A stretch of DNA of 64,000 nucleotides from Gammaproteobacteria bacterium (lineage in GTDB: Bacteria > Pseudomonadota > Gammaproteobacteria > Ga0077536): assembly GCA_021773835.1 (NCBI GenBank), contig JAJFJQ010000059.1, positions 62,001 through 126,000 on the forward strand, written 5' to 3'. The translations under genes were made by a program, and so were the position numbers. Below the pieces are notes generated by a model. It saw only the letters and a list, made by a program, of their open reading frames with translations, searched no databases and was not told the DNA's origin. This document shows, one piece after another, positions 1 to 64,000 of the stretch (positions within the stretch are counted from its first letter, which is position 1; each line of letters starts with the position of its first letter).

Positions 1-18
1 CTATCGTAAGCTTAGGCC

Positions 19-1170
19 ATGTTCAATCTACGTGATAAGGCCGCTGTCACTGGCGTTGGAGAGACGCGTTACGCGCGCGACAGCGAAAAAAGTCAACTCG
101 CCTTGACCTTGGAAGCCTCGCTCAACGCGATCGTTGATGCAGGGCTCGACCCGAAAGAAATCGATGGCGTTATCCCGTACGCCGCCGGCGGCATCGTCGC
201 TGAAGATTTCATCACCAACTTCGGTCTGCCCGATCTCCGATATTCTGCGCTAACGCCCATGGGCGGCGCGAGTCCCGTCGCGGCGCTACAAAGCGCGGCG
301 ATGGCGGTCGCAACTGGGGTCGCCAATCACGTACTGGTGGCACTCGGGCGCGGTAGCATTTCCGGCGGCCGCATCACCAGTCGCTTGGCCGAGATGCCGC
401 AAATGCGGCTCGTATCCGAGTTCGAAATGCCGCTCGGTACGAATGCACCGGCGCAGTTCTATGCACACATGGCCCGGCGCCATATGGAACTCTACGGCAC
501 AACTTATGAACAATTCGGTGAGATCGCGGTTACTTGTCGACAAAACGCCGTACTGAATGAACGCGCTATGATGCGCAAACCGATGACGCTGGCAGACCAC
601 CAGAACTCACGCATGATCGCCGATCCGTTTCGCCTGTTCGACTGCAGTCTGGAAAGCGCGGGCGCGGCTGCTGTGGTGGTCACGAGTGCAGAACGCGCAA
701 AAGATTTACGTCATCGGCCGATATTGATTGGTGGCGTCGCCGAAGGTCACCCTGAATCGCCGAGCGCCATCACGCAGCGACCGGATCTAACCCGATTCGG
801 TATCGCATCTGCCGCGCCAATCGCTTTCGCAATGGCGGACGTCACCCACGCCGATATCGATGTGGCGGAGATCTATGACTGCTTTACCTTTGTCGTGCTA
901 TGCCAACTCGAGGACATGGGTTTCTGCGCAAAAGGGGAAGGCGGCGAATTCATTGCCAACGGACGTATTCGGCCAGGCGGTGAGCTACCCATCAATACGC
1001 ATGGCGGCCTACTATCCGAGGCACATATCGCCGGTATGAATCATATCGTCGAGTTGGTGCGCCAACTTCGCGGAGACTGCGGCGAGCGTCAGGTTGACGG
1101 CGCCGAGATTGGTCTCGTTACAGGATTCGGTGATCTGGGCGACGGCTCGATCGCGATCATGCACCGATGA
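19..1170 (+). CDS. Thiolase-fold lipid-transfer-type protein (Ltp2-like)
   Basis: A 383-residue protein of the thiolase/SCP-x family. The start (LRDKAAVTGVGETRYAR) and the late THGGLLSEAH region are typical of this family. At the place where thiolases carry the nucleophilic cysteine it reads MGGAS (residues 81-85), so no thiolase Cys is visible. It keeps an EIYDCFT segment (284-290), which resembles the tyrosine-containing region of steroid side-chain aldolases such as Ltp2. This suggests a retro-aldol or other CoA-linked role rather than true thiolysis, but that is inference. It overlaps the next gene by 4 bp (ATGA). Only 18 bases precede it, so the operon may begin outside the window. Confidence 0.85.
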   Translation: MFNLRDKAAVTGVGETRYARDSEKSQLALTLEASLNAIVDAGLDPKEIDGVIPYAAGGIVAEDFITNFGLPDLRYSALTPMGGASPVAALQSAAMAVATGVANHVLVALGRGSISGGRITSRLAEMPQMRLVSEFEMPLGTNAPAQFYAHMARRHMELYGTTYEQFGEIAVTCRQNAVLNERAMMRKPMTLADHQNSRMIADPFRLFDCSLESAGAAAVVVTSAERAKDLRHRPILIGGVAEGHPESPSAITQRPDLTRFGIASAAPIAFAMADVTHADIDVAEIYDCFTFVVLCQLEDMGFCAKGEGGEFIANGRIRPGGELPINTHGGLLSEAHIAGMNHIVELVRQLRGDCGERQVDGAEIGLVTGFGDLGDGSIAIMHR

Positions 1171-1592
1171 CGGACAGCTACGATCAACTGCCGGAGAAAC
1201 CTCGGCCGCAACCGTCGACCGAGAACCAACCGTATTGGGATGGACTTCGCGAGCACCGGCTACTGGTGCAGCGTTGCGCAAACTGCAACAAATTGCGCCA
1301 CTATCCACGTCCCATGTGTGATGCCTGTTACGCCATGGATTACACCTGGCAGGAGATAGACGGCCGCGGCACGGTGCACAGTTGGGCCACTAGCCATCAC
1401 CCCTTCCATCATAGCTTCAAGCGTGAGGTCCCTTACGTTACCGTGACTGCTGATCTAGAATCCGGCGTCCGCCTGCAGGCGCCGCTAGTCGGTAGCGACG
1501 AGACCGCACTCGCTCTAGGCCTAAGGGTGATCGTCGACTATGCAGATGTTGACGCATCGCTGAGCCTGCCGTGCCTGCGCCTGGAGTCTTAG
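1167..1592 (+). CDS. Zn-ribbon OB-fold protein (DUF35 family)
   Basis: A 141-residue protein with an N-terminal rubredoxin-like zinc ribbon (Cys37, Cys40, Cys51, Cys54) followed by an OB-fold (from about residue 60, with the GRGTVHSW element). This is the full DUF35 layout. Such proteins are partners of thiolase-fold acyl-CoA enzymes; in steroid catabolism a DUF35 domain docks the aldolase onto a MaoC hydratase. Its 4-bp overlap with the thiolase-fold gene and 6-bp gap to the MaoC-like gene support one complex. It has no catalytic residues of its own that I can recognise. Confidence 0.88.
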   Translation: MTDSYDQLPEKPRPQPSTENQPYWDGLREHRLLVQRCANCNKLRHYPRPMCDACYAMDYTWQEIDGRGTVHSWATSHHPFHHSFKREVPYVTVTADLESGVRLQAPLVGSDETALALGLRVIVDYADVDASLSLPCLRLES

Positions 1593-1598
1593 ATTCCA

Positions 1599-2054
1599 AT
1601 GGGCAAATTAATAACCGATGAGATCCGTTCATGGATTGGGCGCGCAGACGAGCCGATCCGCTTGGAGGTCTCACGCCGGGACATCGTTAAATATTCGCTT
1701 GCAACGGAACAACTAAACGAAAAATATTTACGTGGCGATGAGGCGCCGCCGATGTTCCTGTTTGGCACTGACCGGGCGCTAACACCAATCGATGAGCTCG
1801 GCCCGGATGGCCTGCGCCGGGATCCGCTGCTACCGGACTTGCCGCTCAAACGGGTCATGGCCGGCGGAGTAAAACAACGACATTTATTGCCGATCGTCCC
1901 CGGCGACGTGCTGCTGATCAGGCGAAGCATTACCGATATCTACGACAAGCAAGGCTCGAGCGGCGCGCTAATCTTTATCGTCTACGACGTCAGCGTCACG
2001 AACGCAAACGATGCGCTGGTCATGCAACAAACCCAAAGTCGGATCATCCGGTAG
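1599..2054 (+). CDS. MaoC-like N-terminal-type hot-dog protein
   Basis: A 151-residue protein resembling the N-terminal half of double-hot-dog MaoC dehydratases (FAS1-like dehydratase family). It begins with a helical segment (GKLITDEIRSWIG) and carries the LRRDPLLPDLPLKRVMAGG region and a later HLLPIVPGDVLL strand. It lacks the N-P-x-H-x-D hydratase motif, which is present in the next gene. The pair probably forms a heteromeric enoyl-CoA hydratase in which this subunit shapes the acyl pocket. The role is by analogy with ChsH1/ChsH2-type enzymes; the substrate is unknown. Confidence 0.75.
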   Translation: MGKLITDEIRSWIGRADEPIRLEVSRRDIVKYSLATEQLNEKYLRGDEAPPMFLFGTDRALTPIDELGPDGLRRDPLLPDLPLKRVMAGGVKQRHLLPIVPGDVLLIRRSITDIYDKQGSSGALIFIVYDVSVTNANDALVMQQTQSRIIR

Positions 2055-2061
2055 CGACACG

Positions 2062-2469
2062 ATGCCAAACCTCAAAAACCTTAAAGTCGGCGACAAGTTG
2101 CCGGAGCGGGATCATCATCCGACAAACGTGTCCTTATTTCTGTATAACGCCGCCATCTGGAATCCGCACCGCATCCACTACGATGAGCGCTATACAACAG
2201 AGGTAGAAAAACATCCCGGTGTCGTAATCGATGGGCCGCTGCAGGGCGATTGGCTCACGCAGGTCGTCGTCAACTGGCTCGGCGACGATGGGCAGCTCAT
2301 CGAGTTTGAATATTCGAATCGGCGTGCCTCAATGTTGGGTGAAACACTCACATCCGGCGGTACCGTCACCTCGATAAAAGGTGATACCGCGACGCTCGAC
2401 ATCTTTATCCGCAATGAAGCCGGAGATGTCGTCACTCCCGGAACCGCCACTGTTAGGATTGACGCTTAG
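2062..2469 (+). CDS. MaoC family dehydratase (catalytic half)
   Basis: A 135-residue hot-dog protein. I use the ATG at 2062, just after the previous stop; an upstream in-frame ATG lies inside the preceding gene and gives an N-terminus unlike the family. The segment WNPHRIHYDERYT (residues 33-45) matches the R-specific hydratase motif with Asn34, His39 and Asp41, so this is likely the catalytic subunit of an enoyl-CoA hydratase. It sits 7 bp after the non-catalytic hot-dog gene, consistent with co-translation and a heteromer with it. Confidence 0.85.
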   Translation: MPNLKNLKVGDKLPERDHHPTNVSLFLYNAAIWNPHRIHYDERYTTEVEKHPGVVIDGPLQGDWLTQVVVNWLGDDGQLIEFEYSNRRASMLGETLTSGGTVTSIKGDTATLDIFIRNEAGDVVTPGTATVRIDA

Positions 2470-2517
2470 CCCGGCATCGTCCGTCCCCGCTTCACCCCGA
2501 ATCGATACGGCAACCCG

Positions 2518-3558
2518 ATGACAACGATAGTTAGTTTGATTAAGTTGGCGCCAAACGGTGTAAGTGCGATCCGCGCCGTTGATCCTTCAGTGGATCTCGT
2601 CGAGGCCGGCGGATGGTTTGAAGGTGAGTTCGCCGACTCATGGCCCGCCGAGACGATTAACCGTTATGTTCGTGGGACCGGGCGTGGCACGCGAGCGGAT
2701 CGAGATCGCATGCTCGCGTCCGCCGAGATCATCATCGGAGGCTTCCCGATCCCGCTCGATTTACGCGCGCGGGCCCCGCACTTGAAATGGGTGCATCAGA
2801 CGCCGGCAGGCGCAAGCAACCTTCGTAGCGGCGACCTCTGGGGCTCGGATGTGGCGGTGACGACTTCGCGCGGATACGGTGAAACGACCGCGATTGCAGA
2901 ATACGCACTGGCCGGCATTATGAATTTTGCCAAAGGCTTCGACCAGGCGTTTGCAGATCGCGAACGCGCCGAGTTCCAACACCAACGCTATGCCGTTCGG
3001 GCAGTTGAGCAGAAAACACTATGCGTGGTCGGTGCCGGTGGGATCGGACGCGAAATCTCTCGTCTCGGTCGGGCACTCGGAATGCGCGTTGTTGCAACAC
3101 GCGCTACGCCAACGACCGATGATGATCCGGATTTCGACACGATTGCGGAACCGAGTAGCCTGCATGAATTATTAAGTGAGAGCGATTATGTTGCGGTGAG
3201 CTGTCAATGGACAGAGGCGACAACCAACTTACTTGATGCGCAAGCATTCGCAGCGATGAAAGCCGGCACAATCGTTGTTAACGTCGCACGTGGAGAGATC
3301 ATCGACGAGACGGCCTTAATCGCAGCGCTCGATTCGGGGCACCTGGGCGGCGCCGTTTTGGATGTCTATGTTGGTGAATTCGAATCGCCACCGCCTGAGC
3401 GCCTATGGCGACATCCAAAGATACTCATCACTCCCCATATTTCGTATCGCACAGATCACAGTAGATTGCGTGCAATCGAGTTATTTTGCGCTAACCTACG
3501 TAGATACCTAGATGACGACCCGCTGGAGAACCTGATCGACTGGTCGGCCGGATATTGA
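2518..3558 (+). CDS. D-2-hydroxyacid dehydrogenase (NAD-dependent)
   Basis: A 346-residue enzyme of the D-isomer-specific 2-hydroxyacid dehydrogenase family. The nucleotide-binding loop is GAGGIG (172-177). The NVARGEIID segment holds the substrate-binding arginine, a glutamate follows in the LDVYVGEFE stretch, and the catalytic histidine is His307 in ITPHIS. The length is normal for the family. It would interconvert a 2-oxoacid and a D-2-hydroxyacid in the cytoplasm; the substrate cannot be read from sequence. It lies 48 bp after the MaoC gene on the same strand and probably belongs to the same operon. Confidence 0.88.
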   Translation: MTTIVSLIKLAPNGVSAIRAVDPSVDLVEAGGWFEGEFADSWPAETINRYVRGTGRGTRADRDRMLASAEIIIGGFPIPLDLRARAPHLKWVHQTPAGASNLRSGDLWGSDVAVTTSRGYGETTAIAEYALAGIMNFAKGFDQAFADRERAEFQHQRYAVRAVEQKTLCVVGAGGIGREISRLGRALGMRVVATRATPTTDDDPDFDTIAEPSSLHELLSESDYVAVSCQWTEATTNLLDAQAFAAMKAGTIVVNVARGEIIDETALIAALDSGHLGGAVLDVYVGEFESPPPERLWRHPKILITPHISYRTDHSRLRAIELFCANLRRYLDDDPLENLIDWSAGY

Positions 3559-3563
3559 TCCCG

Positions 3564-3592
3564 AAATGAGGTTTTATCGAAACCACTCATTT
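3564..3592. terminator. Inverted repeat after the dehydrogenase gene
   Basis: AAATGAG pairs with CTCATTT, and inner GTTT pairs with AAAC around a TATCG loop with a 2-base bulge. It lies 5 bp after the stop of the dehydrogenase gene. No T-run follows, so it may be a weak terminator or an mRNA-stabilising hairpin. AAATGAGG recurs at 3622 just before the next gene. Confidence 0.35.
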
Positions 3593-3639
3593 GCGGATAC
3601 CTGCCTCAGGCTAGGTGGAGCAAATGAGGGAGTCGAGCA

Positions 3640-4596
3640 ATGACATCAACCTACAAGGACTCTCCGTTTCACCCCGGCGAGCAGGAAATCCAACGCCGAT
3701 TAGGCACTCGGGAGCGCTCAGAGAAAATCGGGCAACATGCAATCCGGGACCACTTACCGGATCAACATCGTGAGTTCTACGCGCAGTTACCTTATGTATT
3801 TTTGGGCGCACTCGATCGCGCCGGACAACCATGGGCATCTATGCAGATAGGGCAGCCCGGCTTTATACAATCACCAGATCCGAAATCATTAGAGATCCGA
3901 ACGCGGATGGTGGACGGCGATCCCTTGAGCGGGCAACTGACGCCAGGCGCTGCGGTTGGTTTACTCGGTATCGAGTACGAGACTCGTCGGCGCAACCGAC
4001 TAAGCGCGCGGCTGGCGTCTGCAGACGCTAGCCGGTTATCGATGCATGTCACGCAGACGTTTGGAAATTGTCCACAATATATTCAAGCCCGTGAGTTCAC
4101 GCTCCTCGATGGTATCCATAGCATTGGCGAGCCACGGGAATGCGACGAATTCACGGTATTAGATAGCGACGCCCAGGCGCTTATCGCAGCGTCGGACAAT
4201 TTCTATATCGCCTCTCATCACGCCGAAGATGGTGATTTGCCAAGCAATGGTGCGGATGTCTCACATCGAGGCGGCGAACCTGGATTCGTCCAGCTACTGG
4301 GCACCAATACGCTGCAGTTTCCTGACTATCCCGGAAATAATCACTTCAATACGTTCGGAAACTTACTGCTGAGCCCACACGCCGGATTAACCTTTGTTGA
4401 TTTTCAAAGCGGCGATTTACTTTTTTTAACCGGGCATGCCGAAATTGTTTGGGACGGCCCGGATGTCGACGCCATCCCCGGGGCACAACGACTCGTGCGC
4501 TTTACCTTGCTAAACGGCCGACGGGTCGCAAAAGCAGTGCCGATCCGATGGGAGTTTCTCAGCTACTCGCCGCGCTTAAACCAATTGAAGTCCTAA
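3640..4596 (+). CDS. PNPOx-like FMN-binding split-barrel protein
   Basis: A 318-residue protein of the pyridoxamine-phosphate-oxidase-like superfamily. After a helical N-terminus it has split-barrel strands around residues 48-95 (PYVFLGALDRAGQPWASM) and a second set near 210-290 (PGNNHFNTFGNLLLSPHAGLTF, LLFLTGHAEIVW). This arrangement is seen in larger two-part flavin-nucleotide-binding proteins. It probably binds FMN or F420-type flavin; the substrate is unknown. A GGGAG ribosome-binding site lies 7 bases before the ATG. A possible hairpin separates it from the upstream operon, so it may be transcribed separately. Confidence 0.75.
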   Translation: MTSTYKDSPFHPGEQEIQRRLGTRERSEKIGQHAIRDHLPDQHREFYAQLPYVFLGALDRAGQPWASMQIGQPGFIQSPDPKSLEIRTRMVDGDPLSGQLTPGAAVGLLGIEYETRRRNRLSARLASADASRLSMHVTQTFGNCPQYIQAREFTLLDGIHSIGEPRECDEFTVLDSDAQALIAASDNFYIASHHAEDGDLPSNGADVSHRGGEPGFVQLLGTNTLQFPDYPGNNHFNTFGNLLLSPHAGLTFVDFQSGDLLFLTGHAEIVWDGPDVDAIPGAQRLVRFTLLNGRRVAKAVPIRWEFLSYSPRLNQLKS

Positions 4597-4690
4597 AACA
4601 AAGCAGCGCGAGAGACACTTTCAAGCGACATAAACCGTCACCAGTCATTCATGAACGCAATGAAATTCGCGCGCGTACCCAAGCACAATA

Positions 4691-5011
4691 TTATTCCGAG
4701 CCAAAAATACGCAGACCAATCACGCCGGCGACAATCAGGGAAATACATAACAGGCGCGCAACGGTTGTCGCATCACCGTAGTGCACGATACCGATCACTG
4801 CCACCCCCGTCGCGCCGATCCCGGTCCACGCGGCGTAGGCCGTACCAATTGGTATTTGCCGCATAGCAAATGACAAGAGCAGTAGGCTAAGCGCGCCAAC
4901 GACCACAGTGACCATCGACGGCGTGAACTTCGTAAACCCAGCCGATTCCTTCAATGCGATAGGCCAGACACATTCAAGTAATCCAGCCGCAAACAAATAA
5001 GCCCATGCCAT
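4691..5011 (-). CDS. sugE: SMR-family guanidinium exporter (SugE/Gdx type)
   Basis: A 106-residue inner-membrane protein with four hydrophobic helices, the normal size for small multidrug resistance transporters. Glu13 in GLLECVW is the conserved proton/substrate-coupling acid. The GTAYAAWTGIGA stretch is the SMR signature, and the overall sequence reads like SugE/Gdx rather than EmrE/QacE. Gdx proteins export guanidinium. The gene starts 24 bp after the GST gene on the same strand, so no room exists for a guanidine riboswitch directly upstream; expression probably depends on the GST promoter. Export of guanidinium itself is inferred from subfamily resemblance. Confidence 0.88.
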   Translation of the reverse strand: MAWAYLFAAGLLECVWPIALKESAGFTKFTPSMVTVVVGALSLLLLSFAMRQIPIGTAYAAWTGIGATGVAVIGIVHYGDATTVARLLCISLIVAGVIGLRIFGSE

Positions 5012-5035
5012 GGTTAATTCCCGAGTTCTATGTCG

Positions 5036-5800
5036 TTAGTTTGTATGTTTAGCTGCGGCTTCCCGCGCTGCCCTGACCTTATCGTTGGTTTGATTGAATA
5101 AAAGGTCGCGTCTAGCCTTTTCTTGTTCCTCAGTGCGTTCTTGTTCGGCAAGCTCCTTGCCCGCCGCGCGACCGCGCTGCACCGCGGGTCGTTCGCCAAC
5201 TTCATCGACCCAGCGCTTTAGCTGCGGGTACGTTGTCCATGCGTTCTCATCAATTAGCCGCTCCAACAGGCATGCCCAAGACCAAATGATCATGTCGGCA
5301 ATACTATAGTTTGCGCCGGCAAAATATTGGTTAGCCGACAAATGCGCATCCATTACCCCACATAAGCGATCGACCTCACCGACGAAACGTTTCGTACCGT
5401 AGACCAGCTGTTTAGGATCGTCGGCAATGTCTTTGGCGTAATTTTTGAAATGATTGGCGTTACCCATCATCGGTCCGAGATTACCCATCTGCCAATGTAA
5501 CCATTGCAAGACCTTGTATTTGTCCGCCGGCTTATTCGGCAAGAACTGGCCCGACTTTTCCGCCAGATATTCCAGAATCGCGCCAGACTCGAACATCTTT
5601 ATCGGATCACCGCCACCGAACGGCTTGTGGTCGACAATTGCCGGCATACGGTTGTTTGGGCTGAGACGCAGAAACTCGGGCTTGAATTGGTCCCCACCGC
5701 CGATGTCGACCGGCACGATGGTGTAATCCATCCCGCACTCTTCCAACATAATGGTGACTTTCCAACCATTCGGCGTTGGCCAATAGTAAACATCTATCAT
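5036..5800 (-). CDS. Glutathione S-transferase, Nu-class YfcG-like
   Basis: A 254-residue GST. The N-terminal thioredoxin fold carries PTPNGWK (residues 8-14), where YfcG uses Thr and Asn instead of the usual Tyr/Ser/Cys, and SPNNRMPAIVDH, the cis-proline loop. MFESGAILEYLAE is the glutathione-binding SNAIL/ESGA element. The helical C-domain follows, with an extra charged tail after about residue 210 (roughly 40 residues) that YfcG lacks. Nu-class enzymes act as disulfide-bond oxidoreductases with two glutathiones. It is first in a two-gene unit with the SMR exporter. Confidence 0.87.
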   Translation of the reverse strand: MIDVYYWPTPNGWKVTIMLEECGMDYTIVPVDIGGGDQFKPEFLRLSPNNRMPAIVDHKPFGGGDPIKMFESGAILEYLAEKSGQFLPNKPADKYKVLQWLHWQMGNLGPMMGNANHFKNYAKDIADDPKQLVYGTKRFVGEVDRLCGVMDAHLSANQYFAGANYSIADMIIWSWACLLERLIDENAWTTYPQLKRWVDEVGERPAVQRGRAAGKELAEQERTEEQEKARRDLLFNQTNDKVRAAREAAAKHTN

Positions 5801-5930
5801 GGTCTGAACTCCGCGTGCTTATGCATCAATGACGTGCCGAGGTGATGATCAAGCCTACGCGATGGCGTGTCGCAGGCGCAACGTCACCGGAGGTGATTGC
5901 GGATAGTAGACTCGCAACTTCACACATCAG

Positions 5931-6057
5931 AAATGCCATCCCAGATCGCAAAAATGCCACCCCGAGAACTGTCACGCTATCCCGGACTAGGAGACCGTCA
6001 CGCCGAACCACAAGGCCGCCGCCCCGGACCAAAAGGCTGTCACCCCGGACTTGCGAC
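5931..6057. repeat. Degenerate tandem repeat, six units of 20-21 bp
   Basis: Six imperfect units share a core close to GTCACCCCGGAC: GCCATCCCAGAT, GCCACCCCGAGA, GCTATCCCGGAC, GTCACGCCGAAC, GCCGCCCCGGAC and GTCACCCCGGAC. They are spaced 20-21 bp apart. The spacer between cores is not conserved. The last unit is nearly identical to the left arm of the palindromic repeat at 60054-60080. Confidence 0.7.
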
Positions 6058-6100
6058 CGCCATGGATGGCGGAAGTGCGACAGAACCGCGGGAACGGTTC

Positions 6101-6131
6101 TAGCTCCGGGGTCCAACAGACAAATGTTCAC
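6101..6131. repeat. Right arm of a dispersed palindromic repeat
   Basis: CTCCGGGGTCCA is followed by eight unconserved bases and ATGTTCAC (6124-6131). The locus near 60071 has CCGGGGTCCA, eight bases, then the same ATGTTCAC at 60089. The exact spacing match supports a common repeat family extending beyond the palindrome. Confidence 0.6.
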
Positions 6132-6306
6132 CGAAGGCGGCTTATTTCATTGAATAACGGGGCAAGGGTTGTTCCTCCAATCCCTTTGCATTTCCTACAT
6201 CCCTGTAGCCCGGCATGATGTCGGTACCGGTACCACTATCACACTCGGACCCAGCGCTCGAACGTGATATCTTACCAGGCCGATATTTCCACGAAGAGCT
6301 ACCAAA

Positions 6307-7911
6307 GTGACCCAAAAATTTGACGCAATCATTATCGGTGCAGGCGTTTCCGGCCTCTACGCACTCCAGCAACTTCATGAGCTCGGCCTCTCAGCCCACG
6401 TTTTCGAAGCCGGCACCGGTGTCGGTGGGACTTGGTACTGGAACCGCTATCCGGGCGCCCGCTTTGACTCCGAGAGCTATTCCTACCAGTACTCCTTCTC
6501 CAAGGAGCTCTTGGACGAATGGGATTGGAGCGAGCATTTCGCCGGTCAGCCGGAAATCGAGCGTTATCTCAACCGTGTCGCGGACAAATTCGATTTGCGC
6601 CGCGACATAGAATTTAATGCACGGGTACGCAGCGTCAAATACGATAAAGACGAGGAGCTGTGGGAAGTCCAAACCGAGAACGGCAAATCCGCCCGCGCAC
6701 AGTTCGTGCTGGCCGCGACTGGACTACTTTCAGCTCACCAATTCCCTGATTACCCTGGTGTCGAATCCTTCGAGGGCCAATCTTTACATACCGCACGATG
6801 GCCGAAGGAGGCGATCGACTTTCGCGGGAAACGTGTCGGCATGATTGGCTCAGGCCCGACCGCGGTCCAGATATTACAAACGATTGCGCCTGAAGTTGGA
6901 CATCTGAAACTCTTCCAACGCACGGCAAACTGGTGCACGCCACTGCGTAACGGCGACCTCGACGAAGCAACCCAGTTGAAATTCAAACAAAGCGCGCCTG
7001 AAATTTTCGCCACCTGCAAACGCACCTTCGGCGGGTTCATTCACGATATGGACCCACGGTCCGGCTTCGATGTGTCCAAGGAAGAACGTTGGGCGAAGTA
7101 TCAGGAACTCTACGAGCAAGGTGGGTTTGCCTTGTGGTTAGGCAATTTCTACGATCTCTTCAGTAGCCGAGAGCTTGCGGAAGAAGTATCCGAATTCCTC
7201 GCTGAGAAGATCCGCGAACGGGTGAAAGATCCGATTAAAGCGGAAAAACTGATCCCAAAAAATCATCCATTTGGGACGAAACGCCCGCCAGGAGAAAAGG
7301 ACTATTACGAGGCATTCAATCGCGACAACGTCGACGTCGTCGACCTCCGCGCTACGCCAATCACCGCCATCACCCCAACCGGGATCCAAACCGAGGGGCC
7401 AGAAGATCACGACCTTGATATTATTATTTACGCCACCGGCTTTCACAGCCTCACGGGTGAATTACTGCGTATCGACATCCAAGGTGAAGATGGCCTCAGT
7501 TTGCAGGAGAAGTGGTCGGACGGCCCGAAGACGAATCTCGGCATCCAGTTTTCCGGCTTCCCGAATTTCTTCGCGATTATGGGTCCGCACAATCCGGCTA
7601 CGTTTTGCAATATTACCCGCTGCGTCGAAAACAATGTCGAATGGGTCATCGGTTGCATCCGCTACATGCGCGAAAACGGCTATAAAACGATTGAAACCAC
7701 TGTCGAGGCAGAGGAGTCGTGGACCGAACAGTGTTATGAATCAGTTAAAGGTACGCTACTGGATGAAATGCAGGATTCGTGGTTCTTCGGCAATAACAAT
7801 CCTGAAAACGTGCGGGGCCGGTTCTTGATGTATGCGGGAGGGGTGCCGAAGTATCGTGAGATCTTCGCCGACGTTGTAGCCAAAGGCTACGAGGGCTTCG
7901 AGCTGCGCTGA
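6307..7911 (+). CDS. Type I Baeyer-Villiger flavin monooxygenase
   Basis: A 534-residue FAD/NADPH enzyme starting at GTG. The FAD-binding GAGVSG is at residues 12-17, the Baeyer-Villiger fingerprint F-x-G-x3-H-x3-W-P is exact at 155-166 (FEGQSLHTARWP), and the NADPH Rossmann loop GSGPTA follows. Family members convert ketones, including cyclic and steroid ketones, into esters or lactones with O2. The length fits cyclohexanone- or phenylacetone-monooxygenase relatives. It stands alone between the repeat region and the convergent signalling operon. The real substrate is unknown. Confidence 0.92.
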   Translation: MTQKFDAIIIGAGVSGLYALQQLHELGLSAHVFEAGTGVGGTWYWNRYPGARFDSESYSYQYSFSKELLDEWDWSEHFAGQPEIERYLNRVADKFDLRRDIEFNARVRSVKYDKDEELWEVQTENGKSARAQFVLAATGLLSAHQFPDYPGVESFEGQSLHTARWPKEAIDFRGKRVGMIGSGPTAVQILQTIAPEVGHLKLFQRTANWCTPLRNGDLDEATQLKFKQSAPEIFATCKRTFGGFIHDMDPRSGFDVSKEERWAKYQELYEQGGFALWLGNFYDLFSSRELAEEVSEFLAEKIRERVKDPIKAEKLIPKNHPFGTKRPPGEKDYYEAFNRDNVDVVDLRATPITAITPTGIQTEGPEDHDLDIIIYATGFHSLTGELLRIDIQGEDGLSLQEKWSDGPKTNLGIQFSGFPNFFAIMGPHNPATFCNITRCVENNVEWVIGCIRYMRENGYKTIETTVEAEESWTEQCYESVKGTLLDEMQDSWFFGNNNPENVRGRFLMYAGGVPKYREIFADVVAKGYEGFELR

Positions 7912-7937
7912 GTGCAGGATAGTCGACGGCGCGGGGC

Positions 7938-9059
7938 TTAAGTCAACAGGTCCGTCAGTGTAAACGCCGGTATCGGGTGAGCGAATCCTTTCAGCGCCAG
8001 GGGTGCCATTGGTGTCGCCTTTGCGGTTCCATCAAGACTCGCCATGATCTTTTGATCGACCAATACTTCACCACTTGCGGCCTCCCCACATAGGCGTGCG
8101 GCTAGGTTAGTCACGTTGCCGATCGCAGCATAGTCGCGGCGTCCTTCGAACCCGATAAGACCTAAAGTCGCATACCCTTGCGCGATACCACAACCTAAGC
8201 CTAAGTCGAAGCCCCGCTTTGACCACGAATCCCTTATCGGCCCAAACGTCTTCTGCATCTCCATCGCCATTCGGGCGGCCTCCTCCGCGGGTTGTTCGAC
8301 CGGTAGCGGGTCATTAAAAAACACCATCAGCGAGTCACCGGCAAATCGCTCAAGCGTCCCGTGGTGCGCCAACACGAGCTCGCCCATTTTTGCGTGGTAG
8401 ACGCCGAGTAACTCCATTACCTCTTCCGGCTCCGCATTTTCTGTAAACGCCGTAAAGCCGCGCAGGTCGACAAATACAACACTGATTTCCCGCCGATGCG
8501 TTTTCAGTAGCTCTCCGCCCCCAGCGACGATGGCTTCAATCAACGGTGGCGAAAAAAATCCTTTCAACCGCGACAGGCGCTCCAATTGACTTAGCTGATC
8601 GGCGACGCGCTCTTCGAGTCGATGATTCCATTCGGTGAGTTCGTGAGCCTGTGACTTAACCTCGTCTTGCAGCGATTTAATCCGCAGCAGCGATTTCACC
8701 CTAGCCAACAATTCCGGACGATTGATTGGTTTGGTGATGAAATCATCCGCACCGGCTTCGATCCCCTTGATCCGCTCTCGCTGGGGATCGAGCGATGTGC
8801 ACAAGACTACTGGCAGTAAGGCCGTTGCAGGATCTGCGCGTAGTTGCTTACACACGTCGTAACCGGACAACCCAGGCATCATGATGTCGAGCAGCACGAG
8901 ATCGGGCAGATCAGTCGCTATCTGCGTCAAAGCATCTTCCCCGCTGGTTGCAGCCGTCGCTGAATAACCGTTCATGCCGAGCACGTCGACGAGTAACTTG
9001 ACGTTAGCTGGTGTGTCGTCCACAACCAAGATTTTTGCGGATTGGTTCGTGTTGGTCAT
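7938..9059 (-). CDS. Response regulator with class III nucleotide cyclase domain
   Basis: A 373-residue protein. The N-terminal receiver domain (about 8-125) has VVDD and the phosphoacceptor Asp58 in LLDIMMPG. A helical linker (135-175) leads to a class III cyclase domain with VFVDLRGFT and LERFAGDSLMVFF. The position usually held by the adenine-selecting lysine reads Arg or Glu here, so ATP versus GTP specificity is uncertain. It is the last gene of an operon with the multi-GAF kinase and a single receiver, overlapping the receiver gene by 4 bp. Phosphorylation by that kinase probably controls cyclic nucleotide output. Confidence 0.9.
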   Translation of the reverse strand: MTNTNQSAKILVVDDTPANVKLLVDVLGMNGYSATAATSGEDALTQIATDLPDLVLLDIMMPGLSGYDVCKQLRADPATALLPVVLCTSLDPQRERIKGIEAGADDFITKPINRPELLARVKSLLRIKSLQDEVKSQAHELTEWNHRLEERVADQLSQLERLSRLKGFFSPPLIEAIVAGGGELLKTHRREISVVFVDLRGFTAFTENAEPEEVMELLGVYHAKMGELVLAHHGTLERFAGDSLMVFFNDPLPVEQPAEEAARMAMEMQKTFGPIRDSWSKRGFDLGLGCGIAQGYATLGLIGFEGRRDYAAIGNVTNLAARLCGEAASGEVLVDQKIMASLDGTAKATPMAPLALKGFAHPIPAFTLTDLLT

Positions 9060-9427
9060 GTCTTGTGTACGGACAAGCCTTCAATCGTCGCAACGAAGGA
9101 CTTCAAATCGATCGGTTTACTGACAAATCCATCAAAACCGGCATCAGATACGCGGCTGCGGTCTGTCGCAGTGACAGATGCAGTGAAAGCGATCACGGGA
9201 ATCCTAGAAGTCGTAGTGTTCGCACGGATCTGATTGAGCGCCTCAACCCCATCGATGCCTGGCATCTGGATATCCATCAGTACAATGTCAGGAAGGTGCT
9301 CGGCTGCTTGTACGACGCCGTCTTCGCCGTTGTCTGCCGTGAACACTGTGTGCCCGTTCGCTTCAAGAATATCGCGCGCGAGTTTCATGTTCATCGCATT
9401 GTCTTCGACAATTAGTATCGCGCTCAT
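9056..9427 (-). CDS. Single-domain response regulator (DivK/CheY-like)
   Basis: A 123-residue stand-alone receiver domain with acidic pocket VEDN (residues 7-10), phosphoacceptor Asp52 in LMDIQMPG, the switch Thr in AFTAS and the Lys in SKPID. It has no output domain, so it acts as a phosphate shuttle or protein-interaction switch. It overlaps the kinase gene upstream and the receiver-cyclase gene downstream, each by 4 bp (ATGA), which implies tightly coupled translation and a shared pathway. Confidence 0.93.
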   Translation of the reverse strand: MSAILIVEDNAMNMKLARDILEANGHTVFTADNGEDGVVQAAEHLPDIVLMDIQMPGIDGVEALNQIRANTTTSRIPVIAFTASVTATDRSRVSDAGFDGFVSKPIDLKSFVATIEGLSVHKT

Positions 9428-12400
9428 GATTGGTCCGGGAGAGTAAAGGTGAACGTGGAGCCGGTTCCGGGCTCGCTGGTTAACGAGAGCGTGCCACCAT
9501 GCAACTCGACGAAGCGTTTCGTCAGCGCCAGTCCAAGCCCCGTACCTTCTTGTTTATTTGTGTAGTCACCACCGACTTGCCGAAATTCTTGGAAGATTGT
9601 GTCCTGATCCGTTTCCGCTATGCCGATCCCAGTATCAGTAACTGCGACTTCGAGCGTCCCGTCGACCTGGCTTGCGCGCACATCGATACTACCACCGTCG
9701 GGTGTGAATTTTACCGCATTAGACAGCAAGTTCAGCATGATCTGTTTTAACTTGCGTTGGTCGGCATAGAGCTCGCCGAGTCCGGTGCCGGTGTCTAACG
9801 CCAACGCGATGCCGTGTTGTTGTGCCCGCTCACGGATCAAGGTCAGGGTATTCGCCAGCGCCGCTTCGACGTCGAACGACTCAAGCTCCAAATCCATCCG
9901 CCCTGCCTCGATCTTGGACAAATCGAGAATGTCATTGATCAGCGCGAGTAAATGCTTGCCAGAACTGTAAATGTCCTTTAGATAGTCGTCTTGCTTCTCG
10001 TTCAGCTCGCCAAACATCCGCTCGATCAATACTTCAGAGAAGCCGATTATTGCGTTTAGCGGTGTGCGAAGCTCGTGCGACATATTCGCGAGAAATTCCG
10101 ACTTGTGCTGGTCGGCGATCTCAAGCTGGCGGCTCTTATCCTCGATTTCGTGGAATAGCCGCGCATTCTCGATCGCAATGACCGCCTGGTCGGCAAATGT
10201 CACCAACAGCGCGATCTCTTTATCTGAAAAAGGCTTAGGCGGGGCCCGATTAACGGATATCGAGCCTACAACACGGCCCTCCCATAACATGGGGGCAATA
10301 ACAATGGAGAAGTTACCAACCCGCTCGTACAAGCCGCGCAAGGACGGTGGCATTTCCGTAAGGTTGCCAACATTCGGAAAATGAACAGGACCTTGTTGGT
10401 GTATCGCCGGTGCCAAAGCCGTTTGCTCGAGCGGCAGCGGAAACAGGTTTGTTAATCTTTCTAATTCCACCCCGCGAAACGCGCCGACATGCGCTAACCC
10501 GTCTTCACCAGCGAGCATAATGCCAAGCTCTTCACTAGCAAATAAACGCTCGCAGCTGTCTAGAATCTTCTCGAACACCGGCGCGGTGTCAGCCACTGAG
10601 CTGCTGATCACACTCAGCACTTCGGCGGTGGCCGTTTGCTGCTCCAACGCTTCGTTGGTTTCGTTGAACAAGCGAGCATTTTGGATCGCGATCACCGCCT
10701 GGTCAGCAAAAGTCTCCAAAAGCGCAATTTCTTTGTCCGTAAACGCCCTCGGCGGGTGACGCGTTAGTACGATCGAGCCGATACCACGGCCTTCCCATAG
10801 CATCGGCGCCACGATATTCGAAAAGTTACCTACTTTGTCAAAAAACCATTGGTATGCCGGAGTCATCTCGCCAAGGTCCCCGACATCGGGCGTATGCACA
10901 ATGCGGCGCTCGCGAATGGCCACACCCGTATGGGACTGCTCGAGCGGAATCGGAAACACATCCCGCAGCTCCTCTGAGAGTGCCCCACGGAGCGAACCGA
11001 GATGGAGTAAGCCATCGTCGCTCGTAAGTGTAACCACGATCTCGCCGCATTCGAATAAGCGCTCACAACTGTCGAGGATCTTTTCGAATACCGGCGCCGT
11101 ATCGGAGACGGAACTGCTGATAACGCGTAATACTTCCGCCGCCGCGGTTTGATGCTCGAGCGCTTCAGTGGTTTCGTTGAATAGCCGCACGTTCTCAAGC
11201 GCGATGGCCGCTTGATCGCCGAACGTGCGAAGTAACGCCAGCTCCCGATCATTAAACGGCCGAACTTCCATACGGCGCAGCACGATCGTGCCGAATGGTT
11301 GCCCCTCGCGCAGCAATGGCGCAACCACGATCGTACGATGACCAAGACGATGTGCTATTTCGTAGCCACGCGGGTATTCGTCCACTTCAGCTTGCATGTC
11401 TTCGACATGAATCGTTTTACGATCGAGCACAGCGCGTCCTGAGGTCGAGGTCCGGTCAATCGGGATGACCTCGGCCTCCAGTGCGTCGTCCGCCCTGTCG
11501 CCGCGCGACGTAACATGGTGCAGCTTGTCGCCTATTGTCAGATAGATCGACGCCGTGGCCGCCGTGCATAAATCCGCGGCCCGCTCGGCGAGCGCTTCGA
11601 GTACCGGTTGTACATCGCTTGGCGACTCCGTAATAACACGTAAGACTTCGCTTATCGCCGTTTGTTGTTCCAATGCCTCTTGCGTCTCGTTGAACAAGCG
11701 CACGTTCTCGATAGCGATCACCGCCTGATCAGCGAAGGTTTTCAGCAAATTTATCTGCTTTTCGGGAAACGGCCCTTTCTCTTCACGTGCAATCACGAGC
11801 GTGCCAACCACCTGGTCTTCACGCATCAGCGGCACACCGAAACAGCTGCCGACTTCCTGTGCGGCCCCGGCCATGTTGTATTCTGCATCGGCCGATAAAT
11901 CGACGATCTGCACCGGCTCGCGTTCGAGGACGATTCGCCCACTCAACGAGGTGCGTCCTGGCTTTACCGGAAAACCAGTCTGCGCTAGCGCTATGGCCTC
12001 CGGCGGCAACCCGTGTACGGACGTCAAATGGATCCATTCGCCATCGAAGCGCATGGCAGCACCCATTTTGGCGTTGCACAGTTTCATGGAAAGCGCCGTG
12101 ATCGTGTCGAACACCGGCTGCACATCGGTTGGCGATGCTGAAATCACATGCAATATTTCACTGCTCGCCGTCTGCTGCTCTAATGCTTCCTGGGTCTCGT
12201 TGAACAGACGGACGTTTTCTATCGCTATCACCGCCTGCTCGGCGAAGGTCTTCAGCAGGTTGACCAAATTATCAGGAAACAAGCCGATCTGCGGACGCCC
12301 GACGGTGATCGCCCCAAGTACCTGTCCTTCGTTAATCAACGGCACCGAAAGCATGCTCTGAGAAGCCGCTTGGCGGCGCATGTATTGCGTGTCCTTCGAC

Positions 12401-14313
12401 ACATCGGGAATTTGCACCGGCGCACGTTCAAGCACCGCACGTCCGCTGATCGTACTCGGCGCGGGCTTCATTGGGAAAATGGTACGGGTCGCATCGCTCG
12501 TCTGTCGCGATAGTCCGACCTCGCTCCCAATATGCATCAACTCCCCGTCAAAGCGCACCGCGAACCCAAACGCTGCATTGCAAAGTGTAACGGCACGTTC
12601 GGTAATCGCATCGAACACTGGCTCCACATCGGTGGGGGAGCTACTGATAACGCTCAGAATCTCAGCGGTAGCCGTCTGACGATTCAGGGCCTCTTGTGTC
12701 TCATTGAATAAACGGGCGTTTTCTATCGCGATAACCGCCTGGTCGGCGAAGCTTTCGAGCAAGCTAATTTGCCTTTCGGTGTAAGGAGCGCGAAGCGTTC
12801 GCCCGACGCTGATCGATCCGATCGCGCGGCCGTGTCGCAAAATCGGTACGCCGAGCACACTTTGCATACCGGTATCTTGCACGGCGCGTTTCACTGCGCC
12901 GTCGTAATTGGCTTCAATGTCAAGGGTCTGAACCGACTTACCCTCTAGAATCGCACGCAGGGATATCAGGCCAGCATGAGGTGGGGTTGGGAAAATCTCT
13001 TGCACAGCGGTTTCGAGCTTTTGCGGGACTCGCGATGCCGCTAAACTCGCTATTTCGCCGTCATAGCGAGTCACCAAGACCATTTCTGAATTGCTCAGCG
13101 CCCCTGCGCGTTCCGCTATCGCATCGAAGACCGGCTGCGCGTCGGTGGGGGAGCTACTGATAACGCCTAGTATCTCGGCGGTAGCTGTCTGACGGCTCAG
13201 GGCCTCTTCGGTTTCATTGAACAGACGTGCGTTTTCAATTGCGATCACGGCCTGATCGGCGAAAGTTTCAAGCAAGTTAACCTGCTTATCGGAGAATGGA
13301 CTATGCAGACTTCGCGCAACGGTGATCGAGCCTATAACTCGGCCTTCCTGTAGTATCGGTACTGCGAGAGCGCTACGTAAACCCATATTTTGTACGGCGC
13401 GTTTCACTTCACCGTCGTAACCGGACTCCGCGTCAAGGCTGTGGGTCTGAACCGGCTCACCGGCTAGAATCGCGCGCAGGGAGATCAAGCCGGAATGCGG
13501 GACGGTTGGGAACATGTTTTGCAGTACCGACTCGACCCCTTGCGGGACTCGTGCCGCAGCCAAATGAACGAGCGCGCCGTCATACCGAGTTACTAAAGAC
13601 CATTCCGCTCCAAACAACGCCACGGAGCGTTCCGCTATTGCATCGAAGACTGGCTGCGCGTCAGTTGGCGAACGGCTGATAATACCTAGAATTTCGGCGG
13701 TTGCCGACTGACGATCCAAGGCCTCTTGGGTCTCATTGAACAGACGGGCATTCTCGATAGCAATGACCGCTTGGTCGGCGAAGGTTTGTAATAACTTGAT
13801 GTGATTGTCCGAAAACAAACCTGGTTCTGCGCGGCCGACCCCAATAGATCCAATGCAGGTGTCGCCAATTAGCATCGGTACGGCGAGAACGTTTCGAAGT
13901 TCAGATTGTAGGCCCGCATCCTTGACCGCGTAGTCGGTGTCATTCACGATGTCGGCACTTTGCACCGGCGCACGATCTTCGATAGCTTGTGTGACAAGCA
14001 GTCCGCGGCCCGGGAGCATCGGAAACACAGCCCGAACTGCTGCTTCCGACTCCGGCGATACACCGTGATAGGCGACCATGTGGATCTGCTCCCCGTCGAA
14101 TCTGGTCATTGAGCCCATCCCCGCATCGCACAAATCCATCGCCCGTTCAGTTATGACGTCGAATACTGGCTGTAGATCACTCGGCGACTCGCCGATGATC
14201 CGCAACACATCGTTGATCGCGGTGCGATAAGCACGTTCTTCTTCCAGCTCGGCGGCGCACGCTTCGAGCTCTCGCTCGAGTGCCGTATAGGATTTTTTTG
14301 AGGTATCGGTCAT
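9424..14313 (-). CDS. Giant sensor histidine kinase with eight GAF domains
   Basis: A 1629-residue soluble kinase. A short coiled coil at the N-terminus is followed by eight GAF domains repeating every ~170 residues (about 510 bp), each introduced by a helix reading like ALEQQTATAEILxVISSSPTD. The kinase core at the C-terminus has the H-box SHELRTPLN with phosphoacceptor His1413, an N-box (LNLLSNAVKF), DTGIGI and GTGLGLAL. No membrane segment is evident, so ligands are sensed in the cytoplasm. GAF sequences fall into subgroups (1-5 are alike; 7 and 8 form a near-duplicate pair), suggesting growth by duplication. It heads an operon with two receiver genes. Confidence 0.93.
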   Translation of the reverse strand: MTDTSKKSYTALERELEACAAELEEERAYRTAINDVLRIIGESPSDLQPVFDVITERAMDLCDAGMGSMTRFDGEQIHMVAYHGVSPESEAAVRAVFPMLPGRGLLVTQAIEDRAPVQSADIVNDTDYAVKDAGLQSELRNVLAVPMLIGDTCIGSIGVGRAEPGLFSDNHIKLLQTFADQAVIAIENARLFNETQEALDRQSATAEILGIISRSPTDAQPVFDAIAERSVALFGAEWSLVTRYDGALVHLAAARVPQGVESVLQNMFPTVPHSGLISLRAILAGEPVQTHSLDAESGYDGEVKRAVQNMGLRSALAVPILQEGRVIGSITVARSLHSPFSDKQVNLLETFADQAVIAIENARLFNETEEALSRQTATAEILGVISSSPTDAQPVFDAIAERAGALSNSEMVLVTRYDGEIASLAASRVPQKLETAVQEIFPTPPHAGLISLRAILEGKSVQTLDIEANYDGAVKRAVQDTGMQSVLGVPILRHGRAIGSISVGRTLRAPYTERQISLLESFADQAVIAIENARLFNETQEALNRQTATAEILSVISSSPTDVEPVFDAITERAVTLCNAAFGFAVRFDGELMHIGSEVGLSRQTSDATRTIFPMKPAPSTISGRAVLERAPVQIPDVSKDTQYMRRQAASQSMLSVPLINEGQVLGAITVGRPQIGLFPDNLVNLLKTFAEQAVIAIENVRLFNETQEALEQQTASSEILHVISASPTDVQPVFDTITALSMKLCNAKMGAAMRFDGEWIHLTSVHGLPPEAIALAQTGFPVKPGRTSLSGRIVLEREPVQIVDLSADAEYNMAGAAQEVGSCFGVPLMREDQVVGTLVIAREEKGPFPEKQINLLKTFADQAVIAIENVRLFNETQEALEQQTAISEVLRVITESPSDVQPVLEALAERAADLCTAATASIYLTIGDKLHHVTSRGDRADDALEAEVIPIDRTSTSGRAVLDRKTIHVEDMQAEVDEYPRGYEIAHRLGHRTIVVAPLLREGQPFGTIVLRRMEVRPFNDRELALLRTFGDQAAIALENVRLFNETTEALEHQTAAAEVLRVISSSVSDTAPVFEKILDSCERLFECGEIVVTLTSDDGLLHLGSLRGALSEELRDVFPIPLEQSHTGVAIRERRIVHTPDVGDLGEMTPAYQWFFDKVGNFSNIVAPMLWEGRGIGSIVLTRHPPRAFTDKEIALLETFADQAVIAIQNARLFNETNEALEQQTATAEVLSVISSSVADTAPVFEKILDSCERLFASEELGIMLAGEDGLAHVGAFRGVELERLTNLFPLPLEQTALAPAIHQQGPVHFPNVGNLTEMPPSLRGLYERVGNFSIVIAPMLWEGRVVGSISVNRAPPKPFSDKEIALLVTFADQAVIAIENARLFHEIEDKSRQLEIADQHKSEFLANMSHELRTPLNAIIGFSEVLIERMFGELNEKQDDYLKDIYSSGKHLLALINDILDLSKIEAGRMDLELESFDVEAALANTLTLIRERAQQHGIALALDTGTGLGELYADQRKLKQIMLNLLSNAVKFTPDGGSIDVRASQVDGTLEVAVTDTGIGIAETDQDTIFQEFRQVGGDYTNKQEGTGLGLALTKRFVELHGGTLSLTSEPGTGSTFTFTLPDQS

Positions 14314-14536
14314 ACGATCACGACCGATGCCTGGATCCGTGGATAGTAAATCGACATCGTTAAATAATTCGTTCTTGACCCTGGTGCGTTGCGAGTAAGA
14401 CTCGCAGAAAATCGGTGAACAGACTGGTTATACTACGCGCAATTCATCGCCGCATGGGTGACAAATCCAGCATTCATTCGTTCGTCTTTCACCCTAACAA
14501 ATTGTCGCATACGTCACGCGGCAAGATCATTTGCCC

Positions 14537-15460
14537 TTATTGAACGATACGGAACATCAGCACTCCGGCGATCATCGCGCACATTCCGAGTAATTCTAGT
14601 CCGGTGATTTTCTCGCGAAAATATCCCCACGAAATTACAAGTGTAAAAACTGCCTCGATCTGTCCGACGGCCCGAACGTATGAAGCGTTTTGCAAGGCAA
14701 ACGCACTGAACCAACCAATCGATCCGAGTGCGCTAGTTAGGCCGATAAAGGCAATAATTCGTCGATGCGGCCAGAGCTGGCTGAAGACACTCGGCTCGCG
14801 CGCCAACAGCCACAGACCGAGAAAGACCGTTTGCATCCCTGTTCCAACAAGAACCGTCCAAGTACCCCGCCACAGAAATCCACCCGGTTGCAATATTAAC
14901 GTTGCTTCTCGGAAACACAGATACGACATGGTGAACATTACCGCGCACATCAAAGCCACCTGTGCGACTTTGCCGGTTAGTTTCGCGCCAAACCCGTCGC
15001 TCCACACGCCGAAGGACCGTGCCTCGAGTTTGCCGATAAGCATTAGCAAGACGCCTACGAAAACCACCAGTAATCCGATCCAGCCCATCGTCGAAAGACG
15101 CTCGGAGAAAAGCAACGAGCCGATCACCGCGGTGAGCAAAATATCGCTTTTGGTCAACATCGTGCCGACCGCAAAACTTTTTAGCGAGAACATATGAATC
15201 AATAAGGCCGTCGCCAACACCTGCGACAAGGCTCCACCAAACACATAAGCAATGAACATCCGGCTAAACGTCGGCACGCCACCACCTTCCAGATACAAAA
15301 GGCCGGCGAGAAAAAATGCGATAAATGGGAGACCAAACAACGAGCGCACATAGGTCGTGCCCATCGTCGACATGGTCTGGCTCAAGGTTTTTTGCGCCGC
15401 GGTGCGTATCGCCTGCATCAGTGCGGCAAAGACACTTAGCGGGATCCAGAAAAACTCCAC
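14537..15460 (-). CDS. EamA-family membrane transporter (DMT superfamily)
   Basis: A 307-residue inner-membrane protein with about ten hydrophobic helices arranged as two five-helix halves, the normal layout of EamA drug/metabolite transporters. Helix-end motifs such as LLFSERLSTMGWIGLLVVFVGVLLM and the matching SWGYFREKITGLELLGMCAMIAGVL in the second half are the family's paired signatures. The substrate cannot be predicted. It is monocistronic on the minus strand. The ~220 bp on its downstream side, toward the kinase gene start, hold no gene that I can support. Confidence 0.88.
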   Translation of the reverse strand: MEFFWIPLSVFAALMQAIRTAAQKTLSQTMSTMGTTYVRSLFGLPFIAFFLAGLLYLEGGGVPTFSRMFIAYVFGGALSQVLATALLIHMFSLKSFAVGTMLTKSDILLTAVIGSLLFSERLSTMGWIGLLVVFVGVLLMLIGKLEARSFGVWSDGFGAKLTGKVAQVALMCAVMFTMSYLCFREATLILQPGGFLWRGTWTVLVGTGMQTVFLGLWLLAREPSVFSQLWPHRRIIAFIGLTSALGSIGWFSAFALQNASYVRAVGQIEAVFTLVISWGYFREKITGLELLGMCAMIAGVLMFRIVQ

Positions 15461-15532
15461 GGATTCCCTTTTTTAAAACTACAAGCAGTACATCGAGGTA
15501 CAGGCGACCTCGGCGAAATTACAAGACATGGG

Positions 15533-15940
15533 TTAAGGCTGCGCCGGCACCGACGGCAGCGATTTGATGTCGTCTATCCAGTCGAGCGCGGAGTCATGCC
15601 AAATCTGCTTATTCGGCTTCAGCACGGTGCGCTGGTTTAAAACACCGACCCGTAGGCCGTAAACTTTTGGACCTTCTCCAACCGACGTCGCGCATATCGC
15701 CGATCCACATTCCCCGCAGAAGCTCTGCGCGCGCTTGTTGCCGCTTTGCGCCGTCTTTACGTATACCTTTGGCTCCGTCGTGGTGAAATTCAATGCATCG
15801 GGAAGCGTAAACACAACCGTACGAAACGCTGTACCAGACATGACTTGGCAATCTGTGCAATGGCAGATCACAATCCGCTCCGGATCGATCTCGGCAGTAA
15901 ATTTGATTGCACCACAGTGACACTGTCCATCGACATTCAT
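15533..15940 (-). CDS. GFA-family zinc protein
   Basis: A 135-residue protein of the glutathione-dependent formaldehyde-activating (GFA/CENP-V) fold. Zinc ligands are visible as Cys7-x-Cys9, Cys26-x-Cys28-x2-Cys31 and a later FCGECGSAI. Founding members were proposed to bind S-hydroxymethylglutathione, but most homologues have no proven reaction. It lies between the EamA gene and a luciferase-like monooxygenase, all on the minus strand with ~65-75-bp gaps. A second GFA protein is encoded at 62073-62528. Confidence 0.88.
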   Translation of the reverse strand: MNVDGQCHCGAIKFTAEIDPERIVICHCTDCQVMSGTAFRTVVFTLPDALNFTTTEPKVYVKTAQSGNKRAQSFCGECGSAICATSVGEGPKVYGLRVGVLNQRTVLKPNKQIWHDSALDWIDDIKSLPSVPAQP

Positions 15941-16006
15941 TTAATTCCCTCTCAATGTGAGTACGGTTTTGATGATTAGATTTCTAGGGCTCGATCGATG
16001 CGGACC

Positions 16007-17053
16007 CTAGCCGAGCAACACCCCTGCCCATTGTTCGATTGCGTCTTCGTGACCAGGCACAATCTGTACCGCGACCTGATCGTATCCCGCCTCACGCAAT
16101 AATTCGATGCGTTCCCGGATCTCTTCAACCGTGCCGGTCAAAGTGCACGCTTTGAGTATCTCGCCGGTGACAAATTGTTCCTCTTCTGGGCGAAGATACA
16201 TCAAGTGCCCATCGTGCAAGGTCATATAACGCGCATCCGCCGGCTCATATCGTTCATAGACTTCTCTATAGGCCTGGATCAGCGATTGTAATTCAGGCGG
16301 CGCGTTGGCTTTGTCGCCGTCTTCTACGAACCAATGCCATGCAATCGCCGGTAACGGACCGGCCTGAGCTCGCGCCCGCGGCGAGTCATAGGCTTCACCG
16401 GGTTCGAGTACGCAACCAAGATTGAAACAACTTGTGTAGATTGAATCGGGATCGCGGCCAGCCGCCCGCGCCGCATCTCGTACCCAACCCGATTCAGCCG
16501 CGGAACCTGGGTTCATCCACGTCGTAACAAATCCATCACCAGTCTCTGCAGCAAGTTGGCGCGCCTTGGGGCCGAACGCGGCAATATGAACCGGGATCGG
16601 ATCATCTACGTTAATAAAACCGTCTGCCGGTTGCATGAACTTCATTTTACGGATCTCACCTTCGACTTCGGCCTCTACCACCTCGCCGCTCCAAAGCGCG
16701 CGCATTACTCTCGTGTATTCAACGATATCGGCGCGCTTTTGTGCCTTCAAACCCATCGTACGACGGGCGGTATAGCCAGTGCCTATCCCGGCGATCACGC
16801 GACCCGGTGCAAGCGCGTTGAGCGACGCCATGGCGTTAGCCGCGACCGGCGCGATACGGTTTGATGGAACGAGCACACCGGTGCAGAGCTTGATCTGGCT
16901 GGTCTTCATTGCCGCGGCCGCCATCGCCACTAAAATATCGGTGCACAACAACTGCGTGTCGTAAAACCAGGCATGGGAGAACCCTAATTCCTCTGCACGT
17001 TGCACGACTTTCCACGACGTGGCGGTCGGCGTTAGCTGTATACCGATATCCAA
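16007..17053 (-). CDS. LLM-class flavin-dependent oxidoreductase
   Basis: A 348-residue luciferase-like (bacterial TIM-barrel) oxidoreductase. The N-terminus reads DIGIQLTPTA, followed by the typical GVLVPSNRIAPVAANAMASLNALAPGR region and the GIGTGYTARRTMG loop near the flavin/F420 pocket; IPVHIAAFGPKARQLAAE is the later LLM signature. It may use FMNH2 or F420; this cannot be decided here. It may be cotranscribed with the GFA gene. The regulator gene starts on the opposite strand ~150 bp away. Confidence 0.87.
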   Translation of the reverse strand: MDIGIQLTPTATSWKVVQRAEELGFSHAWFYDTQLLCTDILVAMAAAAMKTSQIKLCTGVLVPSNRIAPVAANAMASLNALAPGRVIAGIGTGYTARRTMGLKAQKRADIVEYTRVMRALWSGEVVEAEVEGEIRKMKFMQPADGFINVDDPIPVHIAAFGPKARQLAAETGDGFVTTWMNPGSAAESGWVRDAARAAGRDPDSIYTSCFNLGCVLEPGEAYDSPRARAQAGPLPAIAWHWFVEDGDKANAPPELQSLIQAYREVYERYEPADARYMTLHDGHLMYLRPEEEQFVTGEILKACTLTGTVEEIRERIELLREAGYDQVAVQIVPGHEDAIEQWAGVLLG

Positions 17054-17176
17054 GATCTACTCCCGGTGTTCTAGAACCGCCGCCTGTTCGTCGGTCCGGT
17101 TAGTGGAATGTTGGGCTCAATCTACCCTGCTTGGTGTTCAAGTGAAATCTTGCGTTTCGAAAAACTGTCGTCTATT

Positions 17177-17196
17177 ATTTCTGTAAGTAAAGAAAT
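17177..17196. promoter_or_regulatory. Palindromic operator candidate before the GbsR-like gene
   Basis: ATTTCT-N8-AGAAAT, ending 10 bp before the preferred ATG of the regulator. The same 6-8-6 palindrome occurs at 17765-17784 just before the next gene. Read on opposite strands the two also share TTAC next to the AGAAAT arm. Position and repetition suggest autoregulation by the regulator encoded immediately downstream. Confidence 0.6.
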
Positions 17197-17206
17197 TAAT
17201 GAAATT

Positions 17207-17728
17207 ATGAAATTAAGCGCAACAATGACCCGATTTATCCTGCACTGGGGCGAAATGGGCAGCCGCTGGGGCGTCAATCGATCGGTCGCTCAGATCCACG
17301 CACTGCTCTATCTCTCACCCGAGCCGCTTACCGCAGAAGAAATCGCGGATACCTTGGAGCTCGCTCGTTCGAATGTCAGCAACGGCCTGAAAGAATTACA
17401 AAGCTGGGAGTTGATCTCCATCGCCCATGTGATGGGTGATCGACGCGACCATTTTCGCGCAGAGCAAGACGTGTGGGAGATGTTGAGGACAGTGATCGAA
17501 GGGCGTAAGCGACGTGAAATCGATCCCACCATCGACTTGCTCAAAGATTGCGTCGAAGACATGAAGCGTGAAAACGATACGCCGGACGATGTACGCGACC
17601 GCATCGCGGCAACCTTAGAGTTTCTCGACGAAGCGAATCGTTGGTACGAACAAATCGGGCGCCTACCACGCGCGATTCTGATCAAATTAATGCGTATGGG
17701 CGCAAAAGTATCGAAATTGGTTGCCTGA
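17207..17728 (+). CDS. GbsR/MarR-family transcriptional regulator
   Basis: A 173-residue winged-helix protein from the ATG at 17207. An in-frame ATG 99 bp upstream would place the palindrome inside the gene and add a tail unlike the family, so I reject it. The core is MGSRWGVNRSVAQIHALLYL, then the recognition region TAEEIADTLELARSNVSNGLKELQSW and a wing containing GDRRDHF; this is typical of GbsR-like repressors. A helical C-terminus probably mediates dimerisation. It heads a co-directional run with DUF4166, TIGR01777 and DCC genes and likely controls them through the palindromes at 17177 and 17765. Confidence 0.85.
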   Translation: MKLSATMTRFILHWGEMGSRWGVNRSVAQIHALLYLSPEPLTAEEIADTLELARSNVSNGLKELQSWELISIAHVMGDRRDHFRAEQDVWEMLRTVIEGRKRREIDPTIDLLKDCVEDMKRENDTPDDVRDRIAATLEFLDEANRWYEQIGRLPRAILIKLMRMGAKVSKLVA

Positions 17729-17764
17729 AAACGTCGGAGAATCGGTAAAAAAATTTACTTTGAA

Positions 17765-17784
17765 ATTTCTCTTATTACAGAAAT
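17765..17784. promoter_or_regulatory. Second palindromic operator candidate, before the DUF4166 gene
   Basis: ATTTCT-N8-AGAAAT again, 21 bp before the ATG at 17806 and 36 bp after the regulator stop. A further AAATTT-rich half-like sequence precedes it (about 17753-17768). It would allow a regulator-controlled internal promoter for the three-gene block. Confidence 0.6.
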
Positions 17785-17805
17785 TACAATACTTACATAC
17801 AAATC

Positions 17806-18468
17806 ATGAGTGCATTACAAAACATCTCAATGCTCGATCGCCGTGTACCGAAATCCGCGAACGGCAACGGGCCGCCCTACCCTGACTTCCGGGCGTTACT
17901 TGGGCGCAAGGCGTGGTGGGCGCTTCCGCCAGCAGTACGGGCCCGCTTTGACGGGACCCACGGAAAATTCGCCGAGAAAATCTACGCTGGGGTTATGGCC
18001 GAGGTTCGCGCCTCGCGACTTGGACTTTTGCTAGCCAAACTTTGTGTCTTGTTTGGCACGCCCATAGTGCCACTGACTGGGCACAAGGTGCCTATGTTTG
18101 TGCGCCTATTCCACGTTAAAAAGTGTGCCGGCATTGCATGGGAGCGTCTGTACCGTTTTCCCAACCGCCCCACTATCTCGGTGCGCTCAACCAAAATGTT
18201 AAATGCGGAAGGTCAGCTTATTGAGGCACTCGGGTTTGGTCTGTGTATGCCACTAAAGCTGGTCGAGGTAGGCGGCGAATTGCATTTCATTAGTCAAGGC
18301 TACTACTTCCAATGGGGTCGCCTACGCATTCCGCTGCCGCGTTGGTTTCCGCCTGGCACAACAACGGTCATTCATCGCGATCTTGGCGACGGTCGTTTTC
18401 AATTCATTCTGAGAACCAGTCACCCATGGTTCGGCGAGATGTTTTATCAAACAGGTGTGTTTTCCTAA
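17806..18468 (+). CDS. DUF4166 domain protein
   Basis: A 220-residue protein matching my memory of the DUF4166 family: an opening FRALLGRKAWWALPPAVRARFDG, a central RLFHVKKCAGIAWERLYRFPN, and a late GYYFQWGRLRIPLPRWFPPG followed by a predicted beta-rich end. No signal peptide or clear membrane helix is evident, and no catalytic residues are assigned. In other bacteria the domain occurs beside or fused to NAD-binding saccharopine-dehydrogenase or epimerase-type proteins, in keeping with the TIGR01777 gene here, whose start follows the stop by 12 bp. Function unknown. Confidence 0.8.
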   Translation: MSALQNISMLDRRVPKSANGNGPPYPDFRALLGRKAWWALPPAVRARFDGTHGKFAEKIYAGVMAEVRASRLGLLLAKLCVLFGTPIVPLTGHKVPMFVRLFHVKKCAGIAWERLYRFPNRPTISVRSTKMLNAEGQLIEALGFGLCMPLKLVEVGGELHFISQGYYFQWGRLRIPLPRWFPPGTTTVIHRDLGDGRFQFILRTSHPWFGEMFYQTGVFS

Positions 18469-18479
18469 TGGAGAAGATA

Positions 18480-19475
18480 ATGAACGCTGAGTTCAAACCA
18501 AACCCACGAACGATCCTAATCACTGGCGCAACCGGATTTATTGGCCAATACATTTGCCGCACAGCACACGCGGCGGGCGATCATTTAATCGTGTTGTCCC
18601 GAGATCCAAAAAAGGCGCGAAACCGATTGAGCGCAGCGATCCAGATCGTAACGAATGTTGACCAAATCGACCGTGCACAGCACATTGATGTTGTCATTAA
18701 CCTCGCCGGCGCACCGATCGCTGGTTGGTTTTGGACACGCGCGCGGCGCCAATTATTACTCGATAGCCGAGTTCAAACAACGCAGGCAATTGTCGATCTG
18801 ATTGAACGCTTGGAGAAAAAACCGAACCTGTTAGTCAGCGCATCGGCGATCGGCTACTACGGTATCCATGGGGAAAGGCGTTTAATCGAGTCTGATAAAG
18901 CGGGCTCGATATTCCAGTCACGCTTATGCGAACAATGGGAAAAGACAGCGCGTCAAGCGGAACGGTTCGGCACTCGCGTTTGTCTGCTGCGTTTGGGCCT
19001 CGTACTCGGGCGTGGCGGCGGTGTGTTATCAATGCTTATGCTGCCGCTAATGGTCCGTTCTCAATTCCTTTTCGGTAGTGGCAATCAATGGGTCTCATGG
19101 ATCCATATCGAGGATGTCGCTCGTCTGATCAAGTTCGCGATTGAAACGGACGCATTACGCGGACCGGTCAACGGCACAACGTCACGGCCGGTAAACCACA
19201 AAGAGCTGATGGTTGAGATCGCGAAACGTCGACGGCCTCTGTTTAAGATTAAGATCCCTGCAGCGGTATTACGCTGGACGCTCGGCGAAGTTGCGCAGTT
19301 ATTTGTTGACGGCCAAAAAGTGGCGCCGATTAGCGCGCCGGCGCTTGGGTTTAAGTACCGTTTTGAAAAACTGAATCGTGCGCTCGACGACTTGTTGAGC
19401 AAGCATTCCGTGCGGAAATCCGTAGAGGACTATTTGGCGACAACTATATTTAAGCGCCCGCGAGGCTCACAATAA
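18480..19475 (+). CDS. TIGR01777-family NAD(P)-binding epimerase-like protein
   Basis: A 331-residue extended-SDR-like protein (YfcH relatives). The ATG at 18480 is preceded by GGAGAAG at ideal spacing; an ATG overlapping the previous stop (18468) is possible but less likely, and a start at 18312 lies inside the DUF4166 gene. The nucleotide-binding loop is TGATGFIG, NLAGAPI follows, and SASAIGYYG holds the family's Ser and Tyr. The C-terminal LLSKHS tail is typical. The reaction is unknown for the family. It lies between DUF4166 and DCC genes in one transcription unit. Confidence 0.9.
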   Translation: MNAEFKPNPRTILITGATGFIGQYICRTAHAAGDHLIVLSRDPKKARNRLSAAIQIVTNVDQIDRAQHIDVVINLAGAPIAGWFWTRARRQLLLDSRVQTTQAIVDLIERLEKKPNLLVSASAIGYYGIHGERRLIESDKAGSIFQSRLCEQWEKTARQAERFGTRVCLLRLGLVLGRGGGVLSMLMLPLMVRSQFLFGSGNQWVSWIHIEDVARLIKFAIETDALRGPVNGTTSRPVNHKELMVEIAKRRRPLFKIKIPAAVLRWTLGEVAQLFVDGQKVAPISAPALGFKYRFEKLNRALDDLLSKHSVRKSVEDYLATTIFKRPRGSQ

Positions 19476-19479
19476 CGCT

Positions 19480-19956
19480 ATGGACAGGGACGATTATCCG
19501 CCCGGGGTAACGCCCGCAAGCGCCATTGTTATGTTCGATGGCGTTTGCGTGTTGTGTAACGCCTGCGCACAATATCTCATCAAATATGATACAGAAAGCG
19601 TTTTCACACTAGCCTCAATGCAATCGCCCGAAGGCCAGGCAATCTTGCAATGGTTTGGACTCAAAACGGACGATTTCGATACCCTGCTATTAGTCGAAGG
19701 ACGATCGTATTACGAACGTTCCGAGGCGTTTATCCGAATATTCGCGCGCCTTCCCTTCCCGTGGAAACTATTGAGGTTTCTGCGATTTGTTCCAGCAGCG
19801 ATCCGTAATTGGGCCTACAACCGGATCGCGTTAAACCGTTATGCCCTGTTCGGTAAATTCGATAGTTGCGTATTACCCGATGCCAATAATCGAAGCCGTT
19901 TTCTCGTTGGGGGCAATCACACTCAAAAGCAACGCTTGGGAGACAAGCAAACCTAG
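19480..19956 (+). CDS. DCC-family thiol-disulfide-type protein (DUF393)
   Basis: A 158-residue protein with the defining motif near its N-terminus: VMFDGVCVLCN, giving D-G-x-C-x2-C. This is the DCC family, thought to be thioredoxin-like. The remaining sequence (RSEAFIRIFARLPFPWKLLRFLRFVPAAIRNWAYNRIALNRYALFG) is the usual hydrophobic-basic continuation of the family and suggests membrane contact. It begins 4 bp after the TIGR01777 stop, so it is the last gene of the regulator/DUF4166 cluster. A redox role is inferred. Confidence 0.9.
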   Translation: MDRDDYPPGVTPASAIVMFDGVCVLCNACAQYLIKYDTESVFTLASMQSPEGQAILQWFGLKTDDFDTLLLVEGRSYYERSEAFIRIFARLPFPWKLLRFLRFVPAAIRNWAYNRIALNRYALFGKFDSCVLPDANNRSRFLVGGNHTQKQRLGDKQT

Positions 19957-20063
19957 CGTCGACGACATAAGTTTTTCAAGTCCCAATATGTTGGGGTATA
20001 CCATTTCATTGTAAAAACATCATTTTCGCACGACAATCCTCACAACCTATGTGGAGGACAATC

Positions 20064-20996
20064 GTGGATCTGGCAATCATTCGAAACACATTTTGCACGC
20101 TACTCATGCTGGTGATGGTCATACCGGTCAATGCCGATGTGCCGCCGTTGCAACTGAAAGTCTTTAAAAGTTCCGAGGACCACATGGGCTTGGGCGTCAA
20201 CTCGGCAATCATCTACGGCGAGAAAGAAGCTGTACTGGTCGATGCCCAATTCACGTTATCAAACGCACATCGCCTGGTCGCCGAGATCCTCGAGACCGGA
20301 CGCGAATTGACCACGATCTACATTACCCACGAACATCCAGACCACTTCTTGGGTCTTCCCGTGGTCAAACAGGCGTTCCCCGATGCGAAGGTGGTTTCAA
20401 TCAAGGAAAGCGCCGACGATGTTAACGCGAGTTTCGAATTCAAATTGAACTACTGGGGCAATAAAGTACTCGGCAGCAATGGCGCGAAAACGTCGGTATT
20501 TGTGGAAACACTTAAGCAACCGTTGATCATGCTTGAGGGAAGACGGCTAGAGATCCTCGGACCCTTTCAAGGAGATGGCCCGAACTCAAGCGTCGTATGG
20601 GTACCGTCGATTAAGACCCTTATCGCGTCGGACTTGATCTATGACCACGCGCATGCCTGGATGTCTGCAGCTAAGACCCCGGCCTTGCGACAAGCATGGC
20701 TAGACGCGCTCGATATACTCGAAGCGCTGCAACCGGAAATCGTCGTGCCGGGTCATGCGCCGTCGGATCAGTATTTGTCTCCCGCTTCGATCAACTACAC
20801 TCGGCAATACATTAAAACGTTTATTGCAAAGCTTAACGAGACCAACGACTCCGCTGAACTTATGGCCGAGATGCGCCGCATCTATCCAGACGTAGCGATG
20901 CAATTCTCGATCGAATACGGCTCAAAGATCCTCAAAGATGGTTGGGTCTGGGAAGGCCAATGGCCCGAATCTCTACGCAATCTGAAACCGGAATAG
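20064..20996 (+). CDS. Exported MBL-fold metallo-hydrolase
   Basis: A 310-residue metallo-beta-lactamase-fold protein. I choose GTG at 20064 because GGAGG sits 6 bases upstream; an ATG at 20049 would include that site in the coding region. Residues 1 to about 22 form a hydrophobic export signal ending near NADVP. The metal motif is H89-x-H91-x-D93-H94 (HEHPDH), and a late VPGHAPSD supplies another His. The protein likely acts in the periplasm; the substrate is unknown. It stands alone ~110 bp after the DCC gene. Confidence 0.86.
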   Translation: MDLAIIRNTFCTLLMLVMVIPVNADVPPLQLKVFKSSEDHMGLGVNSAIIYGEKEAVLVDAQFTLSNAHRLVAEILETGRELTTIYITHEHPDHFLGLPVVKQAFPDAKVVSIKESADDVNASFEFKLNYWGNKVLGSNGAKTSVFVETLKQPLIMLEGRRLEILGPFQGDGPNSSVVWVPSIKTLIASDLIYDHAHAWMSAAKTPALRQAWLDALDILEALQPEIVVPGHAPSDQYLSPASINYTRQYIKTFIAKLNETNDSAELMAEMRRIYPDVAMQFSIEYGSKILKDGWVWEGQWPESLRNLKPE

Positions 20997-21031
20997 AGAC
21001 AAATAGCGCCGAGCGCCATGTCGCCAGACGG

Positions 21032-21691
21032 CTATTTTTTGAGGGCCCTTGCAGCGTCGTTGAACGGGTAGTACTTTCCAGGCGACACGTTCTCTCGTTC
21101 CAGTTGTGACTTCACGGCCTCCTCTAACGCATAGTACTCCTGCGCTTTTGCGACCACCCGCTCGATGTCGACCGCCGGGACTACGATGACGCCACCGTCG
21201 TCGGCGGTGATGTAGTCGCCGGGCATCACCAACACACCACCACACTGCACCGCGGTTTGTGCCTCAAACGGCAACATGTGGGTGGGCATCGTCATATTGG
21301 TATCGCGAGTACAAAACAAACCGAAACCGTACGTTTTGCACGTGGTTAGATCCCGGATCCCGCCGTCAGTCACAACCCCGGCCGCACCGCGTTGCTTTAA
21401 ACGCAAGAGCTTTATGTCGCCCACCGCAGAGGGCCAACCAAGGCGCATCGCATCCATCACCAGTACGCTGTCGGGACCACAATGCTCCATTGCAAGGTAC
21501 TCTGCGCTGCCAGTGCCGCCAATGACTTGCTCACGTAAATCCGGGCGCGACGGTACGAAGCGCATAGTCACCGCACGGCCGACCATTTTTTGGCCGGGGA
21601 TCTGCGAATACACCTCACGCATATGCGTGTTAGTGTTCCCCATCCCATCCATCGCATCGAGCAGGGTGGATGAAGGAAGATCTCTGAGCAC
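21032..21691 (-). CDS. RraA-like aldolase/decarboxylase family protein
   Basis: A 219-residue protein of the RraA/HMG-aldolase family. It contains SSTLLDAMDGMG near the N-terminus, a GRAVTMRF strand, and GVVTDGGIRDL, whose Arg and Asp contribute to the substrate and divalent-metal site in HMG/CHA aldolases. PGDYITADDGGVIVVP is the usual late segment. The start is GTG at 21691; the frame is open for a further ~25 codons without an ATG or strong ribosome-binding site, so the N-terminus is uncertain. A catabolic aldolase acting on 4-hydroxy-4-methyl-2-oxoglutarate-like acids is plausible given nearby ring-catabolism genes. Confidence 0.82.
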   Translation of the reverse strand: MLRDLPSSTLLDAMDGMGNTNTHMREVYSQIPGQKMVGRAVTMRFVPSRPDLREQVIGGTGSAEYLAMEHCGPDSVLVMDAMRLGWPSAVGDIKLLRLKQRGAAGVVTDGGIRDLTTCKTYGFGLFCTRDTNMTMPTHMLPFEAQTAVQCGGVLVMPGDYITADDGGVIVVPAVDIERVVAKAQEYYALEEAVKSQLERENVSPGKYYPFNDAARALKK

Positions 21692-21805
21692 CTCAAGTAT
21701 CGCGGTATCGGCAGGTTCAATGGTCGTACCGTTTACCCGGAAGTCGTATATGCGACGGCTTCTAAACCGCTATGACGGCGAAACAATGAATGTGCGTGGG
21801 CCGGT

Positions 21806-22087
21806 CTACTCGCCGACCAACACGAAGGTACTATCGAGCGCGGCCTCGCGAGTGGGGACGAGTGCCTGGTACTCGGGGGACTCATACCAAGCGCGCGCAG
21901 TCGCAGCATCTGGAAATTGGAGCACAACCGATATCTTGTGATCGCTCGAACCACTTAATACCGACATTGGACCCCGTGCGATAACCTCACCGCCGTGTGC
22001 GCCAACGATCGGCCCCGCCGCCGCGCCATATTCCTGCATCTTATCTGGGTCGGTGACGGTGCCTTGGACAATGACATAGGCGCTCAT
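21806..22087 (-). CDS. DUF1330 domain protein
   Basis: A 93-residue ferredoxin-like-fold protein with the DUF1330 pattern: AYVIVQGTVTDPDKMQEY at the start, GGEVIARG in the middle, and FPDAATARAWYESPEYQAL before the last strand. AGGAGA precedes the ATG. The family belongs to the dimeric alpha-beta barrel group; its function is unknown. It lies upstream of the RraA-like gene on the same strand with a ~114-bp gap. Confidence 0.9.
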   Translation of the reverse strand: MSAYVIVQGTVTDPDKMQEYGAAAGPIVGAHGGEVIARGPMSVLSGSSDHKISVVLQFPDAATARAWYESPEYQALVPTREAALDSTFVLVGE

Positions 22088-22246
22088 GTTTATTTCTCCT
22101 AATAGGGAAGTTGCGTGGGTTGCATCTTGTGATGCGCGTCTTTCTCATTCTAATGCGCCGCGCCCACGGCCATCAACTCACATGCTAGCGCCGAGACGTC
22201 GTAGGCCGCCGTGCGGACAGCGGTTAAAGCTGAACTCATCGATGTA

Positions 22247-22432
22247 TTAGGCGGCGTCAAATCTTGCCTTATTTTCGGCCATCCACTTCTCCATTTCCGC
22301 CTTACCATGATTTGGATCGTTCATTACTTCAGCATGGGCCTCAGTGTAATGTGGTCGCAGCGCCATCATCCAATCTTCAAAGGTTTCACCCTCGGCCGTT
22401 ACCTCGCACAGATCACATTTAAGCGTTTTCAT
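22247..22432 (-). CDS. Small CxxC protein, function unknown
   Basis: A 61-residue acidic protein starting at the ATG at 22432, preceded by AAGGG. A longer frame upstream carries a non-protein-like extension. It has LKCDLCEV (Cys6, Cys9) and two histidines in LRPHYTEAH, which could form a zinc site, then an acidic-lysine helical tail (KAEMEKWMAENKARF). It resembles small zinc-binding proteins often annotated as hypothetical (perhaps DUF1059-like). I cannot assign a function. Confidence 0.65.
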   Translation of the reverse strand: MKTLKCDLCEVTAEGETFEDWMMALRPHYTEAHAEVMNDPNHGKAEMEKWMAENKARFDAA

Positions 22433-22610
22433 GACCCTTATCCCGTCTCGTATGCAGGTACAGGAATGTACCACATGATCCGACAACATCGATGACGCGC
22501 GAGTGTGTCCATGTCTTACGGTCCTATTCTGTGGCGATGCCAAAATTTGTTGCGTACCCGCACTCACGGGTACCCTTTGTACTTCAGCCTAAATCTCAGA
22601 GTAACTGCAC

Positions 22611-23363
22611 ATGGTCGACAAAAATGAAACCACAGCGCTTATTGTTGGAGGTACTGCAGGTATCGGCCTCGCGACGGCAACTCGATTTGCCGCCACCGGA
22701 TCGCGGGTCGCGATCGCAGGACGCGACGCCGCACGTGGCGAAGCCGCATTGGCGACATTAATCTCAACAGGCGCTGAGGCAATGTATCTCGCAGTCGATG
22801 TTCAAGATACAAGCAGCGTTGAAGCGCTCGTTAAAGCCGTCACCGCCAAATGGGGTCGACTAGATTACGCCTTCAATAATGCTGGCTGGGAGGGGGTCCC
22901 GGGACCTGTACAGGAAGCCGCCGAAGACGACTGGACCCGCATGATCGATATCAAATTAAATGGCGTTTGGCGTGGACTACGGACACAAATTACGCAAATG
23001 CGCAAACAGGGTTATGGCGCTATTGTGAACATGGCCGGCAACTGGGGGCTCAACGGCTTTCCGAATTTTGCGGCCTATTGCGCGGCAGCGCACGGGATCG
23101 TGGGACTGACCAAAGCCGCCGCCTTGGAAGTCGCGGCGGCGAATATTCGGATAAATGCGGTATGTCCAGGCGCCGTCGATGCACCCATGCTCGACCGCAT
23201 GGTTGATGGCAGCGCGGAAGCAAAGAAGTCATTTGGACAACAGCTCGCAATCGGCAGGGTTTGTACTCCCGAAGAAGTCGCCAATCTCGTCGTGTGGTTG
23301 TGCTCATCGGAAGCCTCGTATATCAACGGCGCGAGCATTCCACTGGACGGCGGTGGGGTGTAG
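22611..23363 (+). CDS. SDR-fold protein lacking catalytic Ser and Lys
   Basis: A 250-residue classical short-chain dehydrogenase fold. The cofactor loop is GGTAGIG and FNNAG is intact, so NAD(P) binding is likely. At the active site Tyr156 is present, but the sequence reads YCAAA instead of YxxxK (Ala160 for Lys), and the serine 13 residues before the Tyr is Gly143 (NMAGNWG). The other SDR in this window (28463-29230) has both residues. This protein may be a binding or regulatory homologue or use altered chemistry. It ends with the usual GASIPLDGGG segment. Confidence 0.88.
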   Translation: MVDKNETTALIVGGTAGIGLATATRFAATGSRVAIAGRDAARGEAALATLISTGAEAMYLAVDVQDTSSVEALVKAVTAKWGRLDYAFNNAGWEGVPGPVQEAAEDDWTRMIDIKLNGVWRGLRTQITQMRKQGYGAIVNMAGNWGLNGFPNFAAYCAAAHGIVGLTKAAALEVAAANIRINAVCPGAVDAPMLDRMVDGSAEAKKSFGQQLAIGRVCTPEEVANLVVWLCSSEASYINGASIPLDGGGV

Positions 23364-23417
23364 TTGTCCGTTGATGCGACTCGGTGGTGTTGCCGAGAGC
23401 GAGAGCGAGATCGAATC

Positions 23418-25265
23418 TCACGCACTCTCTTTGCGCTTTTCGCGTTTTTTTTCACCCGTACGCTTTGGCTTCTTCGGTTTTTTCGGCTTTTTCGGCTTCT
23501 TGGTCTTACCAGTTGACTCTTGGTCGACCTTCGCATCCGTCCGATGGTCAAGTTCAATCCGCAGCTGTTGCCCCCGGACTCGCACCTTGCGCAGCAGTTG
23601 AAAGATATCTTTTGGCATACCCTCGGGTAGATCCACCGTGCTGAAGGCGTCGTAAAGTTTAATGTAGCCGATGTTCTCGCTATCAAGCCCTGCTTCGTTC
23701 GCGATGGCACCAACGATGTGTTTCGGCAAAACTTCGTGGTCGCGTCCGACGGCCAGACGATAACGTTCCATCCCCGCTTCAGGCTTCTTAACGGCACCGG
23801 GTCGATCATGGGACGATTTACGCTCTCCACGGGCTGGGCGATCACGGTTCGACTGTTTTTGCCCGCTCGATCGTTCGTCATCGAATTTCTGATCTGGAAT
23901 TTTCGGTAGCTTAGGGCTTAGCGGCCGCTCACGTTGCACCAGAAACGCAAGCGCGGCGGCGATCTCGCTCAGGTCTGCATCGTGGATCTGTTGGTAGCTC
24001 GCGATCACAGATTCGAAGGAGTCAAGATCCTGGGACTCGATCGTTGAGGTGATCAACGCTTTGAATTGACTGACTCTCCGATCGACGATGTCTTCTTGAC
24101 TCGGTAAGGGCATTGCATCGATTGTCTTGCCGGTCGCCTTCTCGATAGAACGCAGCATCCGGCGTTCTCTGGGCGCAACAAAGATGATGGCCTCACCGCT
24201 GCGTCCGGCACGCGCGGTGCGCCCGATGCGGTGGATGTAAGCCTCCGTATCGTAAGGAATATCATAGTTGACGACATGACTGATGCGATTAACGTCCAAG
24301 CCTCGGGCGGCGACATCGGTGGCGACAAGGATGTCTATGCGTCCGCTTTTCAATCGGCCAACGGTGCGCTCGCGCAGTACCTGAGCCATATCACCGTTTA
24401 AGGGCGCGCTAGAAAACCCACGGGCCTCAAGCTTCTCTGCCAATTCAACTGTTAGTGTTTTCGTGCGCACGAAAATCAACATCGCCTCGAAGTTCTCAAC
24501 CTCCAGGATCCTGGTTAAGGCGTCGAGCTTATGGCGGCTGGTGACCTGGCAGTAACGTTGGCGGACGGTTGAGACCGTGGCGGATTTAGATTTTATGGCA
24601 ATCTCGACGGGGTCGCGTAAATGCCGTTGCGCAATCTTCCGTATGGCACTTGGCATCGTCGCGGAGAACAACGCCACTTGTTTCTCTGCCGGCGTATGCG
24701 ACAGGATCGCCTCGACCTCATCGACGAAGCCCATCCGCAGCATTTCATCGGCCTCGTCCAACACCACGGTGGTGATAGTCTTCAAATTCAAGGTGCCGCG
24801 ACGAATATGGTCTTGAATGCGCCCCGGCGTTCCGACCACGGCATGTACACCACGGCGCAGTTGACGCAGCTGCGAATCCATCCCTTGACCGCCGTACACC
24901 GGCAACACATGAAACCCCTCGAAATACCGCGCATAGGTTTGCATCGCTTCGGCGACTTGAATCGCAAGCTCGCGCGTTGGCGTCAGCACCAAAATTTGCG
25001 GTTGTTGCCGTTCGACCGTAATCCGCTGGAGTGCCGGTAAGGCAAACGCGGCGGTTTTACCGGTGCCCGTTTGCGCCTGCCCAACGACATCGCGCCCGTC
25101 GAGTAGCGGCGGAATTGCGGCACTTTGGATTGGCGAAGGCATTTCGTAGCCGGTCTCTTCGATCGCCCGAACGAGCACTTCATTGAGACCAAGAGTCGCG
25201 AACGGAGTCGCTGATGCGACATCGCCGGCGCGCTGCGTCTCGGGGATCGTAACTGCTTCGTTCAC
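23418..25265 (-). CDS. deaD: DEAD-box RNA helicase, DeaD/CsdA-like
   Basis: A 615-residue ATP-dependent RNA helicase. The Q motif is followed by AQTGTGKT (64-71), LDEADEML, FSATMPS, ARGLDV and HRIGRTARAG. After the two RecA domains there is a linker and a DbpA-type RNA-binding domain (YRLAVGRDHEVLPKHIVGAI), as in DeaD/CsdA. The C-terminus is an unusually regular Lys-Pro tail of KKP triplets followed by a basic end. DeaD-type enzymes remodel RNA in ribosome assembly and mRNA decay, especially in the cold. A second helicase of the RhlE type is at 37591. Confidence 0.93.
   Translation of the reverse strand: MNEAVTIPETQRAGDVASATPFATLGLNEVLVRAIEETGYEMPSPIQSAAIPPLLDGRDVVGQAQTGTGKTAAFALPALQRITVERQQPQILVLTPTRELAIQVAEAMQTYARYFEGFHVLPVYGGQGMDSQLRQLRRGVHAVVGTPGRIQDHIRRGTLNLKTITTVVLDEADEMLRMGFVDEVEAILSHTPAEKQVALFSATMPSAIRKIAQRHLRDPVEIAIKSKSATVSTVRQRYCQVTSRHKLDALTRILEVENFEAMLIFVRTKTLTVELAEKLEARGFSSAPLNGDMAQVLRERTVGRLKSGRIDILVATDVAARGLDVNRISHVVNYDIPYDTEAYIHRIGRTARAGRSGEAIIFVAPRERRMLRSIEKATGKTIDAMPLPSQEDIVDRRVSQFKALITSTIESQDLDSFESVIASYQQIHDADLSEIAAALAFLVQRERPLSPKLPKIPDQKFDDERSSGQKQSNRDRPARGERKSSHDRPGAVKKPEAGMERYRLAVGRDHEVLPKHIVGAIANEAGLDSENIGYIKLYDAFSTVDLPEGMPKDIFQLLRKVRVRGQQLRIELDHRTDAKVDQESTGKTKKPKKPKKPKKPKRTGEKKREKRKESA
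23462..23500. repeat. Short coding repeat (Lys-Pro tail of the helicase)
   Basis: A 9-bp unit, on the plus strand close to TTTTTCGGC/TTCTTCGGT, is repeated about four times and encodes successive Lys-Lys-Pro triplets. It is in frame within the 3' end of the DeaD-like gene and may vary in copy number between strains. Confidence 0.7.
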
Positions 25266-25506
25266 GGTTCGGCCTAGGACTGGATTGACGGGAAGGGATG
25301 CGGATCATACGCTAATCGTTCGCCCGGCGCTCGTTAAGCAATCTCGCTAGACGGTTTGACTAACCATCGACCTGGCGCGGCCACCCACAAACGGGTTGCC
25401 AAGTCATTCATTTGGCGCGGGCGGTCACTCGATTTGCTGTTCCAACAATTAGGAGCAGCGGATCTCGAAACCAATAACTTCAGATTATCAATGATTTATC
25501 ATCGGG

Positions 25507-26295
25507 ATGAGATTTCTCGTTACAGCTTTTGCTGCTTTTTGCATTTGCGTCGTTGCGACCACCGACGGTGTTGCCGCGGAGGAAGAGGATAACCTCGGCC
25601 AAACGGCTACTCGACCCCGCTCACGGCTTGATCTCAGGGTCAAGTACACGCAAATTAAAAGCGACGTTGAAATGGTCAAACTTACTGCGCGGGTCGACCA
25701 CCCGATTGACATCGGTAATGGTTGGAAACTCAATACACGCGTGAGCCAAGGGTTCTTTTTTAGCGATCTTCCGAGCTCCGATAATCGCGACCGTGAAATG
25801 GAAGAGGGTTTCGGTGATTTGCTAACGCAGGCATTTTTCATCCCACCGTCCGATGGAAATGTTGCTTTCGGCTTTGGTCTACGCGCTATATTCCCAACCG
25901 CAACCCAGGACCAATTAGGCAGCGGAAAGTACAGCGTGGTGCCGATCGGGGTGATACTGCACTTCCCGACTTGGCTGCCGGCTGGCAGTTTCGTCGGCCT
26001 TGGGATCCGTAATGAAATCGGTTTTGGTGGCGACGATGATCGCGACGACATCCACGAATTACAGATCGTGCCGGTTGCGAACATTCGCCTATCCGGCAAA
26101 TCATTCGTCAGTTTCTTCCCAACAATTCGACGGGATTGGAAAGACGACAATGATATGTTCTTCCCATTCGACCTCGAGTTTGGTCGTGCTATCGGTAAAG
26201 GTAAGGTAGGTTCGCTACGTCTCCAGGCGCCGATGGTCAACGAACAGAACCGCTACGATTGGACGCTTGAAGCACGTGTGACCTTCCTTTTTTAG
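25507..26295 (+). CDS. Predicted outer-membrane beta-barrel protein
   Basis: A 262-residue protein with an export signal at residues 1 to about 24 (hydrophobic, ending at VAA) and then alternating short beta strands rich in aromatic and charged residues. It ends in ARVTFLF, with the terminal Phe typical of outer-membrane barrel insertion. I recognise no named family; it resembles small conserved barrel proteins of unknown role. It is transcribed alone, divergently from the helicase gene, with ~240 bp between them. A transport or structural role at the outer membrane is a guess. Confidence 0.7.
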   Translation: MRFLVTAFAAFCICVVATTDGVAAEEEDNLGQTATRPRSRLDLRVKYTQIKSDVEMVKLTARVDHPIDIGNGWKLNTRVSQGFFFSDLPSSDNRDREMEEGFGDLLTQAFFIPPSDGNVAFGFGLRAIFPTATQDQLGSGKYSVVPIGVILHFPTWLPAGSFVGLGIRNEIGFGGDDDRDDIHELQIVPVANIRLSGKSFVSFFPTIRRDWKDDNDMFFPFDLEFGRAIGKGKVGSLRLQAPMVNEQNRYDWTLEARVTFLF

Positions 26296-26469
26296 TTCAT
26301 CTAGCGCAGTCGGCGAGCACCTTTCGACTAGGAGTACACAGCAGGCAACCAGTTTTTGTTCAGCAAACTTTTTTTCTAGAATCGGGGTCGGCGCTTAGAA
26401 ACTGATACGGTCGCGTCGTGACACTATCATTTCCACCGCCGGCCCAGCGCACGACATAACGGGAGATGT

Positions 26470-27441
26470 ATGGACTACACCAAAGAAGAACTCATCGAGG
26501 CTTATATGCAGATGCGCATTATTCGCGCATTCGAAGAAGAGCTGCACCGCGAGGCAGAAGAAAATAATTCCTTCGGATTCGCACATCTCTATGCCGGTGC
26601 GGAAGCGTGCGCGGTCGGTGTTTGTATGCACCTTGAGCCGACCATGCGAGACATTGTCGCCAGCACCCATCGCGCCCACGGCCATTTCATCGCAAAAGGC
26701 GGCGACCTAAACGCAATTGCGCATGAGATCTTTGGTCGCGCCGACGGTTCCGGCGGTGGTAAGGGTGGCACCATGCATGTAGCGGATTGGAACGTGGGAA
26801 TGCTTGGCGCCAACAGCATCATCGGCGCGTCGGCACCACACGCGCTTGGCGCCGCATTCACCGCGAAATATAAACGTACGGGTGGCGTCGCTGTCGCTTT
26901 CGGCGGCGACGGTGCGTCAAACCAAGGCGCCGTATTCGAGTCGATGAATTTCGCCAAGGCCTACGCACTACCGGTTGTATTCATCCTCGAGGACAACGGC
27001 TACGCGGAGAGCACCTACAAGTCCTACACCACAGCCGGTAGCCCATGCGAACGCGCTGCCGGATTCGGTATTCCTGCGGTGTCTGTTGACGGCGCAGATT
27101 TTTTCGCTGTTGCAAGCGCTGCCAAGGACGCCATCGCACGTGCACGCAATGGCGATGGCCCAAGCTTAATTCACTGCGATGTGCCGTTGTTCTTTGCCCA
27201 TTTCGAGGGTGACCAAGAGACTTATCGAGCGAGTGGTGAAGTCTCCAAACTGCGCTCCGATCGCGACTGCCTGGCGCTGTTCCGGGCGCAGGTCATCGGC
27301 ACCGGCAACATCGACACGGCAGAACTCGATCGGTTGGATAGCACGGCCACCCAGCAAGCGGCAAAGGCAATTGCAACAGCGAAGTCGGCGCCGCAGCCGC
27401 CGCCACAGGCGCTGTTCACCAATGTCTACGCAAGCTACTAA
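26470..27441 (+). CDS. Thiamine-dependent dehydrogenase E1 alpha subunit
   Basis: A 323-residue E1 alpha subunit of the 2-oxoacid/acetoin dehydrogenase type. RAHGHFIAKGGD and the KGGTMHVAD loop are conserved, and the thiamine diphosphate motif starts at GDG (146-148) in FGGDGASNQGAVFESMNFA. The size matches pyruvate/acetoin dehydrogenase alpha chains. GGGAG precedes the ATG. The beta subunit gene follows after 12 bp. No E2 or E3 gene lies nearby, so the complex must borrow those subunits or catalyse a non-acyl-transferring reaction such as acetoin cleavage or a decarboxylation. Confidence 0.92.
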   Translation: MDYTKEELIEAYMQMRIIRAFEEELHREAEENNSFGFAHLYAGAEACAVGVCMHLEPTMRDIVASTHRAHGHFIAKGGDLNAIAHEIFGRADGSGGGKGGTMHVADWNVGMLGANSIIGASAPHALGAAFTAKYKRTGGVAVAFGGDGASNQGAVFESMNFAKAYALPVVFILEDNGYAESTYKSYTTAGSPCERAAGFGIPAVSVDGADFFAVASAAKDAIARARNGDGPSLIHCDVPLFFAHFEGDQETYRASGEVSKLRSDRDCLALFRAQVIGTGNIDTAELDRLDSTATQQAAKAIATAKSAPQPPPQALFTNVYASY

Positions 27442-27453
27442 GGAGCCACCTCA

Positions 27454-28458
27454 ATGTCGATAATCACAATGCGGGCGGCACTAAACGATGCGCTGAGACT
27501 CGCCATGCGCAACGATTCCGACGTCTTTCTTCTGGGTGAAGACATCGCAGGGGGCGCCAACGCTCCGGGCGAAGACGACGCCTGGGGTGGCGTCTTTCAG
27601 GTTACCAAGGGCCTAGTCGGCGAATTCGGACGCGAGCGCGTCGTCGACACCCCAATAAGCGAAACAGCCTTTCTCGGGCTGGCAATTGGCGCCGCGAACA
27701 CCGGCTTACGCCCCGTGGTGGAGATCATGTTCGTCGATTTTTTCGGCGTCTGTTTCGATCAGGTTTTAAACAATGCGGCCAAATTTCGCTATATGTATGG
27801 GGCGCACGCGAAAACCCCGATCACGATCCGCACAACCTATGGCGTTGGCGGGCTCGCAGCTGCACAACATAGCCAGACCCTGTATTCGATTTTCGCGCAC
27901 ATTCCGGGTATTAAGGTCGTGGCGCCATCAAACCCTTACGATGCGAAAGGTCTCCTGCTTGAGGCGATCGGCGACGATGACCCGGTGATCTTTTTCGAAC
28001 ATAAAGCGATGTACGACGACACCGGTGAGGTACCGAGCGGAGCCTATACGATACCTTTCGGTGAGGCGGCCATTAAGCGCGACGGTGGTGATGCAACCAT
28101 TGTCGCTTTTGGTCGCATGGTCGGCTTCGCTGAGACTGCCGCTGAACAACTCGCCAGTGATGGGATCCACTGCACGGTTGTCGATCCGCGAACGATTTCG
28201 CCGCTGGACGAGTCGACAATCCTTAATTGCGTGCGTCAAACGGGCCGGCTTGTGGTTGTTGACGAAGGTCATCCACGTTGCGGGATGGCGAGCGATGTCG
28301 CCGCGATCGTCGCCGAGAAAGCCTTTGCCGACTTGAAAGCACCGGTGCGTATGGTCACGGCACCGCATACTCCAGTGCCGTTTGCATCGAATTTAGAGGC
28401 TGAATACATACCGTCGGTTGCGGATATCGTGGCCGCGGTGCGCAGTATCGTTGACTAG
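27454..28458 (+). CDS. Thiamine-dependent dehydrogenase E1 beta subunit
   Basis: A 334-residue beta subunit with the transketolase-like pyrimidine-binding domain (MRAALNDALRLAMRNDSDVFLLGEDI; GGVFQVTKGL; DTPISETAFLGLAIGAA) and the C-terminal transketolase domain (about 205-330; DPRTISPLDESTIL). AAGGAG lies 8 bases before the ATG. It pairs with the alpha subunit to form the heterotetrameric E1. The 2-oxoacid or acetoin substrate cannot be decided from these motifs. Confidence 0.93.
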   Translation: MSIITMRAALNDALRLAMRNDSDVFLLGEDIAGGANAPGEDDAWGGVFQVTKGLVGEFGRERVVDTPISETAFLGLAIGAANTGLRPVVEIMFVDFFGVCFDQVLNNAAKFRYMYGAHAKTPITIRTTYGVGGLAAAQHSQTLYSIFAHIPGIKVVAPSNPYDAKGLLLEAIGDDDPVIFFEHKAMYDDTGEVPSGAYTIPFGEAAIKRDGGDATIVAFGRMVGFAETAAEQLASDGIHCTVVDPRTISPLDESTILNCVRQTGRLVVVDEGHPRCGMASDVAAIVAEKAFADLKAPVRMVTAPHTPVPFASNLEAEYIPSVADIVAAVRSIVD

Positions 28459-28462
28459 ATCC

Positions 28463-29230
28463 TCATCCCGCTGTCCAGCCGCCGTCAATCAGTATTGAAC
28501 TACCGGTTATTAATGCCGATGCGCTAGAGGCCAAAAATACCACCGCACCCATGACGTCTTCGATCTCGCCAATACGGCCGAGCTTGATCTTCGACCTGAT
28601 CCACGCGGCTCGTTCCGGATCATCGAAAGTCGCCTTGGTAAACGGGGTCATGATAAACGTCGGACATATCGTATTAACTCGGATCTGGTGTTCGCCAAGT
28701 TCGATTGCAAGCGCGCGGGTAAGTCCTTCAACGGCGTGCTTGGAGGCGCAATAGATCGTTCGATCGATACCGCCAACATGTCCCATCTGCGACGATGTAT
28801 TGATGATCGAGCCACCCTGCCCCGTCACCAACATCTTTTTCACGACTGCTTTGGCAACGAAATATGCGGCACGCACATTGATATTCATGACCGCATCAAA
28901 ATCATCCGTCGTCATTGATTGCATCGGTCCCGGTCGGTTTAAACCGGCGTTATTGACCAAGATATCGAATGGCGCTTGCTCATCGACCACCGCTGCCACG
29001 CGTTCGACATCGGTCACGTCGAGCTCTACCGCTTCACACTCGCCGCCACGGTCTCTGATACCTTCGGCCACCGCGTGCAGATCACTACTCGGACGCGCGG
29101 CGATGACAACATTGGCACCGGCGTCGGCTAAGGCAACAGCGGCGCCCATACCGATCCCACGACTCGCACCGGTCACTAGCGCGCGCTGACCGTCAACGCG
29201 AAACGATGGCGTCTGCGGAAGGTCGATCAC
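28463..29230 (-). CDS. Short-chain dehydrogenase/reductase
   Basis: A 255-residue SDR beginning at GTG 29230, which overlaps the stop of the upstream dehydrogenase gene by 4 bp (GTGA); an earlier in-frame ATG lies inside that gene. The cofactor loop is [12 protein letters not shown] is present, the catalytic serine is in NTSSQMG, and YCASK supplies Tyr and Lys. SSILIDGGW ends the protein normally. Translational coupling to the HisD-family enzyme suggests consecutive oxidations of one polyol- or sulfonate-like substrate. Confidence 0.92.
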
Positions 29231-30534
29231 GGTGCGGCCGTGCCGTAAGCGACCTCTTTTCCGCCGAAACGTCGCACTCGGATATTTGCCTGTTCCGCGT
29301 GCCCGACAAAACCTTCCAACATACATAGTCGCGAACAGTACTCGCCAACCATCGCGGAGGCTTCGTCGGTCAGCACTCGTTGATAGGTGTGCGTCTTAAT
29401 GAATTTACCCACCCATAGGCCGCCGGTGTAACGGCCGGCCTTACGCGTCGGTAAGGTATGATTCGTGCCAATGACCTTATCGCCGTAACTGACGTTCGTA
29501 CGCTCGCCGAGAAATAGTGCACCGTAGTTCGACATATGCTCAAGAAAGTAGTCGGGATCTTTGGTCATCACCTGAACGTGTTCGGAAGCGATCAAATCTG
29601 CCTGCTCCACCATTTCGTCAATCGAATCGCAGACGATCACTTCACCGTAATTTTCCCACGCTGCGCGCGCAATCTCCGCGGTCGGCAAGATCTTCAGTAG
29701 ACGCTCGACTTCAAACATCGTGTCTTTTGCGAGCTGTTCGGAATTGGTAAGCAGAATCGCCGGTGAGGTGGGCCCGTGTTCGGCCTGGCCGAGGAGATCC
29801 GTGGCGCACAATTCACCATCAACCGAATCATCGGCAATGACCAAGGTCTCGGTCGGACCGGCGAATAGATCGATACCAACGCGGCCGTAAAGTTGGCGTT
29901 TCGCCTCGGCGACAAAGGCGTTGCCAGGCCCGACCAGCATATCCACCGCTTTGATCGATTCCGTCCCCAGCGCCATCGCTCCAACGGCTTGGGTACCGCC
30001 AAGAACAAGAATTTCGTGTGCCCCACCCAAATGCATTGCCGCGACAATCGCTGGGTGCGGCCCGCCCTCGAATGGCGGCGCGGAAGCTATAACTCGCTTT
30101 ACGCCGGCAACGCGTGCCGTCACCACGCTCATGTGAGCAGAGGCCACCATCGGATACTTTCCACCAGGAACATAACACCCGACTGAGTTGACCGGGATAT
30201 TACGGTGACCCAGAACGACCCCGGGTAGCGTTTCTACTTCAATGTCGGTTAGCGCGGCCTTTTGATGTTCGGCGAATCGACGCACCTGCTCTTGGGCGAA
30301 TCGGATGTCGTCGAGATCGCGCTTAGAAACTTGCGAAATCGCATGCTCAATTTCTTGCTCGGAGAGCAGAAACGTCTCCGGCGACCAGTTGTCAAAGCGC
30401 GTGGACAATTCACGTAGTGCGCTATCGCCATTTTGTTCGATTTCACGCAGTAGCCCTTCGACAATTTGTCTAACTTCCGCGTTGTCTTCGTCTCTTTCAC
30501 TTTGCGGCTTGCCGCGTTTTAGGTAATTAGCCAT
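29227..30534 (-). CDS. Histidinol-dehydrogenase-family enzyme, HpsN-like
   Basis: A 435-residue zinc-dependent dehydrogenase. I start at ATG 30534 (MANYLKRG), because the longer frame adds an unconserved extension. Family residues are kept: GCYVPGG, the zinc ligands in QAEHG, the catalytic pair in [17 protein letters not shown] and a His near EGFVGH. The ANYLKRGK start and the [10 protein letters not shown] element resemble sulfopropanediol 3-dehydrogenase HpsN more than biosynthetic HisD as I recall them. No histidine gene is nearby, and it is coupled to an SDR, so a catabolic role is likely. Confidence 0.82.
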
Positions 30535-30633
30535 TGGTGTATTCCAGTTTATGCTTGTGGCATCTAGTACAATGTCTGGGCTGTATACGAGTACCAACTA
30601 GCGGGGGTGCCGCTTAGCACCCGGTCAACCAAA

Positions 30634-32001
30634 TCAATTCCCGCTGGTCAAACTCGACACGCTGAAAATCCGCTTGATTTCCGCCGTGGTCATAGTCGGG
30701 TGCACCGTTTCGGTGAGCGCGCGTACAACGGTTGACGTGTTTTCCAGCCTATCAATGTACATCTGCGCACGCCAACTTTGAATTGAGGTTTCTAATGACG
30801 CCTCAGCGCCTTCAACGGGCCGCGGACCACGGTAGGTCGGCTGGAAGGTTTTCCACAACACATTGTCGTGGTTAAAAATCAATGACAGGGCGACACTGAA
30901 CGTCTGCGCATCGAGAAACAAAACGCGGCTGCGGTATGGATGGCCCTCCCATACCGACCTCACTTCCACCACATGACAATTCCGGACCTGCCAACGGTCG
31001 TCCGTCAAGCGGCTCTGCGGCCCGAAAGTTTGTTGCAGTTCATGCTTGGTGTCAGCGACATAAAGGATCGGTTTTTGCCCAAGATAAGACCATTTATAGT
31101 CAAGTACGCGACCAGAAAAACCCTCAAAATCATCTAGGGTTCCGGTCGCGCCCATGAACCTGTCGGAGCGTTCCTGTGCCGAGATACGACGTACGCGCCG
31201 CTCGGTTGGGAAGTATGAGTTAACTTGGTCATCGGCATGTTGGTCGAGCATGCGCTCCACGACGAATTTTGTGCCCTTGACGTTGAACGGATCGAGAAAT
31301 TCCATAAAGTCTTTGAACAACCTCGTATCGCTATCCGTCGCATCAACCCGATAGTTGTTGTCCGCCAGCATGGCAAGTTTGTTGAGATACACTCGGTGAA
31401 ATGATTGAGTCAGTGAACGATTGAGACTGCCGCCCCCATTCAGACCAGATTTCGCATCGAGCGGCACACGATTCGAAGTGGAATCGACATACGACATCGT
31501 TAATTCATCGATCTTGTAGCCGTAGTACTGCCACCGGTGGATCTGATCCCACGCCAACATATAACCGCCGATATCGGGCTCAGCATTGGCTATTTGTTCC
31601 GCGGAAAATGGTTGGCCGGCGACATAGTTTTCGAGCCGTCCATCGGCACCGATCGACGGCTGCCCGTTAAAACGCTGCGTCGCGTCGACGTAGGATTGAT
31701 GCATCACATAGTCGGCGGTTTCCTGAATTTCTACCTGGACCTCTGGAAATTCAAATTCCTCATAAAATCCAGGGGGGATCCATGCTTGCAAGGACGATAG
31801 ATCGTCAATGGTCACAATCGTACCCGCCACCGGCGGATCGATGACTACGGATGTTGCCAACCACGTATCGATGTCGTCACGGGTGACCTCGGCCGCGAAT
31901 GCATTAGGGCAGAGAAGGCACGCGCAGAGGCTAAGCGCGCAGGTGGCCGTTTGTATATAGGACATAGGGCGACGACTCTTAGCTGAAATAGAGTGCGCCA
32001 T
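30634..32001 (-). CDS. Exported DUF1329 protein
   Basis: A 455-residue protein of the DUF1329 family. An N-terminal signal peptide ends at NAFAAEV; the start could be ATG 32001 or ATG 31965, and the second gives a more usual signal length. The mature part includes YVDATQRFNGQPSIGADG, LAWDQIHRWQYYGYKIDE and WKSYLGQKPILYV-like segments typical of the family. DUF1329 proteins are envelope proteins, often near efflux or degradation genes; some are linked to outer-membrane lipid or hydrocarbon traits. Precise function unknown. Confidence 0.82.
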   Translation of the reverse strand: MAHSISAKSRRPMSYIQTATCALSLCACLLCPNAFAAEVTRDDIDTWLATSVVIDPPVAGTIVTIDDLSSLQAWIPPGFYEEFEFPEVQVEIQETADYVMHQSYVDATQRFNGQPSIGADGRLENYVAGQPFSAEQIANAEPDIGGYMLAWDQIHRWQYYGYKIDELTMSYVDSTSNRVPLDAKSGLNGGGSLNRSLTQSFHRVYLNKLAMLADNNYRVDATDSDTRLFKDFMEFLDPFNVKGTKFVVERMLDQHADDQVNSYFPTERRVRRISAQERSDRFMGATGTLDDFEGFSGRVLDYKWSYLGQKPILYVADTKHELQQTFGPQSRLTDDRWQVRNCHVVEVRSVWEGHPYRSRVLFLDAQTFSVALSLIFNHDNVLWKTFQPTYRGPRPVEGAEASLETSIQSWRAQMYIDRLENTSTVVRALTETVHPTMTTAEIKRIFSVSSLTSGN

Positions 32002-32043
32002 GATAGTTTAATTCCGCGACGGGTAGTGCGAATTTCAGACCGT

Positions 32044-32081
32044 CGGCGCTGGTAGAAGCGGCGCCGTTCCTACCAGCGCCG
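32044..32081. terminator. Long inverted repeat after the amidohydrolase gene
   Basis: CGGCGCTGGTAG pairs perfectly with CTACCAGCGCCG around a 14-base loop. It lies 33 bp past the stop of the minus-strand amidohydrolase gene and upstream of the DUF1329 gene. There is no clear T-run, so it may terminate weakly or stabilise the transcript end. Confidence 0.5.
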
Positions 32082-32113
32082 CAAGTTTTCGACCGGAAAA
32101 GGGTGGCTGGCCG

Positions 32114-33010
32114 CTACAGACCTAGCACCCGTTTCGCGTTTCCACCCATAATAGCCACCACGTCTTCCTCAGTTAACGACGGTAGGATCTCGTGGCGTTC
32201 TTGATAAGACACGACTTCTCGTAGGCGTACGATCCCGTCGTTGCGTCCATCGGTCAGTGGATAATCCGAGCCGAACATGATCCTATCAACCAAGCCGAAA
32301 TGCTTGGCCCAGGCGAAAGTCCGCGCCAGCCAATCAGTCGGATAGAGCAGAAACCACGCCAGGTCGGCGTGCAAATTTTTATACTTAAACATCAAGGTCA
32401 TCGCTTCTTCGGCCCATTGAAAACCGAAGTGCGCGGCGATGACGGTCATCTCCGGAAACTTCGCGCAGACTTTGTCGAGGTCGGCCGGATGGTGATAATC
32501 CAAGTAGGCATTGTGGTTAAAGGTAAAACCCGTATGCACAACGACAGGGATCTCAAGTTCCGCGCACTTTTCGTATAGCGGGAAAATTCGCTCGTCGTCC
32601 GGATACACCCAGTTGTACGAGGGAAACACCTTCATTCCCTTAAAACCAAAATGGTTGACGGCCCGCGACAGATCTTCCACCGCATCCCATCCACCCAACG
32701 GATCTCCGCAGTGAAACGGAATAATGTGATCTGGGTGTTGCGCCGCGACGCCGGCAACCTCCTCCACCGTCGACGCACAATTATAGGGTCGCATCACCAC
32801 GCCCCAAGTGATGACCTTCTCGATACCCTGCTCTTCCATATCCATGCAGTATTCATCGGCCCAAAATTTCTGAAAATCCTCGGGCTTCCATCGTTCTTTG
32901 CCGTCTTTAAACCACGCTGGCATACAACCAAAGTGTGAATCGTTGATCCACTCCCGTACAAACTTGTCACTAAAGCCGCCGGCTAGGTGTGAATGCATAT
33001 CAATAATCAT
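32114..33010 (-). CDS. Amidohydrolase-family enzyme (ACMSD-like decarboxylase/hydrolase)
   Basis: A 298-residue TIM-barrel metal-dependent enzyme. The metal ligands His6 and His8 are in MIIDMHSHLAG, a further His is in VVHTGF and AAHFG, and Asp is in MFGSDYPL. This is the amidohydrolase-2 group that includes aminocarboxymuconate-semialdehyde decarboxylase, hydroxybenzoate decarboxylases and lactonases. It may act on a cyclic or carboxylated catabolite. The FmdB-like gene is 30 bp upstream on the same strand. Confidence 0.88.
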   Translation of the reverse strand: MIIDMHSHLAGGFSDKFVREWINDSHFGCMPAWFKDGKERWKPEDFQKFWADEYCMDMEEQGIEKVITWGVVMRPYNCASTVEEVAGVAAQHPDHIIPFHCGDPLGGWDAVEDLSRAVNHFGFKGMKVFPSYNWVYPDDERIFPLYEKCAELEIPVVVHTGFTFNHNAYLDYHHPADLDKVCAKFPEMTVIAAHFGFQWAEEAMTLMFKYKNLHADLAWFLLYPTDWLARTFAWAKHFGLVDRIMFGSDYPLTDGRNDGIVRLREVVSYQERHEILPSLTEEDVVAIMGGNAKRVLGL

Positions 33011-33040
33011 ATCTTTCTCCCCTGATCCGTGATGGTTATG

Positions 33041-33337
33041 CTAGCAATGGCCGTGGTGCTTGAGTTGATGCACATAGCGGTCCGGCAGTGGCGGCGGTGG
33101 CCCGAGTTCAAAATTTGGACGTTTAACGTCATCGGGCAACTTCACGTCATGCTTCTTTTTGCGCGCATCCTTTTTGGTCAGTACTTTTGACTTCGACACA
33201 GTGCGGGCACTAAAGGACGAGTGGACTTTTATCGCTTTCCCTGCGCACTCGGGGCACACGTTGACTGTAGCGCCAATCGGCATCAGCGCCTCAAAGTGCA
33301 CATCGCACGGCGGACATTCGAACTCGTAAATCGGCAT
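33041..33337 (-). CDS. FmdB-type zinc ribbon protein
   Basis: A 98-residue protein beginning MPIYEFECPPCDVHFEAL and continuing with CPECAGKA: two CxxC knuckles for one zinc, as in the FmdB family of putative regulators. The rest is Lys-rich with a proline run (PPPPLP) and ends KHHGHC, another possible metal site. GGAGGG precedes the ATG. The family's function is not established; members often sit with amidases, formamidases or amidohydrolases, as here. Confidence 0.88.
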   Translation of the reverse strand: MPIYEFECPPCDVHFEALMPIGATVNVCPECAGKAIKVHSSFSARTVSKSKVLTKKDARKKKHDVKLPDDVKRPNFELGPPPPLPDRYVHQLKHHGHC

Positions 33338-33478
33338 TGGAACCCTCCGGCATTTGTTGGATCTTCTTATCCCATTGCTGGGCCTACCTTAAGCCTAATC
33401 CAAATTACGTGTTGATCGCCATCGATCCGGCAAATTTGTTCGGCATCACGGCAGTCCGATGACCTCGAGCCGGTTTGC

Positions 33479-34963
33479 TCACCCGCCGGACAGCGATAAC
33501 CACAGGTAGATCGCCGCATAAGCTCGCCACGGGCGCCACGCATCGGTTCGAGTGATGATATCTGCGGCGCGGGTCATACCAAGCGCCTTTTTTATCCCGA
33601 GATCACCGAGTGGGAAGGCATCCGGCCAAGCCAATGCCCGCATTGCAACATACGACGCGGTCCAGTCCCCGATGCCTGGAAACGCGATCAAGCGTTCGCG
33701 CACGATATCCGGATCGGCACCTGGGTTGAGATTTAGCTCACCACCGCAAACCGATTTTGCGACCAGCCGGATCGCTTCGGCGCGCTTTCCGGGCATCCCG
33801 ATCTGCGCGATTTGGTCGACCTTCGTCCTTGCGATGCGATCGACATCCGGACTTAGGTGGGTCAAGGCCGGCCACGGCGTTTCGATCGGGCGGCCAAAGG
33901 CCGCGGCCATTCGCCCCGCCAAAGTTGTCGCCCCTTTGACACTCACCTGTTGACCCAGTATCGCTCGCAATAACAGTTCGAATCCGTCGAACGCCCCGGG
34001 CAAACGCATGCCTGCGTGCATCTTAACTGACGGCTCAAGTAGCGGGTCGTCGGCCAATTGCGCGTCTATCTCGGTCGCATTCGCGCGCGTATCGAACACC
34101 GTTTTCATGCGCGTCAAAACCTCAATGCATACAGGTCGTAAGGTGTCGGACATCACCAGTCGTAATGCGTGTATCGGACGCGCGCGTCTTGAATCCGAGT
34201 ACGGCATAACGGCGACCCAGCCGGCGTGGTCGGCGACGCGTACCGTTCGCAAATAAGCACCATTGCAAACCGCTTCGACCCGGGGGATCGCGCGCGCACC
34301 CAAAAAGGCCAATAGCGCCGCCCAATTAAACGGCGGTCGATAGTCGATTCGAAGCGAAATCGTGTTGCTCAACCGCGGGCTATCTTTTTGTCGCCGGGAA
34401 CCGTTCGCCTCTCGCCGCAATGCCGTCGGACTAAGCCCATAGCGCGAATTTAAGAGACGGGTAAGGCGGCGCGGGTTTTCAATCCCTGCAGCTGCGGCAA
34501 CGTCGGTCGCTGACAGATCCGTTTCACTCAGCAATTGTTTTGCATGCAGCAGTCGTCGCGTGCTTGCGATCTCGATCGGTGTAAGACCAAATTCGTCCGC
34601 CGTTAGGCGGCCTAGAACATCCGGTTCAAGGTCAAACTCCGCAGCAAGCTCGGTGGTGGATTTCGAATTTAGCGCGCCATCCTCGATACGCCGCAACACG
34701 AGACAGGCAAGTTTTGAATTGGCCTGAACGTGCACATCCCCTGGGGCCAGTTCCGGGCGACATACGAGGCATGGCCGAAACCCAGCCTTTTCTGCAGCAG
34801 CTGCATGCGCGAAGAACTCGCAGTTCGACAGTTTTGGCATTCGTGCGGAGCATATCGGGCGGCAATAATTGCCCGTCGGCTTAACGCCAATGAATAGCCG
34901 GCCATCGCGGCTAGCATCGCGACTCCTGGCTGCGGCGTAATCGCCGGATCTATCGCTGGTCAT
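33479..34963 (-). CDS. Ada-type regulator fused to AlkA DNA glycosylase
   Basis: A 494-residue bifunctional DNA repair protein. Residues ~15-85 are the Ada zinc domain with cysteines in YCRPICSAR and PCLVCRPEL, which accept methyl groups from phosphotriesters. An AraC-type helix-turn-helix follows (~90-185; TDLSATDVAAAAGIENPRRLTRLL), then the AlkA N-terminal domain and the HhH-GPD domain (FPGIGDWTASYVAMRALAWPD with the catalytic Asp shortly after in PLGDLG). It should excise alkylated bases and induce its own regulon. Its start overlaps the end of the diguanylate cyclase gene by 14 bp. Confidence 0.92.
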   Translation of the reverse strand: MTSDRSGDYAAARSRDASRDGRLFIGVKPTGNYCRPICSARMPKLSNCEFFAHAAAAEKAGFRPCLVCRPELAPGDVHVQANSKLACLVLRRIEDGALNSKSTTELAAEFDLEPDVLGRLTADEFGLTPIEIASTRRLLHAKQLLSETDLSATDVAAAAGIENPRRLTRLLNSRYGLSPTALRREANGSRRQKDSPRLSNTISLRIDYRPPFNWAALLAFLGARAIPRVEAVCNGAYLRTVRVADHAGWVAVMPYSDSRRARPIHALRLVMSDTLRPVCIEVLTRMKTVFDTRANATEIDAQLADDPLLEPSVKMHAGMRLPGAFDGFELLLRAILGQQVSVKGATTLAGRMAAAFGRPIETPWPALTHLSPDVDRIARTKVDQIAQIGMPGKRAEAIRLVAKSVCGGELNLNPGADPDIVRERLIAFPGIGDWTASYVAMRALAWPDAFPLGDLGIKKALGMTRAADIITRTDAWRPWRAYAAIYLWLSLSGG

Positions 34964-36806
34964 TTGCCGCGATCAACGACAAATTTGATATTGTCAGTCG
35001 ATCTCGACCGTCTTGCTTGGACTTATACATTGCCTGGTCGGCACGTTGTATCAACTTACCGGCTGTAGGTTCTTCCGCGTCCGTATTTAAAATTGAGATA
35101 CCCAAACTCGCAGTGATCCTGTGCGATCCGATTTCAGCCACTTCAATGTTTCGGATGCGCTGCAATAGACGTTCCCCATATTCACGCGCCGATGACACAT
35201 CAGCATGCGACAGCACGACAATAAACTCATCACCGCCGTACCGGCCAACGACATCGGCGCTACGGACCTCGTCGCTCAACATATCCGACACCGCCCGAAT
35301 GACCTTGTCACCAGCCGGGTGCCCGAATGTATCATTGATCGTCTTGAATTTATCGATGTCGAGCATCATAACCGCCGTTGGAAATTCGTACCGCTTCCCG
35401 TGCTCGACAATCTGTTTGAGTAATTCGATCGCGGTACTATGGTTGTAAAGTCCGGTAAGTCCGTCGCGCACTGCCAACTCGGTTAATTCTTGATTGCGTG
35501 TCTCAAGCTCAATCGTGCGATCGTAGACCTGTTGTTCAAGACCTTCATTAAGCGCATGTAGCTCGTCGTGCGCCGCTCGAATTTGGGCGTCGGATTCACG
35601 CTGATTAGCAGTGACCTGATGAACAAGCGCCAGCGACACGAAAACAATTTGGAACACCGATCCAAGTTGCATCGCATAGGCTGCCGCGTATTGATGCGGC
35701 GGGAATCCCAGAACATGCAGACCAGTAATAATCACACCAGTCAAAAACAGGCCCCAGCCAATTAGGAAGTAGCGCGCTGGTGTACGACCAAGCTGGAGGG
35801 CTCGTGCCGCGGCGATAAAGATTAGGACTGGCGAGAATACGGCCAGGGCGACTACGGCACGGACGCCATAGTTATTCGGGCCAAACAAATGATAGATAAC
35901 GGCAGCACTGATAGTAATAATCGTCACCATTATTAAGCGATCTAAGGTAGTAATTTGTTTCGACAACTGCAGAAAATTCTTGGTGAACACCAGCCCGAAT
36001 ATCAATGAACTACCGATAAGCACAGTCGGCAAGTTTGCTTGCAACCATGGTGACCCAGGCCATAACAGTTGATAACTGAATCCGTTAGCGGTCATCTGTA
36101 CGCTCAGGAAGGTCAACAAGTACATCCCATACCAGATAAACACGGTATTCTTAAACAATAGCGAACTAAACAGGGCGACTGCGGCAAGCAGCAATATCGC
36201 GCCGTAGTAGATACCGAACGCGTAATTCGTTCGCAATGCGTTGGTGACGAAATTCCGGTGGGAGTAAATACGTAGAGGCAACGTAATATGGCTCGCATCG
36301 CTATGGACCCGCGCATAAAACGTCCTGGGTTCAGTCGATGAAGCAGCAATCTCGAAGGCAAAATTCCGATGATCAATGGGGCGTTCACGATACGGCCGCG
36401 CGTCGCCGGTGACGACAACGTCAAACCCGCCACGCCCGTTCGGCACGTATAACTCAAAGCGGTCGATAGTTGGTGCGTCGAGTTGCAGAATCACCATTTC
36501 GTCAACATCCTCGGCAAAGGCGACGGTAAAACGCAACCAATAAGCAGACGATGTATAACCGATGTTGGTATTACGGCTTGTAGCCGGCTCGAAGCGTTTG
36601 TCGACGGACTCTGCAACGACATCTTCGATAGAGAATTCTCGCGCAGGATCTTCAAGCAGCTCGAGATAATCGATCAAACCGATACTGGGAAAATCGTTAC
36701 TGAGGATCGTCACCGCGTCGCGGGCGAACAAGGGCGTCGTATAAAAAACGGCGACACTGAGCACGACCCAAATAGAAAAATGTTTCAACATGATCGATCT
36801 GTGCAT
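34950..36806 (-). CDS. 7TMR-DISM diguanylate cyclase (GGDEF)
   Basis: A 618-residue inner-membrane protein. After a signal-like N-terminus (to about residue 29) comes a periplasmic 7TMR-DISM extracellular domain (~35-180), then seven transmembrane helices (~185-400), a coiled coil, and a GGDEF domain with GGDEF at 524-528. An inhibitory RxxD site (Arg515-Asp518) is present, so c-di-GMP feedback is expected. It likely converts an extracellular carbohydrate- or ligand-binding signal into c-di-GMP. Overlap with the Ada-AlkA gene suggests cotranscription. Confidence 0.93.
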   Translation of the reverse strand: MHRSIMLKHFSIWVVLSVAVFYTTPLFARDAVTILSNDFPSIGLIDYLELLEDPAREFSIEDVVAESVDKRFEPATSRNTNIGYTSSAYWLRFTVAFAEDVDEMVILQLDAPTIDRFELYVPNGRGGFDVVVTGDARPYRERPIDHRNFAFEIAASSTEPRTFYARVHSDASHITLPLRIYSHRNFVTNALRTNYAFGIYYGAILLLAAVALFSSLLFKNTVFIWYGMYLLTFLSVQMTANGFSYQLLWPGSPWLQANLPTVLIGSSLIFGLVFTKNFLQLSKQITTLDRLIMVTIITISAAVIYHLFGPNNYGVRAVVALAVFSPVLIFIAAARALQLGRTPARYFLIGWGLFLTGVIITGLHVLGFPPHQYAAAYAMQLGSVFQIVFVSLALVHQVTANQRESDAQIRAAHDELHALNEGLEQQVYDRTIELETRNQELTELAVRDGLTGLYNHSTAIELLKQIVEHGKRYEFPTAVMMLDIDKFKTINDTFGHPAGDKVIRAVSDMLSDEVRSADVVGRYGGDEFIVVLSHADVSSAREYGERLLQRIRNIEVAEIGSHRITASLGISILNTDAEEPTAGKLIQRADQAMYKSKQDGRDRLTISNLSLIAANDQR

Positions 36807-37590
36807 GACCTAACCCTGTCGATCATCCTTAACCGTTATCGTCCGTCCGTCGATTACTGCCTTCCGCACATACGACCAAAAATCCTTGTCTTTGGGCCCG
36901 CTCCATAGGGATACAGCGATAGCGTGATTATTAAATTTTTATATATTTTTCGCATTCAGGACATCGTGACAGAGCCCAAATACGAATTCCGGCGACGCTA
37001 CCACACGCAATCTGCGACCCGCAACCGCGTGTCGCCTGCAGTGAGACAAATCACCGACATTCAAGTGAATGCGCCATTTTCAGCCGCCTAACAAATGCCA
37101 CTATAGACACATTTAGGTACACGATTGGTTAACGGCGATGAGCATTCCTGTGCGGCACAGGCGGCAGATACATCGATATTGAACTCGTCCTAGCGGTCCT
37201 CCAGATGCATTAATTCTGGATCTCTTCATTGCCGAAGCAACAAATACGGACATGCAATTTATTATTATGCTATCTTGCGCCTGCCTGAGTAGGCCTTACG
37301 GCTTACCCAGGGCGCCATCTTTAGTTGTTAGTTAGTCCGACGCGTCCGCCGATACATTGGTGGATCCGACATCAAGACCAACTGTCCCTCCGTTAAAAGA
37401 GCCAATTACTGTATGCCGCACGTGCTTGTTAGCACAATTACCGGCAAAGCTATCCGCGCTAAACCCGACATGACGATGAAAATCGCATAATCGCGTCGCG
37501 CTTGATCCACTTAGCCTTAAGAAACCGCCTCGAGCACTACGCATTGGTGATAGCGCGGCGGTTAAATTTATTGACTCTAGGAATTATTTA
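36807..37590. other. Long intergenic region and probable rhlE leader
   Basis: 784 bp between the divergent cyclase and RhlE helicase genes. It has an AT-rich stretch near 36925-36955, a strong hairpin at 37277-37315, and TATTAT/TATCTT sequences just before the hairpin that could be a -10 element. An open frame on the minus strand (37332-37544) lacks a ribosome-binding site and family resemblance. The probable leader of ~300 nt is unusually long, as known for cold-inducible helicase mRNAs. Confidence 0.5.
37277..37315 (+). promoter_or_regulatory. Strong hairpin in the rhlE upstream region
   Basis: CTGAGTAGGCC pairs with GGCTTACCCAG (one mismatch, one G-T) around a TTAC loop, and outer GCGCC pairs with GGCGC across a 3-base bulge. 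AT-rich promoter-like sequence precedes it. It could be a structured 5' leader element or an attenuator (no clear U-run follows). It is not a riboswitch class I recognise. Confidence 0.55.
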
Positions 37591-38919
37591 ATGACATTCG
37601 AATCACTTGGCTTATCCGAGCAACTACTCCACGCCGTTCGCGATACCCGCTACACCACCCCGACGCCGATCCAAGCACAGGCGATCCCTGCCATCCTACA
37701 AGGCGCGGACGTCATGGGCGCCGCGCAAACCGGTACCGGCAAAACGGCCGGGTTTACCTTGCCGTTGCTACAACTACTGAACGAAAAACCACCGGTACAA
37801 AGTAATCGAGCACGCGCCTTGGTACTAACGCCAACCCGCGAGCTCGCTGCCCAAATTCAAGAAAGCGTATTGTGCTATGGCAAATATCTAAAACTACGCT
37901 CTGCCGTCGTCTTCGGCGGCGTTGGGATAAATCCACAGATGATGAAACTGCGCCGCGGTGTTGACGTACTCGTCGCCACACCTGGTCGCCTACTCGACCT
38001 GCATCAACAAAATGCAGTGCGCTTTGATGACATCGAAATTCTTGTGCTGGACGAAGCCGATCGCATGCTCGACATGGGTTTTATTCATGACATTAAGAAA
38101 ATCATGGCACTGCTACCGAAAAAGCGGCAGAACCTGATGTTCTCCGCGACCTTTTCCGATGACATCCGTCAGCTTGCCAAAGGGATCACTAACAATCCCG
38201 TCGAGATAGATGTCGCACCGCGAAATTCCACTCTGGACATTATTGCGCAAAAGGTCCATCCCGTAGACAAGGGACGCAAACCAGAATTACTCAGTCATCT
38301 CATTCGATCGGAAAGCTGGTACCAAGTCTTGGTCTTTAGCCGTACCAAGCACGGCGCAGACAAGCTCGTGAAGCGACTGGCACGTGACAATATTAATGCC
38401 GCAGCAATTCACGGCAATAAAAGCCAACCGCAACGAACTAAGGCGCTCGCGGGCTTTAAGCACAATAAGATCCAAATACTGGTTGCGACCGACATCGCCG
38501 CCCGCGGCATTGATATTGACCAGTTATCGCACGTGGTCAATTTCGACCTACCGAACGTGCCGGAAGACTATATCCACCGTATCGGTCGTACCGGACGTGC
38601 AGGGGCAAGCGGGATCGCTATCTCTTTGGTCAGCGCCGACGAGATTAAGCAATTGAAAGATATCGAGCGGCTGATCAAGCGAAAGATCGATCGCGAAGAG
38701 ATCGCGGGCTTTGAGCCGCAGCACTTTGTCCCCGAAACGACAACTACCAAACCCACGCACAATACTCGCCGCTCCAAAGGATCCGGTGCCGGTGCGAATC
38801 ATCGACGGGGCAATAGCCAACGCTCGCGCGGGAACGCCCGTAGCAACACGCCTTCGCGTTCGAGCGGCAGTGGAACTACCAATAATCGAAGTGGTTCACG
38901 CGCATCGACGGCAAGATAG
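37591..38919 (+). CDS. rhlE: DEAD-box RNA helicase RhlE-like
   Basis: A 442-residue RNA helicase. The Q motif ([12 protein letters not shown]) is followed by AQTGTGKT (45-52), [20 protein letters not shown], and [10 protein letters not shown]. The C-terminal ~65 residues are a disordered tail rich in Arg, Ser, Asn, Gly and Thr, as in RhlE enzymes, and help bind RNA. It probably acts in ribosome assembly, RNA decay and cold adaptation. AGGA lies 8 bases before the ATG. Confidence 0.94.
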
Positions 38920-38929
38920 CGCAACGCCG

Positions 38930-40537
38930 TTAAGGCGATAGGTGCCCCGTTTTAACTCGCGCGTTTGGCGAACAGGCGCGCGAGTCTATCCAAGACAAAC
39001 ATAGCGCCTCTACCTGCGAAGCGTAGGCAGCGGTGCCGAACACATAATGATCGGGCCGAACTAGGGCAGCGACACAATTGTGATCGACGAACCATTGCTC
39101 GAGTAGACCGTTCTGTTCGCCCACAGTTAGCGTGTTCCCTGGGGCTAAATCATCGCCGTCGCTTAACTGGATGCATCGCAGCCGATGAAGGTCACACAAT
39201 CCAAGAACGTGAGGGCTTAGCGCCTTCATCTCTAGCGATTTTCTGAACACGAGTATCGGTTCACGTCCGACAAGGTCATCAAAGCGCGCCGGATCCCTTC
39301 CGCCTCCGACGAAAGGTTGCGGGAACACCGCACCGGCACCATTTGACCCAGGTAGGATCAAGCCATCCGTTAAATCCGGGATCAATGATTGCCGCGATCG
39401 CACCACCGGCGGATCGCCAAAATCTGCGAGCATCCTCGCATCCCGCTCAAGTGCAGCGGATTGGTCCATTTCACAGATAACACGGCCCAGACCCTTGGCG
39501 ATTTCCGTGGTCGCTCGAACGTGCGGCGCACGCTCTTCCACATAGGTATCGAGTAGTTCATCTTCAGACCTACCGTCGAGGACCCGCTCGAGCTTCCACA
39601 CCAGATTGGCGGCATCACGAAATCCCTGGGTCATTCCTTGCGCCATAAATGGGGGCGTCATATGGGCGGCGTCGCCTAGCAGCAATATTGGTCCGGCACG
39701 CCAATCCTTTGCTACCACCGCGTGAAATTCATAAGTTGCCCATCGCCACAGCTCGGCGTCGCCGGGTTTGAGCCACGGTTTTAGTAGATCCCACACCGCC
39801 GCTTCGTCTTCAAACGCCGCTGCGCGCTCGTGCTCGAGTAGGCGGATCTCCCAGCGTCGATGGTTCCCGGTACCGATCACATAGGTAGCGGGGCGTGACG
39901 GGTTGCAGTGTTGGATGATCGTCGATGGTAAACGTGCAAGTGTCGCATCGGAGCACAGGGCATCCACCACGAGCCAAGGTTCATCAAAATCGAGTGAGGT
40001 CATCCCCGCACCCAGTATCTTGCGCACGGTGCTCGCACCACCGTCCGCAGCCAATAGAAAACGCGTCGTGATCGATACCGCCTCGGCCCCGTTCTGGATT
40101 GAAATCTGCACGCAGGGATCACGAGCCGTGATGCCCAAGAATTCGCATGGCGCGCGCACTTCCACGCAATCGAAGCGACTCAGGCCAGAACGCAGCGCAG
40201 CTTCGAATGGTGGTTGTCGAAACACATAATTGGGTGCCCAGCCGAGCGGGTACGGTGGCGCCTGCATATCAAAGCGACTGATCACCTGCCCATCAACACC
40301 GTGATATTCGCTCGGCGCGTATGGCGCAATCAAAGGTTCAATCGAGTCGGTAAGCCCGCAATTTTGCAGGATCCGCATGGCGTCGTGATCGAAGGCGATC
40401 GCACGCGGCGACCCATAGACCTCACTGTCTTTGTCAATAATGAGGGTTTTTATGCCCCGCAGACCAAGCAAATTGGCAGCAAGTGCGCCAACCGGCCCCA
40501 TGCCGACCACGACGACGTCAAACGTCGGCTCGGGCAT
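38930..40537 (-). CDS. FAD aromatic hydroxylase, MhpA-like
   Basis: A 535-residue flavoprotein monooxygenase resembling 3-(3-hydroxyphenyl)propionate hydroxylase. I use ATG 40537, which overlaps the stop of the VOC gene by one base (TGATG); the longer frame is an artefact. The FAD loop is GMGPVG, LAADGG is the DG motif, and GDAAHMTPPFMAQGMTQGFRDAANL is the second FAD signature. It would hydroxylate a phenolic ring with NAD(P)H and O2. It is the last gene of a minus-strand block with VOC, FAH and LLM genes. Confidence 0.88.
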   Translation of the reverse strand: MPEPTFDVVVVGMGPVGALAANLLGLRGIKTLIIDKDSEVYGSPRAIAFDHDAMRILQNCGLTDSIEPLIAPYAPSEYHGVDGQVISRFDMQAPPYPLGWAPNYVFRQPPFEAALRSGLSRFDCVEVRAPCEFLGITARDPCVQISIQNGAEAVSITTRFLLAADGGASTVRKILGAGMTSLDFDEPWLVVDALCSDATLARLPSTIIQHCNPSRPATYVIGTGNHRRWEIRLLEHERAAAFEDEAAVWDLLKPWLKPGDAELWRWATYEFHAVVAKDWRAGPILLLGDAAHMTPPFMAQGMTQGFRDAANLVWKLERVLDGRSEDELLDTYVEERAPHVRATTEIAKGLGRVICEMDQSAALERDARMLADFGDPPVVRSRQSLIPDLTDGLILPGSNGAGAVFPQPFVGGGRDPARFDDLVGREPILVFRKSLEMKALSPHVLGLCDLHRLRCIQLSDGDDLAPGNTLTVGEQNGLLEQWFVDHNCVAALVRPDHYVFGTAAYASQVEALCLSWIDSRACSPNARVKTGHLSP

Positions 40538-41088
40538 CAATGTCGCGCGGTGGCTATCCGCTCGCGGATATTGTCCTGCCATTCGGTTCGCGAAATGAAA
40601 CCCGGTCGCGAACGGCACATTGATTCGGTGCGAGTGAGGATATCGTCATCGCTTTGCCCGAGATCGAGCGGTTCGCGGCAGGGTTGCGCAGAATAGAACG
40701 GCGTATCGACGTAGAACTCGACAATGTTACCTTCCGGATCTGGAAAATAGATGGACCAGGCGTTGCCGTGATCGACTTGATCGATCTTAGACACCCCGTG
40801 GTTGGTCAATATTCTAAGATACTCGCGTAGGTCGCCGAGGCAATCGAGCTTGCACGATATCTGATTGACCGTATTGAAATTCACGTCCTCGGGGCGGCCG
40901 TCAATCAGTACTAATTGATGATGCTCTTCGGGATCTTGGGTCAGAAATACAATACGCGATCCGAATGAAGCCACACCTTCATCGCTAACGACGAACCCAA
41001 TCGCTTGGCAGTAGAACGCCGTCATCCGATCGATATCGGTGACGTTGATCCCCATGTGCCTAAGCTTAACCGTCGGCAATGAACTCAT
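40537..41088 (-). CDS. VOC-fold protein, possible ring-cleavage dioxygenase
   Basis: A 183-residue vicinal-oxygen-chelate protein with two beta-alpha-beta modules. Candidate metal ligands are the His in RHMGINV, the His in HHQLVL and the Glu in GNIVEFYVD, the facial triad seen in extradiol dioxygenases and glyoxalases. A ~45-residue charged tail follows the core. Being translationally coupled to an MhpA-like hydroxylase and next to an FAH-family hydrolase, an extradiol ring-cleavage role is likely but not proven. Confidence 0.84.
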   Translation of the reverse strand: MSSLPTVKLRHMGINVTDIDRMTAFYCQAIGFVVSDEGVASFGSRIVFLTQDPEEHHQLVLIDGRPEDVNFNTVNQISCKLDCLGDLREYLRILTNHGVSKIDQVDHGNAWSIYFPDPEGNIVEFYVDTPFYSAQPCREPLDLGQSDDDILTRTESMCRSRPGFISRTEWQDNIRERIATARH

Positions 41089-41103
41089 ATCTGCAGACCG
41101 CAG

Positions 41104-41949
41104 TTACTCGTCGGCGACTGGATTGACCAATGTACCAACGCCGGAAATGCGAACTTCAAACTCGTCGCCAGCCTTCAAGAACACCGGCGGTTCTCGTTTG
41201 AATCCAACGCCGCTCGGAGTGCCCGTCGCGATGACATCGCCGGGTCGCCATGCCAGGGCTTTGCTCACGTAGGAAATAACATGCGGAATATCGAAAGCCA
41301 GTTGGTCGAGCTTGCCTTCCTGCATTTGTTCACCGTTTAAGAATGAGCGCAATTCGAGTTGGCGATAATCAGGGATCTCGTCCGTACTGACTAACCACGG
41401 ACCGAGCGCGCCCGTCGCACGAAAGTTTTTCCCCATGCCGTATTGGTGCGTATGGAACTGCCAATCTCGCAGGCTTGCATCATTGAAGCAACAATAGCCA
41501 GCGACGTGATCCATAGCATTCGCCGGGTCGATGTGGCTACCGCCTTTGCCGATAACGACGGCTAGTTCACCTTCGAAATCGAACTGATCAGACACCTTTG
41601 GCCGCAGTAATGGCTGCCCATGCCCAATCAAGGTGTCGGCATAGCGTTGGAAAATCACTGGGTACTCGCCTACCTTGCGACCCGCTTCAGCGGCGTGCGC
41701 GACGTAGTTGATACCGACGCAAATGATCTTGGACGGCTTCTGCACCACCGGCAGAAGCGTCAATTCGTCGATGTGCCAGTGCTGACCATCGCCACCCATC
41801 TTAGCGAGGTCATCAAGGCGATCTTGCTCCAACACTGCCTGCAGATTGTCCGCGCCGGACAGCCGGCCAGTCAGATCGACTACATGATCATCATCGCCAA
41901 CGATACCAAACCCGGCTGCACCCTCGCGCTCAAACGATACTAATTTCAT
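41104..41949 (-). CDS. Fumarylacetoacetate hydrolase-family protein
   Basis: A 281-residue FAH-family enzyme. A short N-terminal domain precedes the catalytic core (about 72-278). The metal site E-x-E is in FDFEGELAVVIGKGG, with Asp in NDASLRDWQ, and GPWLVS and ATGTPSGVGF complete the signature. Members hydrolyse C-C bonds in acylpyruvates or act as 2-hydroxyhepta-2,4-dienedioate isomerase/hydratases in meta-cleavage pathways. The neighbours (hydroxylase and VOC) suit this. Confidence 0.92.
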   Translation of the reverse strand: MKLVSFEREGAAGFGIVGDDDHVVDLTGRLSGADNLQAVLEQDRLDDLAKMGGDGQHWHIDELTLLPVVQKPSKIICVGINYVAHAAEAGRKVGEYPVIFQRYADTLIGHGQPLLRPKVSDQFDFEGELAVVIGKGGSHIDPANAMDHVAGYCCFNDASLRDWQFHTHQYGMGKNFRATGALGPWLVSTDEIPDYRQLELRSFLNGEQMQEGKLDQLAFDIPHVISYVSKALAWRPGDVIATGTPSGVGFKREPPVFLKAGDEFEVRISGVGTLVNPVADE

Positions 41950-41972
41950 GACACACTCCCTGCTTGTTTCTC

Positions 41973-43250
41973 CTAGTCTCGCCAGCCGCGACCGGTGAAT
42001 TCGTCACGCAATTGCGGTTGTACCTGTTCTAGCTCGATGCCCAGTTTTGGTAACACCTTTTCGACCAATAGTTCGTTGCTCTTCAACAGACCGTCGATCG
42101 GTGCGGGTCCGGCGGCTATCCATAGAACAATGACTTTTGTTTGCAGCTCCTCGAGAACCGTTTCAATCTGGCGGGCGACAGTATCGACCGTCCCGCAAAT
42201 GGAATACCCGCGGTCGCGCATCGTTGAAGGTTTGTTTGCGATCACGCCTTTCTCGCCAGGTCGGCGCAATGCTTCGTTGAGACCGAACCAATCGTGCCAG
42301 CGGGTCCAAATGAAACCGAGACCGCGTTCCATGATCGCATGTGCCTCGGCGTCGGTATCAGCAACGACTATCTCGCGGAAATGACCGACCCCATCACCCC
42401 ACGCAAGCTCACGACCAACCGATTGCGCCGTTTTTTGATAGAGATCGATGCACGCCTTCGCGTTCTCCAGGATCGGCGTGAAGATAACCGGCATGACCTT
42501 TTCGCGTGCCGCCCATTCAATCGTCGCCGGACTCGTTGAAAAAGGAATAAACGATTCGATAGTCTCAGGTTTCTGCAGCGTCAGAGGCGCGATCCCTATC
42601 TTATCGAGTTCACCAGATTCCGCTACCATGCCCGGTGCCATGTCATACGTTGCCGGATGATTCCAAATAATGCCTTTTGGCGGAATTTGCCAATGCTTGC
42701 CTTCATGTTTGTACATCGGCTCCGCCCAAGAGCGCCGAATAATCTCGTAATGTTCGTTGAATAGTTCGCGGTTGAGCCGATCGTGTTCGGCAAATTCCGG
42801 ATCCGTCGGCTGGGTTGAATACGCGTTCTGTTGCTGTCCCACCGTGGCGACGTGGCGCGACTGATAGCCGCGGGCAAAGCCCGCAACCATGCGACCCTGA
42901 GAAAAGTGGTCGAGCATCGCGAGATCCTCGGCTAGCAACAATGGATTGCGTGCCGGCAGTACGTTGCCCATTTGGCCGATCCGGATGCGTCGTGTCTGCA
43001 TCGCGGCCCAGCTACCGAGCATCACTGGGTTGTTTGAAAGCTCAAGCCCTTCGACGTGAAAGTGATGTTCGGAAAATGCAGCGAAATCAAAGCCGAGTTC
43101 TTCAGCCTGAAGCAGCATGCGTGAGGTATCGCGTAGTCCATCTTGATAGTAATTAGGGTTTTGCCCGGCGAACCCTTCTTCGTATTGCGCAGGCGTCGCG
43201 CCGGCACTCGGTAAGAGGAATGCCCCCAACCGTATTTTATCCGCACCCAT
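41973..43250 (-). CDS. LLM-class flavin monooxygenase
   Basis: A 425-residue luciferase-like monooxygenase. LGFDFAAFSEHHFH, the GQMGNVLPARNPLLLAEDLAMLDHFSQGR region and FARGYQSRH are the flavin-dependent two-component monooxygenase features. Some relatives use reduced flavin from a partner reductase to oxygenate heterocycles, ketones or amines; no reductase gene lies beside it. It leads the minus-strand catabolic block and is divergent from the amidase gene. Confidence 0.88.
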   Translation of the reverse strand: MGADKIRLGAFLLPSAGATPAQYEEGFAGQNPNYYQDGLRDTSRMLLQAEELGFDFAAFSEHHFHVEGLELSNNPVMLGSWAAMQTRRIRIGQMGNVLPARNPLLLAEDLAMLDHFSQGRMVAGFARGYQSRHVATVGQQQNAYSTQPTDPEFAEHDRLNRELFNEHYEIIRRSWAEPMYKHEGKHWQIPPKGIIWNHPATYDMAPGMVAESGELDKIGIAPLTLQKPETIESFIPFSTSPATIEWAAREKVMPVIFTPILENAKACIDLYQKTAQSVGRELAWGDGVGHFREIVVADTDAEAHAIMERGLGFIWTRWHDWFGLNEALRRPGEKGVIANKPSTMRDRGYSICGTVDTVARQIETVLEELQTKVIVLWIAAGPAPIDGLLKSNELLVEKVLPKLGIELEQVQPQLRDEFTGRGWRD

Positions 43251-43278
43251 CTATGCACCCCGCGCCGCGTTAATTAAA

Positions 43279-43307
43279 CGACCGGCTAGCATAATCGAAG
43301 CCGGTCG
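43279..43307. promoter_or_regulatory. Inverted repeat between divergent LLM and amidase genes
   Basis: CGACCGGCT pairs perfectly with AGCCGGTCG across 11 bases, inside the ~215-bp divergent intergenic region. It lies 29 bp before the start of the LLM gene, so it could be an operator; no regulator gene is nearby. Confidence 0.4.
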
Positions 43308-43464
43308 CAGATCAAGCCCATCGGTTTTGATGGTTGGGCGGATCAATTACCATACATGCGCGAAACATACCGGGCGCTACAGGATACAAATCAGAGCCCC
43401 GACAAATTTCTGTGCAAAGGATCCTGCACAATGACACCACAACCTGATTGGAAAAGAGAGTTAC

Positions 43465-44970
43465 ATGAGTATTGCACGACCCACGTCGGAACAAATAAAG
43501 GCGCTCGCATCATCATTAGAGATCGAAGTCAGTGAGAATGAAGCGCGAGGTTTCGCCTCGTTGATGAGCAATAACCTCGATATCTATGAGGTACTTGACG
43601 AATTACCAGACGACCTACCTCCAGTGAAGTACCCACGCACACCGGGCACGCGCCCCGACCCTGCGGACAATCCGTTCAATGCATGGTATTGGCAGACAGA
43701 TATTCACGGTGCCGAAGAGGGTCCACTTAAAGGGAAGCGAGTCGTGTTTAAGGACAACATCATGGTCGCCGGCGTGCCCATGATGAATGGATCTGCGACC
43801 TTAGAAGGCTACGTCCCGGATGTCGATGCCACCGCCGTTTCCCGGGTTCTTGATGCCGGGGGCATTGTCGCGGGCAAAGCGCATAGCGAATATTTTTGTA
43901 CCTCCGGTGGCAGCCACACTAATGCGACTGGACCGATTCACAATCCACATCGGCATGGGCATACGGCAGGCGGCTCATCCAGTGGTTGTGGCGCCCTCGT
44001 TGCAGCGGGCGAAGTCGATATGGCGGTTGGTACCGACCACGGCGGGTCCTGCCGCATTCCGGCGAGCTTCTGCGGAATTGTCGGAATGAAAGCGACCTTT
44101 GGACTGGTGCCGTATACCGGTGCAATGCCCATCGATATGACGATCGATTACATCGGCCCGATGACCCGAGATATCCCAGACAATGCGCGCCTTTTGGAGG
44201 TGCTCGCGGGTGCCGATGGGATCGATCCGGTTCAAGCCGGGATCAATACCGACCAGTACACTGCCGCACTCGATAGCGATCCCAAAGGCTTGCGAATTGC
44301 AGTCGTTACGGAAGGATTCGCCCATGCGAATTCAGACCCTGCGGTCGACCTTCGCGTGCGCGAAGCCGCAAAAGTTTTCGAGCGTTTAGGCGCTACCGTC
44401 GAGGAGGTTTCGATTCCGCTGCACCGCGCCAGCGCCGCCATATGGACACCAATCTATGTTGAAGGCCTCGTCGTATCGATGATGCATGACAATGGCTTCG
44501 GTAAGAACCGCGCGGGCGGTTACGTTCCTAGCCTAATGCGCTACCACGCCAGTTGGCGCACACAAACACATAAGTTCGGCCCGCAAACAAAGCTCATCAT
44601 GCTGACCGGTGAGTACATGACGAAATCCTACGGCGGTTTGTACTATGCCAAGGCGCAAAATCTGCGGCCGCGTCTGACGGCCGCATACGATGCCGTGCTG
44701 GCCGACTACGATTTGCTCCTAATGCCGACATTGCCAATGACCGCGCCGGCATTACCGCCGGCTGACGCCGAGGCGGCCGAAATTGTCGCGCGAGCACTTG
44801 AAATGGTGCCGAATACGCCGGCCTTCGATGTCACCGGCCATCCTTCGATCACCCTACCGTGTGGCGAAGTCGACGGGCTACCGGTTGGCATGATGCTTTG
44901 TGGTCGTCACTTCGAGGAAAGTACCATTTACCGCGCAGCGCATGCCTTTGAGCAGGCCCACTCAGATTAA
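43465..44970 (+). CDS. Amidase-signature hydrolase
   Basis: A 501-residue amidase-signature enzyme. The catalytic Lys96 lies in RVVFKDNI, the Gly/Ser-rich loop GGSSSGCG holds the cis-serine (within 171-173), and the nucleophile is Ser195 in GTDHGGSCRIPA. The size and triad match amidases that hydrolyse aryl or alkyl amides. It is the first gene of a plus-strand pair with an alpha/beta hydrolase 26 bp downstream, and probably releases an acid for the adjoining ring-catabolism genes. Confidence 0.93.
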   Translation: MSIARPTSEQIKALASSLEIEVSENEARGFASLMSNNLDIYEVLDELPDDLPPVKYPRTPGTRPDPADNPFNAWYWQTDIHGAEEGPLKGKRVVFKDNIMVAGVPMMNGSATLEGYVPDVDATAVSRVLDAGGIVAGKAHSEYFCTSGGSHTNATGPIHNPHRHGHTAGGSSSGCGALVAAGEVDMAVGTDHGGSCRIPASFCGIVGMKATFGLVPYTGAMPIDMTIDYIGPMTRDIPDNARLLEVLAGADGIDPVQAGINTDQYTAALDSDPKGLRIAVVTEGFAHANSDPAVDLRVREAAKVFERLGATVEEVSIPLHRASAAIWTPIYVEGLVVSMMHDNGFGKNRAGGYVPSLMRYHASWRTQTHKFGPQTKLIMLTGEYMTKSYGGLYYAKAQNLRPRLTAAYDAVLADYDLLLMPTLPMTAPALPPADAEAAEIVARALEMVPNTPAFDVTGHPSITLPCGEVDGLPVGMMLCGRHFEESTIYRAAHAFEQAHSD

Positions 44971-44996
44971 ACCAAATACGAAAAGAGGAATTAAAC

Positions 44997-45761
44997 GTGA
45001 TTTTAGGACATGAACTGTACGGCAACGGCAGCGACGGCGTCATAGTGATGCACGACTTCTACGGCTGCCGTGATACCTGGGCATTTGCGCGCAACTTCTT
45101 CGACACTGCCAAGTTTACCTTCGCCTTTACCGAGGTACGTGGCTACGGCGAATCACGCCACCTAGTCGGCGACTACACGCCGGTCGAGGTTGCAACGGAT
45201 ATCCTAGCATTGGCAGATAATCTCGGTTGGGAACAATTCCACGTCGTCGGTCATTCAATGAGCGGGATGCTTGCCCAGCGAGTAGTACTCGACGGCGGGG
45301 CCAGAATCAAATCGGCAATCCTCAACACGCCGGTCGCCGCGTCGGGTTTGAGTTTCAGCCCGGAAGGATTCGCTATCATCTCGGGGTCGATTGCTAGCAA
45401 CGAGATGCTGGCGCAGGCATTCGATGCATTGACGGGCGAGCGCTTGTGCCGCGAATGGATCGATTTCAAGATCCGACAAACCCGATCAACGCGCCTGCGC
45501 GCAGCACAAACCGCTTATCTAAAAAATTGCACCGACCAGGGATTCCTCGAAGACATCGAAGGCAATAAAACACCAATGCTGGTCATCATCGGTGAATACG
45601 ATATGGAGCCGTTTACCGCGCAAACGGCAGCTGAAACGTTCTTAAAATGGTATCCAAACGCTGAAGTCGCGCTGTGCAGAAACGCCGGGCATTACCCACA
45701 ACAAGAGGCGCCGGTGTACGTTGCGACCGTGATGAACGAGTTTTTAAATCGACAGCGATGA
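44997..45761 (+). CDS. Alpha/beta hydrolase
   Basis: A 254-residue alpha/beta hydrolase, GTG start with AGAGGA upstream. The nucleophile elbow is GHSMSG with Ser87, the acid is Asp in GEYDMEP and the His is in NAGHYPQQEAP. The family covers esterases, meta-cleavage-product hydrolases and haloperoxidase-like enzymes. Linked to the amidase and close to a hydroxylase/VOC/FAH block, hydrolysis of a ring-cleavage product or ester is plausible. Confidence 0.9.
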   Translation: MILGHELYGNGSDGVIVMHDFYGCRDTWAFARNFFDTAKFTFAFTEVRGYGESRHLVGDYTPVEVATDILALADNLGWEQFHVVGHSMSGMLAQRVVLDGGARIKSAILNTPVAASGLSFSPEGFAIISGSIASNEMLAQAFDALTGERLCREWIDFKIRQTRSTRLRAAQTAYLKNCTDQGFLEDIEGNKTPMLVIIGEYDMEPFTAQTAAETFLKWYPNAEVALCRNAGHYPQQEAPVYVATVMNEFLNRQR

Positions 45762-45814
45762 GGTCGGCACTGTCGGTTCTGGCCAAGAAATAAGCCGCAT
45801 CCCTAGTGTCTTGA

Positions 45815-46771
45815 TCAAAGGCCGAGACCTTCGTCAACACCAAGTAATAGGTTGACGGTTTGGACTACCTGCCCGGATGCGCCCTTACCAAGGTTATCCA
45901 GCAGGCCGACCACTACGGCTTGACCACTCACCTCATTGTGCAAAACGTGTAGTCGCAGTTCATTGGTGTCATTCAATCTTTCGGGATCAAGGTTCGCCAG
46001 TGACCGCGCTACATCAAACTCCGCAACCGTGATGAAGCGCTGGTCACGGTAGTGCGAACGATAGACTTCGAATACATCGTCCGCGGAAGGCAGACGCGGC
46101 AGCGCCCACAGCGGCAGCGGCACGTGTACCAGCATCCCCTTGTAGTACCGTCCGACGGCCGGTAGAAAGATCGGTGGATTCGACAGACCACTCCACCGCG
46201 TTATTTCGGCCACATGTTTGTGATCGAGCTTCAATGCATAGTCGTAGGTCGTAGCCGATAAAGGATCCGCGCCCTCCACGCCCGTCTCGAATGCGGCGAT
46301 AAGCGCCTTACCACCACCCGAATAACCGGACATACCATTAATCGAAATTGGCCACTCGGCTGGCAACAGACCGGCCTCAATTAGTGGGTGCAATATCGAG
46401 ACCGCCGCTATCGCGTAGCAACCCGGATTGGAGATCCGGGTGCTTGCTTGAATGCGAGCCCGCTGGCCGGCGTCATATTCTGGGAAACCGTATACCCACC
46501 CATCCACCGCGCGGTGGGCAGTCGATGCATCAATTATTCGAGTAGCGGGGTTTTCGACCAGGCGAACCGCTTCTCTTGCTGCGTCATCTGGCAAGCACAG
46601 TATGGCGATGTCGGCGGCGTTTAACGCCTCGGCTCGGGCACTAGGGTCTTTGCGTCGCGCAGGCTCGACCTGCAACAACTCAATGTCTTCACGCGCCGCA
46701 AGGCGCGCAGAAATCTGCAAGCCGGTGGTGCCAACTTCGCCATCGATGAATATTTTTGCAGGCGTGCTCAT
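45815..46771 (-). CDS. argC: N-acetyl-gamma-glutamyl-phosphate reductase, type 2
   Basis: A 318-residue ArgC of the short type-2 class. IFIDGEVGTTGLQI is the NADP-binding start, the catalytic Cys118 lies in SNPGCYA, and SGGGKALIAAFE and HKHVAEI are conserved downstream. It reduces N-acetylglutamyl phosphate to the semialdehyde in arginine synthesis. It stands alone among catabolic genes, with no other arg gene nearby. Confidence 0.92.
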   Translation of the reverse strand: MSTPAKIFIDGEVGTTGLQISARLAAREDIELLQVEPARRKDPSARAEALNAADIAILCLPDDAAREAVRLVENPATRIIDASTAHRAVDGWVYGFPEYDAGQRARIQASTRISNPGCYAIAAVSILHPLIEAGLLPAEWPISINGMSGYSGGGKALIAAFETGVEGADPLSATTYDYALKLDHKHVAEITRWSGLSNPPIFLPAVGRYYKGMLVHVPLPLWALPRLPSADDVFEVYRSHYRDQRFITVAEFDVARSLANLDPERLNDTNELRLHVLHNEVSGQAVVVGLLDNLGKGASGQVVQTVNLLLGVDEGLGL

Positions 46772-46892
46772 GATGAATCCTTGGGCGCGGCCATCTTACA
46801 CACCCTATCCTGGGTTACACGCCCGGTCGGTGGCCGGTGTGATTGGCTTTCGCATGACTGGGCGCTTGCCCTAGAACGATACTGCATCTTTA

Positions 46893-46959
46893 TGTAGATT
46901 ATTAATGTGCTAAATATTTTTTAATAAATACAATAGCTTAAATAGAATACCTAATCTAC
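46893..46959. repeat. AT-rich intergenic segment with inverted ends
   Basis: GTAGATTA (46893-46900) and TAATCTAC (46952-46959) flank a 51-bp A/T-rich stretch. It lies between ArgC and a downstream-facing monooxygenase gene end. It may be an UP-like or curved region, or a small mobile remnant; no gene is visible. Confidence 0.4.
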
Positions 46960-46989
46960 TATCGATAAATAAGCAATACCGCTTCCCGC

Positions 46990-48672
46990 TTAACTAACGG
47001 GACTTTTACACAAGATACGCGTTATTGCGTCACCCAAAACGCTTGCTGCATTACTCGTATAAGCGCGCATGCGCCACCCAACATAACCGTCCGGTCTAAC
47101 CAACACTGCACCGGACGATTCAATACCGTAGGTATGTGCGAACGGGCGGGAGGAGGAATTCGAGATCTTTTCTCGATTCAAGGGCATGTCCACCAGGGCG
47201 CCGCTACCGCCAATATCGGCAATTAGATGCGCGTCAATCTTAATGCCGGTTTGCTGCGCCGCTTCGGCTGCCGCCGCAATCCATTGGCTGCCAGCATAAG
47301 CGACCATAAGCACGAAACCATGACCGTATAAGTCGAGGGACGAGATTACCTCCCCGTCGCAGGATAATTCGATATGCGGTGCCCGCGTACCAGGAAGGGC
47401 GCACGATTTTCTCGGATCAATATCGGGCTCGTTGTTGTCGACATAATCGCTACTGTGAATTACCGCTGCGGAGCGGTAACGATTGAATTCAACATGCATG
47501 TCGGGGATCTGCTCCATCATCCCAGCGGTGCCAATGTCCGGATCGGAGCGCGTGACGTAGCGCTGATAGGCTTGTTCAATCGCTTGTCTGCCGGCGGGTT
47601 GGCGCTCGTTATTGTACGTATCGAGCAACCCGGAGCTAGCATCGCCCCGCGTTACCTGGGCGATCTTCCAGGCTAGGTTGTGCGCATCCTGCACCCCTGT
47701 GTTACCGCCAAAACCACCAGTCGGGGTCATCGTATGCGCCGCGTCGCCGGCGAGAAAAATCCGCCCATCTTGAAACCGCTCAGCGGCATGGCACACCGCG
47801 ACCCACTGATGAATATCTTCGACATTCACAGTTAAGTCTTGGTCGCCGACCGCGTCACGAACCATTTGCGCGGCCTTGTCCTGGTCAATCCCATCTGCGG
47901 CATTGCGTGCCTGTGGATCCTTGATATCGCCAACGGTGAACACGACCAGAAAGCCGCCTAAGCCGGTTTTTTCGAGTCGAAAGAATCCGCGCACTTGTGG
48001 GTTGTTGACATAGATGACGCCGAGGTTGCGGCCACGCAGCGCCTGCGAGCAATCGGCTCGAAAATAGATCGTGATGCTGTGCGAGAGCACCGGGTGGCCT
48101 TCCATTTTGATCCCTAAGGACTCGCGCACCGGACTTCGATTGCCATCGCAGGCGATCAAATACTGCGCACGAAAATGTCGCTTCCGACCGGTATCAATAT
48201 GCTCGGCCGTGACGCTCACACCTTCGGCATCCTGCGTGACTTCTGTAACCTCATTGGCGTACTGAAACTCCGATCCGAGTTCCGTTGCACGGTCTTTTAT
48301 TATCGGCTCGAGCACTTGTTGCGGCATAAACAAGCGGCGCGCAGGACTAACATCGTCTACGCCTTGATTGATATCTGGGATGTAGTTTGCGATTTCCCGC
48401 CCAGCCAAGGTCTCAACGGCGTTTAGACCACCGTTCGGATCGTATAACGCGTGCGCCGCCTTAATAACTTTATCTTCTATGCCCGCGATCCGCATCAATT
48501 CCATCGTGCGCAATTGAAAATAACCGGCGCGCGGATGAATAGCAGTCCCTCGATGCTTCTCGATCGACAAACATTTCACCCCATGCAAGCCCAAAAACAT
48601 CGCACTAGCGAGACCGACAAGGCTTCCGCCAATTGTGATCACTGGGTAATGTTGGATATCAGGCGTTGTCAT
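46990..48672 (-). CDS. FAD-dependent aromatic monooxygenase (PHBH fold)
   Basis: A 560-residue flavoprotein hydroxylase. The FAD loop is GGSLVGLASAMFLG, LIACDGNRSPVR is the DG motif and FLAGDAAHTMTPTGGFGGNTGVQDAHNLAWK is the second FAD signature. The C-terminal thioredoxin-like region (~400-560) is as in phenol hydroxylase relatives. It likely hydroxylates a phenolic or polyketide ring. The 259 bp upstream hold no convincing gene. Confidence 0.9.
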   Translation of the reverse strand: MTTPDIQHYPVITIGGSLVGLASAMFLGLHGVKCLSIEKHRGTAIHPRAGYFQLRTMELMRIAGIEDKVIKAAHALYDPNGGLNAVETLAGREIANYIPDINQGVDDVSPARRLFMPQQVLEPIIKDRATELGSEFQYANEVTEVTQDAEGVSVTAEHIDTGRKRHFRAQYLIACDGNRSPVRESLGIKMEGHPVLSHSITIYFRADCSQALRGRNLGVIYVNNPQVRGFFRLEKTGLGGFLVVFTVGDIKDPQARNAADGIDQDKAAQMVRDAVGDQDLTVNVEDIHQWVAVCHAAERFQDGRIFLAGDAAHTMTPTGGFGGNTGVQDAHNLAWKIAQVTRGDASSGLLDTYNNERQPAGRQAIEQAYQRYVTRSDPDIGTAGMMEQIPDMHVEFNRYRSAAVIHSSDYVDNNEPDIDPRKSCALPGTRAPHIELSCDGEVISSLDLYGHGFVLMVAYAGSQWIAAAAEAAQQTGIKIDAHLIADIGGSGALVDMPLNREKISNSSSRPFAHTYGIESSGAVLVRPDGYVGWRMRAYTSNAASVLGDAITRILCKSPVS

Positions 48673-48931
48673 CTACCGATCCTTATTTCGAATTTCGGCC
48701 GTGCTTTTTCCGCCGCGCTAGCATTACTCAATGCATATCCGCTGACGTTCACCGCGGCTGCCTCCGGGGTGGTCACTTTCGCCACAATGACGGTGCACGC
48801 GAAGGTCCTCGACGTCGTCCCGGAACAACCTACCGAGATGCGGGATCTTGCATATGCATTGACTGGGTAATGCCAATAGGCCCGCGCCATACCCGTCGCA
48901 CGTAGGTCCTCTCGATCACAACGTCGAGAAT

Positions 48932-50602
48932 CTAATCTACGAGTACGCCAACGCAAAAATGCTGCATATGACGCTCGGCCATTTTGCTGTGGTAGTCGCC
49001 AAATTCACCCGTTGCATCTTTACCAGCGTGCATACGCGCAACGAATGGCCCACCTGGGTGATGATCTTTCCATTCGCTGATGTCGTAGACCTTGCCCCGG
49101 ATGATCACCCAACAATCCTCAAACGTGCTGTGCTCCGCCACTTCTGCTCGGGTGACGTCGCGATCGCCATCCAAGGAGACCGGCGGCTTCCAAAGATTAC
49201 CCATCACTTCGCGTCGGGCATCGAGTGCAGCGGCGCGCGATCGGAAATCCCACGGTCCGAGTTTCTTTTGCGGCAGTTTATCGCCGATTTCACGCGCGTC
49301 GAAGGCATAGATCCACGAATCATTCGAGCCCGCACGTTCATCATGATTGAACACGGGATAATCGCGTTCGTCTAAGGCCTTAAGGATCTGGCGCCGTTCG
49401 GGTGAGTCTTCTGGTTCTAGGTGCTTAAACAAAAACTTCGAACCGAATTGAAAACGCGTGGCACGATAGTGACGGACTCGCTCGTAGTGTAACAGGGCAC
49501 TGTAGACATCTTTACCATGGAGCTTGAAGCAACTGCTAAGCGCGGCGCCATCTTCAAATGCCTGTGCTGCACCCTGGCCGAAAGTCGGTAACATTGGATG
49601 AGCAGCGTCGCCGAGCAGACATACCCGACCCTCTTGCCAATGTTCAAAGGCGTCGCGATCGTAGAGTCCCCATTTCGTCGGGTTCACCATGCCACTGGCC
49701 AAGGTTAAGATGTCTTCTCGGCGCGGATCGCCCGCAAACGCCTTACCCATCTTTTCACGCATTTCGTCATGGTCGATTGGGAACCAGTCGGCCCAATCCT
49801 CTTGGAACTCCTTTGAATCCGGTTCGTGATAGGCGAGCCACACATTGAGCAATTCGCCGCTGCGTACCCAATAGGTCATACACCAGGCGTGCGGATGTTT
49901 GCGCACGTCCATGCTGTATGACTCGATCGGGTTGTTATCCATTGGGCCGCCGTCGGCGTGGCGCAGCGTTTCAAATTTTTCGCGCGGGACTAATCCACGA
50001 TAAACGGTGACCTCTGTCCAACGTCTCGGCGGCGTATCCGGCCATTGTAGGTCTAGCACTTTGGAGTTGATCCCATCGGCACCGATCAACAACTCTCCCT
50101 CGGCCGAGCTGCCGTCTTCGAATCCGGCCGTGGCAATGGTGTCGGTTTGGCTAAGCGAACTCAGGCGCTTATTCATGTGTACTTGGATCGGACAATCCAC
50201 GCCCGATTCCGGACTAAAGTCCATCACACGTTTATGCAAGCACATCAAAAGGTCGAGCCGATGCATGTGATGGAAACCCGCCCCATCACCGACTGCGGTC
50301 TTGTGATCGAATGGCTTTTTGGAAACCTTCCCATCGGCAAAAATTTCTCGGGTCGCATCAAGGATTGCCGCGCGCCCGCCATCAACCGCGCCATGCGGAC
50401 CTTTAGGATCGCCACCGTCCAGATCAATGCCGAGCCAACTACAGAGTCTTGCGCCATTCGGCGGAATGTTGAGTCCGGCCCCGGCGGTGTTTGGTTTTAC
50501 TGTTTGTTCGTAGACATTGACCTCACTGAATTGGCCCGACTGACGCAAGGCCAACGCCGTGAATAGTCCTCCCATTCCGCCACCAACTATTACCGCACGC
50601 AT
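48932..50602 (-). CDS. FAD monooxygenase fused to a cytochrome b5 domain
   Basis: A 556-residue protein with two parts. Residues 1 to ~440 are a salicylate-hydroxylase-like flavin monooxygenase (GGGMGG FAD loop, IGADGINSKV, GDAAHPMLPTFGQGAAQAFEDG). Residues 481-556 are a cytochrome b5 heme domain: DCWVIIRGKVYDI, HPGG with His515, AGKDAT, and second heme ligand His538 in YHSKMAERHM. The heme could hand electrons to, or take them from, the flavin. I know of few such bacterial fusions, so it deserves study. The substrate is unknown. Confidence 0.9.
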   Translation of the reverse strand: MRAVIVGGGMGGLFTALALRQSGQFSEVNVYEQTVKPNTAGAGLNIPPNGARLCSWLGIDLDGGDPKGPHGAVDGGRAAILDATREIFADGKVSKKPFDHKTAVGDGAGFHHMHRLDLLMCLHKRVMDFSPESGVDCPIQVHMNKRLSSLSQTDTIATAGFEDGSSAEGELLIGADGINSKVLDLQWPDTPPRRWTEVTVYRGLVPREKFETLRHADGGPMDNNPIESYSMDVRKHPHAWCMTYWVRSGELLNVWLAYHEPDSKEFQEDWADWFPIDHDEMREKMGKAFAGDPRREDILTLASGMVNPTKWGLYDRDAFEHWQEGRVCLLGDAAHPMLPTFGQGAAQAFEDGAALSSCFKLHGKDVYSALLHYERVRHYRATRFQFGSKFLFKHLEPEDSPERRQILKALDERDYPVFNHDERAGSNDSWIYAFDAREIGDKLPQKKLGPWDFRSRAAALDARREVMGNLWKPPVSLDGDRDVTRAEVAEHSTFEDCWVIIRGKVYDISEWKDHHPGGPFVARMHAGKDATGEFGDYHSKMAERHMQHFCVGVLVD

Positions 50603-50691
50603 ACTTATCTCCCGAAATTTTCACTAAAGCCGCGACCATTGCCGATTACCGCAAAATCGCTCGGTATTTTACCGCTTTGAAATCGACGATC

Positions 50692-51390
50692 TCATTGGCT
50701 CCGACAAGCCTCCCGATGTTTGTCAAACCAAGAAAAAAGCTCATCTGGACTAAAGCCGTTTCTCACCGAATGTCCAATTCCGGGCAACACGTTTAGTGAG
50801 GCATCGCCACCCAAATCGGAGATCCGCTGTTGCGTTTCGCGCATTCGCCCGACCCAACGTCCATCTTGTTCACCGACGACTAACAGCATCGGTATTGCCT
50901 GAATGTCGGCGAGCCGATCGAAGTCGCGATCATTAGCTGGGAACCCTGGAAATGCTGCTAGCGAGCAGAATCTTTTTGGATGAGCTTCGGCGATCCGAAA
51001 CGCACTGATACCACCGTTGCTGATGCCGGCGATATGAAAGCGCTCACCCTCGATCTTGTATTCCCGTGCGATCTCATCCAATAAAACTGGAATTTTCTCT
51101 TCCGCACCATCGAAAAACAGAACGCCGTCCGGTGCGACTGGATTGACGACGATGTACCCCCGTGGTTTACCAAAACCCCAATACCCTTGCATCGCCCATT
51201 CGACCATCTGCCGACTCCCGTCACCCGGTGGCAGTGCGAGGACGGCCGGGTAGGATTTATCCGGATCGAAACCTTCTGGCGTGACTACGGCGTAGGTGAG
51301 ATCGCTGAGGAGTTCTTCGGCAAATAGTACGCACGGAAGAAACGCTACGAGACAAGAGATGACTACAAGACTTTTGATGTTGTTCATCAT
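50692..51390 (-). CDS. Exported alpha/beta hydrolase (esterase-like)
   Basis: A 232-residue protein with an export signal (residues 1 to about 24) and an alpha/beta hydrolase core. The nucleophile Ser124 lies in GISNGG, the acid is the Asp in VVGEQDGRW and the His is in GIGHSV. It resembles secreted esterase/polyhydroxybutyrate-depolymerase-like or feruloyl-esterase-type enzymes. It may release substrates outside the cytoplasm for the neighbouring catabolic enzymes. Confidence 0.85.
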   Translation of the reverse strand: MMNNIKSLVVISCLVAFLPCVLFAEELLSDLTYAVVTPEGFDPDKSYPAVLALPPGDGSRQMVEWAMQGYWGFGKPRGYIVVNPVAPDGVLFFDGAEEKIPVLLDEIAREYKIEGERFHIAGISNGGISAFRIAEAHPKRFCSLAAFPGFPANDRDFDRLADIQAIPMLLVVGEQDGRWVGRMRETQQRISDLGGDASLNVLPGIGHSVRNGFSPDELFSWFDKHREACRSQ

Positions 51391-51546
51391 CTTAATTCTC
51401 CAAATGCACCGGACCTTCAGAGCAATCTTTGTGACCGTTAGCGACGCTGGGAATGCGCAAGGATTTTTGGAACAGTCCGTGCCGCGCGATGACGAGAACG
51501 CTAAGTCACCGCATCCGCCGATTTACGGTTGTGTCAGTGATGTCCA

Positions 51547-54000
51547 TTACGATCGAGTGCGTACACTCTTCGGATCGTACATCGGCTTCAACGACGCGCG
51601 TGCCGTGTAGGTGCGATCAGCTTGTTCTATCGTATAGCTACCTCCAGCAACATACTCTGGCGTAACCCCGTCGTCGTTATTCACGTATCCCATCGCCGCA
51701 CACCCACCTAAGGTATGTGCATATCCAGCGGACATGGTGTAACCGACTCGTTCGCCGTCGCGTAAAATTGGCTCGTTGTGCGTCAACATCGGCTCCGGAT
51801 CGTCAAGCACGAATTGAACGAGGCGACGTTTCAACGCACCCGCGTCGCGTTGTTGTACCAGCGCCTCGCGACCGAGAAACCCGCCGGACTTATCCCACGC
51901 GGCGGTGAAACCGAGTCCCGCTTCGAGCAAGGTTTCTAACGGCCCCATGTCGTGAGCCCATTCACGGTAGGCCTTTTCGATGCGTAAGGTATTGAGTGTG
52001 TGATAGCCGCAATGCTTGAGGCCGTGATCGACGCCAGCCGCAATGAGTTGGTCATAAACCGGCAACGCCATCTCAGTTGGGATATAGAGCTCCCAACCGA
52101 GTTCACCAGTATATGAAATTCGGATCGCCATCGCATTCTGATAGCCGATTTCTACTTGCTGCATCGAGCCAAACGGAAACTGCGCGTTTGAAAAATCGCC
52201 ACTTGAAATTGAACTCAACAGCGCCCGCGAGTTTGGCCCCTGCACGCTTAACATTGCATAGGCACCGGTCACATCAGTCACCAAGCAAAACGAACCAGCG
52301 GGAATGTTTTCGTGAATCCACGCGTGCACATGGGTCTGGGTGAACGCTGCTGTAACGACGAAGTAAGTGTCGGCTGCTAATCGTGTGATCGTGAGATCCG
52401 CCTCAACCCCGCCGCGTACATTTAAAAATTGCGTATAGACGACCTTACCAACCGCAACGTCAACATCGGCGGTAGAGATCCGATTTAATACCGCACAAGC
52501 ATCGCGGCCTTGAACGAGTAACTTGGCAAAAGACGATTGCTCGAACACCCCAACGGCTTCGCGCACCGCAATATGTTCCTCACGATTATTGTCAAACCAG
52601 TTTTGGCGCCCAAAATCGTATTCGTAGGTGGCCTCTTGTCCAGCCCGCGCGTACCAGTTTGGACGTTCCCACCCGGCGGATTCGCCGAAGCACGCGCCAG
52701 CGGCAGCCAAACGATCGTGCAGTATCGATTGCTTAACATTGCGCGCAGTCTCCCATTGCCGATTTGGCCAATGCATCTGATAGGCGATCCCGAGCGATTC
52801 GTAGATACGGTCAACAACGAAGGATTTATTGTTTTGGCACGGTTGGATACGGCGGACATCAACGTCCCAAATATCCATCGGCTGAACACCGTCGTTGATC
52901 CACTGCGCCATCACGTTGCCGGCACCACCGCCGGAGAGGATCCCGAGCGAATTAAACCCACAGGCAACGAACAGATTTTGCTTAAAGGGCGCACGCCCCA
53001 TTAGATAATTGTGATCTGGGGTAAACGATTCAGGGCCACAAAAGAATTGGCGGATCCCAGTATCAAACAAGATCGGCAATCGCTCCATCCCCGTATGCAG
53101 ATGCGACTCCATGCGTTCCCAATCGGGTTGGATCTCATCGAAACAGAAGTTCTCCGGGATCCCGTCGACACCCCATGGCGCCGCCACTGGTTCAAAAAAC
53201 CCGAGTAGGATCTTGCCTACTTCTTCGCGTGCGTAAACTGCACGGCCCGGGTCACGCAAGATCGGAAGCTTGTTATGGATACCTTCGATCGGTTCCGAAA
53301 TGAGGTAGTAGTGCTCCGCGGCCTGCAACGGTAGATCAACTCCGGCGCGCAACCCCACCTCGCGTCCCCACATACCCGGACACAACACCACGACCTCTGC
53401 CGTGATGTCGCCTTGTTCCGTTTGTACACCGACCGCGCGTTCCCCATCGAACATCACATCTGTAACTTTGCAGTTCTCAATGATAGTAACCCCGCGCTGG
53501 CGGGCGCCTTTGGCTAGTGCTTGAGCGACATCGGCAGGGTTTACCCGGCCGTCGTCTGGAAAGTAGAAGCCCGCAACCAAATCGTCGACATTAGCGTGGG
53601 GGAATAGCTCCTTTATTTCTGCCGGGGTCACTTCCCGGTTCTCGACGCCAAACGTGCGCGCCATCGCACAACCGCGTCGCATCTCTTCAGCCTTATCCGC
53701 ATCCATTGCCAGTTGCACCGAGCCACAATTGATAAAGCCGGTTGATTGTCCAGTCTCTGCTTCGAGATCGCTGTACAGCTGCAGTGAGTACTGGGCCATT
53801 CGGGTTTGTGCTTCGGTATCGCGCAAGGTCGTGATCAGGCCCGCCGCATGCCAGGTCGTGCCACAGCTGATCTGCTTGCGCTCAAGCAAAACAACGTCGT
53901 CCCAGCCAAGCTTCGCGAGATGGTAGGCGGTCGAACACCCAATGACCCCACCACCGACAACAACGGCACGGGCGTGTTTAGGAAAATCGTTTTCAGTCAT
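51547..54000 (-). CDS. Dimethylglycine/sarcosine dehydrogenase-like flavoenzyme (GcvT fusion)
   Basis: An 817-residue protein: an N-terminal DAO-type FAD oxidoreductase domain (GGGVIG loop; TWHAAGL with His51, the residue that covalently attaches FAD in DMGDH relatives), a linker, and C-terminal GcvT-type aminomethyltransferase domains (from about residue 430) that bind tetrahydrofolate. It probably demethylates N-methylated glycine derivatives and passes the one-carbon unit to THF. It is divergent from hydantoinase A/B genes, which fits a creatinine/N-methylhydantoin-type route. Confidence 0.9.
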   Translation of the reverse strand: MTENDFPKHARAVVVGGGVIGCSTAYHLAKLGWDDVVLLERKQISCGTTWHAAGLITTLRDTEAQTRMAQYSLQLYSDLEAETGQSTGFINCGSVQLAMDADKAEEMRRGCAMARTFGVENREVTPAEIKELFPHANVDDLVAGFYFPDDGRVNPADVAQALAKGARQRGVTIIENCKVTDVMFDGERAVGVQTEQGDITAEVVVLCPGMWGREVGLRAGVDLPLQAAEHYYLISEPIEGIHNKLPILRDPGRAVYAREEVGKILLGFFEPVAAPWGVDGIPENFCFDEIQPDWERMESHLHTGMERLPILFDTGIRQFFCGPESFTPDHNYLMGRAPFKQNLFVACGFNSLGILSGGGAGNVMAQWINDGVQPMDIWDVDVRRIQPCQNNKSFVVDRIYESLGIAYQMHWPNRQWETARNVKQSILHDRLAAAGACFGESAGWERPNWYARAGQEATYEYDFGRQNWFDNNREEHIAVREAVGVFEQSSFAKLLVQGRDACAVLNRISTADVDVAVGKVVYTQFLNVRGGVEADLTITRLAADTYFVVTAAFTQTHVHAWIHENIPAGSFCLVTDVTGAYAMLSVQGPNSRALLSSISSGDFSNAQFPFGSMQQVEIGYQNAMAIRISYTGELGWELYIPTEMALPVYDQLIAAGVDHGLKHCGYHTLNTLRIEKAYREWAHDMGPLETLLEAGLGFTAAWDKSGGFLGREALVQQRDAGALKRRLVQFVLDDPEPMLTHNEPILRDGERVGYTMSAGYAHTLGGCAAMGYVNNDDGVTPEYVAGGSYTIEQADRTYTARASLKPMYDPKSVRTRS

Positions 54001-54180
54001 AGCGCAATGTCGGTCCCGGCAATGGCAGGTACTTGCATACCCAGAAATAAGACAGGATAGTAGGAAAAACTCATCCGATGTTGGAATATTCTACGTCTAG
54101 TAGGTAGGTTTTGAGAAACCCCATGACCGTAAGGCCAGGCCAGGTTCGGGGCAAAATTAAACAGGAACACGAGGCAAACT

Positions 54181-56244
54181 ATGCAATACATACTCGGCGT
54201 CGATATTGGCGGTACGTTTACGGATTTCTCGCTCCTTGACGATGTTGGGAATATTTCGCTGTGGAAAGAAGCAACCACCCCGAAAAATCCCGGCGAAGCG
54301 GTTCAGCAAGGCATCCGTGCGCTCGCCGAGCAGACCGGGATGGAACTCGATACTTTCCTAAAGCGGTTGGATCTTTTCGTACACGGTCAGACGATCGCGA
54401 CCAACACCGTTATCCAACGTAACGGCCCAAAGACCGCATTATTGTGTACCGAGGGGTTTCGTGACGTGATCCACTTCCGCGACGGTTTCAAACCGGAGCG
54501 CTATAACATCCAACTGCCACCGCCTGAGGATTTCGTACCGCGTTATCTCCGTATTCCGATAACCGAACGGGTTAAATACGACGGCACTGTCGTCCAACCC
54601 TTGGACGAAGATTCGGTACGCACGGCCGCCGCAAAGCTGCGCTCAGAAAACGTCGAATCGGTGGCGGTCGCCTTCCTCTGGTCGATTGTCAACACCGCGC
54701 ATGAGCAACGGGTGAAAGCGATATTGGCTGAAGAGCTGCCAGATGTTCCCGTCGTGCTGAGCTCGGACGTATTACCTATGATCCGCGAATGGGAGCGTAC
54801 GACCTGCACCATCTTAAGCGCTTATGTCTTACCGGGCATCGCGCGCTACATGGTGGAATTGGAAGAATTTTTACACGGCAATGCCTATCCACATCCACTT
54901 TTAATAATGCAGCTCAATGGCGGTAGCTCGACGGTCAATAAAGTATTACAGCGACCGATAAACTCGCTCGCCTCGGGCCCGGCTGCGGCGCCGGTCGCGG
55001 GATTGTATTGCTCGGAACGGATCGGCATGCCAAACGTCATCACCATCGACATGGGTGGAACGAGCTTCGATGTATCGATGGTTACTGACGGCTCCCCAAC
55101 CTTGACTCGCGAGCTTCGCGTCCACGACATGCCGGTGGGGGTTGCAGCCGTTGATGTGCATTCCATCGGTGCCGGCGGCGGCAGTATTGGTTGGATCGAT
55201 AAAGGCGGGGCGCTCCAAATGGGTCCGCAAAGTGCGGGCGCGGAACCCGGACCCGCGTGTTACGACCAAGGCGGCACGCTCCCAGCGTGCACCGACGCGA
55301 ACGTTGTATTGGGGTATATCAACCCCGACTACTTCCTCGGTGGTCGACGCGAAATCAATACGGAACATTCCGCGCGTGCGGTCGAGGAGCACATTGCCAA
55401 ACCGCTCGGCCTAAGTGTTCCGGCTGCCGCCCACGGCATGTTTCGGATCATCAATAACAATATGGTTGATGCGATTCGAGTCGTCTCAATCGAGCGCGGA
55501 GTCGACCCCCGGAACTACGCACTGGTCGTTGGTGGCGGGGCCGGGGCGATCCACGCTGGCATGTTGGGGCGAACGCTTGGCATGAAGAAAGCAATCATCC
55601 CACGTTACAGTGGCGTTTTTTGCTCCTTTGGCATGATCGTCAGCGATGTGCGTCACGACTATATGCAAGCGCATGCGACTAACACCGCACGCTTCGATGT
55701 AGCGGGTGTGAACAAGGTCGTTGCAGAACTCGAACGCAAAGCGATGGATGACATGGTCGAAGAAGGATTTCCGGAAGGCGAAGTCATTTTGAGTCGTTTC
55801 GCCGACGCCAAATACCCCGCGCAAATCCACGAGCTGACGATCCCAATACCATCGGATGGCGAGCTAGGCAAAGCGTCTATCAGCGAAATGGAGCAAACCT
55901 TCCACGATCTGCACGAACGCATGTTTACTTATAGCGTGCGAGAAAGCCCAGTGGATTTATTCCATTGGCGGGTGGTCGCGCATCGAAAGGTGGATTCGCC
56001 CGCGACGCCTGCGTTTCCAGCAGCAGAACAATCGATCGAAACGGCGCAAAAAGCGACCCGAAGTGTCTATTTTGGCGACATCGACGACTATCGCGACACG
56101 AACATCTATGACGGCGATTTGTTGCAGCGCGGCATGAGTGTAGCGGGTCCGGCCGTCGTCGAGCAGAAAAATACTACAATAGTGGTATTTCCTGGCCAAA
56201 AGCTTGAGGTCAACGAATACGGCGATTTCGTATTAGACCTATAA
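54181..56244 (+). CDS. hyuA: Hydantoinase/oxoprolinase A-type subunit
   Basis: A 687-residue protein of the HyuA/oxoprolinase/acetone-carboxylase beta family. It opens with DIGGTFTDFSLLDD, an ASKHA-type phosphate-binding loop, and has TIDMGGTSFDVS and GGGAGAIHAGMLGR later. These ATP-dependent enzymes open hydantoin, 5-oxoproline or related rings or carboxylate ketones. The B subunit gene begins 34 bp downstream. GAGG lies 7 bases before the ATG. N-methylhydantoinase is favoured by the adjacent DMGDH-like gene. Confidence 0.92.
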   Translation: MQYILGVDIGGTFTDFSLLDDVGNISLWKEATTPKNPGEAVQQGIRALAEQTGMELDTFLKRLDLFVHGQTIATNTVIQRNGPKTALLCTEGFRDVIHFRDGFKPERYNIQLPPPEDFVPRYLRIPITERVKYDGTVVQPLDEDSVRTAAAKLRSENVESVAVAFLWSIVNTAHEQRVKAILAEELPDVPVVLSSDVLPMIREWERTTCTILSAYVLPGIARYMVELEEFLHGNAYPHPLLIMQLNGGSSTVNKVLQRPINSLASGPAAAPVAGLYCSERIGMPNVITIDMGGTSFDVSMVTDGSPTLTRELRVHDMPVGVAAVDVHSIGAGGGSIGWIDKGGALQMGPQSAGAEPGPACYDQGGTLPACTDANVVLGYINPDYFLGGRREINTEHSARAVEEHIAKPLGLSVPAAAHGMFRIINNNMVDAIRVVSIERGVDPRNYALVVGGGAGAIHAGMLGRTLGMKKAIIPRYSGVFCSFGMIVSDVRHDYMQAHATNTARFDVAGVNKVVAELERKAMDDMVEEGFPEGEVILSRFADAKYPAQIHELTIPIPSDGELGKASISEMEQTFHDLHERMFTYSVRESPVDLFHWRVVAHRKVDSPATPAFPAAEQSIETAQKATRSVYFGDIDDYRDTNIYDGDLLQRGMSVAGPAVVEQKNTTIVVFPGQKLEVNEYGDFVLDL

Positions 56245-56278
56245 ACTAGTTGATTACATTCCAAGTCGAGGACTGATT

Positions 56279-58195
56279 ATGAGCACAATAGATCCCGTCA
56301 AGAATATCGGAAGCCAAGACGAGTCGATTCCACTGTTGGCTGAAGAAAACATTGATCCGATTACGTTCTCAGTGATTTTAAATCGGTTTAGCACGATCGC
56401 CCGCGAGATGACCCTCGCGCTCGAATACACCTCTTGGACCTCGATTCTAGCTTTGGCGAGGGATTTCTCTTGTGCGATCTATGACGCCAAAGCACGCCAG
56501 GTTTGCATGATGGATGCGTTACCGATCCATACAAACTCGCTGCATGTGATTTTGCGATCGATGGTCAAAGCCTTCGAAGGCAACGTCTATGACGGCGACG
56601 TGATCGTCAGTAACGATCCGTATAGCGGCAACACCCACGTTGGCGACTTCGTTACGGCCTGCCCCATCTTCTATGAAGGCGAACATCGATTCTGGGCCGT
56701 TACAAAAGGGCACCAACTCGATTGCGGTGCCTACGAGGCGACCAGCGTCGCACCAAGTGCCAAAGACGTCTGGCAAGAGGCACTGCAACTACCGCCGATC
56801 AAATTCTACGAAAAAGGCGAACCTCGCCAAGACGTGATCAACATGTACCTCGCGAACGTTCGCTACAAGGAGTTGCTCTACGGTGATCTAAAGGCGCAAC
56901 TAGGTTCTATTTGGACCGGTAAGCGACGCATGATCGAACTCATCGACGAATATGGACCACAAGAGTTAGACCACTACGTCGAGGCAATCCTGGATTATGC
57001 GGACCGCCGCACCAGTGAAGAGATCAGAAATATCCCCGACGGTACCTACGAGGCGGACTCGTGGATTGATTCCGACGGTATGGGCAACACAAATCTCACC
57101 GTCCATGCAGCCGTCACAGTCGAAGACGATCGCATTCATGTCAATTTCGCCGGCAGCTCGCCCCAAGGTGCGGGCGGTACAAACGGCACGATTGGCGTAA
57201 TGGAAGCCTCCGCAGGGATACCAATACTCACGGCGATCGATCCCGAGATACCGCATAACGACGGCTGTTTAAGGCACATCACCTGCGAGGCACCGTTAGG
57301 ATCTATCGTCAGCGCTAAATATCCCGCCGCAACTGCTATGGCAACCTTGTGTCCGGCGGCCCAAGAACAAGAGGTGATCTGGAAGGCGCTCGCGCAAGCT
57401 GTACCCGAGCGAACGTCTGCAGGCTACGGCGGCTTTCATTGCATTCCCTCAATTTCGGGGGTTGATAAGCGCGGAGACGAGGAAGAAGGTTGGGCCGCCA
57501 TGTTTTTCAACGGCGGATCCGGCGGTGGCGCCTCGAAGAACGCCGATGGCTGGCCTTTGATCATGCTGTCTTCCGGCCTCGGCGGCCTCAAGATCATCAG
57601 CACCGAAATGAGTGAATTACTGTATCCGATCATGATGGATCACCATGAGATCGAGACCGACTCCATGGGACATGGCAACACCATGGGCGGCGCTGGGATC
57701 CGTATCGAAGTACGCCCCTACGACACCCCGATGGAATGCCATGCAACCGGCGACGGCGCCTCGAATCCGCCTTTTGGTGTGTTCGGCGGTACCCCCGGGA
57801 TCGGCGGTGGCAACTACCGCGAGAACCTCGACACTGGCCATCGCGACTACTGCTCTAGTAAGGGCTATATGCTGATTGAACCTGGTGAAATGTGGGTTGG
57901 CGTGTCATCGGGTGGTGGCGGTTTCGGGGACCCGCTTGAGCGTTCGGCCGAGAAGGTTTGCGAACACGTGCGCGACGAGATCATCAGCTTTGAGACCGCG
58001 CGCGATATCTATGGTGTGGTGATGGATCCCGTAACGTTCAAGCTCGACGAGCAAGCGTCGATAGCGCGTCGCGCGCTGCTTTCCGAACAACGTGGCGAAG
58101 TGCCGATGATTCAGCCAACTCAGGCGGATTCGGCAACCTGGCTACAGGAGAACATGCGCGAGGGCGATAACTATCTGCTCGACCCATTACCGTGA
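56279..58195 (+). CDS. hyuB: Hydantoinase/oxoprolinase B-type subunit
   Basis: A 638-residue HyuB-family protein: EENIDPITFSVILNRF at the start, VSNDPYSGNTHVGDF, GGTNGTIGVMEA and late GAGIRIEVRPYDTP and GGGGFGDPLERS. It forms the partner of HyuA. GAGG is 7 bases before the ATG. A long perfect inverted repeat lies just after the stop. Length is normal for the family, perhaps with a slightly extended N-terminus of ~20 residues before the conserved part. Confidence 0.92.
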   Translation: MSTIDPVKNIGSQDESIPLLAEENIDPITFSVILNRFSTIAREMTLALEYTSWTSILALARDFSCAIYDAKARQVCMMDALPIHTNSLHVILRSMVKAFEGNVYDGDVIVSNDPYSGNTHVGDFVTACPIFYEGEHRFWAVTKGHQLDCGAYEATSVAPSAKDVWQEALQLPPIKFYEKGEPRQDVINMYLANVRYKELLYGDLKAQLGSIWTGKRRMIELIDEYGPQELDHYVEAILDYADRRTSEEIRNIPDGTYEADSWIDSDGMGNTNLTVHAAVTVEDDRIHVNFAGSSPQGAGGTNGTIGVMEASAGIPILTAIDPEIPHNDGCLRHITCEAPLGSIVSAKYPAATAMATLCPAAQEQEVIWKALAQAVPERTSAGYGGFHCIPSISGVDKRGDEEEGWAAMFFNGGSGGGASKNADGWPLIMLSSGLGGLKIISTEMSELLYPIMMDHHEIETDSMGHGNTMGGAGIRIEVRPYDTPMECHATGDGASNPPFGVFGGTPGIGGGNYRENLDTGHRDYCSSKGYMLIEPGEMWVGVSSGGGGFGDPLERSAEKVCEHVRDEIISFETARDIYGVVMDPVTFKLDEQASIARRALLSEQRGEVPMIQPTQADSATWLQENMREGDNYLLDPLP

Positions 58196-58200
58196 TCGAG

Positions 58201-58231
58201 ACCCACGCAAGCGGACGTCGCTTGCGTGGGT
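58201..58231. terminator. Perfect 13-bp inverted repeat between convergent genes
   Basis: ACCCACGCAAGCG pairs perfectly with CGCTTGCGTGGGT around a GACGT loop, 6 bp after the hyuB stop. The next gene faces it. A bidirectional terminator is likely, although a T-run is not evident on either side. Confidence 0.6.
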
Positions 58232-58311
58232 ATTGGCAGCGAGGGCGAAATTATTTTCCTCGACCCACTGCCATCGGTTTGATCTAGAAGACCCCGAGCA
58301 CCGGACGTCTG

Positions 58312-59922
58312 TTAGTCCTTGATCAGGATCGATTGTAAAAACTCATCCAGCACGGCGAACGATGCGAGGCCGGTGCGACAACCGATGTATCCATCTGGTC
58401 GTACCATGATTAATTCACCACCCGCACTCGCATTGAGGGATTTCGCCACCAGCGCTCGCGGGTCTTCGATAGGCAATAAACCCGGCCATGGATAAGGCAC
58501 GGCAGGGGCGATCAGTTCGGTCCGGATAATGCCCGGATAATGACGCTCCAGTAACCCATAGACGGCAGTTGCCGCTTCAAGTTGCTCACCCTCAGTCTCG
58601 TCGAGTATGGCGAGTAAAGTAAATCGAGTATGTGCAAAAAGCTGATGTAGGCGAACGTGCGCGGAGATCACGACGTCGGGCACACGTTCGCCGATCGCCG
58701 GTTCCACCTCGGTGTTGCAACCATCGGGCAATACAATCGCGCCGCGATAGTTGTAACTCAAGCCAGATACCCGCGCGACTGCATTGTCATTCCAGCCGTC
58801 GGTTTGCGTCAGCGCCATCCGATCTTCGAGCCCGCCACCGTGTGCAAGGATGATCTCATGGATGGCGGAGCTACCTTCGATGACCTGCTCTGAAACCGGT
58901 TCGCGTTCGATCTCGTAAGTCTCGAGCAAAGATTCTTGTGCTTTGCCTTGCACTACCAGCGCAAGCTTCCAGCCAAGGTTGTAGGCATCTTGCATACAAA
59001 CATTCCAGCCCTGACCGCCAGCGACAGAATGGATATGCCCGGATTCGCCACATAAGAACACATGGCCCTTACGATATTGCTCCGCCTTGCGGATCCAGAT
59101 CTCCCACGTCGTTTTCCATTCGGGCTCACCGATACCCACTTCCGGCAGGTCATCGCCAACTATTGGCGTGATCAGATCTGATTTGGCGATTTCCTCGGGG
59201 TCACCTTGTGCGCTGACCAACACGCGGTGATTAGGACCAGCGAGTTTGCCGATCATGAGAAAGGTGTCTTTTGAAATGTAGTAATGCAGGAGATTATCAG
59301 CACCTTCGAAGTTCTCAAGCCGGGCATCGATCATCTGCATGACCAGCCCTTCATACTCAACGCCCGAATACTTGATGCCGAGACATTCTCGCGTTGGACT
59401 GTGTAGTCCGTCGCAGGCAACCACCCATTGAGGGTGAATGCACTCGTCAGACACGCTATCCCCAGTTGCGTGCTGGAGCGTAACGCTTAGATTGCCGGCT
59501 GGATCTTCCGATATGTCGGTAAGCTCGGTTTCCCATTCAATTGCCAGACCGAGGTTCAACTCCAAATGGTCGCGTAATATTTTCTCAGTTTCGTTTTGAT
59601 TGAACATGCAAACGAAGGGGTAACGGGTAGGCAATCGCGTGTAGTCCAAGCGCGGTTTCAGATCACTGTCGCGGAAATTGAAAATATACCCTTCGTTCAA
59701 CACGCCACCCTGGAGGAAACGCGGCGCCAATCCCATATCGTCCAGGATCTCCATTGTGCGTGCGTGTACCGTTATCGCGCGCGAGGTGATCCCGTGGCCG
59801 CTACGCCTTTCCACGATGCGACAATCGATCCCACGACGGCGGAGTTCGATCGCGGTAACCATACCCGTGGGGCCGGCACCTACAATGAGGACTTCTGGTT
59901 TAGAACTGTTTTTCATTGGCAT
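58312..59922 (-). CDS. FAD-dependent aromatic monooxygenase (PHBH fold)
   Basis: A 536-residue flavin hydroxylase: VGAGPTGMVTAIEL, VACDGLHSPTRE and a third element in which GDAAH is replaced by CGESGHIHSVAGGQGWNVCMQDAYNLGWK. The usual GDAAH is therefore altered to GESGH, a substitution worth noting because this segment contacts FAD. A thioredoxin-like C-terminus follows. It is a paralogue of the 46990 protein by fold. It lies downstream of a repeat locus and is convergent with hyuB. Confidence 0.88.
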   Translation of the reverse strand: MPMKNSSKPEVLIVGAGPTGMVTAIELRRRGIDCRIVERRSGHGITSRAITVHARTMEILDDMGLAPRFLQGGVLNEGYIFNFRDSDLKPRLDYTRLPTRYPFVCMFNQNETEKILRDHLELNLGLAIEWETELTDISEDPAGNLSVTLQHATGDSVSDECIHPQWVVACDGLHSPTRECLGIKYSGVEYEGLVMQMIDARLENFEGADNLLHYYISKDTFLMIGKLAGPNHRVLVSAQGDPEEIAKSDLITPIVGDDLPEVGIGEPEWKTTWEIWIRKAEQYRKGHVFLCGESGHIHSVAGGQGWNVCMQDAYNLGWKLALVVQGKAQESLLETYEIEREPVSEQVIEGSSAIHEIILAHGGGLEDRMALTQTDGWNDNAVARVSGLSYNYRGAIVLPDGCNTEVEPAIGERVPDVVISAHVRLHQLFAHTRFTLLAILDETEGEQLEAATAVYGLLERHYPGIIRTELIAPAVPYPWPGLLPIEDPRALVAKSLNASAGGELIMVRPDGYIGCRTGLASFAVLDEFLQSILIKD

Positions 59923-60018
59923 TCATGCTCGGCAAAACGGATGTTGTAATTTGCGTCCCGCTAAATCTAGCGACACCCAAAAGCAATGACAAGCTTCGTT
60001 TCGTGGCGCCTATAGAAT

Positions 60019-60134
60019 GTCACCCCGAACTCGAGCCAGGATCCCTATAACTCGTCACCCCGGACTTGATCCGGGGTCCATGCGGCGTATGTTCACATGC
60101 GATGGATTGTTGGAATGGACCCCGGTCCAAACCA
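60019..60134. repeat. Dispersed palindromic repeats in the intergenic region
   Basis: A first degenerate unit begins GTCACCCCGAAC (60019). The main unit, GTCACCCCGGAC from 60054, folds as ACCCCGGA-CTTGA-TCCGGGGT (60057-60077) and is followed by ATGTTCAC at 60089. TGGACCCCGGTCCA (60116-60129) is a further small palindrome. The core and spacing match the 5931-6131 locus. The position between two genes is typical of REP-like elements. Confidence 0.7.
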
Positions 60135-60162
60135 GTACGTCAACTTCGAGACACCAAAACCC

Positions 60163-61005
60163 TTATTGCGACTGCCAAACAATGGGAAACGCACTGTCGT
60201 CACGTGCAAGCTCCCCAGGTTCTATGCAGACATCGTCTTGCGTCACAATCGGATCAGTACCCATCCGCGGGTCCCAACGTGCGTCATCGCCCAACCATCG
60301 CGTCGACAACGCGATTCGACGCCGGTCCGGCGAGTGATTGCCGTGCGAAGTATGCGCGATGGCCGTATTGAAGATCACCGCATCACCGGCCTTGGTTTCG
60401 AACGTGAGAAATTCATAATCGTCGCGAAGCCGATTGAAGTCCGGAATATCCTCACCTTCGCTGGCGCTGATCCATTTGCCGAGTTCGGTATCCTCACCGC
60501 CTGGAATTACTGGTTTGTACCATTTGTTCCAGGTATGCGAACCACGTACAAATTCAAGCCCGCTGGATTCTAAATCGGTGTCTGTCAACGATAACCAGAC
60601 AGAACAGATCTGGGTACCTTTAAACGGCCAGTACGGTAGATCCTGGTGCCAAAAAAATTCTTCGTCGGTATTCGGTTCTTTGACGAATACATGATCGAAA
60701 TATATCCGCGCCGTATTTGAGCGCATGGCCTGTGCCGCCAATTGGGCAACGCCAGAATCAAACGCATAGTCTCGAAAATCGCTTACCGTCGGCCACAAGT
60801 ACCGGTCGTGGATAAAGCGTCCTTGCGTCGAGCCTGGATTCGTATCTTGGACCCACTCCCCAGGGTTGGCGAGCTGTCCGTCAATGGCCTTAATCATGCG
60901 GTCGATCCAGCTCGGATCCACACACTGTTTAGCCAAAACAACACCTTCAGCTTGGTAACTTTCAATCTCCGCATCGGTCAGATCTCGATAAGCAATGTCG
61001 GCCAT
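60163..61005 (-). CDS. Phytanoyl-CoA dioxygenase-family protein
   Basis: A 280-residue Fe(II)/2-oxoglutarate oxygenase of the PhyH family. The iron triad is His120-x-Asp122 in FFWHQDLP and His218 in AHTSHGNHS; Arg in the following PDRRR run binds 2-oxoglutarate. The cupin-like core fills most of the protein. It hydroxylates an unknown small molecule or CoA-thioester. It ends just short of the palindromic repeats. Confidence 0.9.
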   Translation of the reverse strand: MADIAYRDLTDAEIESYQAEGVVLAKQCVDPSWIDRMIKAIDGQLANPGEWVQDTNPGSTQGRFIHDRYLWPTVSDFRDYAFDSGVAQLAAQAMRSNTARIYFDHVFVKEPNTDEEFFWHQDLPYWPFKGTQICSVWLSLTDTDLESSGLEFVRGSHTWNKWYKPVIPGGEDTELGKWISASEGEDIPDFNRLRDDYEFLTFETKAGDAVIFNTAIAHTSHGNHSPDRRRIALSTRWLGDDARWDPRMGTDPIVTQDDVCIEPGELARDDSAFPIVWQSQ

Positions 61006-61193
61006 ATGTCATTCGGTCCTGTTCAGTTGGCACGTGATTGGCGATGCTAGCGCAAGGGCGGCACGCTGACTAGCTTCCAAACATCGCTCATCCGTCGACC
61101 GAGACGAACGCCATCGCACTAAAATTGTCCCGCACCGACACGATGGATTAACATCTAATCACCGCAACGAAGTTAATGAGATAGGATCCATCC

Positions 61194-61997
61194 ATGCTTA
61201 AGCTCTACCACAACGACATGTCATCGTGTGCGCAAAAAGTACGCTTTGTGCTGCAAGAAAAAGGTGTCGAGTGGGAGAGCGAGGAACTCAACCTACGCAC
61301 CGGCGAGCAGCTCAAACCGGAGTTCCTGAAGATCAATCCGAAGGGCCTCGTTCCTGCCTTAGAGCACGACGGCAAAATCCTGGTCGAGTCCAACGTGATC
61401 ATCGAATACCTAAATGAGGTTTTCCCGGATCCCCCGCTACTCCCTACCGATCCCTACAGCCGCGCTTTAGTTCGAGGCTGGATGAAGCGTCTCGACGACG
61501 GCATGCACCTAGAGACGATCGTCTTGAGCTTTGGCGTTGCCTTTCGTCATCAACTTATTGCAGCGCTGGATACCGATGAGGCATTGGAGCGCCATTTTGC
61601 ATCGATCCCAGATCCGTATATTCAGGAGGTGCAGCGCCAGGTAGTGACGGCCGGCATCGCGTCCCCTCGCTTTGAACAAGCGATCAAGGCGTTCGAGAAG
61701 TTATTGAGCGAGTTGGACAGAGAGCTCGCATCCCACGCGTGGATCGTCGGCGATGATCTCACATTGGCAGATATCGCATACGCGCCATATGGAACACGTC
61801 TAGAACACCTGCACCTGCACGGCATGTGGGACGACAAACCAAACTTTGCACGTTGGTACGCAGCGCTAAAAACGACGCCGGGTTACCGTGCGGGATTGAC
61901 CAAATGGTTTAATCCGAAGTATTTGCCACTTATGGATGAGGCAGGAAAACAAGCCTGGCCGCGGATTGCAGAACTCATCGCGTCTGTCGATGCTTAG
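61194..61997 (+). CDS. Glutathione S-transferase family protein
   Basis: A 267-residue GST. The thioredoxin fold has HNDMSSCAQKVRF, with Cys12 at the place that binds glutathione in omega/beta-like classes, then KINPKGLVPALEHDG and ESNVIIEYL. The helical domain contains VGDDLTLADIAYAPY. The insert-rich middle (~110-170) is longer than in small GSTs. Cys12 suggests thiol-transfer, dehalogenation or isomerisation rather than classical conjugation. A GFA protein gene follows 75 bp downstream. Confidence 0.88.
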   Translation: MLKLYHNDMSSCAQKVRFVLQEKGVEWESEELNLRTGEQLKPEFLKINPKGLVPALEHDGKILVESNVIIEYLNEVFPDPPLLPTDPYSRALVRGWMKRLDDGMHLETIVLSFGVAFRHQLIAALDTDEALERHFASIPDPYIQEVQRQVVTAGIASPRFEQAIKAFEKLLSELDRELASHAWIVGDDLTLADIAYAPYGTRLEHLHLHGMWDDKPNFARWYAALKTTPGYRAGLTKWFNPKYLPLMDEAGKQAWPRIAELIASVDA

Positions 61998-62072
61998 TTC
62001 CGGCGACAGCATAGTGAAACGTCTCAGGCAACCTATGTCATCAAACTTTTCGTCTATAGAGGAGATAATCTA

Positions 62073-62528
62073 ATGTCATTAACGACCCCGGTACGCGGCG
62101 GCTGCGCTTGTGGCGAGATCCGTTATGAATCTTCCGAGCAACCGTTGTTCACCTTTTTGTGCCACTGCCTAGATTGCCGACGCGCTACCGGAAGTGCATA
62201 TGCGGCAAACGTTTTCTTTACCCCATCCGCATTTAAATTCACTGGACCCGAACCAAAGTCTTACGCAACTACCGGCCTGTCGGGGATGCCCCTCCATCAT
62301 GAATTTTGCGGAACCTGCGGATCACCGGTAGGAACTCATTCTGAGGCGTTTACGATCATAAAAGGCGTCCGCGCATCAAGCCTCGACGACCCATCCGGGC
62401 TGAAGCCAATCGCAAACCTATGGAATTCAAGTGCGCTAGCTTGGGAGACACTCGATCCTGACTTGCTTCAGTTCGACACCCAACCGACGGAAGAGGAATT
62501 TGGCCGCATTATGGCGAGCCTTGACTGA
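62073..62528 (+). CDS. GFA-family zinc protein
   Basis: A 151-residue GFA/CENP-V-fold protein with zinc ligands Cys11-x-Cys13 (GGCACGEIRY), CHCLDCRRATG and FCGTCGSPVG. GAGGAG lies before the ATG. The second copy of this family in the window is at 15533-15940. It follows a GST and may act on glutathione adducts; this is inference. Confidence 0.9.
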   Translation: MSLTTPVRGGCACGEIRYESSEQPLFTFLCHCLDCRRATGSAYAANVFFTPSAFKFTGPEPKSYATTGLSGMPLHHEFCGTCGSPVGTHSEAFTIIKGVRASSLDDPSGLKPIANLWNSSALAWETLDPDLLQFDTQPTEEEFGRIMASLD

Positions 62529-62539
62529 TTAACGGTCGA

Positions 62540-63943
62540 TCATGCGTGTGCGGTTCGGTCTCTCAGGCTGAAGTAGACAATGACCGCGACCGCCAAGCCT
62601 ATTAAAACCGTCGGTACGAGGATGGAATGGCCAGAATCAGCGGTGGACTCTACATGCAATATACCCGCAATAGCCGCTGACAGATAAGACGCCAGCGTAC
62701 CGCAAATCATTGCGCGAATGCCCAGCCGCGCAAGGTCGTGCTTGCGATCGGGAGCCATACCGCCGACGCCCCCGATCAGAATGGCAACCGATCCAAAGTT
62801 AGCAAATCCGCACAGCGCAAATGTTGCAATCAAAATCGATTTAGCCTGCAGCGTACCGCTATCTATCATCGGCGCCAACTGGCTGTAAGCGACAAACTCA
62901 TTGACCACCAACTTGGTGCCCATAAGACCACCGATGGTAGCGGCGTCTTGGAGCGGCACACCCATGATTGCAGCCGGATAGTAGAACACCGCACCTAAAA
63001 CGCCACCGAGGCTCAAATTGTTTAGATCCATGTTCAGTACCACCGCGGAATCTGCTGCATCGTAGAACATGCCGGCAAGCAACAGGCCCAGCTTGCCGAT
63101 GCCGAAGTCAAGAAACGCGACTAAGGCAAGCACTGCGATGAGGACCGCGGTAGCCGCAACGCCAACCTTCATCCCATCTATTGCACCGGTCGATATTGCG
63201 TCGAGTACGTTGACCGATTGTTTCTCTATGTTGAGTTTGATACCACCAATGGTTGTCGACTCTTCGACTTCGGGGTACATGATTTTTGATATCACCAAGG
63301 CGCCGGGTATCGCCATCACGCTAGCCGCCATCATAAATTCCGCCGCGATGCCCATTTGGATGTACACCGCCATGATGCCGCCAGAGATACACGCCATCGA
63401 ACCAGCCAATATCGCCACGAGCTCCGATTGCGTCGCTCGAGAGAGAAATGGTTTTATCAGCAATTGTGCTTCAAGCATGCCGACCAAGACACTCGCCGCA
63501 TTGGATGTCGCCTCCGAACCGCTCGCCCCCATGATGCGGTAGATCACCATCGCGATAAACTGCACCACTCGCTGCATTAAACCAACGTGGTAGGCGACAG
63601 CGGATAAAGATGAGACAAAAATCAAGGTTGGAATAAGTTTGAAGACAAAAATGAAACCACCGGCCGGCCCGAACAAGGCGACCATTTTTTCCGAGTCATT
63701 CAAGGGCCCAAGGACAAAGCTCGCGCCGTGATTGGCAAAACTCAGCAACCGCTCAACGCCTTGTCCGAGCACTTCGAATAAGGCCTGCCCCCATGGGGTT
63801 TGCAAGATAAAGACTGCGAAAATTATCTGCAGACTTAGCCCGCAGATGACCAAGCGCCAATTAATCGCCTTGCGATCATTCGACATTGCGTAGACCGCAG
63901 CAAAAATTACTGCAATGCCTATCAATCCGATGAACTGATCCAT
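62540..63943 (-). CDS. Concentrative nucleoside transporter (NupC family)
   Basis: A 467-residue inner-membrane protein with about 10-12 hydrophobic helices. It has the CNT layout: an N-terminal helix pair, a gate domain with GLMGTKLVVNEFVAYSQLAPM and GFANFGSVAILIGGVGGMAP near the C-terminus. These transporters import nucleosides with Na+ or H+. It is monocistronic with GGGGA before the ATG, convergent with the GFA gene. Confidence 0.92.
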   Translation of the reverse strand: MDQFIGLIGIAVIFAAVYAMSNDRKAINWRLVICGLSLQIIFAVFILQTPWGQALFEVLGQGVERLLSFANHGASFVLGPLNDSEKMVALFGPAGGFIFVFKLIPTLIFVSSLSAVAYHVGLMQRVVQFIAMVIYRIMGASGSEATSNAASVLVGMLEAQLLIKPFLSRATQSELVAILAGSMACISGGIMAVYIQMGIAAEFMMAASVMAIPGALVISKIMYPEVEESTTIGGIKLNIEKQSVNVLDAISTGAIDGMKVGVAATAVLIAVLALVAFLDFGIGKLGLLLAGMFYDAADSAVVLNMDLNNLSLGGVLGAVFYYPAAIMGVPLQDAATIGGLMGTKLVVNEFVAYSQLAPMIDSGTLQAKSILIATFALCGFANFGSVAILIGGVGGMAPDRKHDLARLGIRAMICGTLASYLSAAIAGILHVESTADSGHSILVPTVLIGLAVAVIVYFSLRDRTAHA

Positions 63944-64000
63944 GAATTACATCCCCAATCACTGCATTGAGATCGCTATTAGCTGCAGCTTTTGTAGTCC

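Follow-up and report, generated by a model that had tools for sequence, protein, structure and literature searches.

A fused flavin monooxygenase and cytochrome b5 gene

The window, the whole 64,000-nucleotide stretch of DNA analysed here, carries on its reverse strand a gene (48932..50602, (-)) that encodes a group A FAD monooxygenase module, a linker and a cytochrome b5 domain within one 556-residue protein. The open reading frame begins with ATG behind the upstream sequence GGGAG, and no internal stop or frameshift was found in it. The flavin module (49298..50602, (-); residues ~1–435) contains the motifs GxGxxG (residues 7–12), GxG (41–43), DG (176–177) and GD (331–332). Its FAD loops are complete, reading GGGMGG from residue 7, GADG from 174 and GDAAH from 331, and the GD-motif loop together with Pro339 is preserved. 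The linker (49163..49297, (-); residues ~436–480) includes the sequence LGPWDFR. The cytochrome b5 domain (48935..49162, (-); residues ~481–556) supplies the heme ligands His515, within HPGG, and His538, with a ligand spacing of 23 residues. Both domains score well above their Pfam cut-offs (FAD_binding_3, 56.7 versus 22 bits; Cyt-b5, 85.7 versus 23.7 bits over residues 484–554), and they are the only Pfam matches at E ≤ 0.001; a domain of the FMN-dependent alpha-hydroxyacid dehydrogenases was not found. The original prediction of one complete frame joining a flavin hydroxylase to a C-terminal b5 domain is thereby borne out, and the FAD loops and both histidines lie where it had placed them.

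In an AlphaFold model (mean pLDDT 76, pTM 0.74), confidence is high in the flavin module and low to moderate in the linker and b5 domain, being weak in the linker and in parts of b5. The predicted fold of the flavin module is that of the group A monooxygenases. Its closest predicted similarities include the tropone monooxygenase TrlE (8rqh; VIA-align Z 43.0, 2.1 Å over 358 residues), NicC (Z 40.7) and salicylate hydroxylase (5evy; Z 33.6). These Foldseek and VIA matches span residues 1–448 only, and the b5 fold is assigned from sequence; flavocytochrome b2 chains are among the closest solved relatives of this domain. The protein falls well under the cut-off of every NCBIfam model, including that for salicylate 1-monooxygenase (TIGR03219), against which it scores 125.3 bits, far below the required 446.35.

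The gene's immediate neighbours on the same strand are a small, secreted-looking alpha/beta hydrolase 89 bp upstream (50692..51390, (-)), possibly on the same transcript, and a second group A FAD monooxygenase 259 bp downstream (46990..48672, (-)), which is RdmE/MbnF-like, carries Rng_hyd_C and has no b5 domain. Both were rejected as conserved partners, as their linkage to the fusion is not kept elsewhere; neither the nearest relatives nor the other proteobacterial family described below showed any conserved neighbourhood for the window copy. Counting the downstream gene, the window holds four further FAD monooxygenases (6307–7911, 38930–40618, 46990–48672 and 58312–59922), one of them Baeyer-Villiger-like by eye and three of group A, and this density within 64 kb suggests a catabolic island. 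An amidase and a fumarylacetoacetate-hydrolase-family gene also lie around the fusion, and neither a catechol dioxygenase nor a reductase was recognised in this region. Elsewhere in the window, a 1629-residue histidine-kinase-like protein (9424–14313, (-)) has eight evenly spaced (~171 residues) GAF-like repeats ahead of its kinase part, and a dimethylglycine-dehydrogenase-like FAD/GcvT protein (51547–54000, (-)) is divergent from a pair of genes judged by eye to be hydantoinase/oxoprolinase-like (54181–58195, (+)).

Distribution and descent of the family

When the genome that contains the window (6.1 Mb, 98% complete) was searched for Cyt-b5, a second full-length fusion, 76% identical to the window copy, was recovered from another contig. 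Another 17 fusions, one of them cut by a contig end, come from 17 further genomes or plasmids in Proteobacteria and Actinomycetota, bringing the total to 19. A sequencing, frameshift or assembly error joining two separate genes is therefore rejected, since the same architecture recurs in 18 genomes or records and twice in the window's own. Three relatives from the same family carry fusions 90, 78 and 76% identical to the window copy. More distant are those of Pseudomonas fluorescens C2 (73%), a Nocardioides metagenome-assembled genome (~69%, the truncated one), a Streptomyces linear plasmid (67%) and the actinobacterium G785 (62%), as well as those of ten genomes from another proteobacterial family (62–65%). 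At L036 (17117–18346, (+), and 12682–14120, (-)), the second copy in the window's genome lies ~5 kb from a gene for a Rieske oxygenase alpha subunit and adjoins two glutathione-transferase-like genes; glutathione-transferase-like genes likewise occur near the fusion in genome G009 and in the window.

The fusion is infrequent wherever genomes were sampled, being present in 1 of 298 Pseudomonas genomes, 2 of 345 sampled Actinomycetes, 8 of 195 genomes within one genus and 2 of 398 in a phylum-wide sample that counts the window's own genome. All matches at E ≤ 1e-60 are fusions or fragments containing the linker and b5 domain of one. No unfused homologue above ~36% identity was seen; the nearest unfused proteins share ~30–36% identity, and the best unfused plasmid match 33.6%. 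The flavin module and b5 domain thus make up an old and stable unit across two phyla. That the two descend together is also evident from their pairwise distances, which correlate among the 19 fusions (Spearman 0.84). Mean identity among the fusions is 72% in the flavin module, 56% in the linker and 75% in b5. The spread across two phyla probably occurred by horizontal transfer. The original prediction knew of few bacterial cases; the fusions form a coherent but sporadic bacterial family. No description of a FAD_binding_3 and Cyt-b5 fusion was found in the literature searched, which did not extend to subscription journals and preprints; the domains and the broad enzyme class are known, and the combination and its genetic setting are undescribed in that literature.

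A degraded example probably exists in the genome of one relative (G011), where a 170-residue frame (L038: 1153–1665, (-)) beside prophage-like tail genes retains only the linker and b5 domain of a fusion, at 70% identity. A different contig of that genome carries an isolated 45-residue match to the flavin module.

Lost residues and linked genes

The 19 fusions were aligned with their eight nearest unfused relatives, and 26 unfused group A enzymes from the loci compared served as a wider set. The motifs GxGxxG, DG and GD, as well as His515 and His538, are invariant in all 19 fusions. Two positions associated with NAD(P)H have changed. Counting from the DG motif, we take DG+3 and DG+7 to correspond to His162 and Arg166 of p-hydroxybenzoate hydroxylase (PHBH). 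In PHBH, both Arg166 (PMC3546652) and His162 (PMC6315137) have been implicated in NADPH binding. The arginine position is leucine in every fusion (Leu183 in the window copy; codon 50054..50056, (-)) and arginine in all eight nearest unfused relatives and in 25 of the 26 wider enzymes, the sole exception possibly being a mis-registered motif. DG+3 is asparagine, glycine or, once, histidine in the fusions, and so is basic in 1 of 19; it is histidine, arginine or lysine in 8 of 8 nearest unfused relatives and basic in 20 of the 26. A third change affects the general-base histidine, equivalent to NahG His226, NicC His211 and 3HB6H His213 (PMC11921375). This residue is present in all eight unfused relatives and replaced by tryptophan, tyrosine, glutamine or glycine in all 19 fusions, the window copy having Trp240 (codon 49883..49885, (-)). 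As judged from the alignment, residues linked to NAD(P)H binding have been lost across the fused clade. Because these losses mark a single clade, they represent few events, and the counts are not independent. Moreover, loss of the DG arginine does not by itself prove that NAD(P)H use has been lost, since two solved fungal hydroxylases have glutamine at that position. The description of the protein as salicylate-hydroxylase-like accordingly holds for its fold and distant sequence similarity but not for its TIGR03219 score or the missing general base.

At three loci the fusion is accompanied by a VanB-type reductase. In P. fluorescens C2, a 320-residue reductase gene (Fer2 and NAD_binding_1) starts 188 bp after the fusion. 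In G785, a homologous reductase gene overlaps the fusion gene by 17 bp, its GTG start preceded at 7 bases by a GGAGGAG site inside the end of the fusion gene. On the Streptomyces plasmid, a homologous reductase sits in a neighbouring divergent gene cluster. A motif search of these three stretches, as read, recognised no Rieske oxygenase; a Rieske-motif match in L072 was set aside, as it reads by eye as an ABC-transporter ATPase. P. fluorescens C2 has seven VanB-type reductases in total, and five of the other six adjoin a gene with a Rieske motif, as does one such reductase in genome G294 (both motif-based). The presence of a dedicated reductase beside the fusion, where such reductases normally adjoin an iron-sulphur oxygenase, suggests that the enzyme receives its electrons via the heme and not straight from NAD(P)H. 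A further reductase, in Nocardioides, is 10 kb away from the fusion; it is flanked by a Rieske oxygenase and a P450, clearly belongs with one or other of them, and is not counted as support.

In a tree of 12 reductases, some on long branches, the Pseudomonas enzyme falls in a clade of four (98/99) with Rieske-type reductases encoded by the same genome, apart from the actinobacterial ones. The fusions are far more alike across these lineages than their linked reductases are, so the simplest reading of the sequences is that Pseudomonas and the actinobacteria recruited their reductases separately. The three loci also carry genes of catechol metabolism. A catechol 1,2-dioxygenase lies ~6 kb from the fusion in P. 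fluorescens C2 (457.6 bits versus a cut-off of 392), and in G785 a catechol 2,3-dioxygenase is directly upstream (331.6 versus 320.2) with meta-pathway-like genes alongside. Streptomyces has a chlorocatechol-dioxygenase-like enzyme (290.9 bits, under its cut-off of 359) together with a dienelactone hydrolase. These linked genes point to catechol as the likely product.

Counter to electron feed through b5, no linked reductase was found in the ten members of the other proteobacterial family, and the window's genome has neither a linked reductase nor, at E ≤ 1e-20, a homologue of the fusion-linked VanB-type enzyme. That genome encodes five PF00175 proteins, all of them away from both fusion copies. 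One lies in a phenylacetate-oxygenase-like cluster and another beside phenol-hydroxylase-like and VOC dioxygenase-like genes, both assigned by eye.

Electron route and comparison with known systems

The reading we lean towards, with some reserve, is that the protein is a group A-type, catechol-forming FAD hydroxylase in which an external reductase reduces the FAD by way of the attached b5 domain. NAD(P)H would be oxidised by a VanB-type FNR/[2Fe-2S] reductase containing flavin and a [2Fe-2S] cluster, encoded next door in some lineages and elsewhere, or replaced by another type, in others. Single electrons would pass from the reductase to the b5 heme and from there to FAD, which once reduced would form the C4a-hydroperoxide that hydroxylates the aromatic ring. 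The resulting catechol would then be taken over by ring-cleaving dioxygenases. The same would presumably hold for the window copy, its reductase acting in trans. Binding of heme by the conserved ligands and the direction of electron flow are likewise expected rather than observed features of this scheme. The suggestion in the original prediction of an alternative electron donor gains from the three reductase-linked loci without a recognised Rieske oxygenase and from the loss of NAD(P)H-linked residues, and it remains unproven; redox gating and protection against uncoupling, which it also raised, found no specific support.

That NAD(P)H reduces the flavin directly, with the heme as an accessory that gates, stores or drains electrons (for instance limiting peroxide release) or aids folding or docking, seems rather unlikely but deserves the most attention among the alternatives. 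The core FAD motifs are all intact, as is the GxG loop, active fungal relatives tolerate glutamine at the DG-arginine position, and the window's genome and the ten genomes of the other family have no adjacent reductase. That the fused clade has systematically lost both the DG arginine and a basic residue at DG+3, and that reductases are linked at three loci, argues against such a route. The reductases could also have arrived beside the fusion through coincidental cluster shuffling, serving Rieske oxygenases or P450s encoded at other sites in the genome while the fusion draws on an unrelated donor. Such reductases are common, as the seven in P. fluorescens C2 illustrate, catabolic clusters are mosaic, and the Nocardioides reductase is exactly such a case. 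Coincidence is nevertheless improbable as an account of an adjacency that recurs three times in different lineages, once with the genes overlapping, when the rough chance of a reductase falling within 3 kb of the fusion is 0.003–0.007 per genome.

Electrons might instead flow in the opposite direction, as they do in cellobiose dehydrogenase and flavocytochrome b2: the substrate would reduce FAD, and b5 would hand the electrons on to an acceptor outside the protein. The heme ligands of flavocytochrome b2 are 23 residues apart, the same spacing as in the fusion, whose b5 domain resembles that of flavocytochrome b2, and the general base for phenol hydroxylation is missing from all 19 fusions. We give such a dehydrogenase little credence, as the module folds like a group A monooxygenase and retains both the GD-motif loop and Pro339, and its genetic partners, a reductase of the NAD(P)H type along with catechol dioxygenases, are those expected for an oxygenase in need of electrons. 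Returning to reduction through b5, a broader proposal has slightly less than an even chance of being correct in all its parts: that the fusions constitute a new class of aromatic hydroxylase, which has exchanged direct reduction by NAD(P)H for a one-electron feed through a tethered b5, has recruited its reductase at least twice from Rieske systems, and, as the absent general base would imply, acts on a substrate or by an activation step unlike those of known salicylate hydroxylases.

Group A hydroxylases are the textbook example of direct, substrate-gated hydride transfer from NAD(P)H to flavin. The fusion shares its fold, its FAD motifs and the WIYxxDA end of the module with members of this group, among them salicylate hydroxylase, 3-hydroxybenzoate 6-hydroxylase, NicC, TrlE and 4-hydroxybenzoate 1-hydroxylase. 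Unlike them, it has a C-terminal b5 domain and two family insertions (residues ~62–80 and ~218–230), and it lacks the general-base histidine as well as the DG arginine, which is usual in group A without strictly defining it. Flavocytochrome b2 similarly tethers a b5-type heme covalently to a flavin module; however, its b5 is N-terminal and exports electrons from an FMN dehydrogenase, a domain that the fusion does not have. In VanAB-type systems, the reductase family found beside the fusion normally feeds VanA-like Rieske oxygenases, whereas here the acceptor gene next to the reductase is a b5–flavin fusion.

Two flavin hydroxylases that resist reduction by NAD(P)H serve as precedents. One is QhpG, whose donor is unknown (PMC7876137). 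The other, the ubiquinone C5 hydroxylase Coq6, is a FAD hydroxylase of the same broad kind as the fusion; neither NADH nor NADPH reduces its FAD, and it requires instead an external protein electron chain of ferredoxin and ferredoxin reductase (PMC4726752). The carrier in Coq6 is thus a separate ferredoxin, whereas in the fusion it would be the covalently attached b5. To our knowledge, Coq6 has no heme domain. The co-encoded reductases and invariant heme ligands make the electron route of the fusion directly testable. If the proposed route is correct, the family would offer a hydroxylase whose reduction could be wired to other donors and a tractable bacterial model for Coq6 and other flavin hydroxylases that receive their electrons from proteins.
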